Part shown: piece by piece, positions 1-64,000 of the stretch
How positions within the stretch are numbered: position 1 is the stretch's first letter
How the letters are laid out: every line of letters starts with the position of its first letter
DNA from: Acidimicrobiia bacterium
GTDB lineage: Bacteria; Actinomycetota; Acidimicrobiia; Acidimicrobiales; Bin134
Direction: 5' to 3'
DNA length: 64,000 nucleotides
Assembly (NCBI GenBank): GCA_009843865.1
Contig: VYCQ01000012.1
Span: 1-64,000 of the forward strand
The notes under the pieces: generated by a model
Seen by the model: the letters and a program-made list of their open reading frames with translations, nothing else
The model's database searches: none
What the model was told of the DNA's origin: nothing
Position numbers and translations under genes: made by a program

Positions 1-40
1 GGGTTAGACCGATAGTTGGTTGAATGTTTACGCTGGTCAG

Positions 41-1396
41 CTAGCGGCGTATTTTGGGGGCGACGAAGGGATTGGCGATGATGATGTCGTAGTCGCTTAT
101 CGAGGCGGATTGATCGCATACTGTGGATGCCATGATTTCGTAGGCATCGAACACCTTGTCGCAGTCGTACACTCTGGAGTTGGGGCCGACAGTACGGGTT
201 TTGAGGATGTGAGCCTCTTCTAGGCGGCGTAGCGCGGCGCCGCACCGAGCTTCGGTGTAGCCGGTGAGCTTGGAGAGGGCTGGCGGGGTGAGTGATGGGT
301 GTGATGGAAGGCAGTCGATTGCCTCTGAGATGACAGAGCGGCCACGCCGCCCGCCGACGACTGCTCGCCAATGGTTTTGCATCTGGCCTACGGCCTCGCA
401 GTAGACGCGCACAGACTGGCATGCTCGGTGTGATGCTGTAGCGAGCGATTCCACTAGGGGGATGAGCCCATCGGCTCGTTCAGTCCCGTCTGCGGGGCCG
501 GTATAGGTCTGATAAGTGGTGAGGGCTCCTAGGTACTTATCTCGATCTCGGGATAGTGCAAGGCTTACCGGTGGCATCACAGCCCTATCAGAGAGCCCGA
601 GCCGGTGTTTGAGCGCGGCATACAATATCGCTCGGCCGGTGCGACCGTTGCCGTCGCCGAACGGATGGATGGTTTCAAATTGCGCGTGCGCGATGGCTGC
701 TTGAAGAACAGGAGAGTGGTCGTCGTTCCGAATGTAGGCCGCAAGGTCGTCTAGCAGCGGGCCGCAATTGGCCGCAGGTGGTGGCACGAACGTGTCGGGG
801 TTGAGAGGATGCCAATCTGAGCCGCCCACCCAATTTTGATCGTCGCGGATCTTTCCGCCTAAATGCGGGGTAGGCGATGCATCCATGAGCACGCGGTGCG
901 CCTGCCGGATGGTGTCAACGCTGAAGTTGTCGCGGTCGGCAAGCCAAGTGAGCGCTTCGTCCACGGCATCGATGTTGGCGATTACTTCGGCCACCGGCCC
1001 GGGCGGTTCGTCGTTAAAGCCGCGCTGCCGCCGTGCTAAGGCGTGTACTACCCTTTTTGTACCTGGCATAACCCCTTCGATGCGCGACGATCCGAGCGAT
1101 TCAGCCCAGAAGAACATGCCGTGTTCACCTCGCTTTGATGCGGTGGCCTCAGCGGTGTCGCGCAGATCGCGCTCGGCTGCGGCTATTGACGCAGCAGCAT
1201 CAGCGGGAATAGGTGGGTGCCAATTAGTGAGTGGGTACGGCGCGTGAGCGTCGCTTGATGCATAGCTAGACGGAATAGGTGGGTGCCAATTAGTGAGTGG
1301 GTACGGCACATACGCCCTGAAGCGTCCGCCGCGTCGATCGATAGCGCGAAATGCGGCTGGGTTGCCGTGCCATATCTGCTCAACTAAGCAGCCCAT
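41..1396 (-). CDS. Fic/DOC family protein (probable AMPylase)
   Basis: 451-aa ORF with HPFGDGNGRTGR (Fic core HPFx[D/E]GNGRxxR); N-terminal Fic_N-like part. Confidence 0.9.
   Translation of the reverse strand: MGCLVEQIWHGNPAAFRAIDRRGGRFRAYVPYPLTNWHPPIPSSYASSDAHAPYPLTNWHPPIPADAAASIAAAERDLRDTAEATASKRGEHGMFFWAESLGSSRIEGVMPGTKRVVHALARRQRGFNDEPPGPVAEVIANIDAVDEALTWLADRDNFSVDTIRQAHRVLMDASPTPHLGGKIRDDQNWVGGSDWHPLNPDTFVPPPAANCGPLLDDLAAYIRNDDHSPVLQAAIAHAQFETIHPFGDGNGRTGRAILYAALKHRLGLSDRAVMPPVSLALSRDRDKYLGALTTYQTYTGPADGTERADGLIPLVESLATASHRACQSVRVYCEAVGQMQNHWRAVVGGRRGRSVISEAIDCLPSHPSLTPPALSKLTGYTEARCGAALRRLEEAHILKTRTVGPNSRVYDCDKVFDAYEIMASTVCDQSASISDYDIIIANPFVAPKIRR
1206..1307. repeat. Direct repeat of ~36 bp, 66-bp period, inside the fic ORF (PYPLTNWHPPIP twice)
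   Basis: ggaataggtgggtgccaattagtgagtgggtacggc at 1206 and 1272. Confidence 0.9.
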
Positions 1397-1448
1397 CGGC
1401 CTCCTGACTTTGTCGCTGTTGGTTAAGTACCGCGCTTAACATTGCCTC

Positions 1449-1481
1449 ATTTGGCGTGCTAAATATTTTAACGCGCCAAAT
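1449..1481. promoter_or_regulatory. Inverted repeat upstream of fic (possible operator)
   Basis: ATTTGGCGTGCTAA / TTAACGCGCCAAAT dyad in the fic-PKD1 intergenic region. Confidence 0.5.
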
Positions 1482-1693
1482 GCACTAAGATTTGGTATAT
1501 TAACTAGATTAGCGCGTCAAGCAAGTAGAGATTTGACGCGTATGCGTTGGGTGTGCTTCAAGCAAAACGTCGCTAAAAATTCGATAGCAACGGCATCTTT
1601 GGCCCCTTATACTTTTGTCTCATAGGCCCCCGTTTCACCTCCGCTGCAACGCCTTTCGCAGGTAACGCCATCAGCCCCATCGTTCGCGCAGGT

Positions 1694-4294
1694 ATGCGTG
1701 CAGGCATCTTCGCGTTGACCCTCGCCCTTCTAGCTAGCGTTCTCGCCCTAGCGCCCGCAGCCTTAGCACAAGTCCGAAACAGCCCTCCTGAGGCTATTGC
1801 GGGTGACGATTATGCCCTCACCCCGGGGGTAGACACCACCGGCTATCTCAACGCCTCAGGCACCTTCGATGTTGAAGACAACCAAAGTAGCCTCACCTAC
1901 CGGTGGAGCATCCTCACCGAAGCGTACAACTGGCTTACAATAATCCGCACTGGCACCCCGTTGGGCCGCACTGCCGAGTTTCAAGTGCCCCCCTTGAGGC
2001 TTGTGAATCGAGCGAGCATCTACCACATCGACTTCGAGCTGACCGTTACCGATTCAGGTGGCTTGTCGGCAACCGACATCATACGGGTAACCCTCAATCA
2101 GCCTCCCGAAGCCACCATTACCATGTCGGCCAAACTTCCACACCCCAACCCCACCGACACCAACGGCAACGGCCGTATTGACGATGCAGAGCGCTACACG
2201 GTTGATGCCGTTATTGATGCCCCCTTTGAGGGTGACAACGATGCCAACGATTGGGATGTTCAAGAAGGTGCCCGCATCACTCTTACAGGCTCATCTAGCA
2301 CCTCAGGTCTCTCGGATGAGAGGCTTACCTACGCCTGGCAGCGCCGCGCCGCCCGCCCCAACCTGACGGGTTTCAACATCGATCCGGCCATCAGCACGCA
2401 ACCGACCATCACCATTGACCTGCCCGAGACCTTGCGCAACCAAGCCACCGCCTATGTGCAATACCGTCTTGTCGTCACCAACCAAAGCGGCGTTTCTGAC
2501 ACCGCCCTTATCAGCATCACTCTTCACGATCAGCCCGCGGCACCCACTGTGCAGATTGCTTTGCGCAATGCTAGCCAGCCTGCCCAAATCGCCTATAAAC
2601 CCAACCCTAACCAGATCAACCAGCCTGCCCGTTACGTGGTGGCCCCGGGCCAAACCGTGCAACTCATGGCCACAGCCGACGACAAAGACGGCACTCAAGC
2701 CCGCCACCTCGTCCACGCTTGGCAGGCCACAACCGAAGACGTTGCCATAACCCAACTCAACGCCACCCGCAGGGGCACCACCTCTTTGGCCACCTACACC
2801 GCCCCCTCACAACTGCCCGCTGGCCAAACCCACATCATCCAGGTTGCCACTGTTGGCGTTACCGACCTCACCGACCGCACCACCACCGTTCCCATCACCT
2901 TCATCGTTACCAACAACCAGGCTCCCGAAGCCGTGGCCCCAGCCGACCTCATCAGCGAAGACGGCGCTAGAGGCGGCATCGATGGCACCGGCATTGTCAC
3001 AATACCGGGCCTCGGTTTCGACTCCAACGACGACACCCTCACTTATTTGTGGCAACAGGTTGATGCCAACAACGTTCCTCTTGCAGACCCTCCTGTGGTT
3101 CTCATCAACCCCACCGAGCCCACCACCTCATTCCAAGCGCCCGAGCTACGCAGTGGCCGTCTTGCGATCAACCTGCTGTTCACCGTTACCGACTCTTGGG
3201 GCGTGTTCGACACTGATGTGGTGACCATTACTGTTTTTGGACACAACGACCCTCCTTCAGCTAACGCTGGCTCCAATCAAAAGGTTCAACCACGCTCCAC
3301 AGTGGTTTTAGATGCCACAGCCACAACCGACCCCGACCCTAACGAGCACCTCACCTACCTCTGGGCCTACACCGCCATCGCCGTCAATCCTCTTGCGGTC
3401 ATCAACCCCATTACCTCGCAAGACCAAAACGCTCTGCGAGCCTTTTGGCCCACTGGTGGTACCTCATATCCCGATGTGCTCACATCGCAGCGCACTGTGC
3501 GGCCCACCTTCCGTACACCCAACATCATCAATCTGCGCAGCGTGCGCCTTACCTTCACCCTCACAGTTACCGACACGGCAGGCAACACCAGCCAAGATGA
3601 GGTTCATGTAACTGTGGTGGGCCGCTTCTTTTCTGGGGTGATCGACGGCCCCGATTATTGCCACAATAGAAGTCTTGGTGGCCCCCGCACTTACGCCAGC
3701 GATGCCGATAAAGATGGCGTGGCCGAGGTTTGTTCTTTGCGAACCACCCGCCGCGAAGCAGCCGCACGCCAACAGGCGCTCAACACCGTGGCCAGCTTGA
3801 ACACCGCTGATTTCAACCGTGAGGTGCGTCAAGCTTGCCGAGTTATCGACGGCGAAGATTTCACCCAGCATGGCGATAAACCCGCAGACCTCGCCAAAGA
3901 TGTCTGCTCTACCGGCGTAGTAGCCCCACAACCGCAACCTCCCGACCTCACCGCCAACCCACAGTTCTTTTCAGGCCCGGTAATAGATGGCCCCAACTTC
4001 TGCTTCAACTTCAGCCTTGGGGGTGCTGTCACCTATCCGCACGATGGCAACGGTGACGGCATAGCCGAAACCTGCGCCCTGCCCTACACCCGCCGTGAAG
4101 CCATAGCACGCCAAACGGCTCTAGACACCTTCGCCTCACACCCGGCGTTCACCAACGCTCTTATTACGGCGTGCTTATCAGCAGTGGTTGCACAGGTCAC
4201 AGGCGACAAACCCGAAGATCTAGCCGAAGACGTGTGCGCCAACGCCAGGTCGCTTAATCCCAACCCCCAAACCGGCACCCCTCTTCCCTCATAG
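1694..4294 (+). CDS. Secreted PKD/cadherin-like repeat protein with two C-terminal DxDxDG (Excalibur-like) Cys-containing domains
   Basis: Signal peptide MRAGIFALTLALLASVLALAPAALAQ; repeated 'ANAG...LxYLW...LTVTDT' Ig-like motifs; C-terminal DADKDGVAEVC and DGNGDGIAETC. Confidence 0.8.
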   Translation: MRAGIFALTLALLASVLALAPAALAQVRNSPPEAIAGDDYALTPGVDTTGYLNASGTFDVEDNQSSLTYRWSILTEAYNWLTIIRTGTPLGRTAEFQVPPLRLVNRASIYHIDFELTVTDSGGLSATDIIRVTLNQPPEATITMSAKLPHPNPTDTNGNGRIDDAERYTVDAVIDAPFEGDNDANDWDVQEGARITLTGSSSTSGLSDERLTYAWQRRAARPNLTGFNIDPAISTQPTITIDLPETLRNQATAYVQYRLVVTNQSGVSDTALISITLHDQPAAPTVQIALRNASQPAQIAYKPNPNQINQPARYVVAPGQTVQLMATADDKDGTQARHLVHAWQATTEDVAITQLNATRRGTTSLATYTAPSQLPAGQTHIIQVATVGVTDLTDRTTTVPITFIVTNNQAPEAVAPADLISEDGARGGIDGTGIVTIPGLGFDSNDDTLTYLWQQVDANNVPLADPPVVLINPTEPTTSFQAPELRSGRLAINLLFTVTDSWGVFDTDVVTITVFGHNDPPSANAGSNQKVQPRSTVVLDATATTDPDPNEHLTYLWAYTAIAVNPLAVINPITSQDQNALRAFWPTGGTSYPDVLTSQRTVRPTFRTPNIINLRSVRLTFTLTVTDTAGNTSQDEVHVTVVGRFFSGVIDGPDYCHNRSLGGPRTYASDADKDGVAEVCSLRTTRREAAARQQALNTVASLNTADFNREVRQACRVIDGEDFTQHGDKPADLAKDVCSTGVVAPQPQPPDLTANPQFFSGPVIDGPNFCFNFSLGGAVTYPHDGNGDGIAETCALPYTRREAIARQTALDTFASHPAFTNALITACLSAVVAQVTGDKPEDLAEDVCANARSLNPNPQTGTPLPS

Positions 4295-4337
4295 TTTTTG
4301 GGCATTATAGATGTAAGCAATCACCTCGGGAGGAAGC

Positions 4338-4388
4338 GTCACACCCTCGTGAGACTCTGATAGCGTAAATAAGGGCAGGCCAGCGATG
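4338..4388 (+). promoter_or_regulatory. Conserved MTase-cassette leader, copy A
   Basis: Gap-free alignment with 12829, 25231 and 27590; 48 nt then ATG (ORF MNEEIKK*). Confidence 0.75.
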
Positions 4389-4504
4389 AACGAGGAAATC
4401 AAGAAGTGAGCCGAGGAAGCCCCGAAGGACACCGAAGCTAAGATGGCTCACACATCTCGGGCTATGGAGGGCTGTCACCTCTCGTTCGACTTGTTCATCG
4501 CGCC

Positions 4505-5497
4505 ATGAGTTCCGCAGCGGCGCTTGCCTTTGATGATTGGACGGCTACACAACCTCACTTGTTAGCACAGGCGCGCTGGCACAGGGATGTGTCTTGGAGT
4601 GGTCACCCGCTGATCCCGCCTTGGGTTAATCTCAACGACGTGGGGTTGGATCGGTTTTTCACGAAGCTTGATGTGGCCGAGCAGTGTTGGGAGTGGATGC
4701 AGGACGAAATGCGCGCCGACCACGCTGACCCCGACGTATATTGGTACGTTGATCCGTCTGCGGGAGACGGGGTGTTTTACGATTTGCTACCCGAAGGCCG
4801 ACGTAGTGGTGTTGAAATCGTGCCAGACCGCGCCGAGTTCGATTGCACCGATTACCTCTCATGGTTGCCGCCCTCAAGCCAGCCTTCAAACCGAATCGCA
4901 GTGATAGGAAATCCGCCGTTCGGCTATCGGGCATGGCTGGCTTTGGCGTTCGTCAACCATTCGGCAGTGTTCGCCGACTATATCGGCATGATCCTTCCGA
5001 TGGCGTTTCAAAGCGATGGTAAAGGCAGCCCCAAATATCGGGTGCATGGCGCTCAACTGATTCGTCAGGAACATTTGCCCGTCGGTTCTTTTTGCGATGA
5101 TTATGGCCAGCCGGTGCAGGTGAACGCGTTGTGGCAGATATGGCGGCGAGGCGTGAACAACCGACCACCAAACAGCACTTGCGACCAGTGGGTTGATCTG
5201 TTCACTGTAGACATGCGAAAAGAGCGGCTGTGTGGTCAAGAGAAACTGGCCGTTGCCGACTGGTTCCTTCAGCGCACCTTCTACAGTGAGCCGCCGCAGC
5301 TCGTGCGTGATTTTTCAGAAGTCCGCTATGTTTGCGGCTATGGAATTATCATCAAACAAGATGCCGATGATGTGACTAGGTGCCTGTCAGATATCGACTG
5401 GTGTGATTACTCCAACCTTGCAGCTCACAATTGCCGACATATCTCTATGTATCACATCAGACAAGCCTTGATAGATAGCGGGTTTGTCGATGCTTGA
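4505..5497 (+). CDS. DNA adenine-type methyltransferase (R-M cassette A)
   Basis: DPSAGDGVFYDLLP (motif I-like) and GNPPFGYR (motif IV); overlaps next ORF. Confidence 0.75.
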   Translation: MSSAAALAFDDWTATQPHLLAQARWHRDVSWSGHPLIPPWVNLNDVGLDRFFTKLDVAEQCWEWMQDEMRADHADPDVYWYVDPSAGDGVFYDLLPEGRRSGVEIVPDRAEFDCTDYLSWLPPSSQPSNRIAVIGNPPFGYRAWLALAFVNHSAVFADYIGMILPMAFQSDGKGSPKYRVHGAQLIRQEHLPVGSFCDDYGQPVQVNALWQIWRRGVNNRPPNSTCDQWVDLFTVDMRKERLCGQEKLAVADWFLQRTFYSEPPQLVRDFSEVRYVCGYGIIIKQDADDVTRCLSDIDWCDYSNLAAHNCRHISMYHIRQALIDSGFVDA

Positions 5498-6005
5498 CCC
5501 GCACGACATTTTGCGGGACGTGCTGGCCGAGCACAGTGATCACGATAAGTGGGTTGGAACGCCATTTGAGCGTATCAAGCGAGTCTCCAACTCTACGGTT
5601 GGAGATGTCGGCCAGGCGTTTGTCGAGCGTCTGTGTGAAGAGTTGGGTTTCGATATTGAGGTTCCCCGTTCACCGGACGGCAAGCGGTTGCGTCAATCAC
5701 CTTGGGATATCAGTATCGAAGACGTGACGTTTGAGTTAAAAACAGCGACGGAAGATATCGGTGGTTCGTTTCAGTTTAATCATCTCCGTTACCACCGTGA
5801 GTACGATGCTGTGCTCTGTATCGGCATAGCTCCAGCTGATATCTACATGGGATCTTGGACGAAAGCAGATGTGGCAACAGGTGCCGCGGGCAAACTCATC
5901 TCTATGGAGAAGGGCGCTAATGCATCTTACAAGCTCATCAAGCGCCCAGATCAATTGCATCCTATTAGCGAATTCGCAGCTCGGGTGCTCAACGTTCTGG
6001 CGTAA
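5484..6005 (+). CDS. Putative type II restriction endonuclease partner of cassette A
   Basis: 173-aa ORF overlapping MTase end; D-x(n)-ExK-like 'WDISIEDVTFELKTATED' core. Confidence 0.6.
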   Translation: MSMLDPHDILRDVLAEHSDHDKWVGTPFERIKRVSNSTVGDVGQAFVERLCEELGFDIEVPRSPDGKRLRQSPWDISIEDVTFELKTATEDIGGSFQFNHLRYHREYDAVLCIGIAPADIYMGSWTKADVATGAAGKLISMEKGANASYKLIKRPDQLHPISEFAARVLNVLA

Positions 6006-6045
6006 CCTGAACAGGAGGTGATATTATGAGTAGGCAAGGCATAAA

Positions 6046-6150
6046 TTCAACTGGCACCCCTCTTCCCGCGTAGCTTTTAAGAATTATAGAGGCGCGCTGG
6101 CACAGGGATGTGTCTTGGAGTGGTCACCCGCTGATCCCACCATGGGTCAA
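6046..6150 (+). pseudogene. Chimeric scar: copy of PKD1 3' tail fused to a fragment of MTase A 5' region
   Basis: 6048-6090 resembles 4270-4312 (ggcacccctcttccc...tag.tttt...attatag); 6091-6145 is near-identical to 4572-4626. Confidence 0.75.
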
Positions 6151-6232
6151 TCGGGGTTGACAGGGGATCGGCTCGACCATTACCGTCGTGCCCTACACTG
6201 TTCGGTAGCGCAACATTTGGAGGTCGCAGAGC

Positions 6233-6505
6233 GTGGGACCTGAGCGAATACAGTGGCTCATTCCCCGGCCCTTCCGCCGAGGCATGAAACTTCTCGAAAC
6301 CGACGAGCCAGTGCAGACGGAACCTCCCCTGCACCCGCCGGAGACAATAGCGAAGATTCAAGCCGATTCCGCAGAAACTCAACGGCGGATAGACGTGGGG
6401 GAGTTTGACACCAGCCCCGGTGTCGGCAAAGAGGAACTCGTCGAACGCGTTTTCAAACGCCTTGGTTATTACCCGTCATGGGTTCCCGATGAGTACAAGA
6501 CCTGA
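6233..6505 (+). CDS. Small protein, first gene of duplicated two-gene cassette (copy 1)
   Basis: GTG start; end is 5 nt before next ATG; resembles 8035-8259 product (I..L.P, RxI...EEL...LG). Confidence 0.55.
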   Translation: MGPERIQWLIPRPFRRGMKLLETDEPVQTEPPLHPPETIAKIQADSAETQRRIDVGEFDTSPGVGKEELVERVFKRLGYYPSWVPDEYKT

Positions 6506-6510
6506 CCTCA

Positions 6511-6756
6511 ATGGCATCTTGGAAATGGGAGGGCTGGGAAGCCCTTGATGCTTGGGAAATCGACAAAGACGACAGCGTTGTCGATGCTGTCTACGGGGCG
6601 CTCTTCGCTGCTCTAGACGACGACCTGCCGGGCAGCGAAGTGCCCTTTGCCTCGCCTCCCACACTCCGTATCCTCTACACTTCGAGAGCAGCGATCTACT
6701 TCAACGCCTTGCCGCAGACCGGCAAGCTAGTGCTCTCTAGCATCGTCTCGCGTTAG
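6511..6756 (+). CDS. Small W-rich protein, second gene of duplicated cassette (copy 1)
   Basis: SWKWEGWEALDAW...VYGALFAA...LPGSEVPFASPPTLR...AAIYF aligns with 7773-8030 product. Confidence 0.6.
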   Translation: MASWKWEGWEALDAWEIDKDDSVVDAVYGALFAALDDDLPGSEVPFASPPTLRILYTSRAAIYFNALPQTGKLVLSSIVSR

Positions 6757-6823
6757 ATGGGCATTTTGTTGCGTTACCGGGCCGTCAGCCGCGTTTGGCT
6801 TTCAGAGGATTGTCGCGAACCAT

Positions 6824-6860
6824 GATAGTGCTGATGGGATATCCCATCGATCTAGCTATC
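6824..6860. promoter_or_regulatory. Perfect 16-bp palindrome in larger imperfect dyad upstream of zeta gene
   Basis: GATAG-tgct-GATGGGATATCCCATC-gatctag-CTATC. Confidence 0.6.
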
Positions 6861-6870
6861 GTGTGTTCGC

Positions 6871-7420
6871 ATGGCTGATAAGCAGATCTGCGTGATTGCT
6901 GGTCCTAACGGTGCGGGAAAGACCACGTTTGCGATGCGGTATCTGTCAAGCGAGATGCCCGGTCTGCACTTTGTTAATGCCGACCTAATTGCTGCTGGAT
7001 TGTCACCGCTTAATCGCGGCACAGGCGTGGAAGCCGCAGCGGGTCGGCTGATGCTGACCGAGATCAACCGTCTGGCTGCTCAGGGACAGAGTTTTGCTTT
7101 CGAGACCACTTTGGCGGGCCGCAGTTATTTGAGGCGCATTGATCGGTGGCGAAGTGATGGCTATCAAGTGGTGTTGTTGTATTTGAGCCTCGCCAACCCC
7201 GAGAATGCCGTGTCGCGGATAGCAGAGCGGGTGAGACAGGGAGGCCATTTGGTGCCTGAAGATGTGGTTCGAAGGCGGTTTGCTGCTGGATTACGGAATC
7301 TACATGAGCACTACATTGGTAGGGTTTGAGCACTACATTGGTAGGGTTGACGAGTGGAAAGTGTTCGACAACACTGGAACGGTACCGCTGCTTGTCGAAC
7401 AAGGCATGAACCGTGACTGA
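6871..7420 (+). pseudogene. Zeta-toxin family P-loop kinase truncated by a 22-bp tandem duplication
   Basis: GPNGAGKTTFA Walker A, zeta-like 'NADLIAAGLSP', 'FAFETTLAGRSYL'; TGAGCACTACATTGGTAGGGTT at 7305 and 7327 causes stop at 7329. Confidence 0.8.
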
Positions 7421-7655
7421 GCCCAGCAATATCAACCAAGAGAGCCAGAGCGACCATCCTCCTGTTTTGCGCGGCGATGAGCTAACCGAAGCGGTCTTGC
7501 GGGGGCTGAGGCTGGCCGCCAAGCACGCGCACCTTGTGGCATATCAAACCGGCACCGGGGTGGTGACGCGGCGCAATGGCAAGGTGGGGCTTGGGCCTCC
7601 CGACCCGGCCATGTATGAAGACCTCATTCCGCCTCCTTTTCAAGAAAGCGAATAG
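7413..7655 (+). CDS. Small protein coupled to zeta gene, putative antitoxin
   Basis: GTG start overlaps the original zeta stop (gtgactga); duplicated with zeta at ~9.2 kb. Confidence 0.6.
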   Translation: MTEPSNINQESQSDHPPVLRGDELTEAVLRGLRLAAKHAHLVAYQTGTGVVTRRNGKVGLGPPDPAMYEDLIPPPFQESE

Positions 7656-7772
7656 GGGCCATTCGGCAGGGTTCGAGAGCGTATCAGTTCAACTGTTTAC
7701 CTGTGAGTCCGAATCTTGTTCGACGCTCGCTCAGGGGCCGCACTTCCGCCAATGCCACGAAATGCCAGCCGC

Positions 7773-8030
7773 TTAATTGATCTCCAGTAGGAATAGGCAA
7801 TCGTGGGCAGCGTTCCACATGTCCTCTGGCGGGGCGAATTTGATGGTCGCTACTTCTGTGTCGATCATTCTCCGCAATCGTCTTGACGGAGCCAACACTG
7901 GCCTTCCCGGCAGTGTGTCGGACTCCATAGCCGCCATCATCGCCCGGTAGACGGCTGTCCGTTCCTCGTCGCTTCGGCCTTCTGTCCACTCATCAAGGAC
8001 GCGCAGGTTCGCCCATCTCCAGCGGGGCAT
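7773..8030 (-). CDS. Small W-rich protein, second gene of duplicated cassette (copy 2)
   Basis: RWRWANLRVLDEW...VYRAMMAA...LPGRPVLAPSRRLR...ATIKF; same order as copy 1. Confidence 0.6.
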   Translation of the reverse strand: MPRWRWANLRVLDEWTEGRSDEERTAVYRAMMAAMESDTLPGRPVLAPSRRLRRMIDTEVATIKFAPPEDMWNAAHDCLFLLEIN

Positions 8031-8034
8031 TGCG

Positions 8035-8259
8035 TCAGACAGCGAACTCGTCGCGCCCGAGATTGTCGTTGAATTTCGCCGCTAATTCCTCGCGTGAAAG
8101 GGCATCGTGGCCGATAGTGGCGTCGGCGATCTGCCGGTCCAGCTCAGCTTCCTCAGCCCGGATGCGGGCTTCTGGATCGGCGGATTCAGTTGTCGAAGCA
8201 GTCTGTCGTCTACCAAGCCAGCTTTTTGGATTCAGCAGTTGCAGCAGTGCGGCGCTCAT
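8035..8259 (-). CDS. Small protein, first gene of duplicated cassette (copy 2)
   Basis: Ends 4 nt before 8030 start; resembles 6233-6505 product. Confidence 0.55.
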   Translation of the reverse strand: MSAALLQLLNPKSWLGRRQTASTTESADPEARIRAEEAELDRQIADATIGHDALSREELAAKFNDNLGRDEFAV

Positions 8260-8369
8260 GGATGCCTCTCAAGGTTGCCTATCAAGTGTAAGGCGAGACT
8301 GTAGTTGTGGGGTTGATACCCTGTCTACCAACGGTTGCCCACAGTGTGCAACGGGGTTAGGTTGGTGGG

Positions 8370-8468
8370 TGCCGTCAATTCAAGTCCAGACCGGGAGCCG
8401 GGGATCGACCCCTGGTTCCTTTCGGTGCGGTCTAGGCTATTGACGGCAAATCGATAATCGATTTGCCG
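8370..8468 (+). promoter_or_regulatory. Structured leader with alternative hairpins upstream of TM2 gene
   Basis: TGCCGTCAAT(8370)/ATTGACGGCA(8439), nested AGACCG/CGGTCT and GGGG/CCCC; alternative CGGCAAATCGAT-A-ATCGATTTGCCG (8444-8468). Confidence 0.65.
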
Positions 8469-8482
8469 AAGGGAGTCACCCA

Positions 8483-8812
8483 ATGCCAGCGCTAGACGAG
8501 ACCCTGGCCCTCGCCCAGGCCAAGCAAGGATTGTCCAACGAAGAGAAAATGCAACTGGACGTGTCCTACAACCGGGTACGCAAAGACCCGACCGTAGCGT
8601 TCCTACTCAGCTTCTTCTTCGGCTGGCTGGGCGTGGATCGCTTCTACCTCGGCCACACCGGCCTTGGCATCGGCAAGCTGCTGACCTTCGGCGGTGTCGG
8701 GATATGGACTATCGTTGATTGGTTCCTGATCCGGGGTGCTGCTCGATCTCACAACGCCGCTGCCATAGACGACACGCGGAACATCATCCTCATGTCCCGT
8801 CCTGACGATTGA
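8483..8812 (+). CDS. TM2 domain-containing membrane protein
   Basis: [45 protein letters not shown]. Confidence 0.9.
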
Positions 8813-8838
8813 TCGCCCGCCCGGGTTACGCTGACCGT

Positions 8839-8961
8839 ATGGCCCCCGAGGAACCACCCGAAGAGAGCTAGAAGACCTCTACGACCCCGCGCGACGAGAC
8901 CTTCCACTTCGACGGCACACCCGAAGACCTAGCTGGTGCTCTGCTCAAATCCCGCCCCTAG
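8839..8961 (+). pseudogene. Decayed copy of small ORF found at 58258-58374
   Basis: MAPEEPPEES*...FHFDGTPEDLAGALLKSRP vs VPSEEPPPELEDAYDPDEVFTFEGTPEDLANALFKDAP. Confidence 0.7.
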
Positions 8962-9127
8962 CCTGGGCACCATCTGATATAACCCCCCCCTAATGTTAAC
9001 GCAAACGCTGCGATCAGCCGACTTTACCGAACCGTTTGGGACCATCCCCCTGCACTCCCAGGTATCGAGCATTTCCGGGGATCGAGGGGTCGCGATACCC
9101 CCAAGTATTTGTCAAGTGTGGTGCATG

Positions 9128-9347
9128 GAGCTTTGCTTTCGAGACCACTCTGGCGGGCCGCAGTTATTTGAGGCGCATTGATCGGTGGCGAAGTGATGGC
9201 TATTAAGCCGCCAAGCACGCGCACCTTGTGGCATATCAAACCGGCACCGGGGTGGTGACGCGGCGCAATGGCAAGGTGGGGCTTGGGCCTCCCGACCCGG
9301 CCATGTACGAAGACCTCATTCCGCCTCCCTGTCAAGAAAGCGAATAG
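9128..9347 (+). pseudogene. Internally deleted second copy of zeta + antitoxin module
   Basis: 9128-9206 near-identical to 7089-7168; remainder to 9347 near-identical to ~7515-7655. Confidence 0.9.
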
Positions 9348-9517
9348 CCAAACCAATGCAACTCCACATGAACCGCCTATCCGCTTAGCCCCTTAAGCCG
9401 AGCGGAGATTTTAAAAAATGGTTAGCAGTGTTTGAAATTGTTGGCCTAATCTGTAAAACTGATAGTTGCATTGAGCCAGGGTCGGCCCGGTGCAGTGAAA
9501 GCGGGCTGTGCGGCCCA

Positions 9518-9537
9518 CTAACACCACTTGGTGTTAG
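9518..9537. promoter_or_regulatory. Perfect dyad upstream of PKD2
   Basis: CTAACACCA-CT-TGGTGTTAG. Confidence 0.6.
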
Positions 9538-9581
9538 CAACCTGATATGGTATTAAAAATACAGGCCCGTCTGATAGAAAG

Positions 9582-12500
9582 TTGTCCATGATTATGCTTC
9601 ACTCGGTTTGGTCCGACGGAGAGAGTTCTTATGCTCGTCGGAAAGTTATGACCATGTTGGCAGTGCTGGCGTTGTTAGCAAGCGTGCTTATCTGGGCCAC
9701 CCCCCAAGTGCAGGCGCAGTTTGGTAATGAGTTGCCTGATGCCGATGCTGGGGAAGACGATTTCGCTAATCCCGATGAGGAAGTCGAGCTTGAAGGTATA
9801 GGTCATGATCTGGAGGATGATGGGAACGACGATGTTACCCTTAAGTTCGATTGGGAGATCCTGACAGGCCCATATGATTGGGTTACAATCACACCCGATG
9901 AAGATGAATTAGGAAAAGCTAGTTTTACTGTACCTAATAAAAATTACATAGCTGGAATATCCGACAGTGATCCTCAAAAATATAAGATTAATATTCGCTT
10001 GACCGTTACTGATTCAGAGGGTGCCACAGATACAGATACTGTAGTTATCACAATCCGCCGTGCACCTGTTCCTAATATTGAAGTGTTTGCAGGTTTGTGG
10101 GATGACGATTTTGCAGACGATCCAGACGCAATTTTGGCAGAAGTCTTTGGTAGAGATGCAATTATAGATGGACCTGGTGAGAACGGCAATAGGGATGACG
10201 AATGGGATATCAAGGAAGGTGCTTATCTTAGGTTAGATGCCTCTGGTAGCACCGTGCCTGAGGGAGAGGTTGATCGTCAACGGTGGACATTGAGAGCACC
10301 GTCATCAACGCCATCAGGTATTACCACAGCAAATAGTGAACTAGATTCGCCACTAGGGGATAGCGAAACTGGTAGAGAAATCTTTATAGTTGGTGATACT
10401 GCTACTGATCCCGCTACTCATCCAAATGGTACAACTTATAAAGTTTTACCTAACATCGGAGCAGGACAGACCATAGCAAGTTCAACTCTGACTCTGATTT
10501 ATGATTTGACTGTACAATCTGGTACAGGGACACCGAGCCGAGATCGTGTGCGTATAGTGATACATGACGTACCGGACGACGGTGATGGTGCTGATATCCC
10601 TGTAGGCGTTGAACTCACAAACACCAGCAAGGGGGATGCTCCGCAAGAAATTGTAAGTGATGTTGAAAACCAGTACCTCGTTAATGCCGGATCAGTAGTG
10701 AAGTTCACGGCTACCGTGGATAGTGGTGATATTGCTGGTTTGCGTTGGCTTGGTGCTACTGCTGGAACCACTAATAACGTAGCTACTCGTAGGATCTCAG
10801 ATAGCGCTACTGCTGGAACAACCTACACCGTTACTGTGAGTCACGGCTCAGGTGCGGACGCGCGAACTGGTACCGTGAATTTGCTGGTTGGTAAAAACAC
10901 TCTCCCCACCATAGGTGAGGTGGCAAATCGCAGTGATGAAGATCTGCGTGACGTGGAATTAGCAAATGGTGCAGGCGTTCCAGGGTTGGACTTCTATGTA
11001 GTGAATGACGGTTCAGAAGGCATTACCTTGCGCGGAGTAGCCAATGATCCTGATGGTGGACCTGTTACTTATGCTTGGAGTTTGCATGAAGCCGAAGGCA
11101 TTACTGAGGCGGCCCATTTAGCTATAAAGGCTGCTGATTATGCTTTGGATAGTCCTACTGATTTGATTTCTGACAACGTACAGGTAGTTGAGGGAGCGCT
11201 GAGTGATCTTGAGGAATCAAGTTTGTCTATAACCTTGAACAATGCGTCTACCGACACGGTAACGTTCGACGTTCCTCAGGTAGAAGATGATACGTATGCA
11301 ATTCTTGTCTTCTCCGCGATTGATTCATCAAACACAGTAAACAAGCAGTACATCTATATCAGCATCATTGCTGTTGATGATCCTCCTGTTGCTAATGCAG
11401 GGCCAGATCAGCAAGTTGCATCGGGTTCGTTTGTTCGGCTGAATGGCTCTGGTAGTTCTGACCCAGACCCAGGCGATTCGCTTGGCTGGGAGGGTCCAGA
11501 TGGCACTCCTGGCAATGATGACGACGTACCTGCATATCAGTGGACCTACAAGGGTGCTAAAATGAACCCTCTTCCAGATAATCGCACTGCACTTACTGAT
11601 GCCGAGATTGAAGCGCTTGAAGGCTGGATTTTGAGACCAGTCACTGGCACAGAGACCGGAACCATTTCACACTCTAATGGCGATGATAAGTATGTGTTTA
11701 TCGTGGATGTTAATGGCCATTTGCGTGCAGGCGAAGATCAGCCAGAGAAGAAGTTCAAGAGTACAGACACAGCCTATCCGTACTTTGATGCTCCTCAGCT
11801 TGTTGGGTTTAATAACATACAGTTGACATTTGAATTAACGGTAAGTGGTTCGCAGGATAATGATGGCGACGGCACGTTTGAGTTGCAGTCCAACACCGAT
11901 ACGGTGGTCATCACTGTGGCTCAGGTTGGTGCCAACCAGTTCTACAGTGGCGTTATCACTGGGCCTGATTTCTGCACTAACCTAGCTCTAGGTGGGCCGC
12001 AACTTTATGCCCATGACAGTGATGGCGATGGTGTTGCCGATGTTTGTTCGCTAAACACAACTCGTCGTGCCACCATTGCTCGTCAAAATGCATTGGAAAC
12101 CATCGCTAGCTTGAACCCAACTGAGCTAACCAACCATATGACGGCAGAATGCGCGGCCCTAGGCGACACAAGCTATCCCGGCGATGATCCCAACGATTTG
12201 GCCGAAGATGTTTGTGAAACCAATGTTCCTGCATCTCTACCGGTGATTAGTACCAATGCAAGTTCTTATGGCTCTGTAGTCACTGGGCCTGAGTTCTGTG
12301 CTAACCGCAGTTTGGGTGGCCCCTTCACCTATCCTCACGACGCTGATCGCGATGGGGTGTATGAGGTGTGCTCGTTGAACTCGACAAGACGTGAGGCTGT
12401 GGTTCGTCAGGCAGCGTTGGCCCGTTTTGAGACAGTTGATCGTCAAGATCAAGATGAGTTGAACCGACTGTCGAAATTGGATCTTACGAGCTTGCCTAGC

Positions 12501-12728
12501 GACGATCCTGCCACCCGCATCGATGAATCTGATGCCGTCGAAGTAGCAGCAGAAATAGCTAGGCTTCAGGACCTGAAGTCTGATGCTGAAGCTCGCTACG
12601 CCAATGCGTTGGCTGCGGCTTGCCGTGCGCTAGAAGGTCAAGACTTTGGCGATAAGCCAGCCGATCTAGCTTCGGATGAATGCAGTCCCAAGGCTGCTGC
12701 TTCGGGTACTGCCCTTCCATCTAGCTAG
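9582..12728 (+). CDS. Large secreted PKD/cadherin-like protein with two C-terminal DxDxDG domains (paralogue of 1694-4294)
   Basis: Signal peptide, 'VANAGPDQQVASGSFVRLNGSGSSDPDPGD', C-terminal DSDGDGVADVC / DADRDGVYEVC. Confidence 0.8.
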   Translation: MSMIMLHSVWSDGESSYARRKVMTMLAVLALLASVLIWATPQVQAQFGNELPDADAGEDDFANPDEEVELEGIGHDLEDDGNDDVTLKFDWEILTGPYDWVTITPDEDELGKASFTVPNKNYIAGISDSDPQKYKINIRLTVTDSEGATDTDTVVITIRRAPVPNIEVFAGLWDDDFADDPDAILAEVFGRDAIIDGPGENGNRDDEWDIKEGAYLRLDASGSTVPEGEVDRQRWTLRAPSSTPSGITTANSELDSPLGDSETGREIFIVGDTATDPATHPNGTTYKVLPNIGAGQTIASSTLTLIYDLTVQSGTGTPSRDRVRIVIHDVPDDGDGADIPVGVELTNTSKGDAPQEIVSDVENQYLVNAGSVVKFTATVDSGDIAGLRWLGATAGTTNNVATRRISDSATAGTTYTVTVSHGSGADARTGTVNLLVGKNTLPTIGEVANRSDEDLRDVELANGAGVPGLDFYVVNDGSEGITLRGVANDPDGGPVTYAWSLHEAEGITEAAHLAIKAADYALDSPTDLISDNVQVVEGALSDLEESSLSITLNNASTDTVTFDVPQVEDDTYAILVFSAIDSSNTVNKQYIYISIIAVDDPPVANAGPDQQVASGSFVRLNGSGSSDPDPGDSLGWEGPDGTPGNDDDVPAYQWTYKGAKMNPLPDNRTALTDAEIEALEGWILRPVTGTETGTISHSNGDDKYVFIVDVNGHLRAGEDQPEKKFKSTDTAYPYFDAPQLVGFNNIQLTFELTVSGSQDNDGDGTFELQSNTDTVVITVAQVGANQFYSGVITGPDFCTNLALGGPQLYAHDSDGDGVADVCSLNTTRRATIARQNALETIASLNPTELTNHMTAECAALGDTSYPGDDPNDLAEDVCETNVPASLPVISTNASSYGSVVTGPEFCANRSLGGPFTYPHDADRDGVYEVCSLNSTRREAVVRQAALARFETVDRQDQDELNRLSKLDLTSLPSDDPATRIDESDAVEVAAEIARLQDLKSDAEARYANALAAACRALEGQDFGDKPADLASDECSPKAAASGTALPSS

Positions 12729-12740
12729 GGGTAACATTTA

Positions 12741-12792
12741 AAAAATAGTAAGGCCCCGGCCCTTGTAAAAGGGCCGGGGCCTTACTATTTTT
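12741..12792. terminator. Rho-independent terminator after PKD2, probably bidirectional
   Basis: Perfect 24-bp stem aaaaatagtaaggccccggccctt-gtaa-aagggccggggccttactattttt. Confidence 0.97.
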
Positions 12793-12828
12793 AGCCGAAT
12801 TATATAAGTAATCAAATGTCGAGAAACT

Positions 12829-12879
12829 GTCATTCCCTCATGTTATTCTGATGGTGTAAATAAAGGCAGGTCAGAGATG
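12829..12879 (+). promoter_or_regulatory. Conserved MTase-cassette leader, copy B
   Basis: Gap-free alignment with copies A, C, D; ATG at 12877. Confidence 0.75.
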
Positions 12880-13842
12880 AACGGGGAAAGCAGCATGAGC
12901 TGTCCTGCACGGCTGGAGGCCGGTCAGATCGTCGCGGGAGACTCCCGTGAGTTGATGGAGCGGATCGATGCCGCCAGCGTCGATCTGAGCTTCTGGTCGC
13001 CCCCTTATTTCGTAGGCAAGTCCTACGAGGCCCATTTGGACTTCGATGGCTGGCAGTTATTGATAGCCGACGTGATTGCCGCTCATAGCCGCGTGATTAA
13101 GCCTGGTGGGTTCATGGTGGTCAACATTGCCGACATCCTCTGCTTCCGCGACGAGTCCATGCCCCGCTTTCAGGCTGACAACGTGGCTCGCAAAATCAGT
13201 CCCGTCACAAGGGCTGACGTGGAGGCTGCCATGGCGGCCAACCCCGGAGCGAACCGGCATCAGCTAGCCGCCATTCTTGGCTGTTCTGAGCAGACTGTGC
13301 AGCGTCGGATCGAGGGCAACAACGTTAGGGGCGGTAAGCACGAGATGCCGACACGGGTGAAGCTCACGGGGGGCCTGATGGAGCAGTGGGCGCTTGATGC
13401 TGGACTGTATTTATACGACCGCCGGGTGTGGCATAAAGACCCTTGCTGGGCCAACAGCCAATGGCACTCGAACAGCTACCGCTCTGTTGATGAGTTCGAG
13501 CACCTGCTGGTGTTCTGGCAGCCAGGCGTGGTTACCTACGACCGCAACCGGTTGGAGCGGATCGAGTGGTCGCAGTGGGGATCGAGGGGTGTGTGGGAGA
13601 TACCGTCGGTGCAGCGCAACGACCGCCACGAGGCCGAGTTCCCAGAAGAACTCGCCCGTCGAGTCATCCGCCTCTGGTCGCCCGTCGGCGGGCTGGTGCT
13701 GGACCCGTTCGCCGGATCGGGTACCACGACCGCCGTCGCCGCCCAAGCGTCCCGCCGATGGATGGGCATTGAGCTTGACACCCGAGTGGCCACGATGGCC
13801 CGCAACCGCACCTTCACTCAGCAATGCAGCCTGATCGCGTAG
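12877..13842 (+). CDS. Orphan DNA methyltransferase (SPPY type) with HTH-like insert
   Basis: SFWSPPYF (motif IV), LDPFAGSGTTTAVA (motif I); internal 'NRHQLAAILGCSEQTVQRRIEG' helix-turn-helix-like segment. Confidence 0.8.
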   Translation: MNGESSMSCPARLEAGQIVAGDSRELMERIDAASVDLSFWSPPYFVGKSYEAHLDFDGWQLLIADVIAAHSRVIKPGGFMVVNIADILCFRDESMPRFQADNVARKISPVTRADVEAAMAANPGANRHQLAAILGCSEQTVQRRIEGNNVRGGKHEMPTRVKLTGGLMEQWALDAGLYLYDRRVWHKDPCWANSQWHSNSYRSVDEFEHLLVFWQPGVVTYDRNRLERIEWSQWGSRGVWEIPSVQRNDRHEAEFPEELARRVIRLWSPVGGLVLDPFAGSGTTTAVAAQASRRWMGIELDTRVATMARNRTFTQQCSLIA

Positions 13843-13949
13843 AGCACCTGGAAGAGGTTGTACTCAACATGGTCGCCCAAGCCCTTACCGACTGGGAATA
13901 CCTCAAACCCCAACCAGTCGAATAGCCCGCCTTGTCCGACAACACCACG

Positions 13950-14076
13950 GCACCCGTCACCGTCTAAGCGCGGCGTTTCCGGCGTGGCTCAAGCAGTCCC
14001 ATATTGTACGGTTATCTAAGCCTCCGTAGGAGGCGTTGAATCTAAACACGACACCTTGTGCTTCGCTGTTTCCGTC
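13950..14076 (-). pseudogene. 3' remnant of a copy of the 14623-14901 gene
   Basis: High identity with 14621-14745 (gtcaccgtctaag.gcggcgtt.tc...gcttcgctgtttccgtc). Confidence 0.85.
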
Positions 14077-14078
14077 AA

Positions 14079-14120
14079 TTTAATCTTGAATAATAAATTG
14101 ATAATTTAAAATACTAGAAA
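14079..14120 (+). repeat. Upstream repeat module, copy 1 (possible promoter)
   Basis: aatttaatcttgaataataaattgataatttaaaatactagaaa, shared with ~15009 and ~15596. Confidence 0.75.
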
Positions 14121-14144
14121 TCGGGCAAGGTGATGGAGGAAGTG

Positions 14145-14393
14145 ATGAGTGAGCCGACATCGTATGAATTGGATTACGCGAATGGTGAGAATACAGCGGT
14201 GACCGCTAATGCAGTTCTCACTTTCCGAAACGGGACATATGTAGATTTGGTATTCGCTGATGTAGTTCACGAACTGCAAGAAGATGGCAATGTCAAGGCC
14301 AAGGGAACGCTGCTTAAACGGATCAGGCTTAGCGAAGATATAGCCCAAGAACTCTCCGATAAACTGCGGAACCGAATGAAAATGGGGGTTTAG
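14145..14393 (+). CDS. Small soluble protein (paralogue of 15256-15534 product)
   Basis: ggagg SD before MSEPTSYELDYANG; 'VDLVFADV' matches 'IEVLFADV'. Confidence 0.55.
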   Translation: MSEPTSYELDYANGENTAVTANAVLTFRNGTYVDLVFADVVHELQEDGNVKAKGTLLKRIRLSEDIAQELSDKLRNRMKMGV

Positions 14394-14626
14394 CCGCCTC
14401 CGCTGGCTTGGCTGATTGCCATGATAACGCTAACGATCAAAGCACCAACTCCAATGAACAGCCCAAGCACTGCAACTCCTATTGAGGCCATTGAGTGGCG
14501 GGCAGTGATTGTTGCTTCAAGCGTTGTGAGGCGCTTTTCTAAAATCACGGGGTCATGGTGTCCCCCGTACTCAAATACCGCAGTAGTTGAGGCAGGAGGA
14601 TTGCTGAGTTGTTTTGAAACCGTCAC
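14390..14626 (-). CDS. Small coiled-coil + C-terminal TM protein
   Basis: LEKRLTTLEATITARHSMASIGVAVLGLFIGVGALIVSVIMAI; GTG start overlaps upstream stop (GTGA). Confidence 0.55.
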   Translation of the reverse strand: MTVSKQLSNPPASTTAVFEYGGHHDPVILEKRLTTLEATITARHSMASIGVAVLGLFIGVGALIVSVIMAISQASGGG

Positions 14627-14901
14627 CGTCTAAGAGCGGCGTTTTCGGCGTGGCTTAACCAGTCCCATATTGCCCGGTTATCGAAGCCTCCGTAGGAAGC
14701 GTTTAATCTAAACACGACACCTTGCGCTTCGCTGTTTCCGTCTAACCCGATTTTCGTGGCTACGCTTTGAGCGATTGTGTCATCTCGAATCAAAAATGCG
14801 TTATCGGCTAATGAGTAGCGGTCGGGTTCAGGGTAATGCTCGTAGATCAATTTGTGTGTTTCTTCAAGATTGTGGGAAATGTGGACCATAAACACTGTCA
14901 T
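14623..14901 (-). CDS. 92-aa protein of unknown function, coupled to TM gene
   Basis: SD aaggag before MTVFMVHISHNLEETHK...IWDWLSHAENAALRR; 3' end duplicated at 13950-14076. Confidence 0.65.
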   Translation of the reverse strand: MTVFMVHISHNLEETHKLIYEHYPEPDRYSLADNAFLIRDDTIAQSVATKIGLDGNSEAQGVVFRLNASYGGFDNRAIWDWLSHAENAALRR

Positions 14902-15006
14902 TATTCTGCTCCTTACTCTGTTTTCTTTTAGCTTACCGATTTGTTGGTGTGCAGTTGGACTGTAGCGGTCAGACTGCTCTGTGTCTATACCATATTTTGC
15001 ATTCAT

Positions 15007-15055
15007 AAATTTAATCTTGAATAACAAATTGATAATTTGAAATACTAGAAAGACG
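15007..15055 (+). repeat. Upstream repeat module, copy 2
   Basis: aaatttaatcttgaataacaaattgataatttgaaatactagaaagacg. Confidence 0.8.
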
Positions 15056-15259
15056 ATGGAAAGCAGTGGTGATATCGTAAGCTTTGTGATTGCTTTGGCT
15101 ACGGCAATTCCTGCATTAATCACGGGGATCGTCGGTATCGTTAAAGCGAACCATGCTAAGGAAATGATTACCGTGCTCCAGCAAACCAATACTCAGGCAG
15201 TAAATGTTAACCAGCAGATCACGCCTGACACGCAGCAACTGCGAAACGAGGAGTCATGA
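15056..15259 (+). CDS. Small single-TM protein
   Basis: MESSGDIVSFVIALATAIPALITGIVGIV; ATGA overlap with next ORF. Confidence 0.6.
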   Translation: MESSGDIVSFVIALATAIPALITGIVGIVKANHAKEMITVLQQTNTQAVNVNQQITPDTQQLRNEES

Positions 15260-15534
15260 GCGACAAATCATCAACTGCTTATACGCTTCATGGTCAAGAT
15301 GGTGCTTTTGATCCTAAGCCTGCAAACAAGGTATTTGTCACCAAAAGAAAATACGACATTGAAGTGTTGTTTGCTGATGTGGATTTCTCGGCAGAGCCAC
15401 CATATGAAGGAACTGTGGGTCAGTCGGCCAGCATCAACTATGAAGTGGCCGAGCAACTCTGCGAGCAACTCCAAGAGGTGATCTCAAAGCGGCGTGACGA
15501 ACTAGCCGCCACGCTGCAATCTTCTACTGCCTGA
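15256..15534 (+). CDS. Small soluble protein coupled to TM gene
   Basis: 4-nt overlap; resembles 14145-14393 product. Confidence 0.6.
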   Translation: MSDKSSTAYTLHGQDGAFDPKPANKVFVTKRKYDIEVLFADVDFSAEPPYEGTVGQSASINYEVAEQLCEQLQEVISKRRDELAATLQSSTA

Positions 15535-15595
15535 GCAATTGCCTAAAGCAGCCAGACTGCTTTGTGTCTATACCCTATTTTTCGTTCATCAATTC

Positions 15596-15639
15596 CAGTC
15601 TTGAATAACAAATTGATAATTTGAAATACTAGAAAGACG
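15596..15639 (+). repeat. Upstream repeat module, copy 3
   Basis: cagtcttgaataacaaattgataatttgaaatactagaaagacg; homology with copy 2 extends from ~14971/15553 into the genes. Confidence 0.8.
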
Positions 15640-15942
15640 ATGGAAAGCAGTAGCGATATCGTGAGTTTGGTGATTGTGTTGGCTGCTGAGCACGGTGGCG
15701 TGTCGTCTGGAGAAGTGTGGACTGCCGTTATCAGCGTCGGTGGTATCGTCTTAGCGGGCATCGCCTTTCTTTCAATAATGGCGTGGCGGCTGGGAAACCG
15801 CTATGCCGATAGAACCGATGGGCGGCTCGACCGCCAGTCGAAGCGACAAGACCGCTTGGAAGGCAGGTTTGACGCGAGACTCGGTGACCTCACGTTGGGA
15901 GATGCCTCCGGCCCCGGCAAACTAGAGCCACGAGACCAATGA
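15640..15942 (+). CDS. Small TM protein (N-terminus homologous to 15056 gene)
   Basis: MESSSDIVSLVIVLAA...AVISVGGIVLAGIAFLSIMAW; ATGA overlap with next ORF. Confidence 0.6.
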   Translation: MESSSDIVSLVIVLAAEHGGVSSGEVWTAVISVGGIVLAGIAFLSIMAWRLGNRYADRTDGRLDRQSKRQDRLEGRFDARLGDLTLGDASGPGKLEPRDQ

Positions 15943-16121
15943 TGAACATCAAGACAGAAGAAGCCGTTTTGCAAAAGACGCGGGAGACGCTAGAGGCGAT
16001 CTACGATCAGTCCGGTGTGCTGGCAGCCACCAAGCTCGCTGTCGCTATGGCAATTGATTATTTGGATCAAGGCAATGTGGAGAAGGCCGTAGAGATCATC
16101 AACGAACTACTGAGGGATTGA
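15939..16121 (+). CDS. Small helical soluble protein coupled to TM gene
   Basis: 60-aa ORF with 4-nt overlap. Confidence 0.5.
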   Translation: MMNIKTEEAVLQKTRETLEAIYDQSGVLAATKLAVAMAIDYLDQGNVEKAVEIINELLRD

Positions 16122-16176
16122 ACACGCCCAAGTCGTTTCGAAGGCGGCATGATGCATGACGTTTCGATCTTAAGCT

Positions 16177-17562
16177 TTAGATGCGGGTAGAGATGTTGGC
16201 GAAGCGGGTTTGGTTGGTTACGAAGCTCAGCTTTGTTTTACCGGTAGGCCCGTTGCGGTGCTTGGCCACGATTACCTCAGCCACCCCTTTTTCGGTGGTT
16301 TCTGGGTTATGCACCTCGTCTCGATACAAGAACATTACGATGTCGGCATCTTGTTCTATCGAGCCCGACTCTCGCAGGTCGGCCAGCATGGGCCGTTTGT
16401 CTTGACGCTGTTCTAGGTTGCGAGAAAGCTGCGATAGCGCCAAAACAGGACAATTGAGTTCGCGGGCCAAGGTTTTGAGACCTCGGCTGATCTCGGCCAC
16501 CTCAACCTGACGATTTTCAGCAGCGCTACGCCCTGTCATTAGTTGCAGATAATCCACCACAACCATGCCCAAGCTGCCCACCTGGCTGCGCAGACGTCGG
16601 GCTTTGCCCCTGATCTCCATCATGGTGACCGCAGCGTTGTCATCAATCCAAATGGGCGCTCCAGATAGCTTGGTGATGGCGTTGGTGATGCCAGTCCAAT
16701 CTTGGTCTGTCAGGTTGCCTTTGCGAATCCGTGTGCCATCTACCCGCGCCTCTGAACAAAGCATCCGCTGGCTGATCTCAATTTGGCTCATCTCTAGTGA
16801 AAAGATCAGCACAGGTTTGTTGGCTCTCATGGCGGCATGGGTTGCCATGCTTAACGCAAAGCTGGTTTTACCCACCGCAGGTCGGGCCCCTACCACTACT
16901 AAGGTGCTGGGCTGAAGGCCACCTGTCATGTCATCTAGATCTATAAAGCCGGTAGGCAGGCCAGTAATCGCATCTTTTTTCTCATAGAGCTGCTCGATGC
17001 GGTCTAGGTTTTGTGGTAACAGCTCGGTGATGCTAGCTGTGGTGTTGACCATACGGTTGGCTGCAAGCTGGTAGACCATTGACTCGGCTGTGTCTACCGT
17101 TTTTATAACATCTTCGGTGCCTTCATAACCCAACTCGGTTATTTCGCCGCCCACCTCGATGAGCTTACGCAGCATTGCCGCCTCGTAAACGATGTTGACG
17201 TATTTGGCAGCATTAGCTGCTGCTGGGGTGCCGGTTTGCAGTTCTACCAGAGCAACGTTGCCGCCAGTTTTTTCTGAGAGGTCGCGCCGGTTCAGCTCTG
17301 CCGATACTGTTATCGCATCTGCGGGTTCGCCCTTTGCATATAGCGAGCAGATGGCCTCGTAAATCAGCCCATGAGAAGGGTGGTAGAAGTGTTCGTCCTT
17401 CAGCAGGTTGACCGCTTCGGCGATGGCATCACGGCTTAACAGCATGGCTCCCAAGATGGCTCTTTCGGCATCAAGGTTGTGCGGAGGCACCTTGTGGGTA
17501 GACCTGCTTGACCCTGCGGCGGGTGGGCGGCCATTGCTTATGGCAAATGTATCGCTCATCAT
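16177..17562 (-). CDS. dnaB: Replicative DNA helicase DnaB
   Basis: RPAVGKTSFAL, DYLQLM, NTTGxG... DnaB core; adjacent to rplI. Confidence 0.97.
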   Translation of the reverse strand: MMSDTFAISNGRPPAAGSSRSTHKVPPHNLDAERAILGAMLLSRDAIAEAVNLLKDEHFYHPSHGLIYEAICSLYAKGEPADAITVSAELNRRDLSEKTGGNVALVELQTGTPAAANAAKYVNIVYEAAMLRKLIEVGGEITELGYEGTEDVIKTVDTAESMVYQLAANRMVNTTASITELLPQNLDRIEQLYEKKDAITGLPTGFIDLDDMTGGLQPSTLVVVGARPAVGKTSFALSMATHAAMRANKPVLIFSLEMSQIEISQRMLCSEARVDGTRIRKGNLTDQDWTGITNAITKLSGAPIWIDDNAAVTMMEIRGKARRLRSQVGSLGMVVVDYLQLMTGRSAAENRQVEVAEISRGLKTLARELNCPVLALSQLSRNLEQRQDKRPMLADLRESGSIEQDADIVMFLYRDEVHNPETTEKGVAEVIVAKHRNGPTGKTKLSFVTNQTRFANISTRI

Positions 17563-17743
17563 GTGCGCCTAAACATTACAGGGCACCTATGACAGCTTGG
17601 TTTTGTAACCTCAGGTTGCATCGTTCTGTTAGGTTGGCAAAAACCCTGCCGCAGTGCCTTGTTGAGGCCGGTGGAATTGGGTGGAAATGTTGGGGATTTA
17701 TCAGCTAGTTGCCCACAGCCAACGGCTGGTTTTCCACCGGCAT

Positions 17744-18190
17744 TTATTCGGCAGCAATCACCTCTACAGTGATAGGAAACTCAACCTCGGGGTGGGGCTT
17801 AGCTGTTACCGTGTGGCTGCCCAGCTCTTTGATGTTGTCGGATTCTAGGGCCTTGCGTTCTAATAAGATGTTGGCTTGTTCGGCCACTGCCCGAACGATG
17901 TCGGCTGTGGTCACCGAGCCGAACAGCTTGCCCTCAGCACTGGCTCGAGCTGCTATGTGGATGGGTGTGGAGACCAGCCTAGAGGCCATCTCTTGGGCTT
18001 CAGCTAGTTCTTTTGCATCCTTTAGCTCGCGGGCTTTGCGCATCCGCTCGGCTTGTTGCGCAGCACCTTTGGATGATTTGAAAGCCTTGCCTGCGGGGAT
18101 TAAGAAGTTGCGGGCATAGCCGTCAGCTACATCTACCACATCGCCCTTTTTTCCTAGCGACTCTACGTTGTCGCGTAGCACCACCTTCAT
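17744..18190 (-). CDS. rplI: 50S ribosomal protein bL9
   Basis: MKVVLRDNVESLGKKGDVVDVADGYARNFLIPAGKA. Confidence 0.98.
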   Translation of the reverse strand: MKVVLRDNVESLGKKGDVVDVADGYARNFLIPAGKAFKSSKGAAQQAERMRKARELKDAKELAEAQEMASRLVSTPIHIAARASAEGKLFGSVTTADIVRAVAEQANILLERKALESDNIKELGSHTVTAKPHPEVEFPITVEVIAAE

Positions 18191-18648
18191 TCAACTGCCT
18201 CTTTGGTGGGCTCAGCGTGGTCGGCAATGGCTTCTGAAGGTTCTGTGGTGGTGGGCTCAGCGTTGGGGGCTTCGTTTGTGGGATCAACGTCGTCGGTCAT
18301 CTGCATCCCTGGGGGTGGCTCAGATGGCTGAGGCACTGGCCCTTCGTTGTGTCCGTCTTCGCCGTGCGATCTTGTGGTGCTGCGTTGTGTGGTGATGCGG
18401 TTGGTGTAGGGCAAAAGTGCCATTTCTCTGGCGTTTTTGATAGCCCGAGCGATTTCGGTTTGTTGTTGCTGGTTGTTACCGGTTATCAGACGAGCCCTGA
18501 TCTTGGCTCGATCTGACATGAAGCGCCGCAGCAGGTTGATGTCTTTCCAATCTACGTAGTCGATCTGCTCTTGGGTAAGGATGCTCACCTTCTTCTTGCG
18601 TCGTCGCAGGATGTCTTGCGGGTTGGGCTTACGTGATACTCGGGCCAT
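18187..18648 (-). CDS. rpsR: 30S ribosomal protein bS18 with long acidic C-terminal tail
   Basis: IDYVDWKDINLLRRFMSDRAKIRARLITGNNQQQQTEIARAIKNAREMALLPY then ~65-aa extension. Confidence 0.95.
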   Translation of the reverse strand: MARVSRKPNPQDILRRRKKKVSILTQEQIDYVDWKDINLLRRFMSDRAKIRARLITGNNQQQQTEIARAIKNAREMALLPYTNRITTQRSTTRSHGEDGHNEGPVPQPSEPPPGMQMTDDVDPTNEAPNAEPTTTEPSEAIADHAEPTKEAVE

Positions 18649-19157
18649 CAGAACGGCTCCTCGTCTATGTTGTATTCGGGGGTTTGGGCTGAGCCTTGTT
18701 GCCAGCCGCCGCTTTCATTGCGTTCGCTGTCGTTGCGTTGTGGACGACCTCCAGCGTTTTGATAGCGGTTTCCCCCGCCAGAACCAGAATCACGCCGCTC
18801 GTTGCGAATCACCTCTGCGGAGGCCCAGCGTAGGCTGGGTGACACCTCATCGGCAATGATTTCTACCTTGGATCGGCGCTCGCCGTCTTGGGTTTCCCAA
18901 GATCGTTGCTCTAGTCTTCCGTTTACAACCACCCGATTGCCCTTCACCAAGCTTTCGCTCACGTTTTCAGCCAAAGTGTTCCAGCAGGTCACGTCGAAAA
19001 ACGAGGTCTGTTCTTCTGTTTCGTTGGTTTGCCGATTCTGCCAGCGCCGGTTCCAAGCCAACCCGAAGGTGGTTACAGCACTGCCTCCGGGAGTAAATCG
19101 TAGTTCTGGGTCTCTGGTGATGTTGCCGGTAATGGTTACCGTGTTGTCCATAGCCAT
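18648..19157 (-). CDS. ssb: Single-stranded DNA-binding protein
   Basis: MDNTVTITGNITRDPELRFTPGGSAVTTFGLA...IDEEPF tail. Confidence 0.97.
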   Translation of the reverse strand: MAMDNTVTITGNITRDPELRFTPGGSAVTTFGLAWNRRWQNRQTNETEEQTSFFDVTCWNTLAENVSESLVKGNRVVVNGRLEQRSWETQDGERRSKVEIIADEVSPSLRWASAEVIRNERRDSGSGGGNRYQNAGGRPQRNDSERNESGGWQQGSAQTPEYNIDEEPF

Positions 19158-19159
19158 CT

Positions 19160-19522
19160 TTATGTCTCCTTGGGTTGCCCCGCTGTAACGAGGGGCATTT
19201 CTACACCGAAGAGGCCCCGCTTGGCGGCCTCTTTATCGGGTAGGCGAATAATTTTGTGACGGACCACATCGTCCGCGAGTTGAAGGAGACGTTGTAGGGA
19301 TTCCATCTCGCGCGCCTCGGTCACAAACTCAAGGACTACATAGTAGCCCTCTTGTTGATGGTTGATTTCATAGGCAAAGCGGCGTTTGCCCCAGCGGTCT
19401 TCGGTTTTCACCTCGCCGCTGCTGTTGGCAGTGATGTTCTGGGTGACTTGGTCGATTCGGGCCGTGACATCGGCCTCATCAACCTCAGCCTCCAAAATGA
19501 TCATCAACTCAAATGCTCGCAT
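19160..19522 (-). CDS. rpsF: 30S ribosomal protein bS6
   Basis: RAFELMIILEAEVDE...DRWGKRRFAYEINHQQEGYYVVLEF. Confidence 0.97.
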   Translation of the reverse strand: MRAFELMIILEAEVDEADVTARIDQVTQNITANSSGEVKTEDRWGKRRFAYEINHQQEGYYVVLEFVTEAREMESLQRLLQLADDVVRHKIIRLPDKEAAKRGLFGVEMPLVTAGQPKET

Positions 19523-19708
19523 TGCGAACTGAACCTCCCTGTGGTCCCGGTGCCGAGCGGGGCCCCGGCTTGAGCGGGGCAGGGCAACGATTGTTTACAA
19601 CAACCTTTGGGGTTGAAGCTGAGGCTGAAGCCCCTGTTTGGGTTGAAGCCTACCCGATAAAATCGACAGGGCATTATTTTGAGGCTTGGTTGCTATTGAG
19701 TGCTCGCG

Positions 19709-20578
19709 TTATAGGGCCTCAGCGTCATGATTGGTGTCATAGAACTCTAGTGCCATTTGCTCGTCGGGGTTCATTTCGTAGCTTTCGGTGTGGTTCGGAA
19801 ATTGCCCCGAGCGTACGTCGGCGGCGAACTGTGCTAGTGCTTCTACTCCTTGGTCGTGCAAAGAGGCGTAGCGGCGTACAAAGCGTGGCCGCAGGCCGGT
19901 TTCGATGCCTAGCACATCGTGGAACACCAACACTTGGCCGTCGCAGCCAGGGCCAGCGCCGATGCCGATGGTGGGCACATCTACTGTTTCGGTAATCATG
20001 TTGGCTACCGCTGCGGGCATTGCTTCTAGCACGATGGCGAAGCATCCTGCGTGGCAGAGGGCTTTGGCATCTGCCAGCAGTGCTAGGGCGGTTTCGCTGC
20101 TGCGGCCTTGTATGCAGTAGCCGCCTTGAGCCAGTAGAGACTGAGGAGTGAGCCCTAGGTGGCCCATCACCGGTATTTGAGCTGACACGAGAGCATCAAC
20201 CATCGGCACCCGCTCGGCACCGCCCTCTAGTTTCACGGCTTGGGCCCCTGCGCGTATTAGTTGGGCGGCGTTGGTTACGGTGTCGGCAGTGTTGATGTGG
20301 TAGCTCAGCCAAGCCATGTCGGCCACCAGCAGTGCCTCGGGGTTAGAGCGTGCTACCGCGGCGGTGTGATAGGCCATCTCTTGGGTGGTGACTTGCAAGG
20401 TGTCGGGGTGGCCGAGCACCACCATGGCTAACGAGTCGCCCACAAGGATGATATCGGCACCGGCTTTGTCGGCCATCGTGGCGCTTGGGGTGTCGTAGGC
20501 CGTAAGCATCACAAGCGGGGCGGCACCTTGGCTGCGTTTGTGGCGAGAGACAGCAAGCGAGGTGAGCTTTGTGCCCAT
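19709..20578 (-). CDS. panB: 3-methyl-2-oxobutanoate hydroxymethyltransferase
   Basis: MLTAYDTPSATMADKAGADIILVGDSLAMVVLGH; start trimmed to MGTKLTSL. Confidence 0.95.
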   Translation of the reverse strand: MGTKLTSLAVSRHKRSQGAAPLVMLTAYDTPSATMADKAGADIILVGDSLAMVVLGHPDTLQVTTQEMAYHTAAVARSNPEALLVADMAWLSYHINTADTVTNAAQLIRAGAQAVKLEGGAERVPMVDALVSAQIPVMGHLGLTPQSLLAQGGYCIQGRSSETALALLADAKALCHAGCFAIVLEAMPAAVANMITETVDVPTIGIGAGPGCDGQVLVFHDVLGIETGLRPRFVRRYASLHDQGVEALAQFAADVRSGQFPNHTESYEMNPDEQMALEFYDTNHDAEAL

Positions 20579-20643
20579 TGTTGTTCTCCTTTCCCGTCTA
20601 GCGCTGCGTGGCTGCCAGCGGTTGGGATTAACTTTAGTGTACC

Positions 20644-21039
20644 TTAGCGGGGTTGCAAGATGTAGCTTCGCAGCAGGTGGTTCCAGCCGCAGTCGGGGCA
20701 AACCTCTACCTCATAGCAGGTGAAGCGACCCTTGCGGCGTGCCAGCTTGGTTTTTTCAGTGGCATAGCTGATGCAACGGCCGTGTGTTGGCAGTCGTGGG
20801 CCGAACACGTAGGACACCATCGCTAAGGCGTTTCCCTCACATACCGGACAAGGCTCGCATAGTGCTGTGCCAACCTCTTTGCCTGCCCGTATTAGCTCGG
20901 GGTGAGCATCACAGATGTCGGTGTTGGTCCAAACTCCGCTGCGAAGGCGGTGCAGTGCGTGTGCTCGCACAAGTTGATAGTCGACTGTTGATGCGGGTTC
21001 GGGTTGTATGCCCACTGTTGCTGGCATCTGCTGTGCCAT
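20644..21039 (-). CDS. DUF5318-like Cys-rich protein
   Basis: CPVCEGNALAMVSYVFG...CPDCGWNHLLRSY; actinobacterial family. Confidence 0.7.
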   Translation of the reverse strand: MAQQMPATVGIQPEPASTVDYQLVRAHALHRLRSGVWTNTDICDAHPELIRAGKEVGTALCEPCPVCEGNALAMVSYVFGPRLPTHGRCISYATEKTKLARRKGRFTCYEVEVCPDCGWNHLLRSYILQPR

Positions 21040-21096
21040 GGCTCAAGGGTAGTCAAATCTCAGATGTCAACCACGGTTACATCTTTAGGTGGTGTT

Positions 21097-21726
21097 TTAG
21101 ATGGCATCGCCAACATTGCTACGGCGTGCCGCTGAGGCCCACGTTAACAGGGTTAGAATCATTAGCGGGTTGAGGATGTCCCAGGCACCTGCGTTGCCCA
21201 CGATGTAGCCGTTCACCACCATCGTAATGCCTATTCCCAAAGCGATGATCCCAGCAGCCGAGGTGAGGGGGTTGGCTGGCTCTATGCCTTGGTGCTGCGC
21301 CATCACCCGACTGCGGCTGTTGAGCACAGCTACGCTGGCACAGGCCACAAAAAGTGGGTCTAATGTCCACCAGAGGTTGTTGCTTTGGTTGAACAAGTCG
21401 GTGTAGGCGTTGAGCAAGACGGCCATCGCTAGCGACACCAAACACACGGTGCGCACCCACGGCACTTTGGTGGTGTTGCGCCACAGAAACCACACCCCAG
21501 CGGTTGCTAGGACGATGGTACCGATTTGCCAAAGCTGCCATTTCCAGTTGTCTTGTAGCTCGATATAGGGGTCGAATGTTGTGCCGCCTTCCACCCACAT
21601 GAACACCCCGGTGGCAATCATGCCCGCGGCTATTAGCGAGTCGATTACTCCGAGGTCACGTCGTTTAAAGATCTCTTGAAGGATCTGCTTTGTGATTGTC
21701 TTGGTTTGGTTCATGGTGTTGTTCAT
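21097..21726 (-). CDS. Hypothetical integral membrane protein
   Basis: Several TM segments; start trimmed out of tRNA-Ala. Confidence 0.6.
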   Translation of the reverse strand: MNNTMNQTKTITKQILQEIFKRRDLGVIDSLIAAGMIATGVFMWVEGGTTFDPYIELQDNWKWQLWQIGTIVLATAGVWFLWRNTTKVPWVRTVCLVSLAMAVLLNAYTDLFNQSNNLWWTLDPLFVACASVAVLNSRSRVMAQHQGIEPANPLTSAAGIIALGIGITMVVNGYIVGNAGAWDILNPLMILTLLTWASAARRSNVGDAI

Positions 21727-21728
21727 AG

Positions 21729-21802
21729 TGGAGCTGATGGGACTCGAACCCACGACCCCCTGCTTGCAAAGCAGGTGCTCTAGCCAGCTGAGCTACAGCC
21801 CC
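21729..21802 (-). tRNA. tRNA-Ala (anticodon TGC)
   Basis: GGGGCTGTAGCTCAGCTGGCTAGAGCACCTGCTTTGCAAGCAGGGGGTCGTGGGTTCGAGTCCCATCAGCTCCA, full cloverleaf. Confidence 0.97.
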
Positions 21803-21856
21803 AAGTGGCTTTAGCGTAATCGCCGCAGATTAGTGATGCAGTCTAATACGGTTAGA

Positions 21857-22846
21857 TTATGCGGCAAGGGGTCGACCGAAAGGGAGGGTCTTTTGCCAAG
21901 TGGTTAGGAAGGCTTCGGCGCGGTAGCAGGCGGCAAGGAACAAGCCGTCGGGGTGGTCGGCTATTTCTTGCAGTGAGATGCTGATTTTGTTGGCAGCATC
22001 GGTGAGGATTGTGGTTGTGCCTGTGTTGGTGCTAGGCCACCAGGCGAACAGCGCCCCGGCAGTTGAGATGAAGTCGGGGATCACTTTGGTGCCTGCTCTG
22101 GTGAGGGTGGCTAGTGCCTTGGCTGTTACCGGTATTGGGGCGTAGGGCACCAAAGCTTTGACGTTCAGCTGCTCGGCAACGGTGTGGTTGATGGCACCCA
22201 TTTTAGAGCCTGCTAGCAGCACATCTGCGGGTGTAGCTAGCGCTTGCGCGGCGGTTTGTTCTTTAAAGGGTACAGCATCAGGGGTGCTGAGCGCATCGGC
22301 AGAAAACCCGCTTGGTGCAACGGCACCTTTATCGTTTGCGCAAACTGCCACAACCTTGCCGCCTTGCGCCATCACCGCTTTGGCTAATGCCGGGCCGCTG
22401 ATGCCGAAGCCTTCGATGCTGACGCTGCGTCCCTCTAAACCGTTTGTGGCGAAATTGGCTGCTGCGATTACACCAGCCGTAAGAGCTTGATCGGCAATTG
22501 TGCCGATGTTGGCTCGCTGATCGTTTGGGGTCAGCGATTTCAGGGCAGAGCGAGGTACTCGGGTTCCGGGTTCTGGCATGAAGCGGCCTGTTGCCACCAT
22601 GGGGGCTATTTCGCTAGCGAACTTATCGATGGCATCAGAGCGGGTTTCGTCGGTGGCGTTGATGCCTGCTGAGGCACCGCTGTGGCGCATCTCAAAGGTG
22701 GCGAAAGTATAGGTTTGCGAGCGGGCTAGGTCGCTGGCACCGGTGGTGAGAATCTTGCGAGCCGACCGCACAACACCCATTGCTGTGGGTGCTGTATGCA
22801 GATCGAAAACGATGAAGGCATCTACGGTTTGCAGCTTTTCGATCAA
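21857..22846 (-). CDS. Glu/Leu/Phe/Val dehydrogenase family protein
   Basis: ELFV-like NAD-binding domain SVSIEGFGISGPALAKAVMAQGGKVVAV. Confidence 0.7.
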   Translation of the reverse strand: MIEKLQTVDAFIVFDLHTAPTAMGVVRSARKILTTGASDLARSQTYTFATFEMRHSGASAGINATDETRSDAIDKFASEIAPMVATGRFMPEPGTRVPRSALKSLTPNDQRANIGTIADQALTAGVIAAANFATNGLEGRSVSIEGFGISGPALAKAVMAQGGKVVAVCANDKGAVAPSGFSADALSTPDAVPFKEQTAAQALATPADVLLAGSKMGAINHTVAEQLNVKALVPYAPIPVTAKALATLTRAGTKVIPDFISTAGALFAWWPSTNTGTTTILTDAANKISISLQEIADHPDGLFLAACYRAEAFLTTWQKTLPFGRPLAA

Positions 22847-23076
22847 CTCCGGTTATCTCCGTTTTTGCTGGGTTGGTTTTGATCTAAACCGGCCACGATC
22901 TCTTTTACACGCACCTCAGCGGTGTTGATGCGTCCTCGACAAACCCGTATAAGCTCAGCAGCTCGCTCTACCTTGTGGGCCAGCACGTCGATGTCGATAT
23001 CGTCGGCTTCTAGTTCTCGCAAGATTTGTTGAAGCTCTTGCAGTGCGTCGCTATAGCCGATTTTGTTGTCGCTCAT
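22843..23076 (-). CDS. xseB: Exodeoxyribonuclease VII small subunit
   Basis: YSDALQELQQILRELEADDIDIDVLAHKVERAAELI; next to xseA. Confidence 0.92.
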   Translation of the reverse strand: MSDNKIGYSDALQELQQILRELEADDIDIDVLAHKVERAAELIRVCRGRINTAEVRVKEIVAGLDQNQPSKNGDNRS

Positions 23077-24533
23077 CTCGTCTGCCCTGCTTGTTGATGT
23101 ACCGTGCTGTGCAGCTTACCGGTGGCTAAGATTGTCTCTATCTCGGCACCTGTGTTTAGCTCGTTCGGGTTGCGTACTGCTTTGCCGTGGTGCCTGGTGA
23201 TTGACCATCCTCGAGCCAGGATTGCTTGAGGATCTAACAATCGTGTTCGGCCTTCTATGTGCTCTAGTTCTTTGGTGGCCGCAGCGGGAATGCATAATGC
23301 CTGAGCGCTGACGGTGTGCTGTATTTGCGTCAGTCTGTGCTGGTTTTTGACAATGGTGGCTGTGGCCTGATGTCGCACGATCTGAACGCAGCTATCGATT
23401 GTGCGGGTTTCGCTGCGGGTGCGACCCTCAGCAAGTTGGCCGATGTGTACACCTTGTTGCACTAGCCGTTGGTTGGCCAACCGTAGATGCGTGTCGCTAC
23501 GCCGTGCGGTTGTTTGGCTCACAGCTAGCAATTGCTCGCTGGCCAGCCTCAAGCGCCTGCTTGCCTTGTCAGCAATCTCTTTCCAAGCAGAATCGGCACT
23601 TTCGAGGTGGGCTTTGGCCGCGCTTACTAGAAAAGCCGCGCAAGCTGTTGGGGTTTTTTGTGCTTTATGGGCTACCTCATCGGCGATGGTGCGGTCGATT
23701 TCGTGGCCTATACCGGTGATGATGGGTACCGGTGTTGTGATGATGGCACGGGCCACGGTCTCGTGATCAAAGGCCAAAAGATCGGTGCGTGACCCGCCGC
23801 CTCGTACTACCGCGATCACATCCACCCCAGCTTGTGCCACCGCTGTGATGGCCGATGCAATCAACTCTGGTGCTTCGCTGCCTTGCACAAGCGTGTGAGC
23901 CAGCCAGACCTCCCAAGCTAATCCGCTGTCGTTCAGCTCTTTGCAGAAATCATGTTGAGCAGCGCTGCTAGCGGAGGTGACCAACCCAACTCGTAGAGGC
24001 GCAATCGGAAATGCCAGGGCTTGGTTGTTGCTTAGTACACCTTCGTCGCTCAGCATCTGAAGCAGCCGCAGCCGTCCGGCTTCTAGTTCGCCTAACGTAA
24101 AGTTAGGGTCGATGTTGGACATGTAGAACTGAAGGCGACCGCCTTGTTGCCAGAAGTCTACCTGACCCCAGATGCGCACCCTCATGCCGTCTTCTAGGGT
24201 CATCCCCCCGTGGTTGCGTAGCGTTTCGTCAATCCTGCTACGGCTGGCTCGAAACAAGGCTACTGCCATCTTTGCTTCGGGTTGCGCCCCAGATTGTATC
24301 TGTTCTTGCGGTTCTATGATGTCGAAGTAGGTGTGTCCGCTGCGGGCGATGCTTAGGTTGCGTATTTCGCCTTTCACCCACATCCCGTGGCCAAACTCTG
24401 CGGCCAGCACTTTTCTGATTCGGGCTACCAACTCGGTAACGGTGTAGGTTGATGGTTCGTTGGTAGCTTGCGTGAGGGCTGAGGCACCTCGGCTTAGCTG
24501 AGGCTCGCTGGAGGTGCTGAGCTGTTCATGCAT
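23073..24533 (-). CDS. xseA: Exodeoxyribonuclease VII large subunit
   Basis: OB-fold N-terminus VTELVARIRKVLAAEFGHGMWVKGEI; AVVRGGGSRTDLLAFDHETVARAI; start trimmed to MHEQLS. Confidence 0.95.
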   Translation of the reverse strand: MHEQLSTSSEPQLSRGASALTQATNEPSTYTVTELVARIRKVLAAEFGHGMWVKGEIRNLSIARSGHTYFDIIEPQEQIQSGAQPEAKMAVALFRASRSRIDETLRNHGGMTLEDGMRVRIWGQVDFWQQGGRLQFYMSNIDPNFTLGELEAGRLRLLQMLSDEGVLSNNQALAFPIAPLRVGLVTSASSAAQHDFCKELNDSGLAWEVWLAHTLVQGSEAPELIASAITAVAQAGVDVIAVVRGGGSRTDLLAFDHETVARAIITTPVPIITGIGHEIDRTIADEVAHKAQKTPTACAAFLVSAAKAHLESADSAWKEIADKASRRLRLASEQLLAVSQTTARRSDTHLRLANQRLVQQGVHIGQLAEGRTRSETRTIDSCVQIVRHQATATIVKNQHRLTQIQHTVSAQALCIPAAATKELEHIEGRTRLLDPQAILARGWSITRHHGKAVRNPNELNTGAEIETILATGKLHSTVHQQAGQTR

Positions 24534-24594
24534 GATCTGCCACCCTAGCGTTTGGGCTGTTTTGTATGGTTGGTTGGGTCGTAGTGTTTTAGCT

Positions 24595-25155
24595 ATGAAG
24601 ACTCGTACCCGCAAAGCAGTGGCCACGGTGGTAGCGATTTCTATTGTCTTGGCGCTGTTGTTCTCGCTGTTGGTGGTGTTCAGCAGCACTGCGTCCGGCC
24701 ATGCTGAACTTCGGCGCTCTGCGCCGAGACCCACTCAGGAAGTGGGTGGAGTGGTTGATCGGGTGGAGATGCAGTTTCGCCAACGCATTCGACCTCATCA
24801 AGCCAATCAGGTGGTTCTTGAGCATCCTGACGGCACCCGTGTCCAAACTCAGGTGGAGTTAAACGGATATCTGGTGCGGGGACGTTTCGATGCGCTGGTT
24901 ACCCCGGGCGAGTATAAGGTGATTTGGGGTTTGGTAGATGATGAAGACGGCGACTGGTCGACCCAAGAGTTTCCGTTTAGGTATGAACCGCTTGCTGCTG
25001 CCCCGGAATGGTTGCCCGAATCGGCTGCGTTTGATGGGGATGGTGGGGATGGCGGGGGTGCTGAATCTGAGACCATCGTGTTGGTGGTGGTTATTGCGTT
25101 AGCTGTGGTGTTAGGTGGGTGGCTTTTATGGCCTCGGCGCAGGCCCCGCCGTTGA
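24595..25155 (+). CDS. CopC-domain copper-resistance-like protein
   Basis: Signal/TM, SGHAELRRSAPRPTQEV...YKVIWGLVDDEDGDW, C-terminal TM. Confidence 0.8.
   Translation: MKTRTRKAVATVVAISIVLALLFSLLVVFSSTASGHAELRRSAPRPTQEVGGVVDRVEMQFRQRIRPHQANQVVLEHPDGTRVQTQVELNGYLVRGRFDALVTPGEYKVIWGLVDDEDGDWSTQEFPFRYEPLAAAPEWLPESAAFDGDGGDGGGAESETIVLVVVIALAVVLGGWLLWPRRRPRR
25078..25155 (+). repeat. Direct repeat (copC 3' end), left copy
   Basis: ~75 bp near-identical to 26999-27074. Confidence 0.9.
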
Positions 25156-25230
25156 GTTGTTAATCATTGCAATCAGGATATGGGCAATCAGAAGAAATTG
25201 TTGTTGTAGGTGTGTCTAAAGGCGGTAGTT

Positions 25231-25281
25231 GTCGTTCCTGTGTGTTGAGATGAGTGTGTAAACAAAGGCAGGTTAGAGATG
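25231..25281 (+). promoter_or_regulatory. Conserved MTase-cassette leader, copy C
   Basis: Gap-free with A, B, D; ATG at 25279 (ORF MDVDADIAAA*). Confidence 0.8.
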
Positions 25282-25342
25282 GATGTAGATGCGGATATTG
25301 CTGCTGCCTGACGGTGAGTCATGCTAAACAAGAGGTATAGGT

Positions 25343-26260
25343 ATGAAGCGAGAGATCATATTGCCAGAGATCGACACCCCAACAGGGCCGATCGCGCAAG
25401 AGCTGTTTCCTGAGCGAATCAGACACACTGCGGGTGTGGAGCGTGTCGGCCTCGGCGGGTTTGATATTTACTGTGGCGATGCGGTCGCAGTGTTAGCGGG
25501 GTTGTCTGAATGTTCGGCGCAGCTTGTGTTCACTTCGCCGCCTTACGCAGACCGCCGTCGGAATACTTATGGTGGTATCCATCCTGACGAGTATGTGAAG
25601 TGGTTTATGCCTTATGTGGATGCCATCCGACGCGTGCTGCGAGATGACGGCACATTTGTGCTTAATATTAAAGAAAGCGTTGTTCAGGGCGAGCGGCACA
25701 CTTATGTATTGGAATTGATTCAAGCCATGCGTGCTGCGGGGTGGTTGTGGACTGAAGAGTTTGTGTGGCATAAGAAGAATTGCTACCCGGGCAAGTGGCC
25801 TAATCGGTTTCGCGATTCGTGGGAGCGGCTGTTGCAGTTCAACAAGCAACGCCATTTTGTGATGCATCAAGACGCAGTGATGGTGCCTGTCGGAGAGTGG
25901 GCGCATAAGCGGCTTGCAGCGTTGAGCGACACTGACCGCACACGCGACGAGTCAGCTACCGGTAACGGGTTCGGCAAGCGTGTGGAGAACTGGGTTGGAC
26001 GAGACATGGTGTATCCGACCAACGTTGTGCATCTCGCTACCGAGTGTTCCAACCGTGGTCATAGCGCAGCATTTCCTGCGGAGTTGCCTGATTGGTTTAT
26101 TCGCTTGTTCACGGCACCGGGCGATCTAGTGATCGATCCCTTCGTGGGTTCGGGCACCACGGTTGCTGTTGCTCGACAGCTGGGCCGTGCAAGCATCGGT
26201 ATCGACATCAATCCTGATTTTTGCGAAGCATCTAGAGAGCGAGCCTCGTGTGTCGTTTGA
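25343..26260 (+). CDS. DNA methyltransferase (SPPY type, cassette C)
   Basis: FTSPPYADRR; VIDPFVGSGTTVAVARQLGR. Confidence 0.85.
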   Translation: MKREIILPEIDTPTGPIAQELFPERIRHTAGVERVGLGGFDIYCGDAVAVLAGLSECSAQLVFTSPPYADRRRNTYGGIHPDEYVKWFMPYVDAIRRVLRDDGTFVLNIKESVVQGERHTYVLELIQAMRAAGWLWTEEFVWHKKNCYPGKWPNRFRDSWERLLQFNKQRHFVMHQDAVMVPVGEWAHKRLAALSDTDRTRDESATGNGFGKRVENWVGRDMVYPTNVVHLATECSNRGHSAAFPAELPDWFIRLFTAPGDLVIDPFVGSGTTVAVARQLGRASIGIDINPDFCEASRERASCVV

Positions 26261-26957
26261 TCTGAGCAGTATTGTAGAGACTCATATTCAGCGGTTTGTA
26301 GAAGCACGTCGCGAATCCATTAAACAGATCAAGCTTTCTGTGTTGCTGAGCAAGAAGAACCCGTACCTGTTTATGGCTCGCCATACAGATACGCCTAGCG
26401 AATTCGCTGAGGAATTAGTGGCTGCTGTGTTGTCATCGTCAGAAGAGACGATGTTTGGTGACACGTTAGAGAGTGTTGCCATCGACATATGTGCAACGGT
26501 GTTTGGTGGTCAGAAATCTACTGCTACTGGTATCGATTTGGAGTTTGATCGTGATACAAGACGGCATATCGTGGCGATTAAATCTGGTCCGAATTGGGGT
26601 AATTCCAGCCAAGTAGCGAAGCTCACACAGGATTTCGCTAAAGCAACGCGTCTTATTCGTCAGCATGACAGTAAAGCCAATGTCCTCGCTGTGAACGGTT
26701 GTTGTTACGGGCGGGGCGTTCATGACCGTGGCTCGTACATCAAGATGTGCGGAGCGCCGTTTTGGGAACTCGTCTCGGGTGACACGCAGATGTACGTCAG
26801 ATTGGTAGACCCTCTGCGTGAAGCAGCTTCAAACGGTTTCGTGACAGAACGGAATGGCTTGATCCGCAGATTAACGGTTGAACTTGCTGCAGGCTGGGCC
26901 ACTCCTGCGGGTCATATCGATTGGGTAAAAGTAGTCGAACATTGTTCTGCTGCTTAG
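26250..26957 (+). CDS. PmeII-like type II restriction endonuclease
   Basis: KKNPYLFMA..., SSSEETMFGDTLESVAI, GIDLEFDRDTRRHIVAIKSGPNWGNSSQ; overlaps MTase end. Confidence 0.8.
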   Translation: MSFDLSSIVETHIQRFVEARRESIKQIKLSVLLSKKNPYLFMARHTDTPSEFAEELVAAVLSSSEETMFGDTLESVAIDICATVFGGQKSTATGIDLEFDRDTRRHIVAIKSGPNWGNSSQVAKLTQDFAKATRLIRQHDSKANVLAVNGCCYGRGVHDRGSYIKMCGAPFWELVSGDTQMYVRLVDPLREAASNGFVTERNGLIRRLTVELAAGWATPAGHIDWVKVVEHCSAA

Positions 26958-26998
26958 TCAGATATGTAATCCAATTTGCTTTTGGTTATCTCGTCAAT

Positions 26999-27074
26999 GT
27001 TGGTGGTGATTGCGTTAGCTGTGGTGTTAGGGGGGTGGCTTTTATGGCCTCGGCGCAGGCCCCGCCGTTGAGTT
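26999..27074 (+). repeat. Direct repeat (copC 3' end), right copy
   Basis: ttggtggtg...gcgttagctgtggtgtt...ccccgccgttgagtt. Confidence 0.9.
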
Positions 27075-27077
27075 GGG

Positions 27078-27526
27078 TTAGCGTAGTGCGGCGAAAAAGT
27101 TTTTGAGCAGGTTGGCTGCGGCTTGTTTGCCCACGCCCGGGGTTACTTCAAAGTTGTGGTTGAGACGCGGGTCGGCTCCTAGATTGTAAAGAGAACCGCA
27201 GGCCCCGGCTTTGGGGTCATCGGTTGCAAATATCACCCGTCCTATGCGAGCCAAAACCGCTGCCCCGGCGCACATGGCACATGGTTCTAGCGTGGTTGCT
27301 AACACAGCTTCGTTGAGGCGAGAGGTGCCCAGGGCTTTGGCTGCATCTCGTAGGGCTAGAAGTTCTGCGTGGGCAGTGGGATCGTTGCTGCGTTGGCATT
27401 CGTTGTGACGAGCTGCCACTACCTTGTTGCCAATAGCCACAACTGCGCCAACAGGCACCTCTCCAAGCTCGTTGGCTTGTCGGGCTTGGGTTAAGGCTAG
27501 ATTCATTAGCGTTGAGTCGTCGATCA
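27078..27526 (-). CDS. tadA: tRNA-specific adenosine deaminase
   Basis: TAHAELLALRDAAK, TLEPCAMCAGAAVLARI; start trimmed to MIDDSTLM. Confidence 0.92.
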
Positions 27527-27589
27527 TTGCAATCAGGATATGGGAAACAAAAAGCAAGTGTGGATGCGGGCACCTCAAAGGCAGTAATT

Positions 27590-27640
27590 GTCACTCTTGT
27601 GTGTTGAGATGAGTGCGTCAACAAAGGCAGGCCAGAGATG
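27590..27640 (+). promoter_or_regulatory. Conserved MTase-cassette leader, copy D
   Basis: Gap-free with A, B, C; ATG at 27638. Confidence 0.8.
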
Positions 27641-27799
27641 GATGTAGAAATCAAAAAGCAGGTCGGGTGGATTACCGACATGGCCGTGGTTGACAAGTTG
27701 ACGGTAGCTGAAGCGAAAGACAGGGTCATCAACAAGGTGGCGGCTAGGGTAATTAAATCGATCGATGCTGTTATCTTGCAAAGGTTCGTGGCTGAATGA
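27638..27799 (+). CDS. 53-aa small ORF coupled to m5C MTase
   Basis: MDVEIKKQVGWITDMAVVDKLTVAEAKDRVINKVAARVIKSIDAVILQRFVAE*; ATGA overlap with MTase; not in the supplied ORF track. Confidence 0.65.
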   Translation: MDVEIKKQVGWITDMAVVDKLTVAEAKDRVINKVAARVIKSIDAVILQRFVAE

Positions 27800-28698
27800 G
27801 CCTTGTCGCTGTCGATTTATTCAGCGGGTGCGGTGGCTTGTCCACAGGATTGGACAAAGCCGGTATCAATGTGGTCGAGGCATATGATTGCTGGCCTCAG
27901 GCGCTCGACGTATACCGTCGCAATGTCGGAGATCATGCTGTTGAGCTTGATTTGTCCGACACCGATACCGCGGTTAAGTGGATTGCCGAGACCAGAGCCG
28001 ATCTGGTGGTTGGCTCTCCGCCATGTCAAGACTTCTCCACCGCAGGCAAAAGAGTTGAGGCTGAGCAGGCCAACCTTACTACCGCGTTCGCGCAGATCGT
28101 TTGCGAATATCGTCCCATGGGATTTTTGATGGAGAACGTACCACAGGTTCGCAACAGCTTTACCTATGGGCGAATGCGCCGCGATATGGCCGGAGCTGGC
28201 TATTCGTTGGTTGAAATGGTGCTTGATGCGAGCCGGTTTGGGGTGCCGCAGCTGCGGCGGCGGTTTTTTGCTTTTGGTCACCTCGGCAACGGTGCTATCT
28301 GCAACCGGTTTGTCAACGGCATCGAAGCTCGTCAGACCCGGGAGCGCTTGACCGTCAAGGAGTATCTGAGCGACGAGATAGACATCGAGTTTTACTATCG
28401 GCATCCTCGAAATTACAGCCGACGATCGGTGTTTAGCGTGCATGAACCGTCACCCACGGTGCGAGGAGTGAACCGGCCTGTTCCACCGCACTACACAGGT
28501 AACCATCTTGATAGCGTTTCGCCCAACGAAGTGCGCCCTTTGACGACATATGAGCGTGGTCGGGTGCAGACTTTCCCGCCTGCGTGGGAGTGGTGCGGCG
28601 GCGATCGAAACGCTGACGCGGAACTTTTGATTGGCAACGCTGTGCCGGTGCAGTTAGCAGCCCATGTTGGCGCAGCGATCTGTGATGCCATCGACTGA
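27796..28698 (+). CDS. DNA (cytosine-5-)-methyltransferase (cassette D)
   Basis: DLFSGCGGLSTGL, GSPPCQDFS, MENV. Confidence 0.95.
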   Translation: MSLVAVDLFSGCGGLSTGLDKAGINVVEAYDCWPQALDVYRRNVGDHAVELDLSDTDTAVKWIAETRADLVVGSPPCQDFSTAGKRVEAEQANLTTAFAQIVCEYRPMGFLMENVPQVRNSFTYGRMRRDMAGAGYSLVEMVLDASRFGVPQLRRRFFAFGHLGNGAICNRFVNGIEARQTRERLTVKEYLSDEIDIEFYYRHPRNYSRRSVFSVHEPSPTVRGVNRPVPPHYTGNHLDSVSPNEVRPLTTYERGRVQTFPPAWEWCGGDRNADAELLIGNAVPVQLAAHVGAAICDAID

Positions 28699-29758
28699 TA
28701 GCCCGTCGCTGTACGGCATCACCGAGGAGAACTCCACCCGCTATGGCGCGTCGCTGTGGGGCAAAAACCAGTTCAACTCAACATTTCCACTTGCGCTATG
28801 CCTCTACATGCGTGATCACGGGCTGGCTCCCGTGGCTGTTATTGAACAAGACGGCATCATCACTACTGACAATGGCCTATGGCAGATGGGCGATGTGATC
28901 GGCGAGTCTGATAGCCGATATCTGTTTGAGACGGCTTTCAGCCCGTATGCGGCCTGCGTGCGTGGCGTAGTTGACAAGATCGACTTAGTGGTCTCATTAG
29001 GAGGTGAGCCTCTGCATCCGTTGGAAGTCAAGCTTACGGTCGTACCTGATATTGCCACCGCTTCCGTTGCTGAGGATCTCTGGTCGCCGGAGATGGTGAT
29101 GCGGCCCGTTAGCTCGGCCTATGCGATGATGAGTGTCGCCGCGAACCTCACCGACGGACTGACTCGCCAATCTGTCATGACTAGTCTGCGAACTGGTTAC
29201 AACCGTATAAGCGATTGGGGCAATACTGTTGAAATAATTCAGAATGCCGAATACTTGCGTTCTGCTCTCGACAAAGCCCTACAGATGGTTGCAGCCAGCC
29301 GATTGCAACGCCCGTTTTTACTGCAACCCCTATGGCGTACTGTCGGCCAGTCATTCGAGCTGGCCGACAATTGCTTCGATGTGTTCGTATGGTCAGATGT
29401 CGCTGTGATGCGGTTGTCGGTAGATCAGTCTGACGATGCCACCACTGTATCACGGTCTATGCGGGAGGTCGCCCGCCATGTCAGAGCGCTCTATGAGGTC
29501 TTGAGTCAGGGCGATTACAACTACGAGGGCATCTATAAGGGGATGGCACTGGATAATCAGACTGATAAAGCGTATGCGTTAAGCGGACGCAAGAGTATCC
29601 GCTATCTCGCTCATCCTTATTTGCGGCAACCACGGTTACCGCGCAGCATCTTATCCAGTCTTATTCTTGAGGGTGGTGAACGCGAACTGAAGCCTGAACG
29701 TAGATTTGATGCCGCAGTCGTTGCTTACATGATCCAACAGGCAGGATCACACTCATAG
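28685..29758 (+). CDS. HindVP-like type II restriction endonuclease
   Basis: LWGKNQFNSTFPLALCLYM; 'LHPLEVKLTVVPD' catalytic ExK-like; overlaps m5C MTase. Confidence 0.7.
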   Translation: MPSTDSPSLYGITEENSTRYGASLWGKNQFNSTFPLALCLYMRDHGLAPVAVIEQDGIITTDNGLWQMGDVIGESDSRYLFETAFSPYAACVRGVVDKIDLVVSLGGEPLHPLEVKLTVVPDIATASVAEDLWSPEMVMRPVSSAYAMMSVAANLTDGLTRQSVMTSLRTGYNRISDWGNTVEIIQNAEYLRSALDKALQMVAASRLQRPFLLQPLWRTVGQSFELADNCFDVFVWSDVAVMRLSVDQSDDATTVSRSMREVARHVRALYEVLSQGDYNYEGIYKGMALDNQTDKAYALSGRKSIRYLAHPYLRQPRLPRSILSSLILEGGERELKPERRFDAAVVAYMIQQAGSHS

Positions 29759-29836
29759 TCTCGTGGTTGCTTGAACTCAATTTTTCAATTAAAACAGGCT
29801 GTGGGAGGGTAGCGGCGGCCCGCTAATCTGTGAGGT

Positions 29837-29926
29837 GGAAGGTTGCCAGAGTGGACGAATGGGGCGGCCTCGAAAGCCGTTGTGGCCTCCGGGTCACCAT
29901 GGGTTCGAATCCCATACCTTCCGCCA
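29837..29926 (+). tRNA. tRNA-Ser (anticodon CGA), encoded CCA
   Basis: GGAAGGTTGCCAGAGTGGACGAATGGGGCGGCCTCGAAAGCCGTT...GGGTTCGAATCCCATACCTTCCGCCA. Confidence 0.95.
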
Positions 29927-30057
29927 TCGGTCCGCCATTCAACTTGATGGGCCATTCAACTCGGTGTGTGCTGCGGGGCGCTGGGGAGGGGGCGTTTGTG
30001 TTGAGTTTCAGTAGGTACGGTGTGAATGTGGGTGGTTATGGTGGGTAGTTTCTGAAC

Positions 30058-30546
30058 ATGCCTACTTTTGACATTTCTTCAGAGTTGGACATGCAGGAGG
30101 TGCGCAACGCGGTGGATCAGGCGGCTCGCGAAATTACGAGCCGCTATGACTTCAAGAACACCGGCAGTGCGGTAGAGCTGGGTGACGGCATCATCACTTT
30201 GTGTTCATCTAGTGAAGATCGACTAGCTGCTGCGCGCCAAGTGTTAGAAGAAAAGTTAGTACGGCGCAAGGTATCTCTAAAGGGGGTGAGTTTTGGGCCT
30301 GTGGCCGATGCCGCGGGCGGCACAGTGCGCCAAGAGGCATTGTTAGCGGCAGGCATAACGTCCGATAAGGCACGTGAGCTGAACAAGTTCATCAAGAACT
30401 TGGGTATGAAAGGGGTTTCTTCACAGGCTCAGGGCGACCAACTCAGAGTGAGCAGTAAAAAGCGAGACATGCTCCAAGAGGTGATCGCTGCCCTAAAAGA
30501 GGCCGACTTCGCCATCCCCCTTCAATTTGGCAACTTCCGCGACTAG
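30058..30546 (+). CDS. YajQ family nucleotide-binding protein
   Basis: MPTFDISSELDMQEVRNAVDQAAREITSRYDFKNTG. Confidence 0.95.
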   Translation: MPTFDISSELDMQEVRNAVDQAAREITSRYDFKNTGSAVELGDGIITLCSSSEDRLAAARQVLEEKLVRRKVSLKGVSFGPVADAAGGTVRQEALLAAGITSDKARELNKFIKNLGMKGVSSQAQGDQLRVSSKKRDMLQEVIAALKEADFAIPLQFGNFRD

Positions 30547-30584
30547 TCCTCCGGTGATGTCGAAGCCGTGAGATTTTACGGCAT

Positions 30585-31445
30585 TTAGTAGGCTTGGGGA
30601 ACCCAGTTGCCTGCTCTTAGGCGGCGGATGCGTTCTTCTGCGGGTGGGTGGGTGCTGAACAGGGCACGAAAATGGGTTCTGCCGGTAAGCGGGTTAACGA
30701 TGTAGTGAGATGCCTGTTCTACGGGGATGTTCACCGGAATCCGTTTAGAGGTTTCGTTGAGCTTCTCGAGAGCTCGTGCTAGTGGTTCGCCATCGCCGAT
30801 GAGTTGGGCTGCGGTGGCATCGGCTTGAAACTCTCGGGTTCTGCTGATAGCCATCTGAATCAAGCTAGCGGCGATTGGGGCCAGAATGGAGGCAACCAAC
30901 ACCCCAACTATGTCGGCCATGCCTCGATCTCGGTCGCGGCCACCAAACAAGATCATGCCCCACAGGGCCATCCGAGAGGCGAAGGTAATGGCCATCGCCA
31001 CCGCTGCGGCCACCGATCCGATGAGGATGTCACGGTTGCGGATATGAGCCAGCTCATGGGCCAACACCCCACGGATTTCGTCCCAACTAAGATGGTTGAT
31101 AAGCCCCTCGGTGATGGCAACTGCTGCGTGGTTGGGGTTGCGCCCTGTGGCGAAGGCGTTGGGCTGTGGGTTTGGGCTTACATAAAGCTTGGGCATGGGC
31201 ATATCAGCTTTGGCGGTGAGTTCTTCCATGATGGCGTAGTACTTGGGAAGTTGTGCTTGGGTGACCGGTACCGCTCGCGCTGAAGCGATGGCCAGCTTGT
31301 CGCTAAACCAATACGAGCCGCCCACCAGCACCAGAGCTATAAGGGTTCCGATGATGAGCCCGCCGCTGCCGCCGATTAGCCCGCCGACACCCACAAACAG
31401 GGCCGCTAGCAACACTAACAAGAGGAAAGTTTTGATTGTGTTCAT
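30585..31445 (-). CDS. htpX: M48 family zinc metalloprotease HtpX
   Basis: [14 protein letters not shown] (HExxH), [11 protein letters not shown]. Confidence 0.95.
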
Positions 31446-31522
31446 TCCCGGTGATACTCCCGATGAGGTTGTGAGTTGCCTTTTGTCAGGCTATCGGGCG
31501 CAGGTGTCAATTCTTTGTTCGT

Positions 31523-33481
31523 TCAATCTTCTTGAGGTGCTTGGGCTGCTCGGGTGCGGATTTCGTCCACCACGGATTGGTCAGCCAAAGTGGTGGTGTC
31601 TCCTAGGCTGCGGCCTTCGGCCACATCGCGCAGCAGGCGGCGCATGATCTTGCCAGAGCGTGTCTTGGGCAGATCGGGCACTAGCACCACTGTCTTGGGA
31701 CGGGCGATGGGCCCTAGCTTGGTTGACACATGTTGGCGGATTTCTTCACCCAGCTCGGCGCTGGCATCGTGATCTCCTCGCAAGATCACATAGCCGATGA
31801 TGGCCTGTCCTGTGGTGTTGTCGGATGCCCCCACCACTGCTGCTTCGGCCACGCCAGGATGGTCTACCAGGGCTGATTCTACTTCGGTGGTAGAAATACG
31901 ATGGCCTGAGACATTCATCACATCATCCACACGGCCCAGTAACCACAGGTAGCCATCTTCGTCTATTTTGGCCCCGTCGCCAGCGAAGTAGCGGCCAGCA
32001 AAGCGAGCCCAATAGGTCTGCTTGTAGCGCTCGGGGTCGCCCCATATACCTCGCAGCATGGATGGCCAAGGCCGGGTGATGGTGAGGTAGCCGCCGCCTT
32101 GGGCTACGGGTTGCCCGTGATCGTCTACTAGTTCGGCGAATACACCGGGGATGGGGTGTGTGGCTGAGCCGGGTTTGGTGATGGTTACTCCGGGCAGGGG
32201 TGAAATCATGTGTCCGCCGGTTTCGGTTTGCCACCAGGTGTCTACGATGGGGCAGCGGTTGTTGCCGATGTGGGTGTGGTACCACATCCAAGCTTCAGGG
32301 TTGATGGGCTCACCCACCGTGCCGAGCACTCGTAGGCTAGACAGGTCGTGTTTAGCGGGTTCGTTTGCCCCCCATTTCATAAAGGTGCGGATGGCGGTGG
32401 GGGCTGTGTAGAGCTGCGTAACCCCGTAGCGCTCAACGATGTCCCAAAGACGATCGCGTCCCGGGGTGTCGGGTGTGCCCTCATATATGACTGATGTGGC
32501 ACCGTTGGCTAGGGGGCCGTAAACGATGTAGCTGTGGCCTGTCACCCAGCCGATGTCGGCGGCACACCAATACATATCTGTGTCGGGCTTTAGGTCGAAC
32601 ACGTACTTGTGGGTGAAGGCCACCTGGGTGAGGTAGCCGCCTGTGGTGTGCATGATGCCCTTTGGCTTGGCTGTGGTGCCCGAGGTGTATAGCAGGTAGA
32701 GCAGTGCTTCGGAGTCCATGGGCTCGGGGGGACAGTCGGCGGTGGCATCGGCCATCAACTCGTGCCACCACAGATCTCGGCCCGCAGTCATGTTGATGGT
32801 GGTGTTACAGCGGTTGACCACCACCACATGTTCCACGCTGGTGGCACCGTTGCTTAGTGCAGCATCCACATTGGGCTTTAGCATCGACGGCGCACCTCGC
32901 CGATAGCCAGCATCGGCGGTGATGATGAGGCGGGCCTCGGCATCTTCGCAGCGATCCACGATGGAGTCGGGAGAAAACCCGCCGAAGATCACCGAATGCG
33001 CCACGCCTATGCGGGTGCATGCCAGCATAGCCACTGGCAGTTCAGGGATCATGGGCATGTAGATAGCCACTCGATCTCCAGCCTTTAGACCTAATCCTTT
33101 AAGCACGTTGGCGAACTTGGATACTTCGTTTAGCAACTCGGCGTAGGTGATGGTCAGTTGATCGCCGGGTTCGCCTTCCCAGTAAAAGGCCACCTTGTCG
33201 CCCTTGCCAGCGGCAACGTGACGGTCTAGGCAGTTGTATGACACGTTTAAGGTGCCTCCCACGAACCAACGAGCAAACGGCAGATCCCATTCCAACACGG
33301 TGTGGAATTGGGAGTCCCAGCTCAGCAGCTCGCGTGCTTGGCGGGCCCAGAAGGCTTCGTAGTCGGTTTCGGCCTCTTCGTAGAGCGAGCGATTGTTGGT
33401 TAGTGCAGCAGCAGCGAAATCGGCTGCCGGAGCGAAGGTTCGTTTTTCGATGTAGTAGTCCTCGATGGCGGCTTCGGTCAT
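31523..33481 (-). CDS. acs: Acetyl-CoA synthetase
   Basis: [50 protein letters not shown]. Confidence 0.97.
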
Positions 33482-33660
33482 TATGTGTCCTTTCCCAGCC
33501 TTGTTTCTACTTGTTTACGCGTGTCCGGGCATGAGAGCCTTAGCCCCGCCAGACTACATTGCGCCGTTAGCATAGGTTCTAGCAGACATTATGAGACATG
33601 GCGCGTCTAGGGTTATCAGGGTAGAGCAGAGCTGATCTAGGAACAGGGAATATTAAGGGT

Positions 33661-34074
33661 ATGGACATCAGGGTTGCTACGTTGTGTGATTTTGCTCAGA
33701 TACGAGAGGGGCTTTTGTTTGTGCATTCCGCAGGCATCACCCGGGTGTATCGGGAGTCGTTTCCCGCGCCGATTGGGGTGATGCTGGCGCTAGTGCTAGA
33801 GATGTCGCCAGTAGAGGCTAACGTGGCTAACAAGATTCGGGTAAGGGTGGAAGATGCTGACGGGTTTAAGTTAGCGGAAATGGTGGGCGAGATGCAGGTG
33901 AAGCTTGGCTCGGGCCATGACCCTGGGGAAATGGTGAATGTGCCTTTCGTAGCTGATTTTCGGAATATAAAGCTTCCCAAACCTGGGCGTTATCAGGTGG
34001 CTGTTTATCCCGAGGTGGAGGGGGCAAGTCCAGTGGCGCTGGGGTTTCGGGCAGCGGTGCGCAACAAGACCTGA
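33661..34074 (+). CDS. DUF6941-like protein
   Basis: Actinobacterial small protein pattern; single ORF. Confidence 0.5.
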   Translation: MDIRVATLCDFAQIREGLLFVHSAGITRVYRESFPAPIGVMLALVLEMSPVEANVANKIRVRVEDADGFKLAEMVGEMQVKLGSGHDPGEMVNVPFVADFRNIKLPKPGRYQVAVYPEVEGASPVALGFRAAVRNKT

Positions 34075-34080
34075 TCGATT

Positions 34081-35031
34081 TCAGCTTTGGGTTGGGCATC
34101 TTTTGTTCTGGGCATTGTATTGGGTTTCGGGCACATCCCATTCGGCTACGGTGAATGCGCCTAATCCGCAGGGGTCTAGAAGAGCTTCGGCTTCGGTGGC
34201 CCGGCTGCGGCCAGCAAGGGCTGACAGATTGCCCTGAGCTGCACCTGAACGCCAGGCGTTAGTGCCTTCGGCCACTAGCTCATTGATGCCGTGGGCTTTG
34301 AGCCAGGTGGCTTGGTTGTTTATACGGGTGGGCGTGCGAACAGCGCTTAGCTGGTCGAGAGCCACCTCGCAGGTGATGTCTTGGCTGCCGGGGGCAGCCC
34401 ACGGGTCGTTGCCTCGCTGGTGGTCTCGGTAGGTGCGCAACCATTGCGCCCAGGGCCGACTAGCCATGTTCTCGGTGGTGCTCATGTAGTCGATCACCAA
34501 CACGGTGCCTGCTTCAAGAATGGTCAGGGCTTGGGATAGCCACGCGCAGGCTTGGTCTTGGCGGGGGGTTAGCAGGGTTTTAGGGTCGGGGCGGTGCTCG
34601 TCTATGTCGGTGTCGTTGGGGCCGAGCAGGCGCAGTGGCAGGTTGTCAAGCAGTTCGTTGGCCATAATCACTCCGGTGAGGGGGCCTTTGGGCATCGCAG
34701 GCATTGATTGTCCTGAGGTGTGGCTGCTGCGTCCGGTCGCGCTGCGCTCTACGTTGATCCAATGCATTGTTGGTGTGCAGATGGGCTCAGCTTTGATCAC
34801 GGTGCGAGCCAGGGTGCCCGGTCCGGCACCAGCATCTACCACGATAAACGGATCGGGACGGCCTAGTTCTTGCCATCGGCGGTCTAGCATTTGTGCCAAC
34901 ACCGCGCCGAACAGCGGGCCCACTTCTGGGTTGGTGATGAAGTGCCCACGCCGTCGCCCAGCTTGAGCCGATTCATAAAAGCCATGTTGAGGGTCATACA
35001 GCGCCCTTTCCATGAACTCGTCAAACCTCAT
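34081..35031 (-). CDS. SAM-dependent methyltransferase, NDUFAF7/DUF185-like
   Basis: MRFDEFMERALYDPQHGFYES...FVDAGAGPGTLARTV. Confidence 0.8.
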   Translation of the reverse strand: MRFDEFMERALYDPQHGFYESAQAGRRRGHFITNPEVGPLFGAVLAQMLDRRWQELGRPDPFIVVDAGAGPGTLARTVIKAEPICTPTMHWINVERSATGRSSHTSGQSMPAMPKGPLTGVIMANELLDNLPLRLLGPNDTDIDEHRPDPKTLLTPRQDQACAWLSQALTILEAGTVLVIDYMSTTENMASRPWAQWLRTYRDHQRGNDPWAAPGSQDITCEVALDQLSAVRTPTRINNQATWLKAHGINELVAEGTNAWRSGAAQGNLSALAGRSRATEAEALLDPCGLGAFTVAEWDVPETQYNAQNKRCPTQS

Positions 35032-35128
35032 GTCTTTAGTATGGCGATGTTGGTAGTCAGTAACCTCACCACCGCGTTGTTAAAAAAAAGTGCTAGATTA
35101 TTCTGCACATTTTTAATAGGAGCGTGTT

Positions 35129-35419
35129 ATGAGTACTTCAGAGTGGACAGTTCCTGCGACTCAGTTTCGCGATAAGTGTTTGAAACTGCTTGACGTTGTA
35201 ATGGCTACTGGCGACACGTTGGTTGTTACCAAGCATGGTCGGCCGGTGGCAGCTGTTGTTCCGTTTGTCGAACGGCCCCGAGAGAGCGTAATTGGATGGG
35301 CTGATGATATGGTGCTTGAATCAGATCTGACCCGGTCGGCCATACCTTCTGAACATTGGCATGTGGTCGCTGATCCGGACCAGATTTTGGCTGAAGTCAT
35401 AGCCGATGAACAAGGTTGA
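35129..35419 (+). CDS. Phd/YefM-type antitoxin
   Basis: FRDKCLKLLDVVMATGDTLVVTKHGRPVAAVVPF. Confidence 0.9.
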   Translation: MSTSEWTVPATQFRDKCLKLLDVVMATGDTLVVTKHGRPVAAVVPFVERPRESVIGWADDMVLESDLTRSAIPSEHWHVVADPDQILAEVIADEQG

Positions 35420-35844
35420 GTGTGGATATTATCTTGGATACTGATGCCTTGCTGTGGATGTCTCAAGGCAGTGTACGGTTGGGCAAGAAAGCTCAGGTCA
35501 CAATCGAGAAAGCAATTCAAGGCGGCAAGGTGCGGTTTTCGCCAATTTCCATGCTAGAGGTTGCTCGGCTTCATTGGGACGGGCGGATTGATCTTCGGAG
35601 AGTGCCCGAAGTCTGGTATCGTGAACTTTTGGATAGGGGGGTTCGAGAGGTGCCAGTGACTACTGATATCGCTATTCTGGCTGCCTCGCTAGAACCACAA
35701 GAAGGCTTTCATGCTGATCCCGCTGATCAGATGATCGTTGCGTCGGCAATCGTGACTGGGCTTAAATTGGTCACTTCTGACCGGAAGATTCTTGGTTGGG
35801 CATCGCAGCGGACAGGCATTGCCTGCCTTGATGCTCGAAAATAG
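35416..35844 (+). CDS. PIN-domain (VapC-like) toxin
   Basis: DIILDTDALLWM...GFHADPADQMIVASAIVTGLKLVTSDRKI; 4-nt overlap with antitoxin. Confidence 0.9.
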   Translation: MSVDIILDTDALLWMSQGSVRLGKKAQVTIEKAIQGGKVRFSPISMLEVARLHWDGRIDLRRVPEVWYRELLDRGVREVPVTTDIAILAASLEPQEGFHADPADQMIVASAIVTGLKLVTSDRKILGWASQRTGIACLDARK

Positions 35845-35883
35845 CCACCGCGTTGTTAACGAATTAGAAGTGGCGGCGGTCGG

Positions 35884-37386
35884 CTAATACGACAGGGCGA
35901 TGAGGGCGCTGTCGGTGAAGTGGGTGATGGCAGCGGGGTAGATGCCGAACAATAGGGTGGCTGCGCCGGTGAGGCCGAGGGCGGCCACTAGCGAGGGGGG
36001 TACCCGCAACGCTGTGGTGTCGGCCTGTTCGGGGGTGTCTTCAAACCACATCATGCGGGCTATTTTGGCGTAGTAGAATAGGGCAATTACCGAGTTCACC
36101 GCGGCGATGGCAGCCAAAGAGTAACCCCAGCCGGTGTCGGCTTCAACAACGGCTCTAAACACCGCGAATTTGGCGAACCACCCGCCTAACGGCGGTATGC
36201 CAGCCAATGAGAACACAAAGATCGACATGCAGATGGTTATAGCTGGGGCGTATCTGAACAGCCCCGCATAAGAGCTGATGTCACCGGATTTTGTGCGGTG
36301 GGCCACGGCGATGATTACTGCAAACGCCCCGAGGTTCATGGCCGCATAAATCAGCACATAGGTAATAACCGCCGATAGGGCCTCGCTCCCGATGTCGCCA
36401 GCTACGGCTAGGGGCATCAGCATGAAGCCTGCTTGAGAAACTCCCGAGTAGGCCATTAGGCGCACGATGTTGTTTTGACGTAGCGCCATGAGGTTGCCTG
36501 CTGTCATAGAGCCCACTGCCAAAATCCACAGCAGTGGCTGATACACATCGTGGCGTGCGCCGAAGCCTATGTGTACAAGCTGCATTAATGCCACAAACCC
36601 CGCTGCTTTAGAGGCCACTGCCAAAAACGCAGTTATTGGGGTGGGTGCTCCTTCGTAGGTGTCGGGTGCCCAGGTGTGAAAGGGGAAGCCCGACACTTTG
36701 AAGGCGAAGCCCACGATTACAAAGATGATGCCTAAGATGGCCACCGGCTCGGCATTGCTGCCCGATAGAGCAGCCGAGATTTCGCTGAGGCGAGTATCTC
36801 CGGCCAATCCAAACAGCAGCGACATGCCGTAAAGCATGATGGCTGAAGCAAACACTCCCATCAGGTAGTACTTGAGTCCAGCTTCGTTGCTTCTGGGATC
36901 GCCTTTACGCCAGGTAGCCAGCAGGTAGGCGGGGATAGACAGCAACTCTAGAGCTACAAAGATGGTGATGAGGTCTCGGGCAGAAGCCATCAACACCATG
37001 CCCAGCACAGACGATAGCAACAGCCCGTAGTACTCGTTTTCCCAATAGTCGCCCTCAGCGATGTAGTTGGTAGATAACAGCACTATCACATAGGCCACCA
37101 CGATGAACATGGCTTTTAAGATCAGGGCGAAGTCGTCCACCACGAAGGCTCCGCCAAACATTTCGCGGGTGTCACCTTGGGCGGCCAAGGTCACGATTGG
37201 GATGAGCGCGATGAGCAGCCCGATTCCAGCCATGGCTGATGTGTAGGCTCGGCCCCGCTCCAACAAGATGATGTCCAGCAAAGTGACCGCTGCGCCCACA
37301 CCCAGCAAGGTCAATTCAGGAGCGACCGCGTGCCAGTCAATGTCGGGGCGGACGAAGCCAAGCAGCGAGGGTGCAAACGCAAGCAT
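35884..37386 (-). CDS. nuoN: NADH-quinone oxidoreductase subunit N
   Basis: Proton-translocating antiporter-like subunit; operon position. Confidence 0.95.
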   Translation of the reverse strand: MLAFAPSLLGFVRPDIDWHAVAPELTLLGVGAAVTLLDIILLERGRAYTSAMAGIGLLIALIPIVTLAAQGDTREMFGGAFVVDDFALILKAMFIVVAYVIVLLSTNYIAEGDYWENEYYGLLLSSVLGMVLMASARDLITIFVALELLSIPAYLLATWRKGDPRSNEAGLKYYLMGVFASAIMLYGMSLLFGLAGDTRLSEISAALSGSNAEPVAILGIIFVIVGFAFKVSGFPFHTWAPDTYEGAPTPITAFLAVASKAAGFVALMQLVHIGFGARHDVYQPLLWILAVGSMTAGNLMALRQNNIVRLMAYSGVSQAGFMLMPLAVAGDIGSEALSAVITYVLIYAAMNLGAFAVIIAVAHRTKSGDISSYAGLFRYAPAITICMSIFVFSLAGIPPLGGWFAKFAVFRAVVEADTGWGYSLAAIAAVNSVIALFYYAKIARMMWFEDTPEQADTTALRVPPSLVAALGLTGAATLLFGIYPAAITHFTDSALIALSY

Positions 37387-37416
37387 TGAGGACTCCCCTA
37401 CCTAGTCTGCTTACCG

Positions 37417-38985
37417 CTACCGGCCTGCTGCATCGAAGCAGGCTTCGCTAGATGTTGATTCCAAACATTCGCTTAGCGAGTTCACAACTGCTGGGTCGCT
37501 AGCCCCGAACAACAGATAAGGGTACACGCCTAACACCAAGATCAAGATGAGTAGCGGTGCCCAAGCCAGATACTCCGATGCTGTGGCATCTTTTACGTTA
37601 GGGTCGTTGGCGAACTCATCTTTGGGGTTGCCGAAAGCTGTTTTTTGGAACATCCACAGCAGATAACCAGCCGCCAGCACGGTGCCCAAAGCAGCGATTA
37701 CCATGTATGACCTGAAGATTTCTTCGGACAGAATTTCGGCGGGGTTGTATGAGGCTAAAATTGCAGGGAATTCACCCCAAAATCCGGCTAAGCCGGGTAA
37801 TCCCAGCGAAGCCATGGCGCAGAACCCTAAGATCCAGCCCATGCGTGGGGCTTGTAGCAGCAGGCCGCCGAGGCGAGCCATGTCTAGGGTGTGGTAGCGC
37901 TCTTTGATTGATCCTGCTAAAAAGAACAGCATCCCGGTGATTAGTCCGTGAGCCACCATGCCGAACACGGCCGCGTTGATGCCGAAGTCGGTGAGCGTGG
38001 CGATGCCAAGCATCACAAAGCCCATGTGAGCTACAGATGAGAACGCTACAAGCCGTTTCAGGTCTCGCTGAGCTAAACAACCTAAAGCGCCGTAGATGAT
38101 GCCGATCACCGCCAACAGGCCAATGAAGGGTGCCCACTCGGCTGCGGCCTCGGGCAAGATTGGAATGGCTATGCGTACAAACCCGTAGGTGCCTAGCTTC
38201 AATAGCACTGCCGCTAGGATTACCGAGCCCACCGTGGGCGCTTCGGTGTGGGCATCGGGCAGCCAGGTGTGGAACGGGAACATGGGCACCTTGATGCCGA
38301 ATCCTAAGAACATGCCACCGAATATCCAAACCTGTGAAGATTGGGCGATGCCAGCGGCGGCTTCTGGCAAAAGTCGCATATCAAAGGTGTTGGCATCGCC
38401 CAAGAAGTAAAGCGCCAGGAAGCTCACCAGCATTAATGCTGAGCCAAATAAGGTGAACAAAAAGAACTTGATGGCGGCGTAGCGTCGGTTTTCGCCGCCC
38501 CAAACCCCGATCATGAAGTACATGGGCAACAGCACCACTTCAAAGAACACGAAGAACAAGATCAGATCTTGTGCTGCGAAGGTGCCGATCATTCCCGTTT
38601 CCAAAATCAGCAGCAACATCAAAAAGGCTTTAGGGTTACGTGGCTCAGGGAAGTGATTCCAAGAGTAGATGATACACAGCGGTACTATCAGCATGGTGAG
38701 CAGCATCAACGGCAGCGAGATACCATCCACGCCCATGATGTAGCGGGAATCAATTACGTCAATCCAGTTTTTGTCGACCACGAAGTTGAGGTTGCCGTAG
38801 TTGTCGTTGTCAATGAACTGAATTAGCAGCAGCACGCCTAACACCGCCACCGCCATGCTGGTGGCTAAGGCAATCAGCTTGTGTACGTGTTCGTTTGTTT
38901 TGGGGATGAGCAGCATCACGGTCGCGCCGATTACCGGCAGGAAGGTGGCGAGGCTCAGGCCCCAGTCGTTTAGAAATTCGGCCAT
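37417..38985 (-). CDS. nuoM: NADH-quinone oxidoreductase subunit M
   Basis: MGVDGISLPLMLLTMLIVPL; KVPMFPFHTWLPDAHTEAPT. Confidence 0.96.
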   Translation of the reverse strand: MAEFLNDWGLSLATFLPVIGATVMLLIPKTNEHVHKLIALATSMAVAVLGVLLLIQFIDNDNYGNLNFVVDKNWIDVIDSRYIMGVDGISLPLMLLTMLIVPLCIIYSWNHFPEPRNPKAFLMLLLILETGMIGTFAAQDLILFFVFFEVVLLPMYFMIGVWGGENRRYAAIKFFLFTLFGSALMLVSFLALYFLGDANTFDMRLLPEAAAGIAQSSQVWIFGGMFLGFGIKVPMFPFHTWLPDAHTEAPTVGSVILAAVLLKLGTYGFVRIAIPILPEAAAEWAPFIGLLAVIGIIYGALGCLAQRDLKRLVAFSSVAHMGFVMLGIATLTDFGINAAVFGMVAHGLITGMLFFLAGSIKERYHTLDMARLGGLLLQAPRMGWILGFCAMASLGLPGLAGFWGEFPAILASYNPAEILSEEIFRSYMVIAALGTVLAAGYLLWMFQKTAFGNPKDEFANDPNVKDATASEYLAWAPLLILILVLGVYPYLLFGASDPAVVNSLSECLESTSSEACFDAAGR

Positions 38986-39000
38986 ATGTACTTGTGCTCC

Positions 39001-41208
39001 CTAAATGACGATGATGAAGATCCCAGCAAGGATGGCGGCGGCGATGAACATGATTGCGGCGTATTGTTGGACTTTGCCGGTTTGCATGCGGCGCAACTCT
39101 TCCCCTGAGCTGCTGACGATTTTGCCGGTGGCATTGACCGTGCCGTCCACCACTAGCTGATCTACGTTGCGGTACAAGGCGTTGCCCACTTGCACCGAAC
39201 GTGTGCCCACCTCGTTTACCACTCGGTCAATCACATGCTGGTTGGCCCAGTTGGCACCTCTAGCTAGCGGACCCTTTACAAAGCCGACGATCACCTTTGT
39301 GTAAAACCAATCTAGGTAGTACTTGTGTACTAATACTGAGTGTCCTGCACGGGCTAGGGTCCACCTAGCAGTTGGCCCGTCAGTTAGCTCTGTGGCCGAT
39401 GGGCTCGTTGCTCGCACTCGAATGAAATAGTAGTAGCAGGCGGCACCAATGCCGATGAGGGCAACGATGACCGACACGATTGCCAGCGACCACGAAGGCG
39501 TGGCGTGCTTGATGGGCGGGAAGTAGCTTACGCCCACTGGTTCAACCCATTGGAAGAACTTTTCTTGCCAACTGTGCGGCACTAGCTGAAAGCCCGGGGG
39601 GAAGTTGATGAAGCCAGCCACCACAGCCAGGCTGCCTAGGATCCAAAGTGGCCCGGTGATTCGGGGGCCGGACTCATGGGGTGTGCCGTGGCCCCGGTAC
39701 TCTCCGAAGAAGGTGAGGTAAACCACCCTGGTCATGTAGGCACCGGTGAGCGCGGCGGTAACCATGCCCATGGCCAGCATCAAGGTGTAGGCCCCGTTGC
39801 CATCGGTGCCGCCGAACAAGCCCCAGCCGCCGGTGCCCACCAAGATTTCGTCTTTAGACCAAAAGCCCGAGAAGATGGGTAGTCCCGCTAGTGCCAAGGT
39901 GCCCATTAAAAAGGTGCGATAGGTGTGGGGCATGTGCTGTCGCAACCCGCCCATGTCTTTTTTCATGTCAAAGGAATGCACAGCATGGCTTACAGATCCC
40001 GAACCCAAGAACAAGCAGGCCTTGAAGAAAGCATGGGTGAACAGATGAAACAGCGCCGCTGTCCAGGCACCCACACCTAGGGCTAGTATCATGTAGCCAA
40101 GCTGTGAGACGGTGGAGTAGGCCAACACGCGCTTGATGTCGTTTTGGACGAAGGCCAAGCTAGCGCCCACCAGGGTGGTTATCCCGCCTATCAGGGCTAG
40201 CAGGTTGATGCTAGAACCGCCGATGGAGTAGCCCTCAAAAAACACTCCATAGAGTCGTGCAACCATGAAAATCCCAGCCACCACCATGGTGGCGGCGTGG
40301 ATGAGAGCTGAAACAGGGGTGGGTCCGGCCATGGCATCGGGCAGCCAGGTGTGCAAGAAGAACTGCCCTGATTTAGACATGACCGCAGCAGTCAGGCACA
40401 GCGCAGCAGCTAGGGTGACGGTGTGGCTCATGGTGCCGTTCAGGGCAGCCTCGTTGACACCGATCACATCGAAGGTGCCTGCTCCGAAAAACAAGATGGA
40501 CACGCCGATGATAAGCCCCATGTCGCCCACTCTGTTGGTGAAGAAGGCTTTGAGCGCTGCATCTGAGTTGGGTTTTTCTTCCCACCAATGCCCGATGAGC
40601 GCAAACGAGCACACCCCCACTAGTTCCCATCCCACCAGCATCTGCAAGGTGGTGGATGCCGTTACGAAGAACAACATGGAAGCTGTGAACAGGCTTAAGA
40701 AAGCAAAGAAGTGGGTGTAGCGCCGGTCGCCAGCTACATAGTCGGTGGAATAGACGTGTACCAAAAGCGACACCAGCGTCACAACGAAGATCATCATCAC
40801 TGCTAGCCCGTCGATCATGATGCCCGCGCCGATGGCCTCTGCTCCGTTAGTGAGCCAGGTGATAGAGCGGGTAAGCGCGCCCACCCCGCTTGTGGTTTCT
40901 CCTTCGGCAGCAATCTGTAGAACTCCATCGCCTAAGGCGTACTCACCTTCGGCACCTTTGCTGTTGGCCCCTTCCACCTCGCTGATCCATTGAACGGCGG
41001 TTGCTAAACCAAACACAAAAGAAGCTCCAACGCCAGCAATGCCGATCTCAGAGCCACCTTTGGGGAAACGTTTGCCGAACAACAAGATGAGCAAGAATGA
41101 GATGGCAGGGAACAGCCAGATGAACCAGGCGTTCTCTAAGAACCAACCTGAGGCGGCCACCGCTTTGCCGGTGTTCTCAGCAGCTAATACAGAAATCAGT
41201 GATCCCAC
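39001..41208 (-). CDS. nuoL: NADH-quinone oxidoreductase subunit L
   Basis: FLHTWLPDAMAGPTPVSALIHAATMVVAG. Confidence 0.96.
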   Translation of the reverse strand: MGSLISVLAAENTGKAVAASGWFLENAWFIWLFPAISFLLILLFGKRFPKGGSEIGIAGVGASFVFGLATAVQWISEVEGANSKGAEGEYALGDGVLQIAAEGETTSGVGALTRSITWLTNGAEAIGAGIMIDGLAVMMIFVVTLVSLLVHVYSTDYVAGDRRYTHFFAFLSLFTASMLFFVTASTTLQMLVGWELVGVCSFALIGHWWEEKPNSDAALKAFFTNRVGDMGLIIGVSILFFGAGTFDVIGVNEAALNGTMSHTVTLAAALCLTAAVMSKSGQFFLHTWLPDAMAGPTPVSALIHAATMVVAGIFMVARLYGVFFEGYSIGGSSINLLALIGGITTLVGASLAFVQNDIKRVLAYSTVSQLGYMILALGVGAWTAALFHLFTHAFFKACLFLGSGSVSHAVHSFDMKKDMGGLRQHMPHTYRTFLMGTLALAGLPIFSGFWSKDEILVGTGGWGLFGGTDGNGAYTLMLAMGMVTAALTGAYMTRVVYLTFFGEYRGHGTPHESGPRITGPLWILGSLAVVAGFINFPPGFQLVPHSWQEKFFQWVEPVGVSYFPPIKHATPSWSLAIVSVIVALIGIGAACYYYFIRVRATSPSATELTDGPTARWTLARAGHSVLVHKYYLDWFYTKVIVGFVKGPLARGANWANQHVIDRVVNEVGTRSVQVGNALYRNVDQLVVDGTVNATGKIVSSSGEELRRMQTGKVQQYAAIMFIAAAILAGIFIIVI

Positions 41209-41209
41209 A

Positions 41210-41509
41210 TCAACCCCTCATCAGATCAACTTGGTGCAGGTCGATGGATCGTCGGTTGCGGTATAACAACAAAACGATGGCCAAGCCGACACCCACCTCA
41301 GCGGCGGCTACGGTAATTACGAACAGGGTAAATATTTGGCCGATAATGGTGGTGTGAAAAGCTCCAAAGGCTATCAAGTTGATGTTTACTGCATTTAGGA
41401 TTAATTCAATGGACATGAGCACGAGCACGCCGTTGCGGCGCGCTAAAACGCCGTAAACCCCGATACAAAACAGTATCGCCGCCAGCAACAACATGGCATT
41501 CAGGTACAT
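41210..41509 (-). CDS. nuoK: NADH-quinone oxidoreductase subunit K
   Basis: MSIELILNAVNINLIAF. Confidence 0.95.
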   Translation of the reverse strand: MYLNAMLLLAAILFCIGVYGVLARRNGVLVLMSIELILNAVNINLIAFGAFHTTIIGQIFTLFVITVAAAEVGVGLAIVLLLYRNRRSIDLHQVDLMRG

Positions 41510-42012
41510 CAGCCGCCTTCCTCGCGACGGGCTATCACGATTGCCCCAATTAGTGCAGCTAACAGCAGCACCGACACCGCCTCGAACGGTACGATGAACT
41601 GCGAGAACAACTCGTCTGAAACTTGTGCGGTGGTTTGCGGTGTCAGGTTGTTTGGCAGTTTGTCGTTTCCGAAACGGTCAACAAGGGCCACGATCATCAC
41701 CGCTAGCAGTAACGCGGCGGTGAGGGTGGCGGGAAACTTGTGTTTGTGGTCGGTTTCTTCGTCGTCGTCAAAGTCGGATCGGGTGAGCATGATCCCAAAC
41801 AAGAACAGCACGATAACCGCACCTATGTATATGAGCACTTGGGTGATGCCAGCGAACTCGGCCCCAACTAACAAGAACAGTGCGGCTACTCCCGCTAGCA
41901 CGATTACTAGGTACAGTGCTGCATGGACAATGTCGCGGGTGGTGACCACTCGAAAAGCCGCAGCAATCATCACTGCGGCGATTATCCCGAAGGCAACATG
42001 TTCGGCGATCAC
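41509..42012 (-). CDS. nuoJ: NADH-quinone oxidoreductase subunit J
   Basis: [26 protein letters not shown]. Confidence 0.94.
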
Positions 42013-42542
42013 CGGGGTACCTTCAATACCTTTTGCTGTGAACCGGCTTCGTAGGGCTCAAAATCGGGTACGGTGTCCATCCAGTCGCTGAGGCGATCTT
42101 TATCGTGTAGTAGGTCGGCAATGCGGGGCTCTGAGTATTCGTAGTCGGGGCTCCAAAACAGGGCCTCAAAGGGACACACCTCGACGCAGATGCCGCAGTA
42201 CATGCACAAGCTGTAGTCGATGTCAAAGCGGTCTAGGGCGTTTTTTTGACGAGGTTTGCCGCCTTCGCGTCGGGGTGGGGCTAAGTACTTGTGGCCCTCG
42301 ATGTAGATGCACCAGTCGGGGCATTCCCGAGCACAAAGCATGCAGGCTGTGCAGTTCTCCACATGTAAAGCGATAACCCCGCGGGCTCGATCTGCGGGGA
42401 TTTCTTTCACATGGGGGTATTGCACCGTGTGGGCGTGTCTGGAGGGTGCTGGCACCACCGGTGGGCCATCACCAAAAAGCGTGCGGAACATCGTGCGGGC
42501 TGTGACCTTCAGTCCCGTGAGCAAGCCTGGTACTAATGCCAT
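42009..42542 (-). CDS. nuoI: NADH-quinone oxidoreductase subunit I
   Basis: Two 4Fe-4S motifs [12 protein letters not shown] / [12 protein letters not shown]. Confidence 0.95.
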
Positions 42543-42555
42543 CTTCAGCTCCTAC

Positions 42556-43617
42556 CTATAAGGCAACCTTGAAAATGCCGGTCACGACGATGTTGACCAG
42601 CGATAACGGGATCAGAAACTTCCAGGCTAGGCGTTGAAGTTGATCTTCTCGCAGCCTTGGATAGGTGAAGCGGAACCAAAAGATCAGCGTGGCAACGGCC
42701 AATGTTTTTATCAACAAGATGACAGGGCCAGCGATGTTGAAGCCCCAGTGGGTGAGGTCTCCCCAAGGCAGTGCCCAACCGCCTAGGAACATGACAGCAG
42801 CTAGCGCTGCAAAAGCAAAGGCGGTGCCAAACTCGCCCATGAAGAAGAACAAGAACCTAAAGCCGGTGTACTCCACCTGATAGCCACCTACGATCTCTGA
42901 TTCGGCCACTGGCATGTCGAATGGTGGTTGGGTGAGTTCGGCCTGTACTGCCACTAAGAAGATGAAAAAGCCGACAAACTGGGTGAGGATGAACGGGTTG
43001 CCGATGCCGCCCCAGCCGAAGATTTCTCCATGTGCCTGGGCTGTGACGATTTTTTGCAGGTCTAGGGTGCCTGCTTGGATGACCACGCCCATAACCGCTA
43101 GCACTAACGGTAATTCATAGGCGATGAGTTGCCCCGCGGCACGCAGTCCTCCCATCAGGGCGTACTTGTTGGCTGAAGCCCAGCCTGCCATCAAGATTCC
43201 AACAACTGATAGCGACGACACAGCCAAGGCATAGAAGATGCCAACATCTAGCTGTGCCACCACCGCGTCGGGTCCTGCTGGGATGACCACGTAGATCAAA
43301 AAAGTTGAGATCAGCACCACTAGCGGGGCTAGGGCAAACACCGTACGGTCGGCTTTTTCGGGAAAGATATCTTCTTTTTGAAGGAATTTCACCCCGTCGG
43401 CTAAGAGCTGCAAGCTGCCGTAAGGTCCGGCTTCCATGGGGCCGAGGCGGCTTTGCATGAAGCTCATCATCTTTAACAAGAACACGTAGCCCAACATCAA
43501 AGCCGCAGTTGGAATAACCAAAGCCACCAAACCCAGTTTTATGGCCGAGGACACCCAGTAGGGCACTTCTAGCGCAAGCACTGCTCCGGTCAGCGACTGT
43601 AAGAACGCAGGGGTCAT
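42556..43617 (-). CDS. nuoH: NADH-quinone oxidoreductase subunit H
   Basis: QSRLGPMEAGPYGSLQLLADGVK; ELTQPPFDMPVAESEIVGGYQVEYTGFRF. Confidence 0.97.
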   Translation of the reverse strand: MTPAFLQSLTGAVLALEVPYWVSSAIKLGLVALVIPTAALMLGYVFLLKMMSFMQSRLGPMEAGPYGSLQLLADGVKFLQKEDIFPEKADRTVFALAPLVVLISTFLIYVVIPAGPDAVVAQLDVGIFYALAVSSLSVVGILMAGWASANKYALMGGLRAAGQLIAYELPLVLAVMGVVIQAGTLDLQKIVTAQAHGEIFGWGGIGNPFILTQFVGFFIFLVAVQAELTQPPFDMPVAESEIVGGYQVEYTGFRFLFFFMGEFGTAFAFAALAAVMFLGGWALPWGDLTHWGFNIAGPVILLIKTLAVATLIFWFRFTYPRLREDQLQRLAWKFLIPLSLVNIVVTGIFKVAL

Positions 43618-44792
43618 CTGTCGATGTCTCCTAAGATGAAGTACAAGCTAGCCAGGATCGTCACGATGTCGGGCACAAACACGCCTTTTAGCAGCCACGG
43701 GGTGATGGACATGTTGGAGAAGCTGGCCGAGCGAATCTTCACCCTGAACGGCACTAGGTCACCTTGGGAAACGATATAGTAGCTCATCTCACCTAGTGGA
43801 TTTTCGGTGCTTGAGTAAGCCTCTCCTGCGGGCACCTTGATGATGCGGGGCACCTTGGCCATGATGGGTCCGGCAGGTAGCCCATCTAAGAGTTGTTCCA
43901 CGATGTAGGTGGCCTCGCGGGTTTCTTGCAGACGCACCCAGTAGCGGGCGAAAGAATCACCGTCGGGGTGTGTCCACACCTTCCAGTCTACCTGGTTATA
44001 GGCTAGAGCCTCGTTGCCATCACGTCGTAGGTCCCAATCCACCCCGCTGGCGCGGATGTTGGCTCCCGACAGGCCATATGACAGCCCCATCGCGGGGGGA
44101 ATGATGCCGATGCCGCGGCAACGGGCCTGGAAAATTTCGTTGCCCAGCACCAGCTCTTCAAACTCGTCGCAGAAGTCGCGGATGCGCCCCATCACTGCTT
44201 TGGTGTCGTTAATCCAGCCTTTGGGCAGGTCGTCTTTGATGCCCCCGATGCGGTCGAAGTTGGGATGAAAGCGTCCGCCGGTAACTGCTTCAATTTGGTT
44301 CAAAACGAACTCGCGGTCTCGAAACGCCATGAACACCGGCGTTAGTGCCCCTAGCTGTACTGCCATGTCGCCTAAGAACAAGCTGATGTTGGCGATGCGG
44401 CTCAGCTCAAACAGCACCGTGCGAATCCACATGGCTCGCGGCGGCGCTTCTATCTCCATGAGTTTTTCTGCCGCCAAAATGAACGGCACCTCGTTGGCGA
44501 AGCTGCCTAGCCAGTCGATTCGGTTGATGAGCGTTGTGACTTGCGGGTAGGTGCGCACTTCGGTGAGCTTTTCATAGCCACGATGCATGTAGCCCATGAT
44601 GGGCTCGGCCTCTACTACTTGTTCTCCGTCTAAGCGGGCCACTAGGCGCAGTGTGCCGTGGGTAGCAGGGTGTTGCGGGCCAATGTTGAGGGTCATGCCT
44701 TCGGTTTCGATTTCCAGGTTTAGTCTCGCATCGGCGGCTTGAGAGGCCACGTAGTCCATCTGACGGCGTTGGTGTACATCAGCTGTGTTCAT
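43614..44792 (-). CDS. nuoD: NADH-quinone oxidoreductase subunit D
   Basis: MTLNIGPQHPATHGTLRLVARLDGE. Confidence 0.97.
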   Translation of the reverse strand: MNTADVHQRRQMDYVASQAADARLNLEIETEGMTLNIGPQHPATHGTLRLVARLDGEQVVEAEPIMGYMHRGYEKLTEVRTYPQVTTLINRIDWLGSFANEVPFILAAEKLMEIEAPPRAMWIRTVLFELSRIANISLFLGDMAVQLGALTPVFMAFRDREFVLNQIEAVTGGRFHPNFDRIGGIKDDLPKGWINDTKAVMGRIRDFCDEFEELVLGNEIFQARCRGIGIIPPAMGLSYGLSGANIRASGVDWDLRRDGNEALAYNQVDWKVWTHPDGDSFARYWVRLQETREATYIVEQLLDGLPAGPIMAKVPRIIKVPAGEAYSSTENPLGEMSYYIVSQGDLVPFRVKIRSASFSNMSITPWLLKGVFVPDIVTILASLYFILGDIDR

Positions 44793-45496
44793 GAGGTTTC
44801 CTCACCCGGAAACATCTCAACATCCACGATGCCAGGCCATGGCTTTACTCTGCGGGCTAGCAATGGAAAATCTTTGCGCAGGGGGTTGCCCTCAAACTCC
44901 CCGGGAAGGTAGATGTGGCGTAGGTCGGGGTGGCCGTTGAAGTGAATCCCAAACATTTCCCAAACCTCTCGCTCATGCCAGTTGGCACCCGGAAACACCT
45001 CGATCAAGGTGTCGATGTTTAAATCAGCATCGGGCAGGTCGGCCTTGATGTTGATCCCCATGTGCGCGCTGATGGAATGAAGCCGCAGCAGCATCTGAAA
45101 GCGGGTTTTACCTCCTGCGTGCCCATGCTCTATGGTTTTTTCGGGTTTTGAGGTTTCTGATGGATCTTGTGCGGGGTTATCTTCTTGAGCGTTCATGTCT
45201 CTGCCATAAGGAGATGGCAGCCAGTCGATAGCTGATATCCAGTCAAAAAAAGTGCAGCCAAGTTGATCGCGCGCCGCTGTGGCAACCTCTACCCACGATT
45301 GTTTGGCTACCCTCACCCAGAGGTCGCTGCCAGGGATTATATGATGATCTAAGTAGCCGTTGCCTAGGGCATCGGCCAATGTTGCCGCCCATTGTTGGCG
45401 CTGTTCGTCTACTTCTGTGCTAGTCGACGACAATGGGCTCACCTCGCCATCGCTTTGCTGGGTCTTCGTTGCCGATGCGCTCTTGCAGCAACACAA
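44789..45496 (-). CDS. nuoC: NADH-quinone oxidoreductase subunit C (start uncertain)
   Basis: [31 protein letters not shown]. Confidence 0.94.
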
Positions 45497-45920
45497 TGCC
45501 TTCTAGGAGGGCTTCAGGTCTTGGCGGACAGCCTGGAACATACACATCTACGGGGATGATTTGATCCACGCCCTTGGTTACCGAGTAAGAATCCCAATAG
45601 GGGCCGCCGCAGTTAGCGCATGACCCCATTGAAATCACGTATTTGGGGTCGGGCATTTGTTCGTAGAGCCGCAAGATGGACGGCACCATCTTGTCTGTAA
45701 CCGTGCCTGAGATAACTACCAAATCGGCTTGGCGTGGGCTGGCAGGAAACGGGATAACGCCAAGACGCATCATGTCGTAGCGGGGTGAGCCGATCGCAGC
45801 TCCCATTTCAATAGCGCAACAGGCTAAGCCCCACTGGTACATCCAAATTGAGTACTTGCGTCCCAAGTTGAGCAGCTTGGTTAGGGGTTTGGGTGCTTTT
45901 CCGCTTGCTACGAGTCCCAC
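45420..45920 (-). CDS. nuoB: NADH-quinone oxidoreductase subunit B
   Basis: [29 protein letters not shown]. Confidence 0.96.
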
Positions 45921-45928
45921 TTGCTACC

Positions 45929-46294
45929 TCAGATCCATCGCAGAACGCTCTTGCGCCAGGCATATAGTAAGCCCAACGCCAAGATGAAGATGAAGATGGC
46001 CATTTCTATTAAGCCAAATGTGCCGTAAGCCTCTAAGCGTGTGGCCCAAGGGAAGATGAAGACGGCTTCTACGTCGAACATAACGAACAGCAGGGCGAAC
46101 ACGTAGTAGCGGATGTTGCTTTGTGTCCAGCCCGAGCCCACCGGGTCGACACCGCTTTCGTAGGTGAGGTACTTCTGAGATTGAGATCGCGTTGGCCTGA
46201 GCAGGCTGCTGAGGCCAAGCATGCCGAAAACCAGGGCTCCTGCCAAACCTAAGAACAAAACGACAAGCAAGTAGTCGCGGAGAAACTCCGACAC
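45929..46294 (-). CDS. nuoA: NADH-quinone oxidoreductase subunit A
   Basis: YESGVDPVGSGWTQSNIRYYVFALLFVMFDVEAVFIFPWA. Confidence 0.95.
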   Translation of the reverse strand: MSEFLRDYLLVVLFLGLAGALVFGMLGLSSLLRPTRSQSQKYLTYESGVDPVGSGWTQSNIRYYVFALLFVMFDVEAVFIFPWATRLEAYGTFGLIEMAIFIFILALGLLYAWRKSVLRWI

Positions 46295-46351
46295 GGCTTG
46301 AAGGTTATCGATAGCGATTTATAGGGGCCAATGCAAGCCTATGATGTAAGC

Positions 46352-47191
46352 CTACGAAGCCGGAATGTAGGCCACGGCAATTACCCCAGGTCCGGCGTGG
46401 GTTCCTACAACTGGTCCGATGAGGTCTACCATCACAGGGTTTTGTGCAGGGTTAGTGCCTAGAGCGCTTATGAACTCGTCAATGTCGTTGGCGTTGGCGT
46501 GGCCCACGGCTAAATGCTCTAGTTCTCCAGCAGCGAGCACTTGGTTAACTAACCACTTTCGGGCTTTAGAGCGGGTGCGCTGCTTGCCAGCTTCTTGTAC
46601 TGTGCCTGAGGTTAAATCCACACAGGGTTTGATTGACAGGGCGCTGCCCAACATTGCCTGCGCAGTACCTATGCGCCCACCTCGTTTGAGATTGTCTAGG
46701 GTGTCCAACACAGCGTAGATGAACACTCGTTCTTTGAGCTGCGCCAGTTGAGCTTCAATCTCATCGGCGCTGTGTCCTGCTTCGGCTGCCTTCGCTGCGG
46801 CTATTACCATGAGGCCAAGTCCTGCGGACACCTTGCCTGAATCCACCACTCGCACATCCACTTTACCTTTTAGTTCGCGTGCGGCGGATTGGGCCGACTC
46901 ACCAGTGGCTGATAGTGCGAAGGACAGGTTTACGCAAACCACCGAGTCGGCTCCTTCGTCAGCTAAGCGGCGAAAGGCGGTTTTAAATGCTCCAGGAGAT
47001 GGTGCAGCAGTGGAAGGCAGCTCGGGGGCATCGGCCATCTTTTGATAAAAGGCTTCGGCGGAGAGGTCTTGGCCGTCAACGAAATCTTCATCACCAAAGC
47101 AGATGGATAACGGCACCACCGTTATCTGGTGTTGTTGTATGACCTTGGTGCTTAGGTCGCAGGAGCTATCGGTAACGATTCGAACTGTCAT
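46352..47191 (-). CDS. DegV family protein
   Basis: MTVRIVTDSSCDLS...FSIHAGPGVIAVAY. Confidence 0.93.
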   Translation of the reverse strand: MTVRIVTDSSCDLSTKVIQQHQITVVPLSICFGDEDFVDGQDLSAEAFYQKMADAPELPSTAAPSPGAFKTAFRRLADEGADSVVCVNLSFALSATGESAQSAARELKGKVDVRVVDSGKVSAGLGLMVIAAAKAAEAGHSADEIEAQLAQLKERVFIYAVLDTLDNLKRGGRIGTAQAMLGSALSIKPCVDLTSGTVQEAGKQRTRSKARKWLVNQVLAAGELEHLAVGHANANDIDEFISALGTNPAQNPVMVDLIGPVVGTHAGPGVIAVAYIPAS

Positions 47192-49224
47192 GGTATGAGG
47201 TTACTAGCGCGACGAACTCGCCAATGGCGTATCCACCACAATGCCAAGATGATTAATGCTGCGGCTGCTATTGCTACGCCAGCACCCGACAGGGAGGTGG
47301 CACGAATGGTGAGCTGTGATTTGCCGAGGTTCAATAAGCCATCGGGCGAGTTTACGTTGACTTTCAAGATGGTATCACCTGAGGTTTTGGCGCGCACCTG
47401 AACCTGCACCTGGTTGATGCCCGGGGAAAGTTGCTGTAACAGTGAGCTTCCTTCGGGAAAATCCAATTTGTCGCTGTTGAGGTCTAACCTCACGATCACA
47501 TCTTGATCTAGGTGGTTGCGGATGAGTATTGGGATGCTCTCGGTTTTACTGGTTAAGTTGATGCGTTGCTGGCTTGGAGGTTCTATAGCAGCCACCGTGT
47601 CGCGCACCGTTTGCGCCACAACTGCTAAGTATGCATCTCTTTCGATTTCGGTGAGGCCATAGGCACCAGAGAGCAGCAAGGCTCGTTGCAATGTGTCAAT
47701 CAACGTGCGCCCGGGGGTGTTAATAGCGGTGATGGGGTCTACCATGTTCTGGTATGAGCGGGCAATTTGTTGGCCGCCGTTAAGCGCAGCCTTGTAGTCC
47801 TCTCCGAAAGTGTTTTCGTTGGCAGGCAACACTTGGCGTAGCGTTGTGGGAGGCAGCCGCTCGGCGATGGTAGATGGGCTCACTAGCGACAAGATGGGGC
47901 TTGCTACGATCTCGTCTAACAACGTGCCCACGCTTTGAGCATCGGATGATGCGCTCAGTGGAGGGTTGATAATCACTCCGCGTACTTGTTGAGGATCTTC
48001 AAACCAATGGGCGGCCAAAGCGGCCGCGGTGATATAAGGATTTGGTGCGCTGTCATAAGGGGACGCAGCCAAGTTGGCGGTTACCATGCTGTCGATGGCC
48101 AATGCCTCGATCGTGTCGTCGGGGGTTCGCAGATAAAACGAGGTGCGAGCAGAAGTGGTGGCAGGCTGCTCGCTGGGATCAAGCAACGTATCAGGCACTA
48201 GCACCAATTCCACTCGTTCGCTTTTGAGGCGCTGTAGCAGCTCGGGGGTTGCTGAGGTGGACAGCATCATGGTGGTGTGGTCGGGACGGTTGTTTAGCTC
48301 TTCGGTTAGCACTCTGGTACCGGCTTCCATCTGCCAGCCGATCTCTAAGCTGAGGTTTTGAGCAATCCAAGAATCGCTATCGATGGGTACGTAGGTGTTG
48401 GCTGTGATCTGCCGGTTGACTGTGGCTTGCAGCAGCTGGGTTAAAAGTACGGCATGTTGTGGCTGGTTGCTTATTGCTAGCGCGTCTATGAGGTGAGGCT
48501 CTATTGCTGTCGTTATCGGCATTTGATGGGGATCGCGTGGGCTCAGCACATCAACTAGGGTCTGCAAGGTTGCTTCGGTCGTGCCAAGATTCACATTGTT
48601 TTGCGGATTTACTGCTAGTGGCCCGCCTGCCGACAGTGCTGTGGCAACTAGCAACGGGGTGCTGATCTCATCGTTTGAGGGTAGGTGTATTAAGAAGGTG
48701 TGGATGGTGTCTAGCACTGTGCCATCTGTGGCACGCAAGATGATGCTGAGCGGGTAGACACCTGCGTCGGGCAGCAACAGTGGTGGCGAACCGTTGGTCG
48801 TGTTGGTGGTGAAGCTTTTTACGGTGCGCAGGCGTAATGTGGAGGCTCCGCTGTTGTTCGGGTTGGGTATCTCCAACCCGTTGATCTGTTGCCAAATCAA
48901 GGTGTTGGGGGGCTCGATTAGTCGATCTTGGAATGCGGCACGGGAGCGAACAGGTACGCCTAAGATGAGGTCTAAGCTGGCGGAATTGGCCACGGGTAAA
49001 CCATCAGAATGCCCTTCAGCCTTAAAGGTGATCTCAAATTGTTCTTGTTCTGCTAGCCAAATGCTTTGGCTTAATAGATGAAGCGATGCGTCTTGCGGGC
49101 TTGGCTGCGTGTTGAGATGGGCTTTGGGTTGCGAGCTAGTGGGGTTGTGTTGGGCTGCTAGTGGTGTGGATAGTCCAACAAACAGCAGCATCACCCAGTA
49201 GAGCAACACCCGTGTGGGAGCCAT
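47188..49224 (-). CDS. Secreted/membrane-anchored protein, possibly DUF6049-like
   Basis: Signal peptide, C-terminal TM + RxRR; divergent neighbour of CCA-adding enzyme. Confidence 0.55.
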   Translation of the reverse strand: MAPTRVLLYWVMLLFVGLSTPLAAQHNPTSSQPKAHLNTQPSPQDASLHLLSQSIWLAEQEQFEITFKAEGHSDGLPVANSASLDLILGVPVRSRAAFQDRLIEPPNTLIWQQINGLEIPNPNNSGASTLRLRTVKSFTTNTTNGSPPLLLPDAGVYPLSIILRATDGTVLDTIHTFLIHLPSNDEISTPLLVATALSAGGPLAVNPQNNVNLGTTEATLQTLVDVLSPRDPHQMPITTAIEPHLIDALAISNQPQHAVLLTQLLQATVNRQITANTYVPIDSDSWIAQNLSLEIGWQMEAGTRVLTEELNNRPDHTTMMLSTSATPELLQRLKSERVELVLVPDTLLDPSEQPATTSARTSFYLRTPDDTIEALAIDSMVTANLAASPYDSAPNPYITAAALAAHWFEDPQQVRGVIINPPLSASSDAQSVGTLLDEIVASPILSLVSPSTIAERLPPTTLRQVLPANENTFGEDYKAALNGGQQIARSYQNMVDPITAINTPGRTLIDTLQRALLLSGAYGLTEIERDAYLAVVAQTVRDTVAAIEPPSQQRINLTSKTESIPILIRNHLDQDVIVRLDLNSDKLDFPEGSSLLQQLSPGINQVQVQVRAKTSGDTILKVNVNSPDGLLNLGKSQLTIRATSLSGAGVAIAAAALIILALWWIRHWRVRRASNLIP

Positions 49225-49287
49225 GAGCCATCAGCCTACCTGTGTAATGCTGGTACAAATGCTGTTACATCTTGGGAGGAGGCATCT

Positions 49288-50559
49288 ATGACCGATTCGA
49301 GTGCTTTAGCCAAGCGATTAGCACCCGTTTACGAAGAGGCCCAAGATCTCACAGACAGGTTCGCGGCGACGGGCTATCGGCTTTATTTAGTGGGCGGCAT
49401 GGTGCGTGATGCCCTGCTGGGTTTGTCGCTTCAGGAGGCTTTTGACTTGGACTTTACTACCGATGCTGAACCCCCTGTTGTAAAAGCCATTTTAGAAGAT
49501 TGTGCTGAAGCGTTGTGGACGCAAGGAGAGCGTTTCGGTACGATCGGCGCATACCTAGACGGGCGCAGGGTAGAGATAACAACCCATCGCAGTGAGTGTT
49601 ATGTCTCAGATTCTCGCAAGCCTGAGGTGGAGTTTTCTGATGCAATTCAGGTTGACCTGTCTAGGCGAGATTTTACCATCAACGCGATGGCTGTGGAGCT
49701 GCCTTCCGGGAGGTTGGTGGATCCTTTTGGTGGAGCTGATGACCTAGCTGCTCGCCGCCTTCGCACTCCTCTGGAACCCTGCGAGACCTTCAGCGACGAT
49801 CCCATTCGCATGATGCGAGCAGCCCGCTTTTTAGCTCAGTTCCAGTTAAGCTGCGAGCCGTCGCTCATATACGCGATCCAACAGATGGCAGAACGTCTCA
49901 GCATTGTGGCCCATGAGCGTATACGTGACGAGTTAGACAGGTTGCTGGATTTGGCGAATCCAGTGCCAGCATTTCAGCTTTTGTTTGACACCGACCTTGC
50001 TCACCGTGTGCTTGGCCCTATCTCAGATAGCGTAAGGGTGTTGGAGTGCCTTGGTCGCGCCGAATCTGATCCAATGGTGCGCCTAGCCGTGCTCATGTCT
50101 GGGGTGGGAGTCTCAACTGAAGTTCGCCAAGCGCTGATCGAACGGCGAGCCTCGAAAGAAGTAGCTCAAGTGGTGCCTGCTTTGTTGGGCTCGGCGCAAG
50201 CGGCTTTAGCAAGTCCGCCACAAGGGCTTAGCGATTTACGTCGATGGGTTGTCGATGCTCAAGGCAAGCATGCCGAAGCCATAGCTGTGGCCGCAGCACT
50301 TGGCGATGTCGGTTCGTTAGCTGCTGATGTCGCTGTCTTGCTTGAGGCTGAGCCTGACCTGTTTGGCCCGCCCGTGTTGGACGGTGGTGAGATAATGACC
50401 CTTCTGGGCCTGCTAGTTGGCCCAGAAGTTGGAGCCGCAGTAGCCGAACTTCGTCGCCATCGTTTAGAAGCTGGTCCGCTGAGCCCAGTGGAGGCTCGCG
50501 CCCATCTGCTTGAGTGGCATCGGCAGTCGACTGTGTATGCACCGCCGAGGTTGGTCTGA
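49288..50559 (+). CDS. CCA tRNA nucleotidyltransferase
   Basis: LYLVGGMVRDALLG, FDLDFTTDA, RRDFTINAMA. Confidence 0.93.
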   Translation: MTDSSALAKRLAPVYEEAQDLTDRFAATGYRLYLVGGMVRDALLGLSLQEAFDLDFTTDAEPPVVKAILEDCAEALWTQGERFGTIGAYLDGRRVEITTHRSECYVSDSRKPEVEFSDAIQVDLSRRDFTINAMAVELPSGRLVDPFGGADDLAARRLRTPLEPCETFSDDPIRMMRAARFLAQFQLSCEPSLIYAIQQMAERLSIVAHERIRDELDRLLDLANPVPAFQLLFDTDLAHRVLGPISDSVRVLECLGRAESDPMVRLAVLMSGVGVSTEVRQALIERRASKEVAQVVPALLGSAQAALASPPQGLSDLRRWVVDAQGKHAEAIAVAAALGDVGSLAADVAVLLEAEPDLFGPPVLDGGEIMTLLGLLVGPEVGAAVAELRRHRLEAGPLSPVEARAHLLEWHRQSTVYAPPRLV

Positions 50560-50618
50560 TCGGTCCGGGGTGAAATCCCTGTTGATACTTATGTAATGCT
50601 AATTGGTATACTCAATGT

Positions 50619-50876
50619 ATGGCACAATTAGTTACAAGGATGGATGATGAATTGCTAGTTCAAATTGATGAATTGGTAGAATGCGGCGAGGTTGAGTCTC
50701 GTTCGCAAGCAGTACGTAGTGCTTTGGAGAAAATGCTTGATGAGCGGCGTGGGAAACTTGTGGCTGAAGCTACTATCGAAGCGTATTGCCGCATACCGCA
50801 GACTGAGGACGAACTGCGCTGGGCAGATGCAGGGGCCAGAGAGATGATAGCGGAAGAGCCCTGGGAGCGCTGGTGA
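50619..50876 (+). CDS. RHH (CopG-like) antitoxin
   Basis: MDDELLVQIDELVECGEVESRSQAVRSAL. Confidence 0.88.
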   Translation: MAQLVTRMDDELLVQIDELVECGEVESRSQAVRSALEKMLDERRGKLVAEATIEAYCRIPQTEDELRWADAGAREMIAEEPWERW

Positions 50877-51181
50877 TTGTGTCGCAATATGAAATTTGGT
50901 GGGCCGAGAACGAAGCCAAAGCGCGGCCGGTTTTAGTGGTCAGCAGAAATGAGGCCATTCCAGTACTTGACGCGATTATGGTTGCTCCGATAACCCGGAC
51001 CATTCGAGGAATCTCTACTGAAGTTGCATTGGATATCGAAGATGGGCTGCCGCAGCCTTGTGTAGCCAACTTTGACAATTTGCAGCTGATGCGTAAGTCT
51101 TACCTCGTTGAGCGCATAGGCGCAATCTCCCATCGTCGATATGAGATCTGTATCGCCCTTAATGCTGTTGCTAATTGCTGA
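50873..51181 (+). CDS. MazF/PemK-like toxin
   Basis: YEIWWAENEAKARPVLVVSRNEAIPVLDAIMVAPITRTIRGIPTEV-type; 4-nt overlap. Confidence 0.88.
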   Translation: MIVSQYEIWWAENEAKARPVLVVSRNEAIPVLDAIMVAPITRTIRGISTEVALDIEDGLPQPCVANFDNLQLMRKSYLVERIGAISHRRYEICIALNAVANC

Positions 51182-51204
51182 TTGAGCCGATGCTTATGAG
51201 CGGT

Positions 51205-52284
51205 TTAGCTGATCTCGCCTCGGGCGTAGGCTTCCACCATCTCACGGGCGGCTTCGTCGCGGTATTGGACGGGCGGGCTTTTCATGAAGTATGCGGAGGG
51301 GCCAAGCAACGGACCCCCGATGCCATGGTCTAGACCAAGTTTGGCGCAGCGCAGCGCATCAATTATGACACCCGCTGAGTTGGGTGAGTCAACCACCTCA
51401 AGCTTGAGGTCAATGTTAAGGGGCACATCGCCAAAGCCTCGTCCTTCAAGGCGGATGTGAGCCCATTTCCGGTCGTTTAGCCAAGGTACATGGTCACTAG
51501 GGCCAATGTGAACGTTGTTGGTGGCTATGCCGTTGTCGATTTGGCTTGTAACCGACTGGGTTTTGGAAATCTTCTTGGACGCTAAACGGGATCGCTCCAA
51601 CATGTTCATAAAGTCCATGTTGCCGCCAAAGTTGAGCTGGTAGGTGCGGTCTAACTCGACACCTCTGTCTTCGTAGAGTCGGGCCAGGGTGCGATGTACG
51701 ATGGTGGCTCCTACTTGGCTTTTGATGTCGTCGCCTACTACTGGCACGCCAGCTTCGGTGAAGCGCTTCGCCCATTGCGGATCCGAAGCAATGAATACCG
51801 GGATGGCATTCACAAAGGCCACACCAGCCTCCAAGCAGCACTCGGCGTAGTAGCGCTGAGCTTGTTCAGAGCCAACCGGTAGGTACGACACGAGCACATC
51901 GGCGCGTGATTCTCGCAGTACCTCGGCTACGTCCACAGGTTCAATTGGCGATTCCTCGCACTGGGTGCGGTAGTACTCGCCAAACCCATCAAGGGTCGGG
52001 CCTCGCTGCACTCGTACACTCAGCTCTGGCACTTCACAGAACTGTACGGTGTTGTTGGGTTCTGACCAGATGGCCTTGCTGAGGTCTAGCCCCACCTTTG
52101 AAGCGTCTACGTCAAAAGCTGCTATTAGCTCTACATCGCTGATGTGGTAACCACCAAGCACCACATGCATGAGACCAGGTATGTGATCTGTGGGCTCAGC
52201 ATCGGCGTAGTAGTTCAGCCCCTGTACTAGTGAGTTAGCACAGTTGCCTATTCCGGCGATAGCGAGGCGGATGGGGTTGCTCAT
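51205..52284 (-). CDS. ino1: Inositol-3-phosphate synthase
   Basis: [47 protein letters not shown]. Confidence 0.93.
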
Positions 52285-52323
52285 TTTTGTTGCTCTCCTC
52301 GGGCCAAGTTTGGTTGACTTAGG

Positions 52324-52938
52324 TCAATCATTGGTTATTTTTTCAGAGTTTGGATTTTGAGTGTTCTGGTTGCGAGAACGCTCTTGAGCAATGAGGCGAT
52401 CCAGCCAGGCCAGATCAGACTCCAGACGCTCTCTGTCGCGTTCAAACAGCGAGTACACATAGCGATCTAGCGATTGCTCGGGGCTGCGTTGGGCTATGGC
52501 TTGTAGGTGTACTAGATGGGCGCGGCGCAACTCGAACAGCCACAAGCGTCTTTCGGGAGGCAAGAAACGGCAAAATGCTAGCTGCAAGCGAAAGCGACGT
52601 TCATTGTTGGCATCGTCTTGAAGCAGCTCTAGCAGGTGGTCTTCGCCAGCCGCGGTGATGTGATACACCTTACGATTGCGTCCTGACTCGGCCCGATTGT
52701 TGCGACGACGGTTTCTGCGAACAGGGTTGGTGGCGGTCACCGTTAAGTTCTCAGCAGCGGCCTCTTGAATCTCCGCTGAGGAGGTTACCCAGCCTCGTCG
52801 CTCTAGGCGGGCTAGTGCCGGGTACAAGGCACCAAAGGAGGTGGCGTAACCACCCACTAAGGTCTTTAGCCGTTTGTTTAGCTCATAGCCGTGGAGGTCG
52901 CCCTCTTTGAGCAAGCCGAGCACTGCCAAATCCAACAT
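52324..52938 (-). CDS. PadR family transcriptional regulator
   Basis: LDLAVLGLLKEGDLHGYELNKRL...GALYPALARLERRGWV. Confidence 0.92.
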   Translation of the reverse strand: MLDLAVLGLLKEGDLHGYELNKRLKTLVGGYATSFGALYPALARLERRGWVTSSAEIQEAAAENLTVTATNPVRRNRRRNNRAESGRNRKVYHITAAGEDHLLELLQDDANNERRFRLQLAFCRFLPPERRLWLFELRRAHLVHLQAIAQRSPEQSLDRYVYSLFERDRERLESDLAWLDRLIAQERSRNQNTQNPNSEKITND

Positions 52939-52989
52939 CGTTAGACATTATATCGAATAGTTATATCTGCACAACTAGTGCAAAAGCAG

Positions 52990-54000
52990 TTATTGGTTGC
53001 GAATCCAAACCGTGCGTTGCGGGAAGGGAATTTCGATACCCTCAGCATCAAATGCGTACTTGATTCGAGCCCGCAAAATCCGGCCCACGTTCCACTGTTC
53101 GCTGGGGTCAGTTTTCACCACCAACCGGATTACCACAGCATCGTCAGCAAGCTTTTCCACGCCCCAAATAGCTGGTTCTTCCAAGATGGTGGCATCTTCG
53201 CGGTTTTCTTGCCATAGCTCGTCGGCCACACGCTTCATGACTTCGCTGGCTTGGTCAATATCGGTGTCGTAGCTCACACCAATATCCAAGATGGCCCTTG
53301 CCCAAAGTTGAGAGTGGTTGGCGGTGCGGCGGATTTCACCGTTGGGCACCGTCCACACCACGCCATTTACATCTCGCAAGGTGGTGGTACGCAAGCTCAC
53401 TGTTTCGATTACGCCGGAGGTGTCACCCACATCCACCACGTCACCCACGCCGAATTGATCCTCAATCAGGATAAAGATGCCCGCTAGAAAATCTCGCACT
53501 AGAGATTGGGCACCAAAGCCAACTGCTAAGCCAGCGATACCAGCACCGGCAATTAGCGGCGCTAGGTCGATGTTCAGCTCGCTTAGACACAACAGCGCAG
53601 CTACGGCCAGGATCACTGCTGAGGCCAGGCTCTTCAGCACAGTGGCGATGGTGGCGATGCGCTGAGAACTGCGTACTTGACGCTCGTTAATGCGATTGAT
53701 GGCCTTGGCAGCCACCGACCCAATGTCTAGCTTGCTTGCGGATTTAAGTTGCTCTTCGGTTGAGGTCTCGGCTTGACGCATCAAACGAGCCACTGCCCGC
53801 TCAATCAGCTTGTGAATGATTTTTTTGGCGATCCACGCCACCAACAAGATGAGAACGATCCGCAGAGGGCGCTCTACCACCCAGCCGATAATCTCAGCCA
53901 AGCGCTCGTTTTCGGTGTTGTCGAAAACCAATTCGCAGAAGAACCCCGGGTCAGGTCCGCAAGCATCGTTTACGGTTTGCGCGAGTATCTCAAGAGCCAT
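52990..54000 (-). CDS. Mechanosensitive ion channel (MscS family)
   Basis: GAGIAGLAVGFGAQSLVRDFLAGIFILIEDQFGVGDVVDVG. Confidence 0.92.
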   Translation of the reverse strand: MALEILAQTVNDACGPDPGFFCELVFDNTENERLAEIIGWVVERPLRIVLILLVAWIAKKIIHKLIERAVARLMRQAETSTEEQLKSASKLDIGSVAAKAINRINERQVRSSQRIATIATVLKSLASAVILAVAALLCLSELNIDLAPLIAGAGIAGLAVGFGAQSLVRDFLAGIFILIEDQFGVGDVVDVGDTSGVIETVSLRTTTLRDVNGVVWTVPNGEIRRTANHSQLWARAILDIGVSYDTDIDQASEVMKRVADELWQENREDATILEEPAIWGVEKLADDAVVIRLVVKTDPSEQWNVGRILRARIKYAFDAEGIEIPFPQRTVWIRNQ

Positions 54001-54187
54001 TGGCTTAGGGTACCGGCGCTCAACGACAACATCTCATTTGTAGCTTTGGCTCTCCATTTATTGTTGTTTATTTCTGGTTGTCTACCCTTGGTTGTTATCA
54101 ATAAAGAAAATTGAGTGGAATAATATCAAGTTGAGGTGGTTGTCATTTGTTATAGGTAGCATTTCGAGGCAAAGTGAGGTAGATGTT

Positions 54188-56665
54188 GTGCTAGATCCCA
54201 ACCGGTGGACCTTAAAGACTAGGGAGGCCTTTAACGAGGCCACGGCCATGGCTCAGGCCCGCAGCAATCCTGAGGTGACACCCGATCACTTGTTGTTGGC
54301 GTTAATCGGCCAACCCGAGGGGGTGGTGTTGCCCGTGCTGCAACGTATCGAGGTTGCGTTGCCCGAGTTGCGTTCTCGTATAGAAGCAGAGCTTGTTAGG
54401 TTGCCCTCGGCTTACGGCACCGAGGTGCGCACCGATAGAGACCTCATCAAAACCATGGAGACTGCCGATGCTGCTCGCGTCGAGTTGGGTGATGAGTACC
54501 TGTCTACAGAGCATCTGCTGTTAGCCATGGCTGATCGGGTGGGCGTGGGTCGCAACCGCCTCTTAGACGCGCTTAGCGAGGTGCGAGGATCGCATCGGGT
54601 TACATCTGTCACGCCTGAAGAGTCGTTTCAAGCGTTAGAGAAGTATGGGCGAGAACTTACGGTATTGGCTAAAGAAGGCAAGTTAGATCCAGTGATCGGT
54701 CGCGATGAGGAGATTCGTCGCACCATTCAAGTGTTGAGCCGTCGTACCAAGAACAATCCGGTGTTGATCGGTGAGCCTGGGGTGGGCAAGACTGCCATTG
54801 CTGAGGGTCTAGCTCTGCGTATTGCTAGCGGAGATGTGCCTGAGGGTTTGAAGAATAAGCGGCTTGTGGTCTTAGACATGTCGGCAATGGTGGCTGGTGC
54901 CAAGTATCGCGGCGAGTTTGAAGAGCGGTTGAAGGCTGTTTTGAAGGAGATAACAGATGCTGACGGTCAAGTAATCACCTTTATCGATGAATTGCATACC
55001 ATCGTGGGCGCTGGTGCCGCTGAGGGTGCAATGGATGCTGGCAACATGATCAAACCCATGTTGGCCCGAGGCGAGTTGCACATGATCGGCGCTACCACGC
55101 TGAATGAGTTTCGCATCCACATCGAAAAAGATGCTGCTTTAGAGCGCCGTTTTCAACAGGTGTTTGTGGGCGAACCGTCGGTAGAAGATGCCATCGCTAT
55201 CTTGCGTGGCATAAAGGAGCGCTATGAAGTCCACCACGGCGTTCGTATTCAAGATGCCGCGTTGGTGTCCGCGGCGGTGCTGTCAGATCGTTATGTTACG
55301 GGTCGGTTCTTGCCTGACAAGGCCATTGATCTGGTGGATGAGGCAGCCTCTATGCTGCGTATTCAGATTGATTCTATGCCCACCGAGATTGATGTGGTAG
55401 ATCGCCGAACCCGTCAGCTTGAGATAGAGCAGGTGGCGCTGGCAAAGGAGTCGGATGCTGCTTCTACAGAGCGTTTAGAGTTGTTAGAGAAGGAGTTGGC
55501 CAACCTGCGTGAGGAGTTGGCTGGCATGCAGGCTCATTGGCAGTCTGAGAAAGAGGCCATCGGCCAAATCCGTATGCTCAAAGAAGAACATGATGCGCTA
55601 CGCACTGCGCTAGACAGAGAAGGCGACTTGGAGCGAGCCGCTGAGATTCGCTTTGGCAAGCTGCCAGAGTTAGAGCGGCAGATAGCAGAGGCTGATGAGC
55701 GGTTAGCAGAGCTTCAAGCTGACCGGCAGATGCTCAAAGAAGAGGTAGACCCAGACGACGTGGCAGCCGTTGTGTCGCGTTGGACGGGGGTGCCGGTGAC
55801 CCGCTTGTTGGAAGGTGAAACTCAAAAGCTCTTGCGTTTGGAATCGGTGTTGGGTGAGCGAGTAGTGGGTCAGGAGGAGCCAGTGCATCTTGTGGCATCG
55901 GCTATTCGTCGTAGTCGAGTTGGTCTAGCAGATCCCAATCGCCCTATTGGGACGTTTTTGTTCATTGGCCCTACTGGTGTGGGTAAGACAGAACTCGCTC
56001 GAACCCTAGCTGAGTTCTTATTCGACGACGAGCGGGCAATGGTGCGTATTGATATGTCGGAATACATGGAAAAGCATGCGGTGTCTCGCTTGATTGGCGC
56101 GCCTCCGGGCTATGTGGGCTTTGATGCAGGTGGGCAGCTTACCGAGGCAGTTCGGCGACGACCTTATGCGGTGGTATTGCTGGATGAAATCGAAAAAGCT
56201 CATTCCGATGTGTTTAACGTGCTCTTGCAATTGCTGGATGACGGTCGGCTCACCGATGGGCAAGGGCGCACTGTGGATTTTGCCAATACGGTGTTGATTA
56301 TGACCTCTAATTTAGCGGTTGATCCTAAGGAGTATTTCCGCCCTGAATTCGTGAACCGGATTGACGACATAGTGCGCTTTGGCGAGCTGAGCCGTGAGCA
56401 TCTAGGCCAGATCGCGGATCTTCAAATCCGTCGGTTGGTAGATCGTTTAGCTGGCAAACGTATTCATTTGGAGGTTGCCGTAGGCGTGCGTAACAAGTTG
56501 GCAGCAGATGGCCACGATTCGGCTTACGGTGCCCGTCCGCTTAAGCGGTTGGTTCAGCGAGAGCTAGCAGATTGTCTGGCCACCGCAGTATTAAGTGGCA
56601 GTATTGGCGAGGGCGACAGCGTTGCGGCTCAGCTTAATGATGACGGGGAGATCGTCGTTGCATAA
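54188..56665 (+). CDS. clpB: ATP-dependent chaperone ClpB
   Basis: Two Walker A motifs [15 protein letters not shown] / [15 protein letters not shown]; coiled-coil middle; GTG start proposed. Confidence 0.93.
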
Positions 56666-56672
56666 ACAGGGG

Positions 56673-58208
56673 TCAGCCGGTTTCGCTGATTGTTACTGAT
56701 TTGACGGTTACCGCCGGTTCGGGGCTTCCGCCTAGTGGGTTGCCGGGTTCGGCAACATGGCTAGCCAAGATTGCCTCGGCCACTACAAGGCTTGCGTCGT
56801 CCATTTGGCCGAACACCACATAGGTGCCCTGACTGTTTAGCAGTGCGGCGTTCTCGTTGACTGTGAAGAAGAACTGCGCGCTAGCGCTGTTGGGTGCTGA
56901 TGTGCGGGCCATGACGATCTGGCCCGGCTCGTAGGTAAAGTTTGATCCTTCGTCTATGATGGAGTAGCCAGGGCCAGGATCAGCTGGCGAGTTGGTGTGG
57001 GGAGCCCCTCCTTGGATGATGCCAATGCCGGGGTCGGTGCGGAATAAGAGCGTGTTGTCGTAGTAGTGATGCAGGGCCAGCACAGCGAAGTTGTTGGCAG
57101 TTATGGGTGTGTTTACCATGTCGAGAGCGACCCGTATCTCACCAGCGGTGGTGTCAAACACTGCGGTGTACTGAAGGGTTGGATCTAAGCAGAGGGGCTG
57201 AGGGTCCAAGAACTCCAAGATCACCGGCCCCGAGCCGTCGATTGGCGGGCATGAGTCCCAGGGGCCCGATTCGAAATGCTCAGACTCAAAGTCTCCTGTG
57301 TCGTTTAGATCAGAAGAGCCAAAATCAGACGAGTCAGTCTCAGTAGAGCTTGTCTCAGAGGGGTCAACATCAGAGGAGGTTGCGGCATCGTTTAGTAGCG
57401 CGATCTCTTCTGGTGTGAGGCATCTGTTCTGAAGTGCTTCAAGCTCGCGTACTAGTTCTCTCATTTCTTCTTCTTCGGCTTCTTCATTGTTAAGCATGAG
57501 GTCGATCATCTCGTCGGGGATGCCCTCGGCTACGCATTGTGCACTGGCTTGAGAAAGACCTTGTTGAACGTATTCTTCTTGGAGCAGTGTTCGAATGTCG
57601 ACGCAGGCTTGAAAGGTTGTGGTTGTTTCCTCTGCGCTGAGCCCAAAGGTTTCGTCTGTTTCTGCGATTAGTATGTTTTCTGCCACAGTTCGGATGCTCT
57701 CATCTGATGTTTCGGAGGCTATACAGGTTGCTATTTGTGGCGGCGTACCGTCAGCGGCGATTGTGCTTTCTAAAACGTCCCGCCAATCCAGGCAATTTAT
57801 TGAGCTGTCCACGATTGTGGAAATCTCAGCCTCGCTAATTGCAAATTCTTCACCCAGCGCAAAGTCGCCCCTCGTCTCATAGGCTGCGGTCATCGAATCA
57901 GGGTTGAGCCCGAGTTCGTTGAGGCGATTGTCTGAGAAGGTTTCAGCTATTTTGTTGGCCAGGCATTGCAGTCCATCTTCAGCCAACGCGTCCGACCCCA
58001 TTTCGTTGTTCAATAGCACTAAGAACATCGCATCAGCTAGCTCTTGTTGGGTCTGGGTGAGCATCCCAGCGGTGCTTGATGAGTCGGGGGTATCAACGGC
58101 CTCGGATTGGGTAGTCGCAGTAGCGATATCCTCTTCGCTACTACTGGAGCAAGCTGTCGCAAGCAGCGAGATTAATCCCAAGTATAAGAGTATTTTCGAC
58201 ATGCGCAT
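56673..58208 (-). CDS. Lipoprotein with C-terminal cyclophilin-type peptidyl-prolyl isomerase domain
   Basis: LLATACSSSS lipobox; ALHHYYDNTLLFR...IQGGAP, SAQFFFTVNENAALLNSQGTYVVFGQM. Confidence 0.85.
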   Translation of the reverse strand: MRMSKILLYLGLISLLATACSSSSEEDIATATTQSEAVDTPDSSSTAGMLTQTQQELADAMFLVLLNNEMGSDALAEDGLQCLANKIAETFSDNRLNELGLNPDSMTAAYETRGDFALGEEFAISEAEISTIVDSSINCLDWRDVLESTIAADGTPPQIATCIASETSDESIRTVAENILIAETDETFGLSAEETTTTFQACVDIRTLLQEEYVQQGLSQASAQCVAEGIPDEMIDLMLNNEEAEEEEMRELVRELEALQNRCLTPEEIALLNDAATSSDVDPSETSSTETDSSDFGSSDLNDTGDFESEHFESGPWDSCPPIDGSGPVILEFLDPQPLCLDPTLQYTAVFDTTAGEIRVALDMVNTPITANNFAVLALHHYYDNTLLFRTDPGIGIIQGGAPHTNSPADPGPGYSIIDEGSNFTYEPGQIVMARTSAPNSASAQFFFTVNENAALLNSQGTYVVFGQMDDASLVVAEAILASHVAEPGNPLGGSPEPAVTVKSVTISETG

Positions 58209-58257
58209 GATCCTACCTATTTCTTGGGGCTTATATCCCTAAGTGTCGAAGCGCCTA

Positions 58258-58374
58258 TCACGGCGCATCCTTGAACAGCGCGTTTGCGAGGTCTTCGGGC
58301 GTTCCCTCGAAGGTGAACACTTCGTCAGGATCGTAGGCATCCTCTAGTTCTGGCGGCGGTTCTTCTGACGGCAC
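58258..58374 (-). CDS. 38-aa small ORF at the end of the transposon operon
   Basis: GTG start with ggagag SD; homologue (decayed) at 8839; not in the supplied ORF track. Confidence 0.65.
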   Translation of the reverse strand: MPSEEPPPELEDAYDPDEVFTFEGTPEDLANALFKDAP

Positions 58375-58385
58375 GGCGCTCTCCT

Positions 58386-59099
58386 TCAAATCTCTCTGAA
58401 CAATTCAATGCAAGCGTTCAAGTCATCACGCCAAACGGCGAAGTCATACCAACCGCACCCGACGCAGCCTGACGGGTCATCCTTGTCGGCTGGTGCCCAA
58501 GTCCTGTTCCCCTCATAGAAGAACGCTATCCCGAATGGTGTGCCGCGCTGGCCTGTGTCGAAGCAGGTTTCACAAGACCGGCTCTTCAGCAGGTTGTGGC
58601 TTACGCTTCCGTTGGACGACTTCAACATCTGGAACTTGGCTCGTATGTCTTCGTCAGTCATCTCCGAGTAGTTGGTCTGGCCAACGCGTGTGTGCTCGTT
58701 CCAGCGGATCATGGGCAGCTTGTGGTCAATGGTCAACTGGCTCGGCGGGCGGCTGGTCATCTCCACAATGTCACGAAGTTCTAGCACTTGCTGGACCCGT
58801 TTGGCGAAGCCGCGCGGCAGCGACGTGGAAGGGATCGCCGGTTTCACTTCGCCCGTCCATCGGTCGTGGCGCGTGGTCTTGTCGCAATCCGAACACAGCC
58901 GGTCCTCGCTGAGTATCACCATGCCATCGCGCGACTGTGTACCGCGCTGCAATCCCTGTATCCCCGACCCTCCTGCTATCTGCGACGTTTGGACGTGGGC
59001 ATACTCGCACTCGCGGCAGTGCCATTCTTGATCGGAAAGCACAAGGTAAACCAAGTACACCTTGGAGTCCGGTTGGAACGCCCCCTCCAAGTCGCTCAC
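58386..59099 (-). CDS. HNH-like type II restriction endonuclease (zinc-cysteine rich)
   Basis: CxxC pairs, LTIDHKLPMIRW...HNLLKSRSCETC; ATGA overlap with MTase. Confidence 0.65.
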   Translation of the reverse strand: MSDLEGAFQPDSKVYLVYLVLSDQEWHCRECEYAHVQTSQIAGGSGIQGLQRGTQSRDGMVILSEDRLCSDCDKTTRHDRWTGEVKPAIPSTSLPRGFAKRVQQVLELRDIVEMTSRPPSQLTIDHKLPMIRWNEHTRVGQTNYSEMTDEDIRAKFQMLKSSNGSVSHNLLKSRSCETCFDTGQRGTPFGIAFFYEGNRTWAPADKDDPSGCVGCGWYDFAVWRDDLNACIELFREI

Positions 59100-60085
59100 G
59101 CAAACATCCCCAAATCCGCTATCCGCTTGGCTGCTGTGTCGAATATCTCAGGGTCGCTCTCGAACGCCAGACAGCGCCTCTGCTTTTCCACAGCGGCGAC
59201 GATAGTCGCGGCGCTGCCAGCAAAAGGGTCCAGTACCAGATCGCCGGAATCACTGAACAGGTCGATGAACTCCGACAAGAGCGGGACGGGTTTCTGTGTG
59301 GGGTGGATGCGCTGCTGGGGCGACGGCGACTTGTGTGTGAACACGTTGTGGACGGCATGGCCGTTGAACTTTGTTCCCGGCCTCTTGCCGACCATGATCG
59401 CCTCCCACGCGTTGATCGGCTTGAATTTGTGGTTGAACGGGACAGGGTTGGTCTTGTGCCACACCATCGGCCCGACCGCCACCAGTCCGTGATCCTCGAA
59501 TATCTCCGAATACTCGCCTATCTGCGCCTGGGCGCAGAACACCACGGCCCATCCACCGACCTTCGGGAGAACGGCGCTGGTCCACTCTTCAGGAGGGGGA
59601 AAGCTGTTATCCCAGTCCCCGAAGTGTCCTTTTGGCATGATGAAGTCGCCGCCACCCTTGCGAGAGCGCCGGGGCACCTGCGTCTCGCAGGTATACGCCT
59701 TGCTGATGCTGTACGGCGGGTCGGTCAGAAGCAGATCAATTGATCCGTCGCCCAAAGAGGCAGCGCCTTCGATGCCGTCCCCAAACCTAAACTCGTAGAG
59801 ACTCCCGAATTGGTTTGCGGGGACTTCCACCAGGCCGTCTCCCTCAGCATTTTCTACGGCTGATATGACAGACAACACATCGCCGTCGGTGAAACACACA
59901 GCACCGTTGCTCACCCGCACTTCTCCCAACCGCAGCGCCTTACGCCCCTCATGCTTCTGCAACTCGATTGAATAGGTTTCAGCGTTTCGTCCCAGTACGG
60001 CATGGCTGATGTGGTGGCGGTGGTTCGGGAAGTTGTCGGATACCCACTTATTGACTTTGTACCGGATTTCCAGAAGTTTGCTCAT
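59096..60085 (-). CDS. N6-adenine DNA methyltransferase (DPPY type)
   Basis: LLTDPPYSIS; LDPFAGSAATIVAAV; HPTQKPVPL. Confidence 0.88.
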   Translation of the reverse strand: MSKLLEIRYKVNKWVSDNFPNHRHHISHAVLGRNAETYSIELQKHEGRKALRLGEVRVSNGAVCFTDGDVLSVISAVENAEGDGLVEVPANQFGSLYEFRFGDGIEGAASLGDGSIDLLLTDPPYSISKAYTCETQVPRRSRKGGGDFIMPKGHFGDWDNSFPPPEEWTSAVLPKVGGWAVVFCAQAQIGEYSEIFEDHGLVAVGPMVWHKTNPVPFNHKFKPINAWEAIMVGKRPGTKFNGHAVHNVFTHKSPSPQQRIHPTQKPVPLLSEFIDLFSDSGDLVLDPFAGSAATIVAAVEKQRRCLAFESDPEIFDTAAKRIADLGMFA

Positions 60086-61023
60086 GCTGCCAGTTCCTCC
60101 ATCCTTCTGCGGGCGTGTACGCCGTTGGCGATCAGCCGCTCATAGGTGAGCCGCTTGCGGTCCATGCCCCTCACAAGGCTTCCCATCTGGTCGATGGTGT
60201 GCTTGGGCCGCTCGTTGTGGCGGTGCAAGAACTCGGCCACGTAGCGATCCAGGTGCTCCGGCGAAATCTGGTGGTAGGTGCCGTGATACCCGCGTTTCAG
60301 TATCGACCAGAACGACTCCATGCCGTTGGTGTGGGCCATTCCATCGACGTACTGCCCGACCGAGTGCTTGACCGCCCGATGGCTGTAGCCCGCCTTCTTC
60401 AAGGGGAGGTAGCCCTTGGCCTCATCGGTCAGCACCAGCGCTCCCTTGTCGGCGTGGTCCTGGACCATCCCCACCAGGGAATCAGATGTCGTGTCGTCCA
60501 CCACGCGCGCAGCCACCTTGTTGGTGGAGCGGTCCCTCACACCGGCGACGATAGCCTTGCCCACCGGGCCTCCGGCGGCTTTCATCCGCTTGTGCTGGTG
60601 CTTGTTCTTCTCCAGCCCGCCGACATAAGTCTCATCGGCCTCCACCGGCCCGGAGAACAGGAAGTCCTCAGCAGCCATCGCTTCCCGCAGGCGGTGGAGC
60701 ATGAACCAAGCGGCCTTCTGGCCGATGCCCAAGTCGCGGTGCAGCTTCATGCTACTCACGCCCTTCAAGCTGGTCATCACGATGTAGACGGCGAACACCC
60801 AGGTCTGGTGGCCCATCTTGGAAGATTCCATGACGGTTCCCGTACGGACGCTGAACTTGCGCCCGCACTCCCTCTCGCGGCACCTGAACGACATCGTGCG
60901 GCGCTTCACGAGCCAGCGCTCGGCGGCGTTGTCGTTCGGGAACATCCGCAGAAGCTCGATCAGCGTGATCCCGTCGCGCTCGCTTCTCCCTGGCGCTTTC
61001 TTCTTCACTCTATCCATTTCCAC
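60082..61023 (-). CDS. IS1595-family (ISXO2-like) transposase
   Basis: VEADETYVGGLEKN, LVLTDEAKGYLPL, HTNGMESFWSILKRGYHGTYHQ; ATGA overlap with MTase. Confidence 0.9.
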   Translation of the reverse strand: MEMDRVKKKAPGRSERDGITLIELLRMFPNDNAAERWLVKRRTMSFRCRERECGRKFSVRTGTVMESSKMGHQTWVFAVYIVMTSLKGVSSMKLHRDLGIGQKAAWFMLHRLREAMAAEDFLFSGPVEADETYVGGLEKNKHQHKRMKAAGGPVGKAIVAGVRDRSTNKVAARVVDDTTSDSLVGMVQDHADKGALVLTDEAKGYLPLKKAGYSHRAVKHSVGQYVDGMAHTNGMESFWSILKRGYHGTYHQISPEHLDRYVAEFLHRHNERPKHTIDQMGSLVRGMDRKRLTYERLIANGVHARRRMEELAA

Positions 61024-61210
61024 ATATTACTGGCGATGAGTGACAGTTTGTCCGTATAGCCTGTTCAGACACGGTTTTCGCCACTTTCAGATGTAAGCCC
61101 CCTCATTTTTAAGCTGGATTTTTTCACTGTAAGACATTGCAAGAATAGCATGAGATTTTATTCATGGGTTGCATGCCACTGTTGCAATGCGTATCGTTAG
61201 GTGGGTATCG

Positions 61211-61229
61211 TTAGGTATACTTAACTTAC
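61211..61229. promoter_or_regulatory. Putative IdeR/DtxR-type iron box
   Basis: TTAGGTATACTTAACTTAC resembles TTAGGTTAGGCTAACCTAA; upstream of bfd-bfr. Confidence 0.5.
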
Positions 61230-61300
61230 CAAGGAACTGATGCCAGAAGGGCTCAGTTCAGTTATCAACGATCAACCAACTAACAACAGAGTAAAAGCTA

Positions 61301-61501
61301 ATGATGGTTTGTCACTGTAAGGCCATTAATTCTGATTTCATTCGAGGGCACTTTGGCTCGACCACCCTGACCTTGGATGACCTGACCAAGCACTGTGGAG
61401 TTGGTAAGGACTGTGGAGCATGCCTAGATCAAATCGAGGCCATGCTGGCACAAATCACCGCTGATAGTGGCACTTCTGTATTTGTGGGGACTGCAAGCTA
61501 A
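61301..61501 (+). CDS. Bacterioferritin-associated ferredoxin-like [2Fe-2S] protein
   Basis: MVCHCKAINSDFI...HCGVGKDCGACLDQIEAML. Confidence 0.9.
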   Translation: MMVCHCKAINSDFIRGHFGSTTLTLDDLTKHCGVGKDCGACLDQIEAMLAQITADSGTSVFVGTAS

Positions 61502-61533
61502 TTTTGGGGGTTAATTGGGTTAGCATCAAGCCC

Positions 61534-62004
61534 ATGCAAGGATCCCCTGAAATTATCGAAATGCTCAACGAGATGCTCACTGCTGAGTTGACCGCTATCA
61601 ACCAATATTTTGCCCATTCAAAACTATGTGAGAATTGGGGTTATAAAGGGTTAGCAGCCAAGTATCGCGAGGAGTCCATCGAAGAGATGCATGATGCCGA
61701 GAGGCTGGTTGAGCGTATTTTGTTGTTAGAGGGCATGCCCAACTTGCAGCGACTAGGCAGCGTGATGGTGGGTGAGACGGTGCCGGAGCAATTTGAGTTG
61801 GATCTTGCTTTGGAGATAGCTGCGGTGGACCGTTATCGCAAAGGGATACAGCTAGCGTTAGATCATGGCGATGCGGGCACCCGAGAGTTGCTAGAGCGTG
61901 TGCTGGTGAATGAGGAAGCACACCTGGACTGGATTGAGACGCAACAACGGGTGGTGGCTGATATCGGTATTGAGCGCTACCTTCAGTCGCAGCTTGAGGA
62001 GTGA
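61534..62004 (+). CDS. bfr: Bacterioferritin
   Basis: [31 protein letters not shown]...[11 protein letters not shown]. Confidence 0.95.
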
Positions 62005-62092
62005 TCGCTGCTGATTGTTAATTGTGGAGCTGTGCGGTTAGCCGGATATGCAGTCTTTCTTGTTGTGAGATTAGCTGACACGCTTAGTCGTT

Positions 62093-63103
62093 CTACAAAA
62101 ATCTGGCGATTGCATGGAGTGCGAGCCCAGCAAGGGCACCGATGAGGGTGCCGTTGATGCGGATGAATTGGAGATCACGGCCGACGCGGTGTTCGATGCG
62201 GGCGCTGGTGTCGTCGGCATCCCAGCGGGCTACTGTGTTGCCGATCACATTGGCCACTTCGGCTTGGGCGTGGTGAGCTAGGAGGCCCACTGCCGAAACT
62301 AGCCAGCCGTCTACGCGGTTTTGAAGGTTGGTATCGGATTGCAGTGATGCTCCTGCTCGGGCTAGCACTGTTTCTACTCGTGCTGCAAGCTGTTGATTGC
62401 TTTGGAGGCGCTGAGCGTAGTTTCGAAGCTCTGTGTCGATGCGCAGTCGTAGTTCGTGGTTGGGGTCGTTGGACATGTCGGCCAACACCCCCCGTACTCC
62501 CTTGTGCAAGCGAGTGAAGATGTGTTGGTCAAGCACCTTGGGCGTGTAGATGGGGGCTTCTTTAACAATGCGGTCTCGCAGCACTTCGTAGTTGTCCACC
62601 AGGAAGCGGTCGGCTCGTTCAACGGCGGCATCCACTATTGAGCGGTGGTGCCCGCCCTCTACCATCGACTCCAGTAGTCGGCCTAGTGCGGGTCCCGACA
62701 CCAGCCCGGCATCGCCCTCAGCGGCCAACCAGCGGCCCAGTGCCTCAGCGGGTGTCCGATCGGCTACCCAGCGAGCTAGATCGTCGGGTTCAAAGAAGTT
62801 GTCCTGTATAAATTCGCCCAAGCTGACACCGATGGCATCTTTGCGCCGGGGGATGATAGCGGTGTGGGGGATAGGGATTCTCAATGGGTGGCGGAACAGG
62901 GCGGTTACGGCGAACCAGTCAGCTAAACCGCCGATCATGGCCGCTTCAGCAGCCGCCTCTACATAGCCAGTCCAGCCTTTGCTGTCGGTGAGCAGCCGTA
63001 TGGCCACGAACAACATGGCGGCAATCATCAGCAGGCCGGTGGCTCTCAGTTTGGCGTGACGAAGCAAGGCAGGGTCGCTCAGGCGAGCGTTCGGGGCGTT
63101 CAT
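62093..63103 (-). CDS. DUF445 family membrane protein
   Basis: AAEAAMIGGLADWFAVTALFRHPLRIPIPHTAIIPRRKDAIG. Confidence 0.9.
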   Translation of the reverse strand: MNAPNARLSDPALLRHAKLRATGLLMIAAMLFVAIRLLTDSKGWTGYVEAAAEAAMIGGLADWFAVTALFRHPLRIPIPHTAIIPRRKDAIGVSLGEFIQDNFFEPDDLARWVADRTPAEALGRWLAAEGDAGLVSGPALGRLLESMVEGGHHRSIVDAAVERADRFLVDNYEVLRDRIVKEAPIYTPKVLDQHIFTRLHKGVRGVLADMSNDPNHELRLRIDTELRNYAQRLQSNQQLAARVETVLARAGASLQSDTNLQNRVDGWLVSAVGLLAHHAQAEVANVIGNTVARWDADDTSARIEHRVGRDLQFIRINGTLIGALAGLALHAIARFL

Positions 63104-63171
63104 GATTGCAGTGTGGGCATTACCTTATCCATGTCGACGCTCAATCAGTAGATGATGATAGTGCTGCTGTC

Positions 63172-63409
63172 TCAGGGGCGGACTTCCACGAATCCGGCCG
63201 CTGTGAAGTCGCCGTCGAATGCTAGGGCCTCTAGTATCCGTTCTCGTCGCATGATTTCGAAGCTGACCGCATCCACATAGGAGTAGGCCCGCTCATTGTG
63301 TTGGCGCAGCCATTTCCAGGCTCGCTCGGTGATTTGGGTATCCACCGGAGCTTGGGAAACACGGTTTGATTGGTTGATTGTGTCTAGAAGAAGTGTCTGC
63401 GAACTTCAT
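63172..63409 (-). pseudogene. Internally deleted, frameshifted VapC-like PIN toxin gene
   Basis: MKFADTS start in one frame, C-terminal RAWKWLRQHNERAYSYVDAVSFEIMRRERILEALAFDGDFTAAGFVEVRP* in another. Confidence 0.75.
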
Positions 63410-63579
63410 TGGAGATAGATGATAGTAGGATCACGTTGGGTATGTTCAGGAGCTTCGTAGGCTCTCAGCCCTTGTGCGCCGTGGAGATGCGTGCGAGAGT
63501 TTAGCAGAGCGTATAGGCAGTGGGCCGCCCAAGTATTGCTGCTTGTTTGAATGGGGGTGGTTGCGTTTACGCTTTGGGC

Positions 63580-63996
63580 ATGGCACAGCAGGGATTAAGT
63601 CGGGCTGAGTTGATTAAAACATCGGGGCTAGCTGCTGAGCAGGTTGATTTAGCGATTGATGCTGGGCTGTTGGTGCCTGATAACTCGGGCCTGTTTAACG
63701 AAGATGCCGTGGTCATGCTTCAGGCTGGTGCCTCACTGGTGGATGCAGGGGTGAGCGTGCCCGACCTAGCTCGGTTGGCTGTGCGTCACGCTCGCAATGT
63801 GGAGGCGGTGGTGGATGAGGCTGTGGATCTGTTTTTGGCAGCTCTGGGCATCGATGCCCTGAACGCTAGTGATCTAGAGAACCTGCATCCTCTGGTAGAA
63901 GATTTGGTGCCTAAGGTGGTTGTTCTGGTGGGTGAGCATTTTCGTCGAACCTTGCTGAGCAGAGCGGTGGATCGCCTAGCAGAGCGGGTGAGATGA
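63580..63996 (+). CDS. Hypothetical protein, possible MerR-like N-terminal HTH
   Basis: MAQQGLSRAELIKTSGLAAEQVDLAIDAGLL; single ORF. Confidence 0.5.
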   Translation: MAQQGLSRAELIKTSGLAAEQVDLAIDAGLLVPDNSGLFNEDAVVMLQAGASLVDAGVSVPDLARLAVRHARNVEAVVDEAVDLFLAALGIDALNASDLENLHPLVEDLVPKVVVLVGEHFRRTLLSRAVDRLAERVR

Positions 63997-64000
63997 ATCC

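Follow-up and report, generated by a model that had tools for sequence, protein, structure and literature searches.

An array of overlapping membrane/soluble gene pairs with a shared regulatory head, possibly of toxin–antidote type, beside dnaB in an acidimicrobial genome

Seven small genes (A–G) at 13950-16121, flanked by a type II methyltransferase and dnaB, include three translationally coupled pairs, each joining a single-transmembrane (TM) protein to a soluble one, and carry a private promoter-like element that occurs only at such modules. The pairs are co-conserved and patchily distributed, and their TM and soluble components most likely form toxin–antidote style modules, a known kind of system, built from protein families absent from current databases. 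We give an even chance to a more specific reading, in which the seven genes would be a small array of accessory modules, each a two-gene toxin–antitoxin (TA) or abortive-infection-like unit of an undescribed family, with the TM protein as effector and the soluble protein as its neutraliser. The swapping of the regulatory head between modules is the most unusual and the best-documented part of the system; the private element confined to these modules and the fusion of the head to F/G are newly reported here.

The window, by which we mean the whole 64,000-nucleotide stretch analysed, is contig 7 of a 1.79-Mb genome that is 98% complete. It was compared with a genus sample of 22 genomes and with wider samples of 397 genomes from the order and 397 from the phylum. 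Judging from the bin names (CAR3, RHO3), the host bacteria are probably sponge-associated.

Gene pairs and duplicated parts of the cluster

The genes of the cluster and its borders are as follows.

12877-13842, plus strand: type II DNA methyltransferase bordering the cluster on the left, outside the modules (PADLOC PDLC03260, E 3e-123; Pfam N6_N4_Mtase, E 8e-36)
13960-14079, minus strand: C remnant, the last 40 codons of a second C copy, its 5' half gone, abutting the A promoter block (tblastn, 85% identity to C residues 53-92, 40 aa)
14145-14393, plus strand: gene A, 82-aa soluble, E-like protein, standing alone with its D partner missing; 79% identical homologue in G021:C48
14390-14626, minus strand: gene B, 78 aa, second gene of C/B; coiled-coil-like region followed by a C-terminal TM helix (KD19 2.76 at 53-71); its GTG start overlaps the C stop by 4 nt
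14623-14901, minus strand: gene C, 92-aa soluble protein, first gene of C/B; predicted ferredoxin-like fold, LN..G......W.WL motif (AlphaFold2 model, pLDDT 75)
15056-15259, plus strand: gene D, 67 aa, first gene of D/E; N-terminal TM helix (KD19 2.43 at 11-29) and polar, Q/N-rich tail
15256-15534, plus strand: gene E, 92-aa soluble protein, second gene of D/E; predicted beta strands and long C-terminal helix (model pLDDT 69)
15640-15942, plus strand: gene F, 100 aa, first gene of F/G; D-derived N terminus and F body with TM 29-47 and a charged, coiled-coil-like tail (KD19 2.39)
15939-16121, plus strand: gene G, 60-aa soluble, probably helical protein, second gene of F/G; homologues follow F homologues in G006:C120 and G021:C6
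16177-17562, minus strand: dnaB at the right edge, present in 22/22 genus genomes, its downstream side variable

The first-pass annotation had claimed three 4-nt overlaps, and all are present: C/B on the minus strand (GTGA), and D/E and F/G on the plus strand (ATGA), each overlap being exactly 4 nt. When such pairs were counted with both ORFs at least 60 aa long, 400 dinucleotide shuffles of the 2.2-kb region gave a mean of 0.13 and a maximum of 2, compared with the 3 observed. Hydropathy bears out the proposed division of each pair into one single-TM and one soluble protein, with one TM segment each in B, D and F (KD19 2.4-2.8); A, C, E and G reach KD19 values of 0.4-1.2 and have no such segment. 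The GC content of the 14-16 kb segment is 0.47, against 0.54-0.57 in the adjoining segments.

The cluster had also been described as a duplicating array. This is correct in part: the duplicated parts are a 5' regulatory head and part of C, but the array does not consist of three parallel copies of one pair, and D, E/A, C, B, F and G are different families. The C duplication is visible as a 123-nt DNA repeat (D1; 13954-14076 and 14620-14742, 92% identical) that carries the 3' part of the gene, and duplication followed by deletion best explains the truncated left copy. The paralogy claimed for A and E is weak by sequence (about 24% identity), and their kinship is supported by a D homologue that precedes the A homologue in G021:C48.

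The regulatory head is present in three copies.

14077-14120, plus strand: head copy 1, promoter/RBS block before A (repeat family D2), with the element AAATTGATAATTTAAAATACT at 14095-14115
14964-15051, plus strand: head copy 2, before D, comprising an upstream repeat (14964-15011) and a promoter/RBS block (15008-15051) (repeats D2, D3 and D4), with the element at 15026-15046
15547-15684, plus strand: head copy 3, comprising an upstream repeat, a promoter/RBS block (15592-15635) and the first 15 F codons, matching the D head, with the element at 15610-15630

A 44-nt promoter/RBS-like block thus stands before A, D and F, and an 86-nt repeat (15015-15100 and 15599-15684, 92% identical) reaches into the coding sequences of D and F as far as codon 15. 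The first 22-24 residues of F have no counterpart in its homologues in G006 and G021, whereas the D homologues carry that N terminus; F in this genome therefore has the appearance of an F body to which the D head was fused. Since the D head has been joined to the unrelated F/G pair and also placed before the lone A, the repeats indicate that the array grew by duplication and swapping of modules under one regulatory head.

The promoter-like element AAATNRRTAATTTNRRAYACT is found at five sites in the 22 genomes, each just upstream of a module: three in the window (before A, D and F), one before D in G006 and one before D in G021. The pattern was aligned from the D upstream regions of three genomes and allowed at most one mismatch; because those same sites defined it, what the search adds is that the 22 genomes contain no further one. 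Its reversed control gave 0 matches in the 22 genomes. The element is a module-specific, putative operator, located upstream of D, A and F only. Sigma-70 and terminator scans of the sequence did no better than shuffles, and hairpins upstream of the F and D heads were not significant (z -1.2 and -1.0).

Relatives, distribution and genomic surroundings

Tblastn and profile searches identified nine homologous pairs in five other genomes, each again consisting of a TM and a soluble protein.

C/B: G004:C31, G021:C6, G021:C4, L030 (JAJEIM01 contig) and G119
D/E: G006:C153
D followed by an A homologue: G021:C48
F/G: G006:C120 and G021:C6

The ORFs are therefore conserved in relatives, a point on which the first-pass annotation had made its proposal depend. 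The spacing of the partners varies, with a 4-nt overlap in the C/B pairs of G021:C4 and G119, an 8-nt overlap in G006 D/E, G021 D/A and L030 C/B, a gap of 1-4 nt in G004 C/B and in the F/G pairs of two genomes (taking the later start), and a 127-nt overlap in the C/B pair of G021:C6. D homologues are 67-68% identical in G006, where a 66% identical E homologue directly follows, and 54-56% identical in G021. C homologues occur in G004, in G021 (two), on the JAJEIM01 contig and in G119, and every one of them has a B-like gene after it; those of one named collection come from metagenome-assembled genomes. Pairwise dN/dS, limited to E, A and G because the other pairs had a saturated dS or yielded no comparison, was about 0.07 for E, 0.10 for A (dN 0.16, dS 1.54) and 0.04 for G (G006 versus G021). 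These sequence comparisons confirm the seven ORFs as real genes, under purifying selection where dS is measurable.

Each family is rare. C is found in 4 of the 397 order genomes, three of them in this genus, and in 1 of the 397 genomes of the phylum sample, which is the query genome itself; E/A and G are each found in 2/397 order genomes, with G006 added by other searches. Such rarity is that of mobile accessory modules, and the modules are apparently mobile. IS1595-type transposases flank the G021 D/A, G006 F/G and L030 C/B loci.

In two relatives an in-frame TAG interrupts the TM partner, namely D of G006 (L022:8078-8290) and B of G021:C6 (L024:15312-15458), and homology continues past the stop. 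In the window, TAG serves as the stop codon of gene A and of the methyltransferase; TAG reassignment was therefore set aside, and a nonsense mutation or assembly error is the likelier cause.

The assertion that the proteins match no known family holds in HMM library searches of all genes and several homologues. No module protein has a match above cut-off in Pfam, PHROG, PADLOC or NCBIfam, where only sub-threshold matches appeared, and none matches a toxin, antitoxin or defence family in these libraries. In Pfam, neither C nor B (E up to 1) nor any of six C homologues (E up to 5) matches a family. Assignment to a prophage, which had been named as a competing outcome, found no phage or prophage relative behind it: IMG/VR viral contigs hold no relative of C, E/A or G, plasmid searches gave none of C, E or G, and 50,697 phage records contain neither a relative of C or E nor a DNA match to the cluster. 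A prophage origin was rejected on these empty searches.

Within the genus, the downstream side of dnaB forms a variable site. Where the flank is long enough (loci L045-L065), its contents differ among congeners: large PKD/Fn3-type secreted-type proteins and TM plus coiled-coil proteins both occur there, two congeners (L056, L058) have a PemK/MazF-like gene whose partner is ribbon-helix-helix-like, and one (L062) has an arm-type integrase. The counterpart of this site in the window is 16121-16177. Elsewhere, a TM plus coiled-coil gene with repeated residues (FDEARADSDKKFADM) separates scpA and scpB in G006:C153 (L022:4697-7175), where a second such gene lies just beyond scpA, and the C/B pair of G021:C4 (L026) adjoins an scpA-like ORF; scpAB may therefore be another insertion site.

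Large secreted-type PKD-domain proteins are encoded in the window at 1694-4294 and 9582-12728, are present in 22/22 genus genomes, mostly in several copies, and share a repeated C-terminal domain (FYSGVITGPDFC...DSDGDGVADVCSL..TRR.AIARQ). At 12741-12792, just after the second of these large genes, lies a perfect, terminator-like 24-nt inverted repeat with a 4-nt loop. The window also contains three type II restriction-modification (R-M) pairs (4505-6005, 27796-29758 and 58386-60085) and a further methyltransferase (25343-26260), as well as a Zeta-toxin/AAA_33-like kinase (6871-7329), a Phd/PIN-type overlapping pair (35129-35844) and a PemK/MazF-like gene (50873-51181).

Candidate functions of the pairs

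In the TA or abortive-infection reading, the short single-TM proteins B, D and F would be toxic effectors that depolarise or permeabilise the cytoplasmic membrane. The coupled soluble proteins C, E/A and G would neutralise, and probably also regulate, their respective TM partners. D/E and A have the private promoter/operator-like element in common; it travels with the module, and in this genome F/G has captured it as well. The benefit to the host would presumably be one of defence or stability.

This reading is partly supported, in that it fits the anatomy, the patchy distribution, the private promoter and the neighbours. As is general for TA modules, two small, translationally coupled genes are conserved together, in the nine pairs as well as in the window, and, again as in such modules, their distribution is patchy (2-4 of 397 order genomes per family, with IS1595 neighbours). 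The PemK/MazF-like pairs and the arm-type integrase at the dnaB site of congeners point the same way. Where a single partner is damaged or lost, it was the TM gene in 3/3 cases (G006 D, G021:C6 B and the missing D before A), as expected if a toxin is shed and its antidote kept, with n=3 and two of the cases being single TAG codons in metagenome assemblies; the C remnant, in which the soluble gene decayed, is a counter-example. Defence-type neighbours also agree with the reading: an R-M pair, a zeta-like kinase and a methyltransferase in the window, a type IV restriction enzyme match near F/G in G006, an OLD-like ATPase match beside C/B in G021:C4 and an AAA_14-DUF4143 match 94 nt upstream of C/B in G004. 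They are weak evidence, because an enrichment in R-M and TA genes is general among sponge symbionts (PMC5649159) and the window alone contains several.

The closest functional analogy for C/B is with GhoS/GhoT. To go by the title of Cheng et al. 2014, GhoT is reportedly a small membrane-damaging toxin. Its antitoxin GhoS, of E. coli type V, is a small soluble protein structurally related to Cas2 (PMC7438911, PMC9782134). In C/B, likewise, a predicted ferredoxin-like soluble protein comes first and a small TM protein second, and the AlphaFold2 model of C (pLDDT 75) has its elements in the order of the Cas2-like ferredoxin fold. In layout and predicted fold the pair recalls GhoS/GhoT, and it plausibly works in the same way: C, made first, would restrain B by binding either the protein or its mRNA. 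We do not claim membership, however; neither C nor B has any Pfam match, and hence none to the GhoS or GhoT/OrtT families.

The first-pass annotation had also noted a faint likeness of C to SinR/Cas2-like small proteins. Cas2 is indeed among the best fold matches in the PDB, together with a PII-like protein (E 0.09) and BPSL1038, but none of these Foldseek matches is significant (E about 0.2 for Cas2 and BPSL1038) and no catalytic residue is conserved. BPSL1038 is a Cas2/VapD-like small nuclease with a D-X20-SST motif (PMC10491678). C is similar to it in length and in predicted secondary-structure order, but this motif is absent from the C alignment, whose invariant residues (F4, L37, G52, V63, L66, N67, G72, W79, W81 and L82) include no Asp; with no Pfam match and no conserved catalytic Asp, C does not have the marks of a Cas2/VapD-like nuclease. 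In the two-gene PanA/PanT type II system a small TM toxin depolarises the membrane and a soluble protein is the antidote, and the PanT of Helicobacter combines a coiled-coil-like N terminus with a C-terminal TM segment (PMC8832971). B has the same layout, but the Panacea domain that marks PanA is absent from C, E, A and G, which have no Pfam match above cut-off.

The coiled coil and C-terminal TM segment of B are also shared with XhlA haemolysins and phage holins. Another conceivable origin of the pairs is from prophages, whose lysis or holin/XhlA-like genes would have been left behind and decayed. The G004 B homologue does match XhlA (E 0.0017), but at 18.9 bits against a Pfam cut-off of 34.7, and the match of D to a holin in PHROGs is similarly weak (E 0.0016). 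The partner proteins searched have no relatives among the viral contigs or phage records, no phage structural or endolysin genes were seen nearby, and the soluble partners are conserved under purifying selection and unlike lysis proteins, so that we consider a lysis origin very unlikely. Four of nine loci, counting the one in the window, have large secreted PKD/Fn3-type proteins nearby, a context that suggests another direction: the pairs could serve a surface-protein system as accessories, the membrane proteins as scaffolds and the soluble ones as adaptors, and help to secrete, anchor or sense the large proteins, perhaps for life with a host. Large proteins with a common C-terminal domain lie a few kb from the modules in the window, G006:C153, G021:C6 and G021:C4, F/G is directly downstream of one in G021:C6, and at the same dnaB site congeners have TM plus coiled-coil proteins. 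The large proteins, however, are found throughout the genus, from most of whose genomes the modules are absent; tblastn detected none in the stretches around G004:C31, G021:C48 and G006:C120, and common insertion sites alone may account for the co-location. We regard this explanation as unlikely, though clearly less so than a lysis origin.

Many small membrane/soluble pairs are regulatory. The pairs could accordingly be non-toxic regulatory or signalling devices in which a small soluble protein, of PII-like or nucleic-acid-binding type, is brought to the membrane by its anchor in order to tune a process, as hinted at by the best Foldseek matches in the PDB, a PII-like protein in the case of C and PC4 (E 0.18) in that of E. 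None of these matches is significant, and the extreme patchiness, IS association and module shuffling would be unusual for housekeeping regulators. A signalling role seems to us about as doubtful as one in a surface-protein system.

The TA or abortive-infection reading remains the one we favour. A bolder form of it, which we put forward only tentatively as a rather improbable proposal, is a modular head-swap system: a private promoter/start-codon head, native to D, would be passed between unrelated membrane/soluble pairs, so that new membrane effector–antidote pairs are recruited under a shared regulator at a variable chromosomal site. Recombination would in this way have assembled an arsenal of several undescribed, jointly controlled families of membrane TA modules.

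Should the TM proteins be toxins, the cluster would represent three or more undescribed families of TA modules that act on membranes and that their shortness and rarity have kept out of Pfam, PADLOC and NCBIfam. TA arrays would then be able to grow by duplicating a promoter and start-codon head and fusing it to a new pair. The C/B pair would, in the same case, allow one to ask independently whether the pairing of a Cas2-like soluble protein with a membrane toxin, as in GhoS/GhoT, is a recurrent arrangement.

Follow-up and report, generated by a model that had tools for sequence, protein, structure and literature searches.

Members of the IS1595 family that carry passenger genes (tIS) are known, among them MTnSag1/tISSag10 and tISCpe8, which have 25-bp terminal inverted repeats (TIRs) and 8-bp repeats (PMC5704250). 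An 8-bp target-site duplication (TSD) is usual in this family, and an N-terminal zinc-binding domain is found in all of its groups except IS1016 (PMC8101967). For restriction-modification (R-M) genes, complexes have been described that are flanked by two IS copies (composite) or that are joined to the chromosome as plasmid cointegrates; IS-linked movement of R-M genes has been shown, as have defence and post-segregational retention for other R-M systems (PMC3031569). The PluTI element and a plasmid R-M system of Rhizobium leguminosarum are, as cited there, linked to an IS or to IS repeats (PMC3031569). Among the immune cargo recognised in Tn7-like transposons, R-M systems are the most frequent (PMC8649781).

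The window analysed here is the whole stretch of 64,000 nucleotides, to which all positions refer unless a locus is named. Positions 58226-61101 (2876 bp) are very probably an IS1595-family unit transposon (tIS) of the order TIR, transposase, R-M cassette, small distal ORF, TIR, in which the R-M cassette would be exchangeable and which is itself probably immobile now. Its genes are read on the minus strand, the methyltransferase (MTase) gene preceding the restriction endonuclease (REase) gene (Table 1).

Table 1. Features of the IS1595-type element (positions in the window).
Feature	Position	Strand	Basis
Distal terminal inverted repeat, GGGGCTTATATCCCTAAGTGTCGAA	58226..58250	+	20/25 vs other end; resembles ends of relatives
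Small ORF, 38 codons + stop, VPSEEPPPELEDAYDPDEVFTFEGTPEDLANALFKDAP	58258..58374	-	Between REase and distal TIR; also conserved in related elements
Type II restriction endonuclease, 237 aa	58386..59099	-	PADLOC; homologues in L006, L012
N6/N4 DNA methyltransferase, 329 aa	59096..60085	-	Pfam, PADLOC, PDB; conserved motifs
IS1595-family DDE transposase, 313 aa, GTG start	60082..61023	-	Pfam, NCBIfam, alignment with nine relatives
Transposase-side terminal inverted repeat, GGGGCTTACATCTGAAAGTGGCGAA	61077..61101	-	20/25 vs distal end; pattern unique in genome

Both TIRs open with GGGG, in keeping with the GG start that is typical of IS1595-family TIRs. Their match of 20/25 compares with a maximum of 19, and mostly 16-17, in 100 dinucleotide shuffles of both flanks; by itself it is modest, yet above chance. 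We consider the ends to be real because relatives in other genomes have such ends at the same place (GGGGCTTATATCGGATGGTGCCCAA in locus L074, GGGAATTATATACCTAAGTGGCGAA in locus L146). Within the whole 1.79-Mb genome, the two-end pattern (up to three mismatches) occurs at these two sites only, and the element is present in a single copy. Its G+C content is 59%, compared to 50-53% in the genes flanking either side. MTase and REase lie inside the TIRs as non-transposition genes, which is what characterises a tIS, and this layout is repeated in relatives. No 8-bp TSD was detected at this element (left flank TATTTCTT, right flank CTCATTTT), whereas seven related elements have one. Insertion at this site cannot be demonstrated by an empty site since the flanking genes are non-syntenic: homologues of PPIase, Bfd/Bfr and ClpB are not adjacent to each other in relatives, and no orthologous empty site occurs in the genomes compared, which are mostly draft assemblies. 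A promoter and terminator scan of the element gave nothing better than shuffled sequence, and there is no recognised relaxase among its four ORFs. Most genomes of the genus encode several paralogues of the PPIase lipoprotein whose gene lies next to the left end (56673-58208).

The original prediction had described much of this locus, and its coordinates and frames proved correct when rechecked. This applies to the ends enclosing transposase, MTase and REase, to the 17-bp distance between the left end and the start codon of the PPIase gene (58208), to the lack of a clear TSD, and to the 4-nt overlaps at both gene junctions, where the MTase ATG overlaps the transposase TGA (ATGA, 60082-60085) and the REase GTG overlaps the MTase TGA (GTGA, 59096-59099). 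Its assignment to an IS1595-like element is borne out by matches to Pfam DDE_Tnp_IS1595 (4.1e-40) and to NCBIfam IS1595 (NF033547; 1.7e-55, 188 bits against a cut-off of 75). It included neither the small ORF at 58258-58374 nor the deletion in the zinc ribbon of the transposase, nor the many relatives with different R-M genes.

This deletion became apparent from an alignment with nine relatives. The transposase is devoid of about 23 residues, including the first CPxC pair of the N-terminal zinc ribbon, which is kept in most of the aligned relatives; it has a 2-residue insertion at the second zinc-ribbon pair, and the DDE residues are in place. The N-terminal zinc-binding domain of the family is thus incomplete in the copy at 58226-61101. 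Because the protein departs from the family in this domain, we regard the transposase as an IS1595-family protein and the element as a derived and probably defective copy. The zinc-ribbon deletion, the missing TSD and the single copy together indicate that the element is probably not mobile by itself at present.

The same three features, together with the conserved R-M genes, would also fit a dead relic, with an R-M system that serves as host defence, is kept by selection on the host and is not part of a mobile unit. A second, decayed related R-M pair elsewhere in the genome (L013) would agree with this as well. However, the transposase otherwise reads through 313 codons without interruption and has its DDE residues; any decay would therefore be recent, or else the protein may still function or the element may be moved in trans. 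We give the dead relic a considerable chance of being the correct explanation, if one below even.

The MTase matches Pfam PF01555 (3.2e-23) and PADLOC MTase_II (3.5e-32), its best solved relative in the PDB is DpnA (5.5e-22), and its DPPY and DPFAGS motifs are conserved in comparison to homologues. The REase was assigned to no Pfam family and is matched by the PADLOC profile PDLC03537 (REase_II, 4.9e-69); it has CxxC motifs and an HNH-like core (IDHKLPM...HNLLKSR), which is invariant or nearly so in five homologues. Its PDB sequence search returned weak LIM-domain matches only, which we read as chance similarity of zinc ligands, and an AlphaFold model computed from four sequences was discarded (pLDDT 37). 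The two genes are adjacent, as is usual for type II R-M systems, and look intact, their frames being open and conserved. An adjacent MTase-REase pair with 54-60% identity and the same gene order is found in a congeneric genome (L012 in G012) and in an Anaerolineae MAG (L006); for the REase by itself, the identity is 55-60%. There is no recognised transposase beside either pair, and the R-M genes are therefore not exclusive to the element. Next to the REase homologues from cyanobacteria (n=2; L004, L005), the neighbour is a C5-type MTase, its type being read from motifs.

Two further R-M-related loci were encountered in this genome. One is a decayed second copy of the R-M pair (L013 9988-10510, contig C32 of G000), in which MTase residues 225-329 (73%) are joined to REase residues 98-151 (93%); the TIR-like sequence GGGGACTTATATC is found about 42 bp upstream. 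The other is an apparently orphan DNA methyltransferase in the window (12877-13842), which is 72% identical to the MTase of an SfiI-type R-M system (L085 in G013); an SfiI-type REase partner was not found within the window.

Among 22 genomes of the genus, 13 loci score above the IS1595 cut-off. The relatives that are bounded by TIRs come from the genus plus one viral contig, and others from elsewhere in the order. Enclosed by TIRs are an EcoRI-family REase with a D12 MTase (L075, L076), an MTase-Mrr fusion (L080), an MTase-HNH fusion (L007 and L095, the latter from elsewhere in the order), and remnants of an MTase_II and a DUF262-type REase_II (L074). Directly downstream of the transposase, as judged by adjacency, are BstXI R-M genes (L078, L081) and SfiI R-M genes (L085), the transposase of the latter being a fragment. 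Genome G004 (L089, L141) has type III mod and res genes between a transposase fragment and a small ORF. From elsewhere in the order come an MTase-HNH fusion (L098), an MT-A70 MTase with a 235-aa protein (L100), and PIN-domain pairs (L104, to which L109 and L114 add examples from plasmids). The related elements L079 and L144 have no recognised cargo. Because some related elements carry other or no recognised cargo, R-M cargo is frequent, not universal. An N6/N4 MTase gene lies within 3 kb of four of the 13 transposases of the genus, compared to 0.2 expected from 169 such genes in 69 Mb with one MTase family counted (p = 5e-5), which rules out a chance proximity of R-M genes to the transposase.

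Perfect 8-bp TSDs were found for L074 (AAGCCGAA), L075 (AAACAACC), L079 (AAAAATTT), L095 (AAAGGTTG), L103 (TTCGAATC), L146 (AAACGTAA) and L148 (ATTGATTT). Related transposases with ends that exclude the R-M genes would have spoken against the original prediction; a search for them showed the opposite, namely ends that include the R-M genes, in some cases with perfect 8-bp TSDs. Its view of mobility and addiction or defence in one unit is upheld insofar as the R-M genes lie inside true ends, while present mobility had to be given up (half of the zinc ribbon lost, no TSD, single copy).

At three loci with a distant IS1595 transposase (L109 4339-6818, L114 757-3310, and L104), the transposase is followed by a protein of 260-290 aa, a toxin-like protein with a PIN domain, and a short ORF, and the genes nearly or actually overlap the transposase gene; these may be candidate addiction cargo in the same layout. 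On an Entomospira plasmid (L111 5548-7353), a gene for an AriA/OLD-like ATPase comes directly after an IS1595 transposase.

The element shares with L074 77% DNA identity over 801 bp (transposase) and 75% over 80 bp (small-ORF region), and there is no DNA similarity in the cargo between these two regions. In the transposase tree, the proteins from 58226-61101, L077 and L074 form one supported group beside L075/L076; BstXI, Mrr-fusion and HNH-fusion cargo is found on the next branches, neighbouring branches thus differing in R-M type. Since transposase and small-ORF DNA are common and the cargo is not, and since neighbouring branches differ in their R-M genes, the backbone is, as judged from these comparisons, the stable part and the cargo the changing part. 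The reverse, selfish R-M modules that repeatedly capture different IS1595 ends as vehicles, is improbable: IS-linked R-M movement is known from experiment (PMC3031569), and one HNH-type R-M system occurs both with and without a transposase, but the transposases with different R-M genes form one supported group with common ends and a common distal small ORF, and there is little relationship among the R-M types, which again points to the backbone as the stable part. Least probable is an ordinary R-M operon beside an unrelated solo insertion sequence with a coincidental end match, for which one could invoke the 20/25 match of the two ends taken by themselves and the homologous R-M pairs without a recognised transposase (L012, L006), but which is already contradicted by TIR- and TSD-bounded relatives that share the end motif and have R-M genes inside, and by the conserved small ORF between cargo and distal end.

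This small ORF is preceded by AGGAGAG. Its protein has 62-68% identity with the products of equivalently placed ORFs in L074 and L077, two elements from one congener, with 75-76% DNA identity to both over 80 bp of the region. It belongs to no Pfam family, and plasmid searches with two of the small ORFs gave nothing useful. We searched the genus and 395 genomes of the class with a profile made from eight small ORFs. Within the genus, this search detected unlisted copies within the L080 element and directly behind the type III genes of G004. In the class, it detected six new held-out loci in two other families. In five of these, an IS1595-like transposase precedes the small ORF on the same strand; the sixth is on a 3.8-kb contig without a transposase of this kind. 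R-M genes lie between transposase and small ORF in four of the five: MTase-Mrr fusions in L145, L146 and L148, the Mrr match being weak in L146 and L148, and, in L149, an MTase together with a His-Me finger REase (PADLOC REase_II, 2.1e-43). Several of the small proteins have RGRP, an AT-hook core, N-terminal to a common PDTPENIAxA(I/V)L motif. Homology of the small ORFs beyond the closest group would depend on this short motif, though the held-out matches fall where predicted. As a guess, the small distal protein might act at AT-rich ends. We predict that an unannotated small gene by the distal end marks such elements, as it did for five of the six held-out profile matches.

The window also contains a relict of a second, related element (7727-8987), whose DNA is 86% identical to that of the L077 element (genome G008) along 759 bp. 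It has a broken small-ORF copy (8845-8949, plus strand), a TM2-like membrane protein ORF inside, and a solo end (8963-8987, minus strand) with 3 mismatches to the L074 end, the best of 100 shuffles having 6; the body of the transposase has been lost. On either side of this relict is one copy of a 141-bp direct repeat (7515-7655 and 9207-9347), the two being 97.9% identical.

Under our preferred reading as a unit transposon, the transposase would move everything between the ends and make the 8-bp target duplication that is seen in relatives; for the copy at 58226-61101, such movement would lie in the past only. The R-M pair would be exchangeable cargo between the transposase and the small distal gene. 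With the MTase gene preceding the REase gene in tight overlap, methylation would be expected before or together with endonuclease activity upon entry into a new cell. Once established, and going by known R-M behaviour, the R-M pair would be expected both to protect the host and to make losing the element costly to it. Mobility was probably lost through the zinc-ribbon deletion, with the R-M genes and the small ORF staying open and conserved. The gene overlaps suggest translational coupling of transposase, MTase and REase. This is not general in relatives: transposase and cargo overlap or nearly abut in L080, L098 and L109, and are separated by gaps of about 100-270 bp in L007, L075, L076 and L078.

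More tentatively, and at close to an even chance, the compact IS1595 lineage might be a specialised R-M vehicle with a fixed frame in which unrelated R-M cassettes are exchanged, the small distal protein (AT-hook-like RGRP in several cases) serving specifically to assist transposition or to control the cargo. R-M genes are patchy in their distribution and often transferred, but the transfer of single R-M pairs is poorly accounted for; small elements that have one transposase and exchange their R-M cassettes repeatedly would be a direct vehicle for them. The frame of the element could be used to find more R-M or defence genes. The interest is thus in the family more than in the probably immobile copy at 58226-61101.

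The element resembles MTnSag1/tISSag10 and tISCpe8 in its IS1595-type DDE transposase, its TIRs of about 25 bp, the 8-bp duplications of the family, and a passenger inside one pair of ends. It differs from them by having a type II R-M pair as cargo instead of a resistance gene, by the conserved small ORF at the distal end and, in the copy at 58226-61101, by the damaged zinc ribbon. Our literature search, which covered work other than the founding IS1595 description, returned no IS1595-type unit transposon with R-M cargo and no distal small gene. As in IS-linked R-M systems, including, as far as the citing text describes them, PluTI and the Rhizobium leguminosarum plasmid system, the R-M genes travel with transposable DNA; in contrast to the R-M complexes of PMC3031569, those at 58226-61101 lie within one element that encodes its own transposase. 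R-M as immune cargo, and closely related transposons with unrelated cargo, are shared with the Tn7-like transposons, which have a multi-protein machinery and a median length of 14-29 kb (PMC8649781), compared to one transposase and mostly about 2.4-5.4 kb for the IS1595-type elements reported here. While R-M genes on transposons are already known, the compact arrangement of a single transposase with R-M genes and a distal small gene is, within the literature covered, new.
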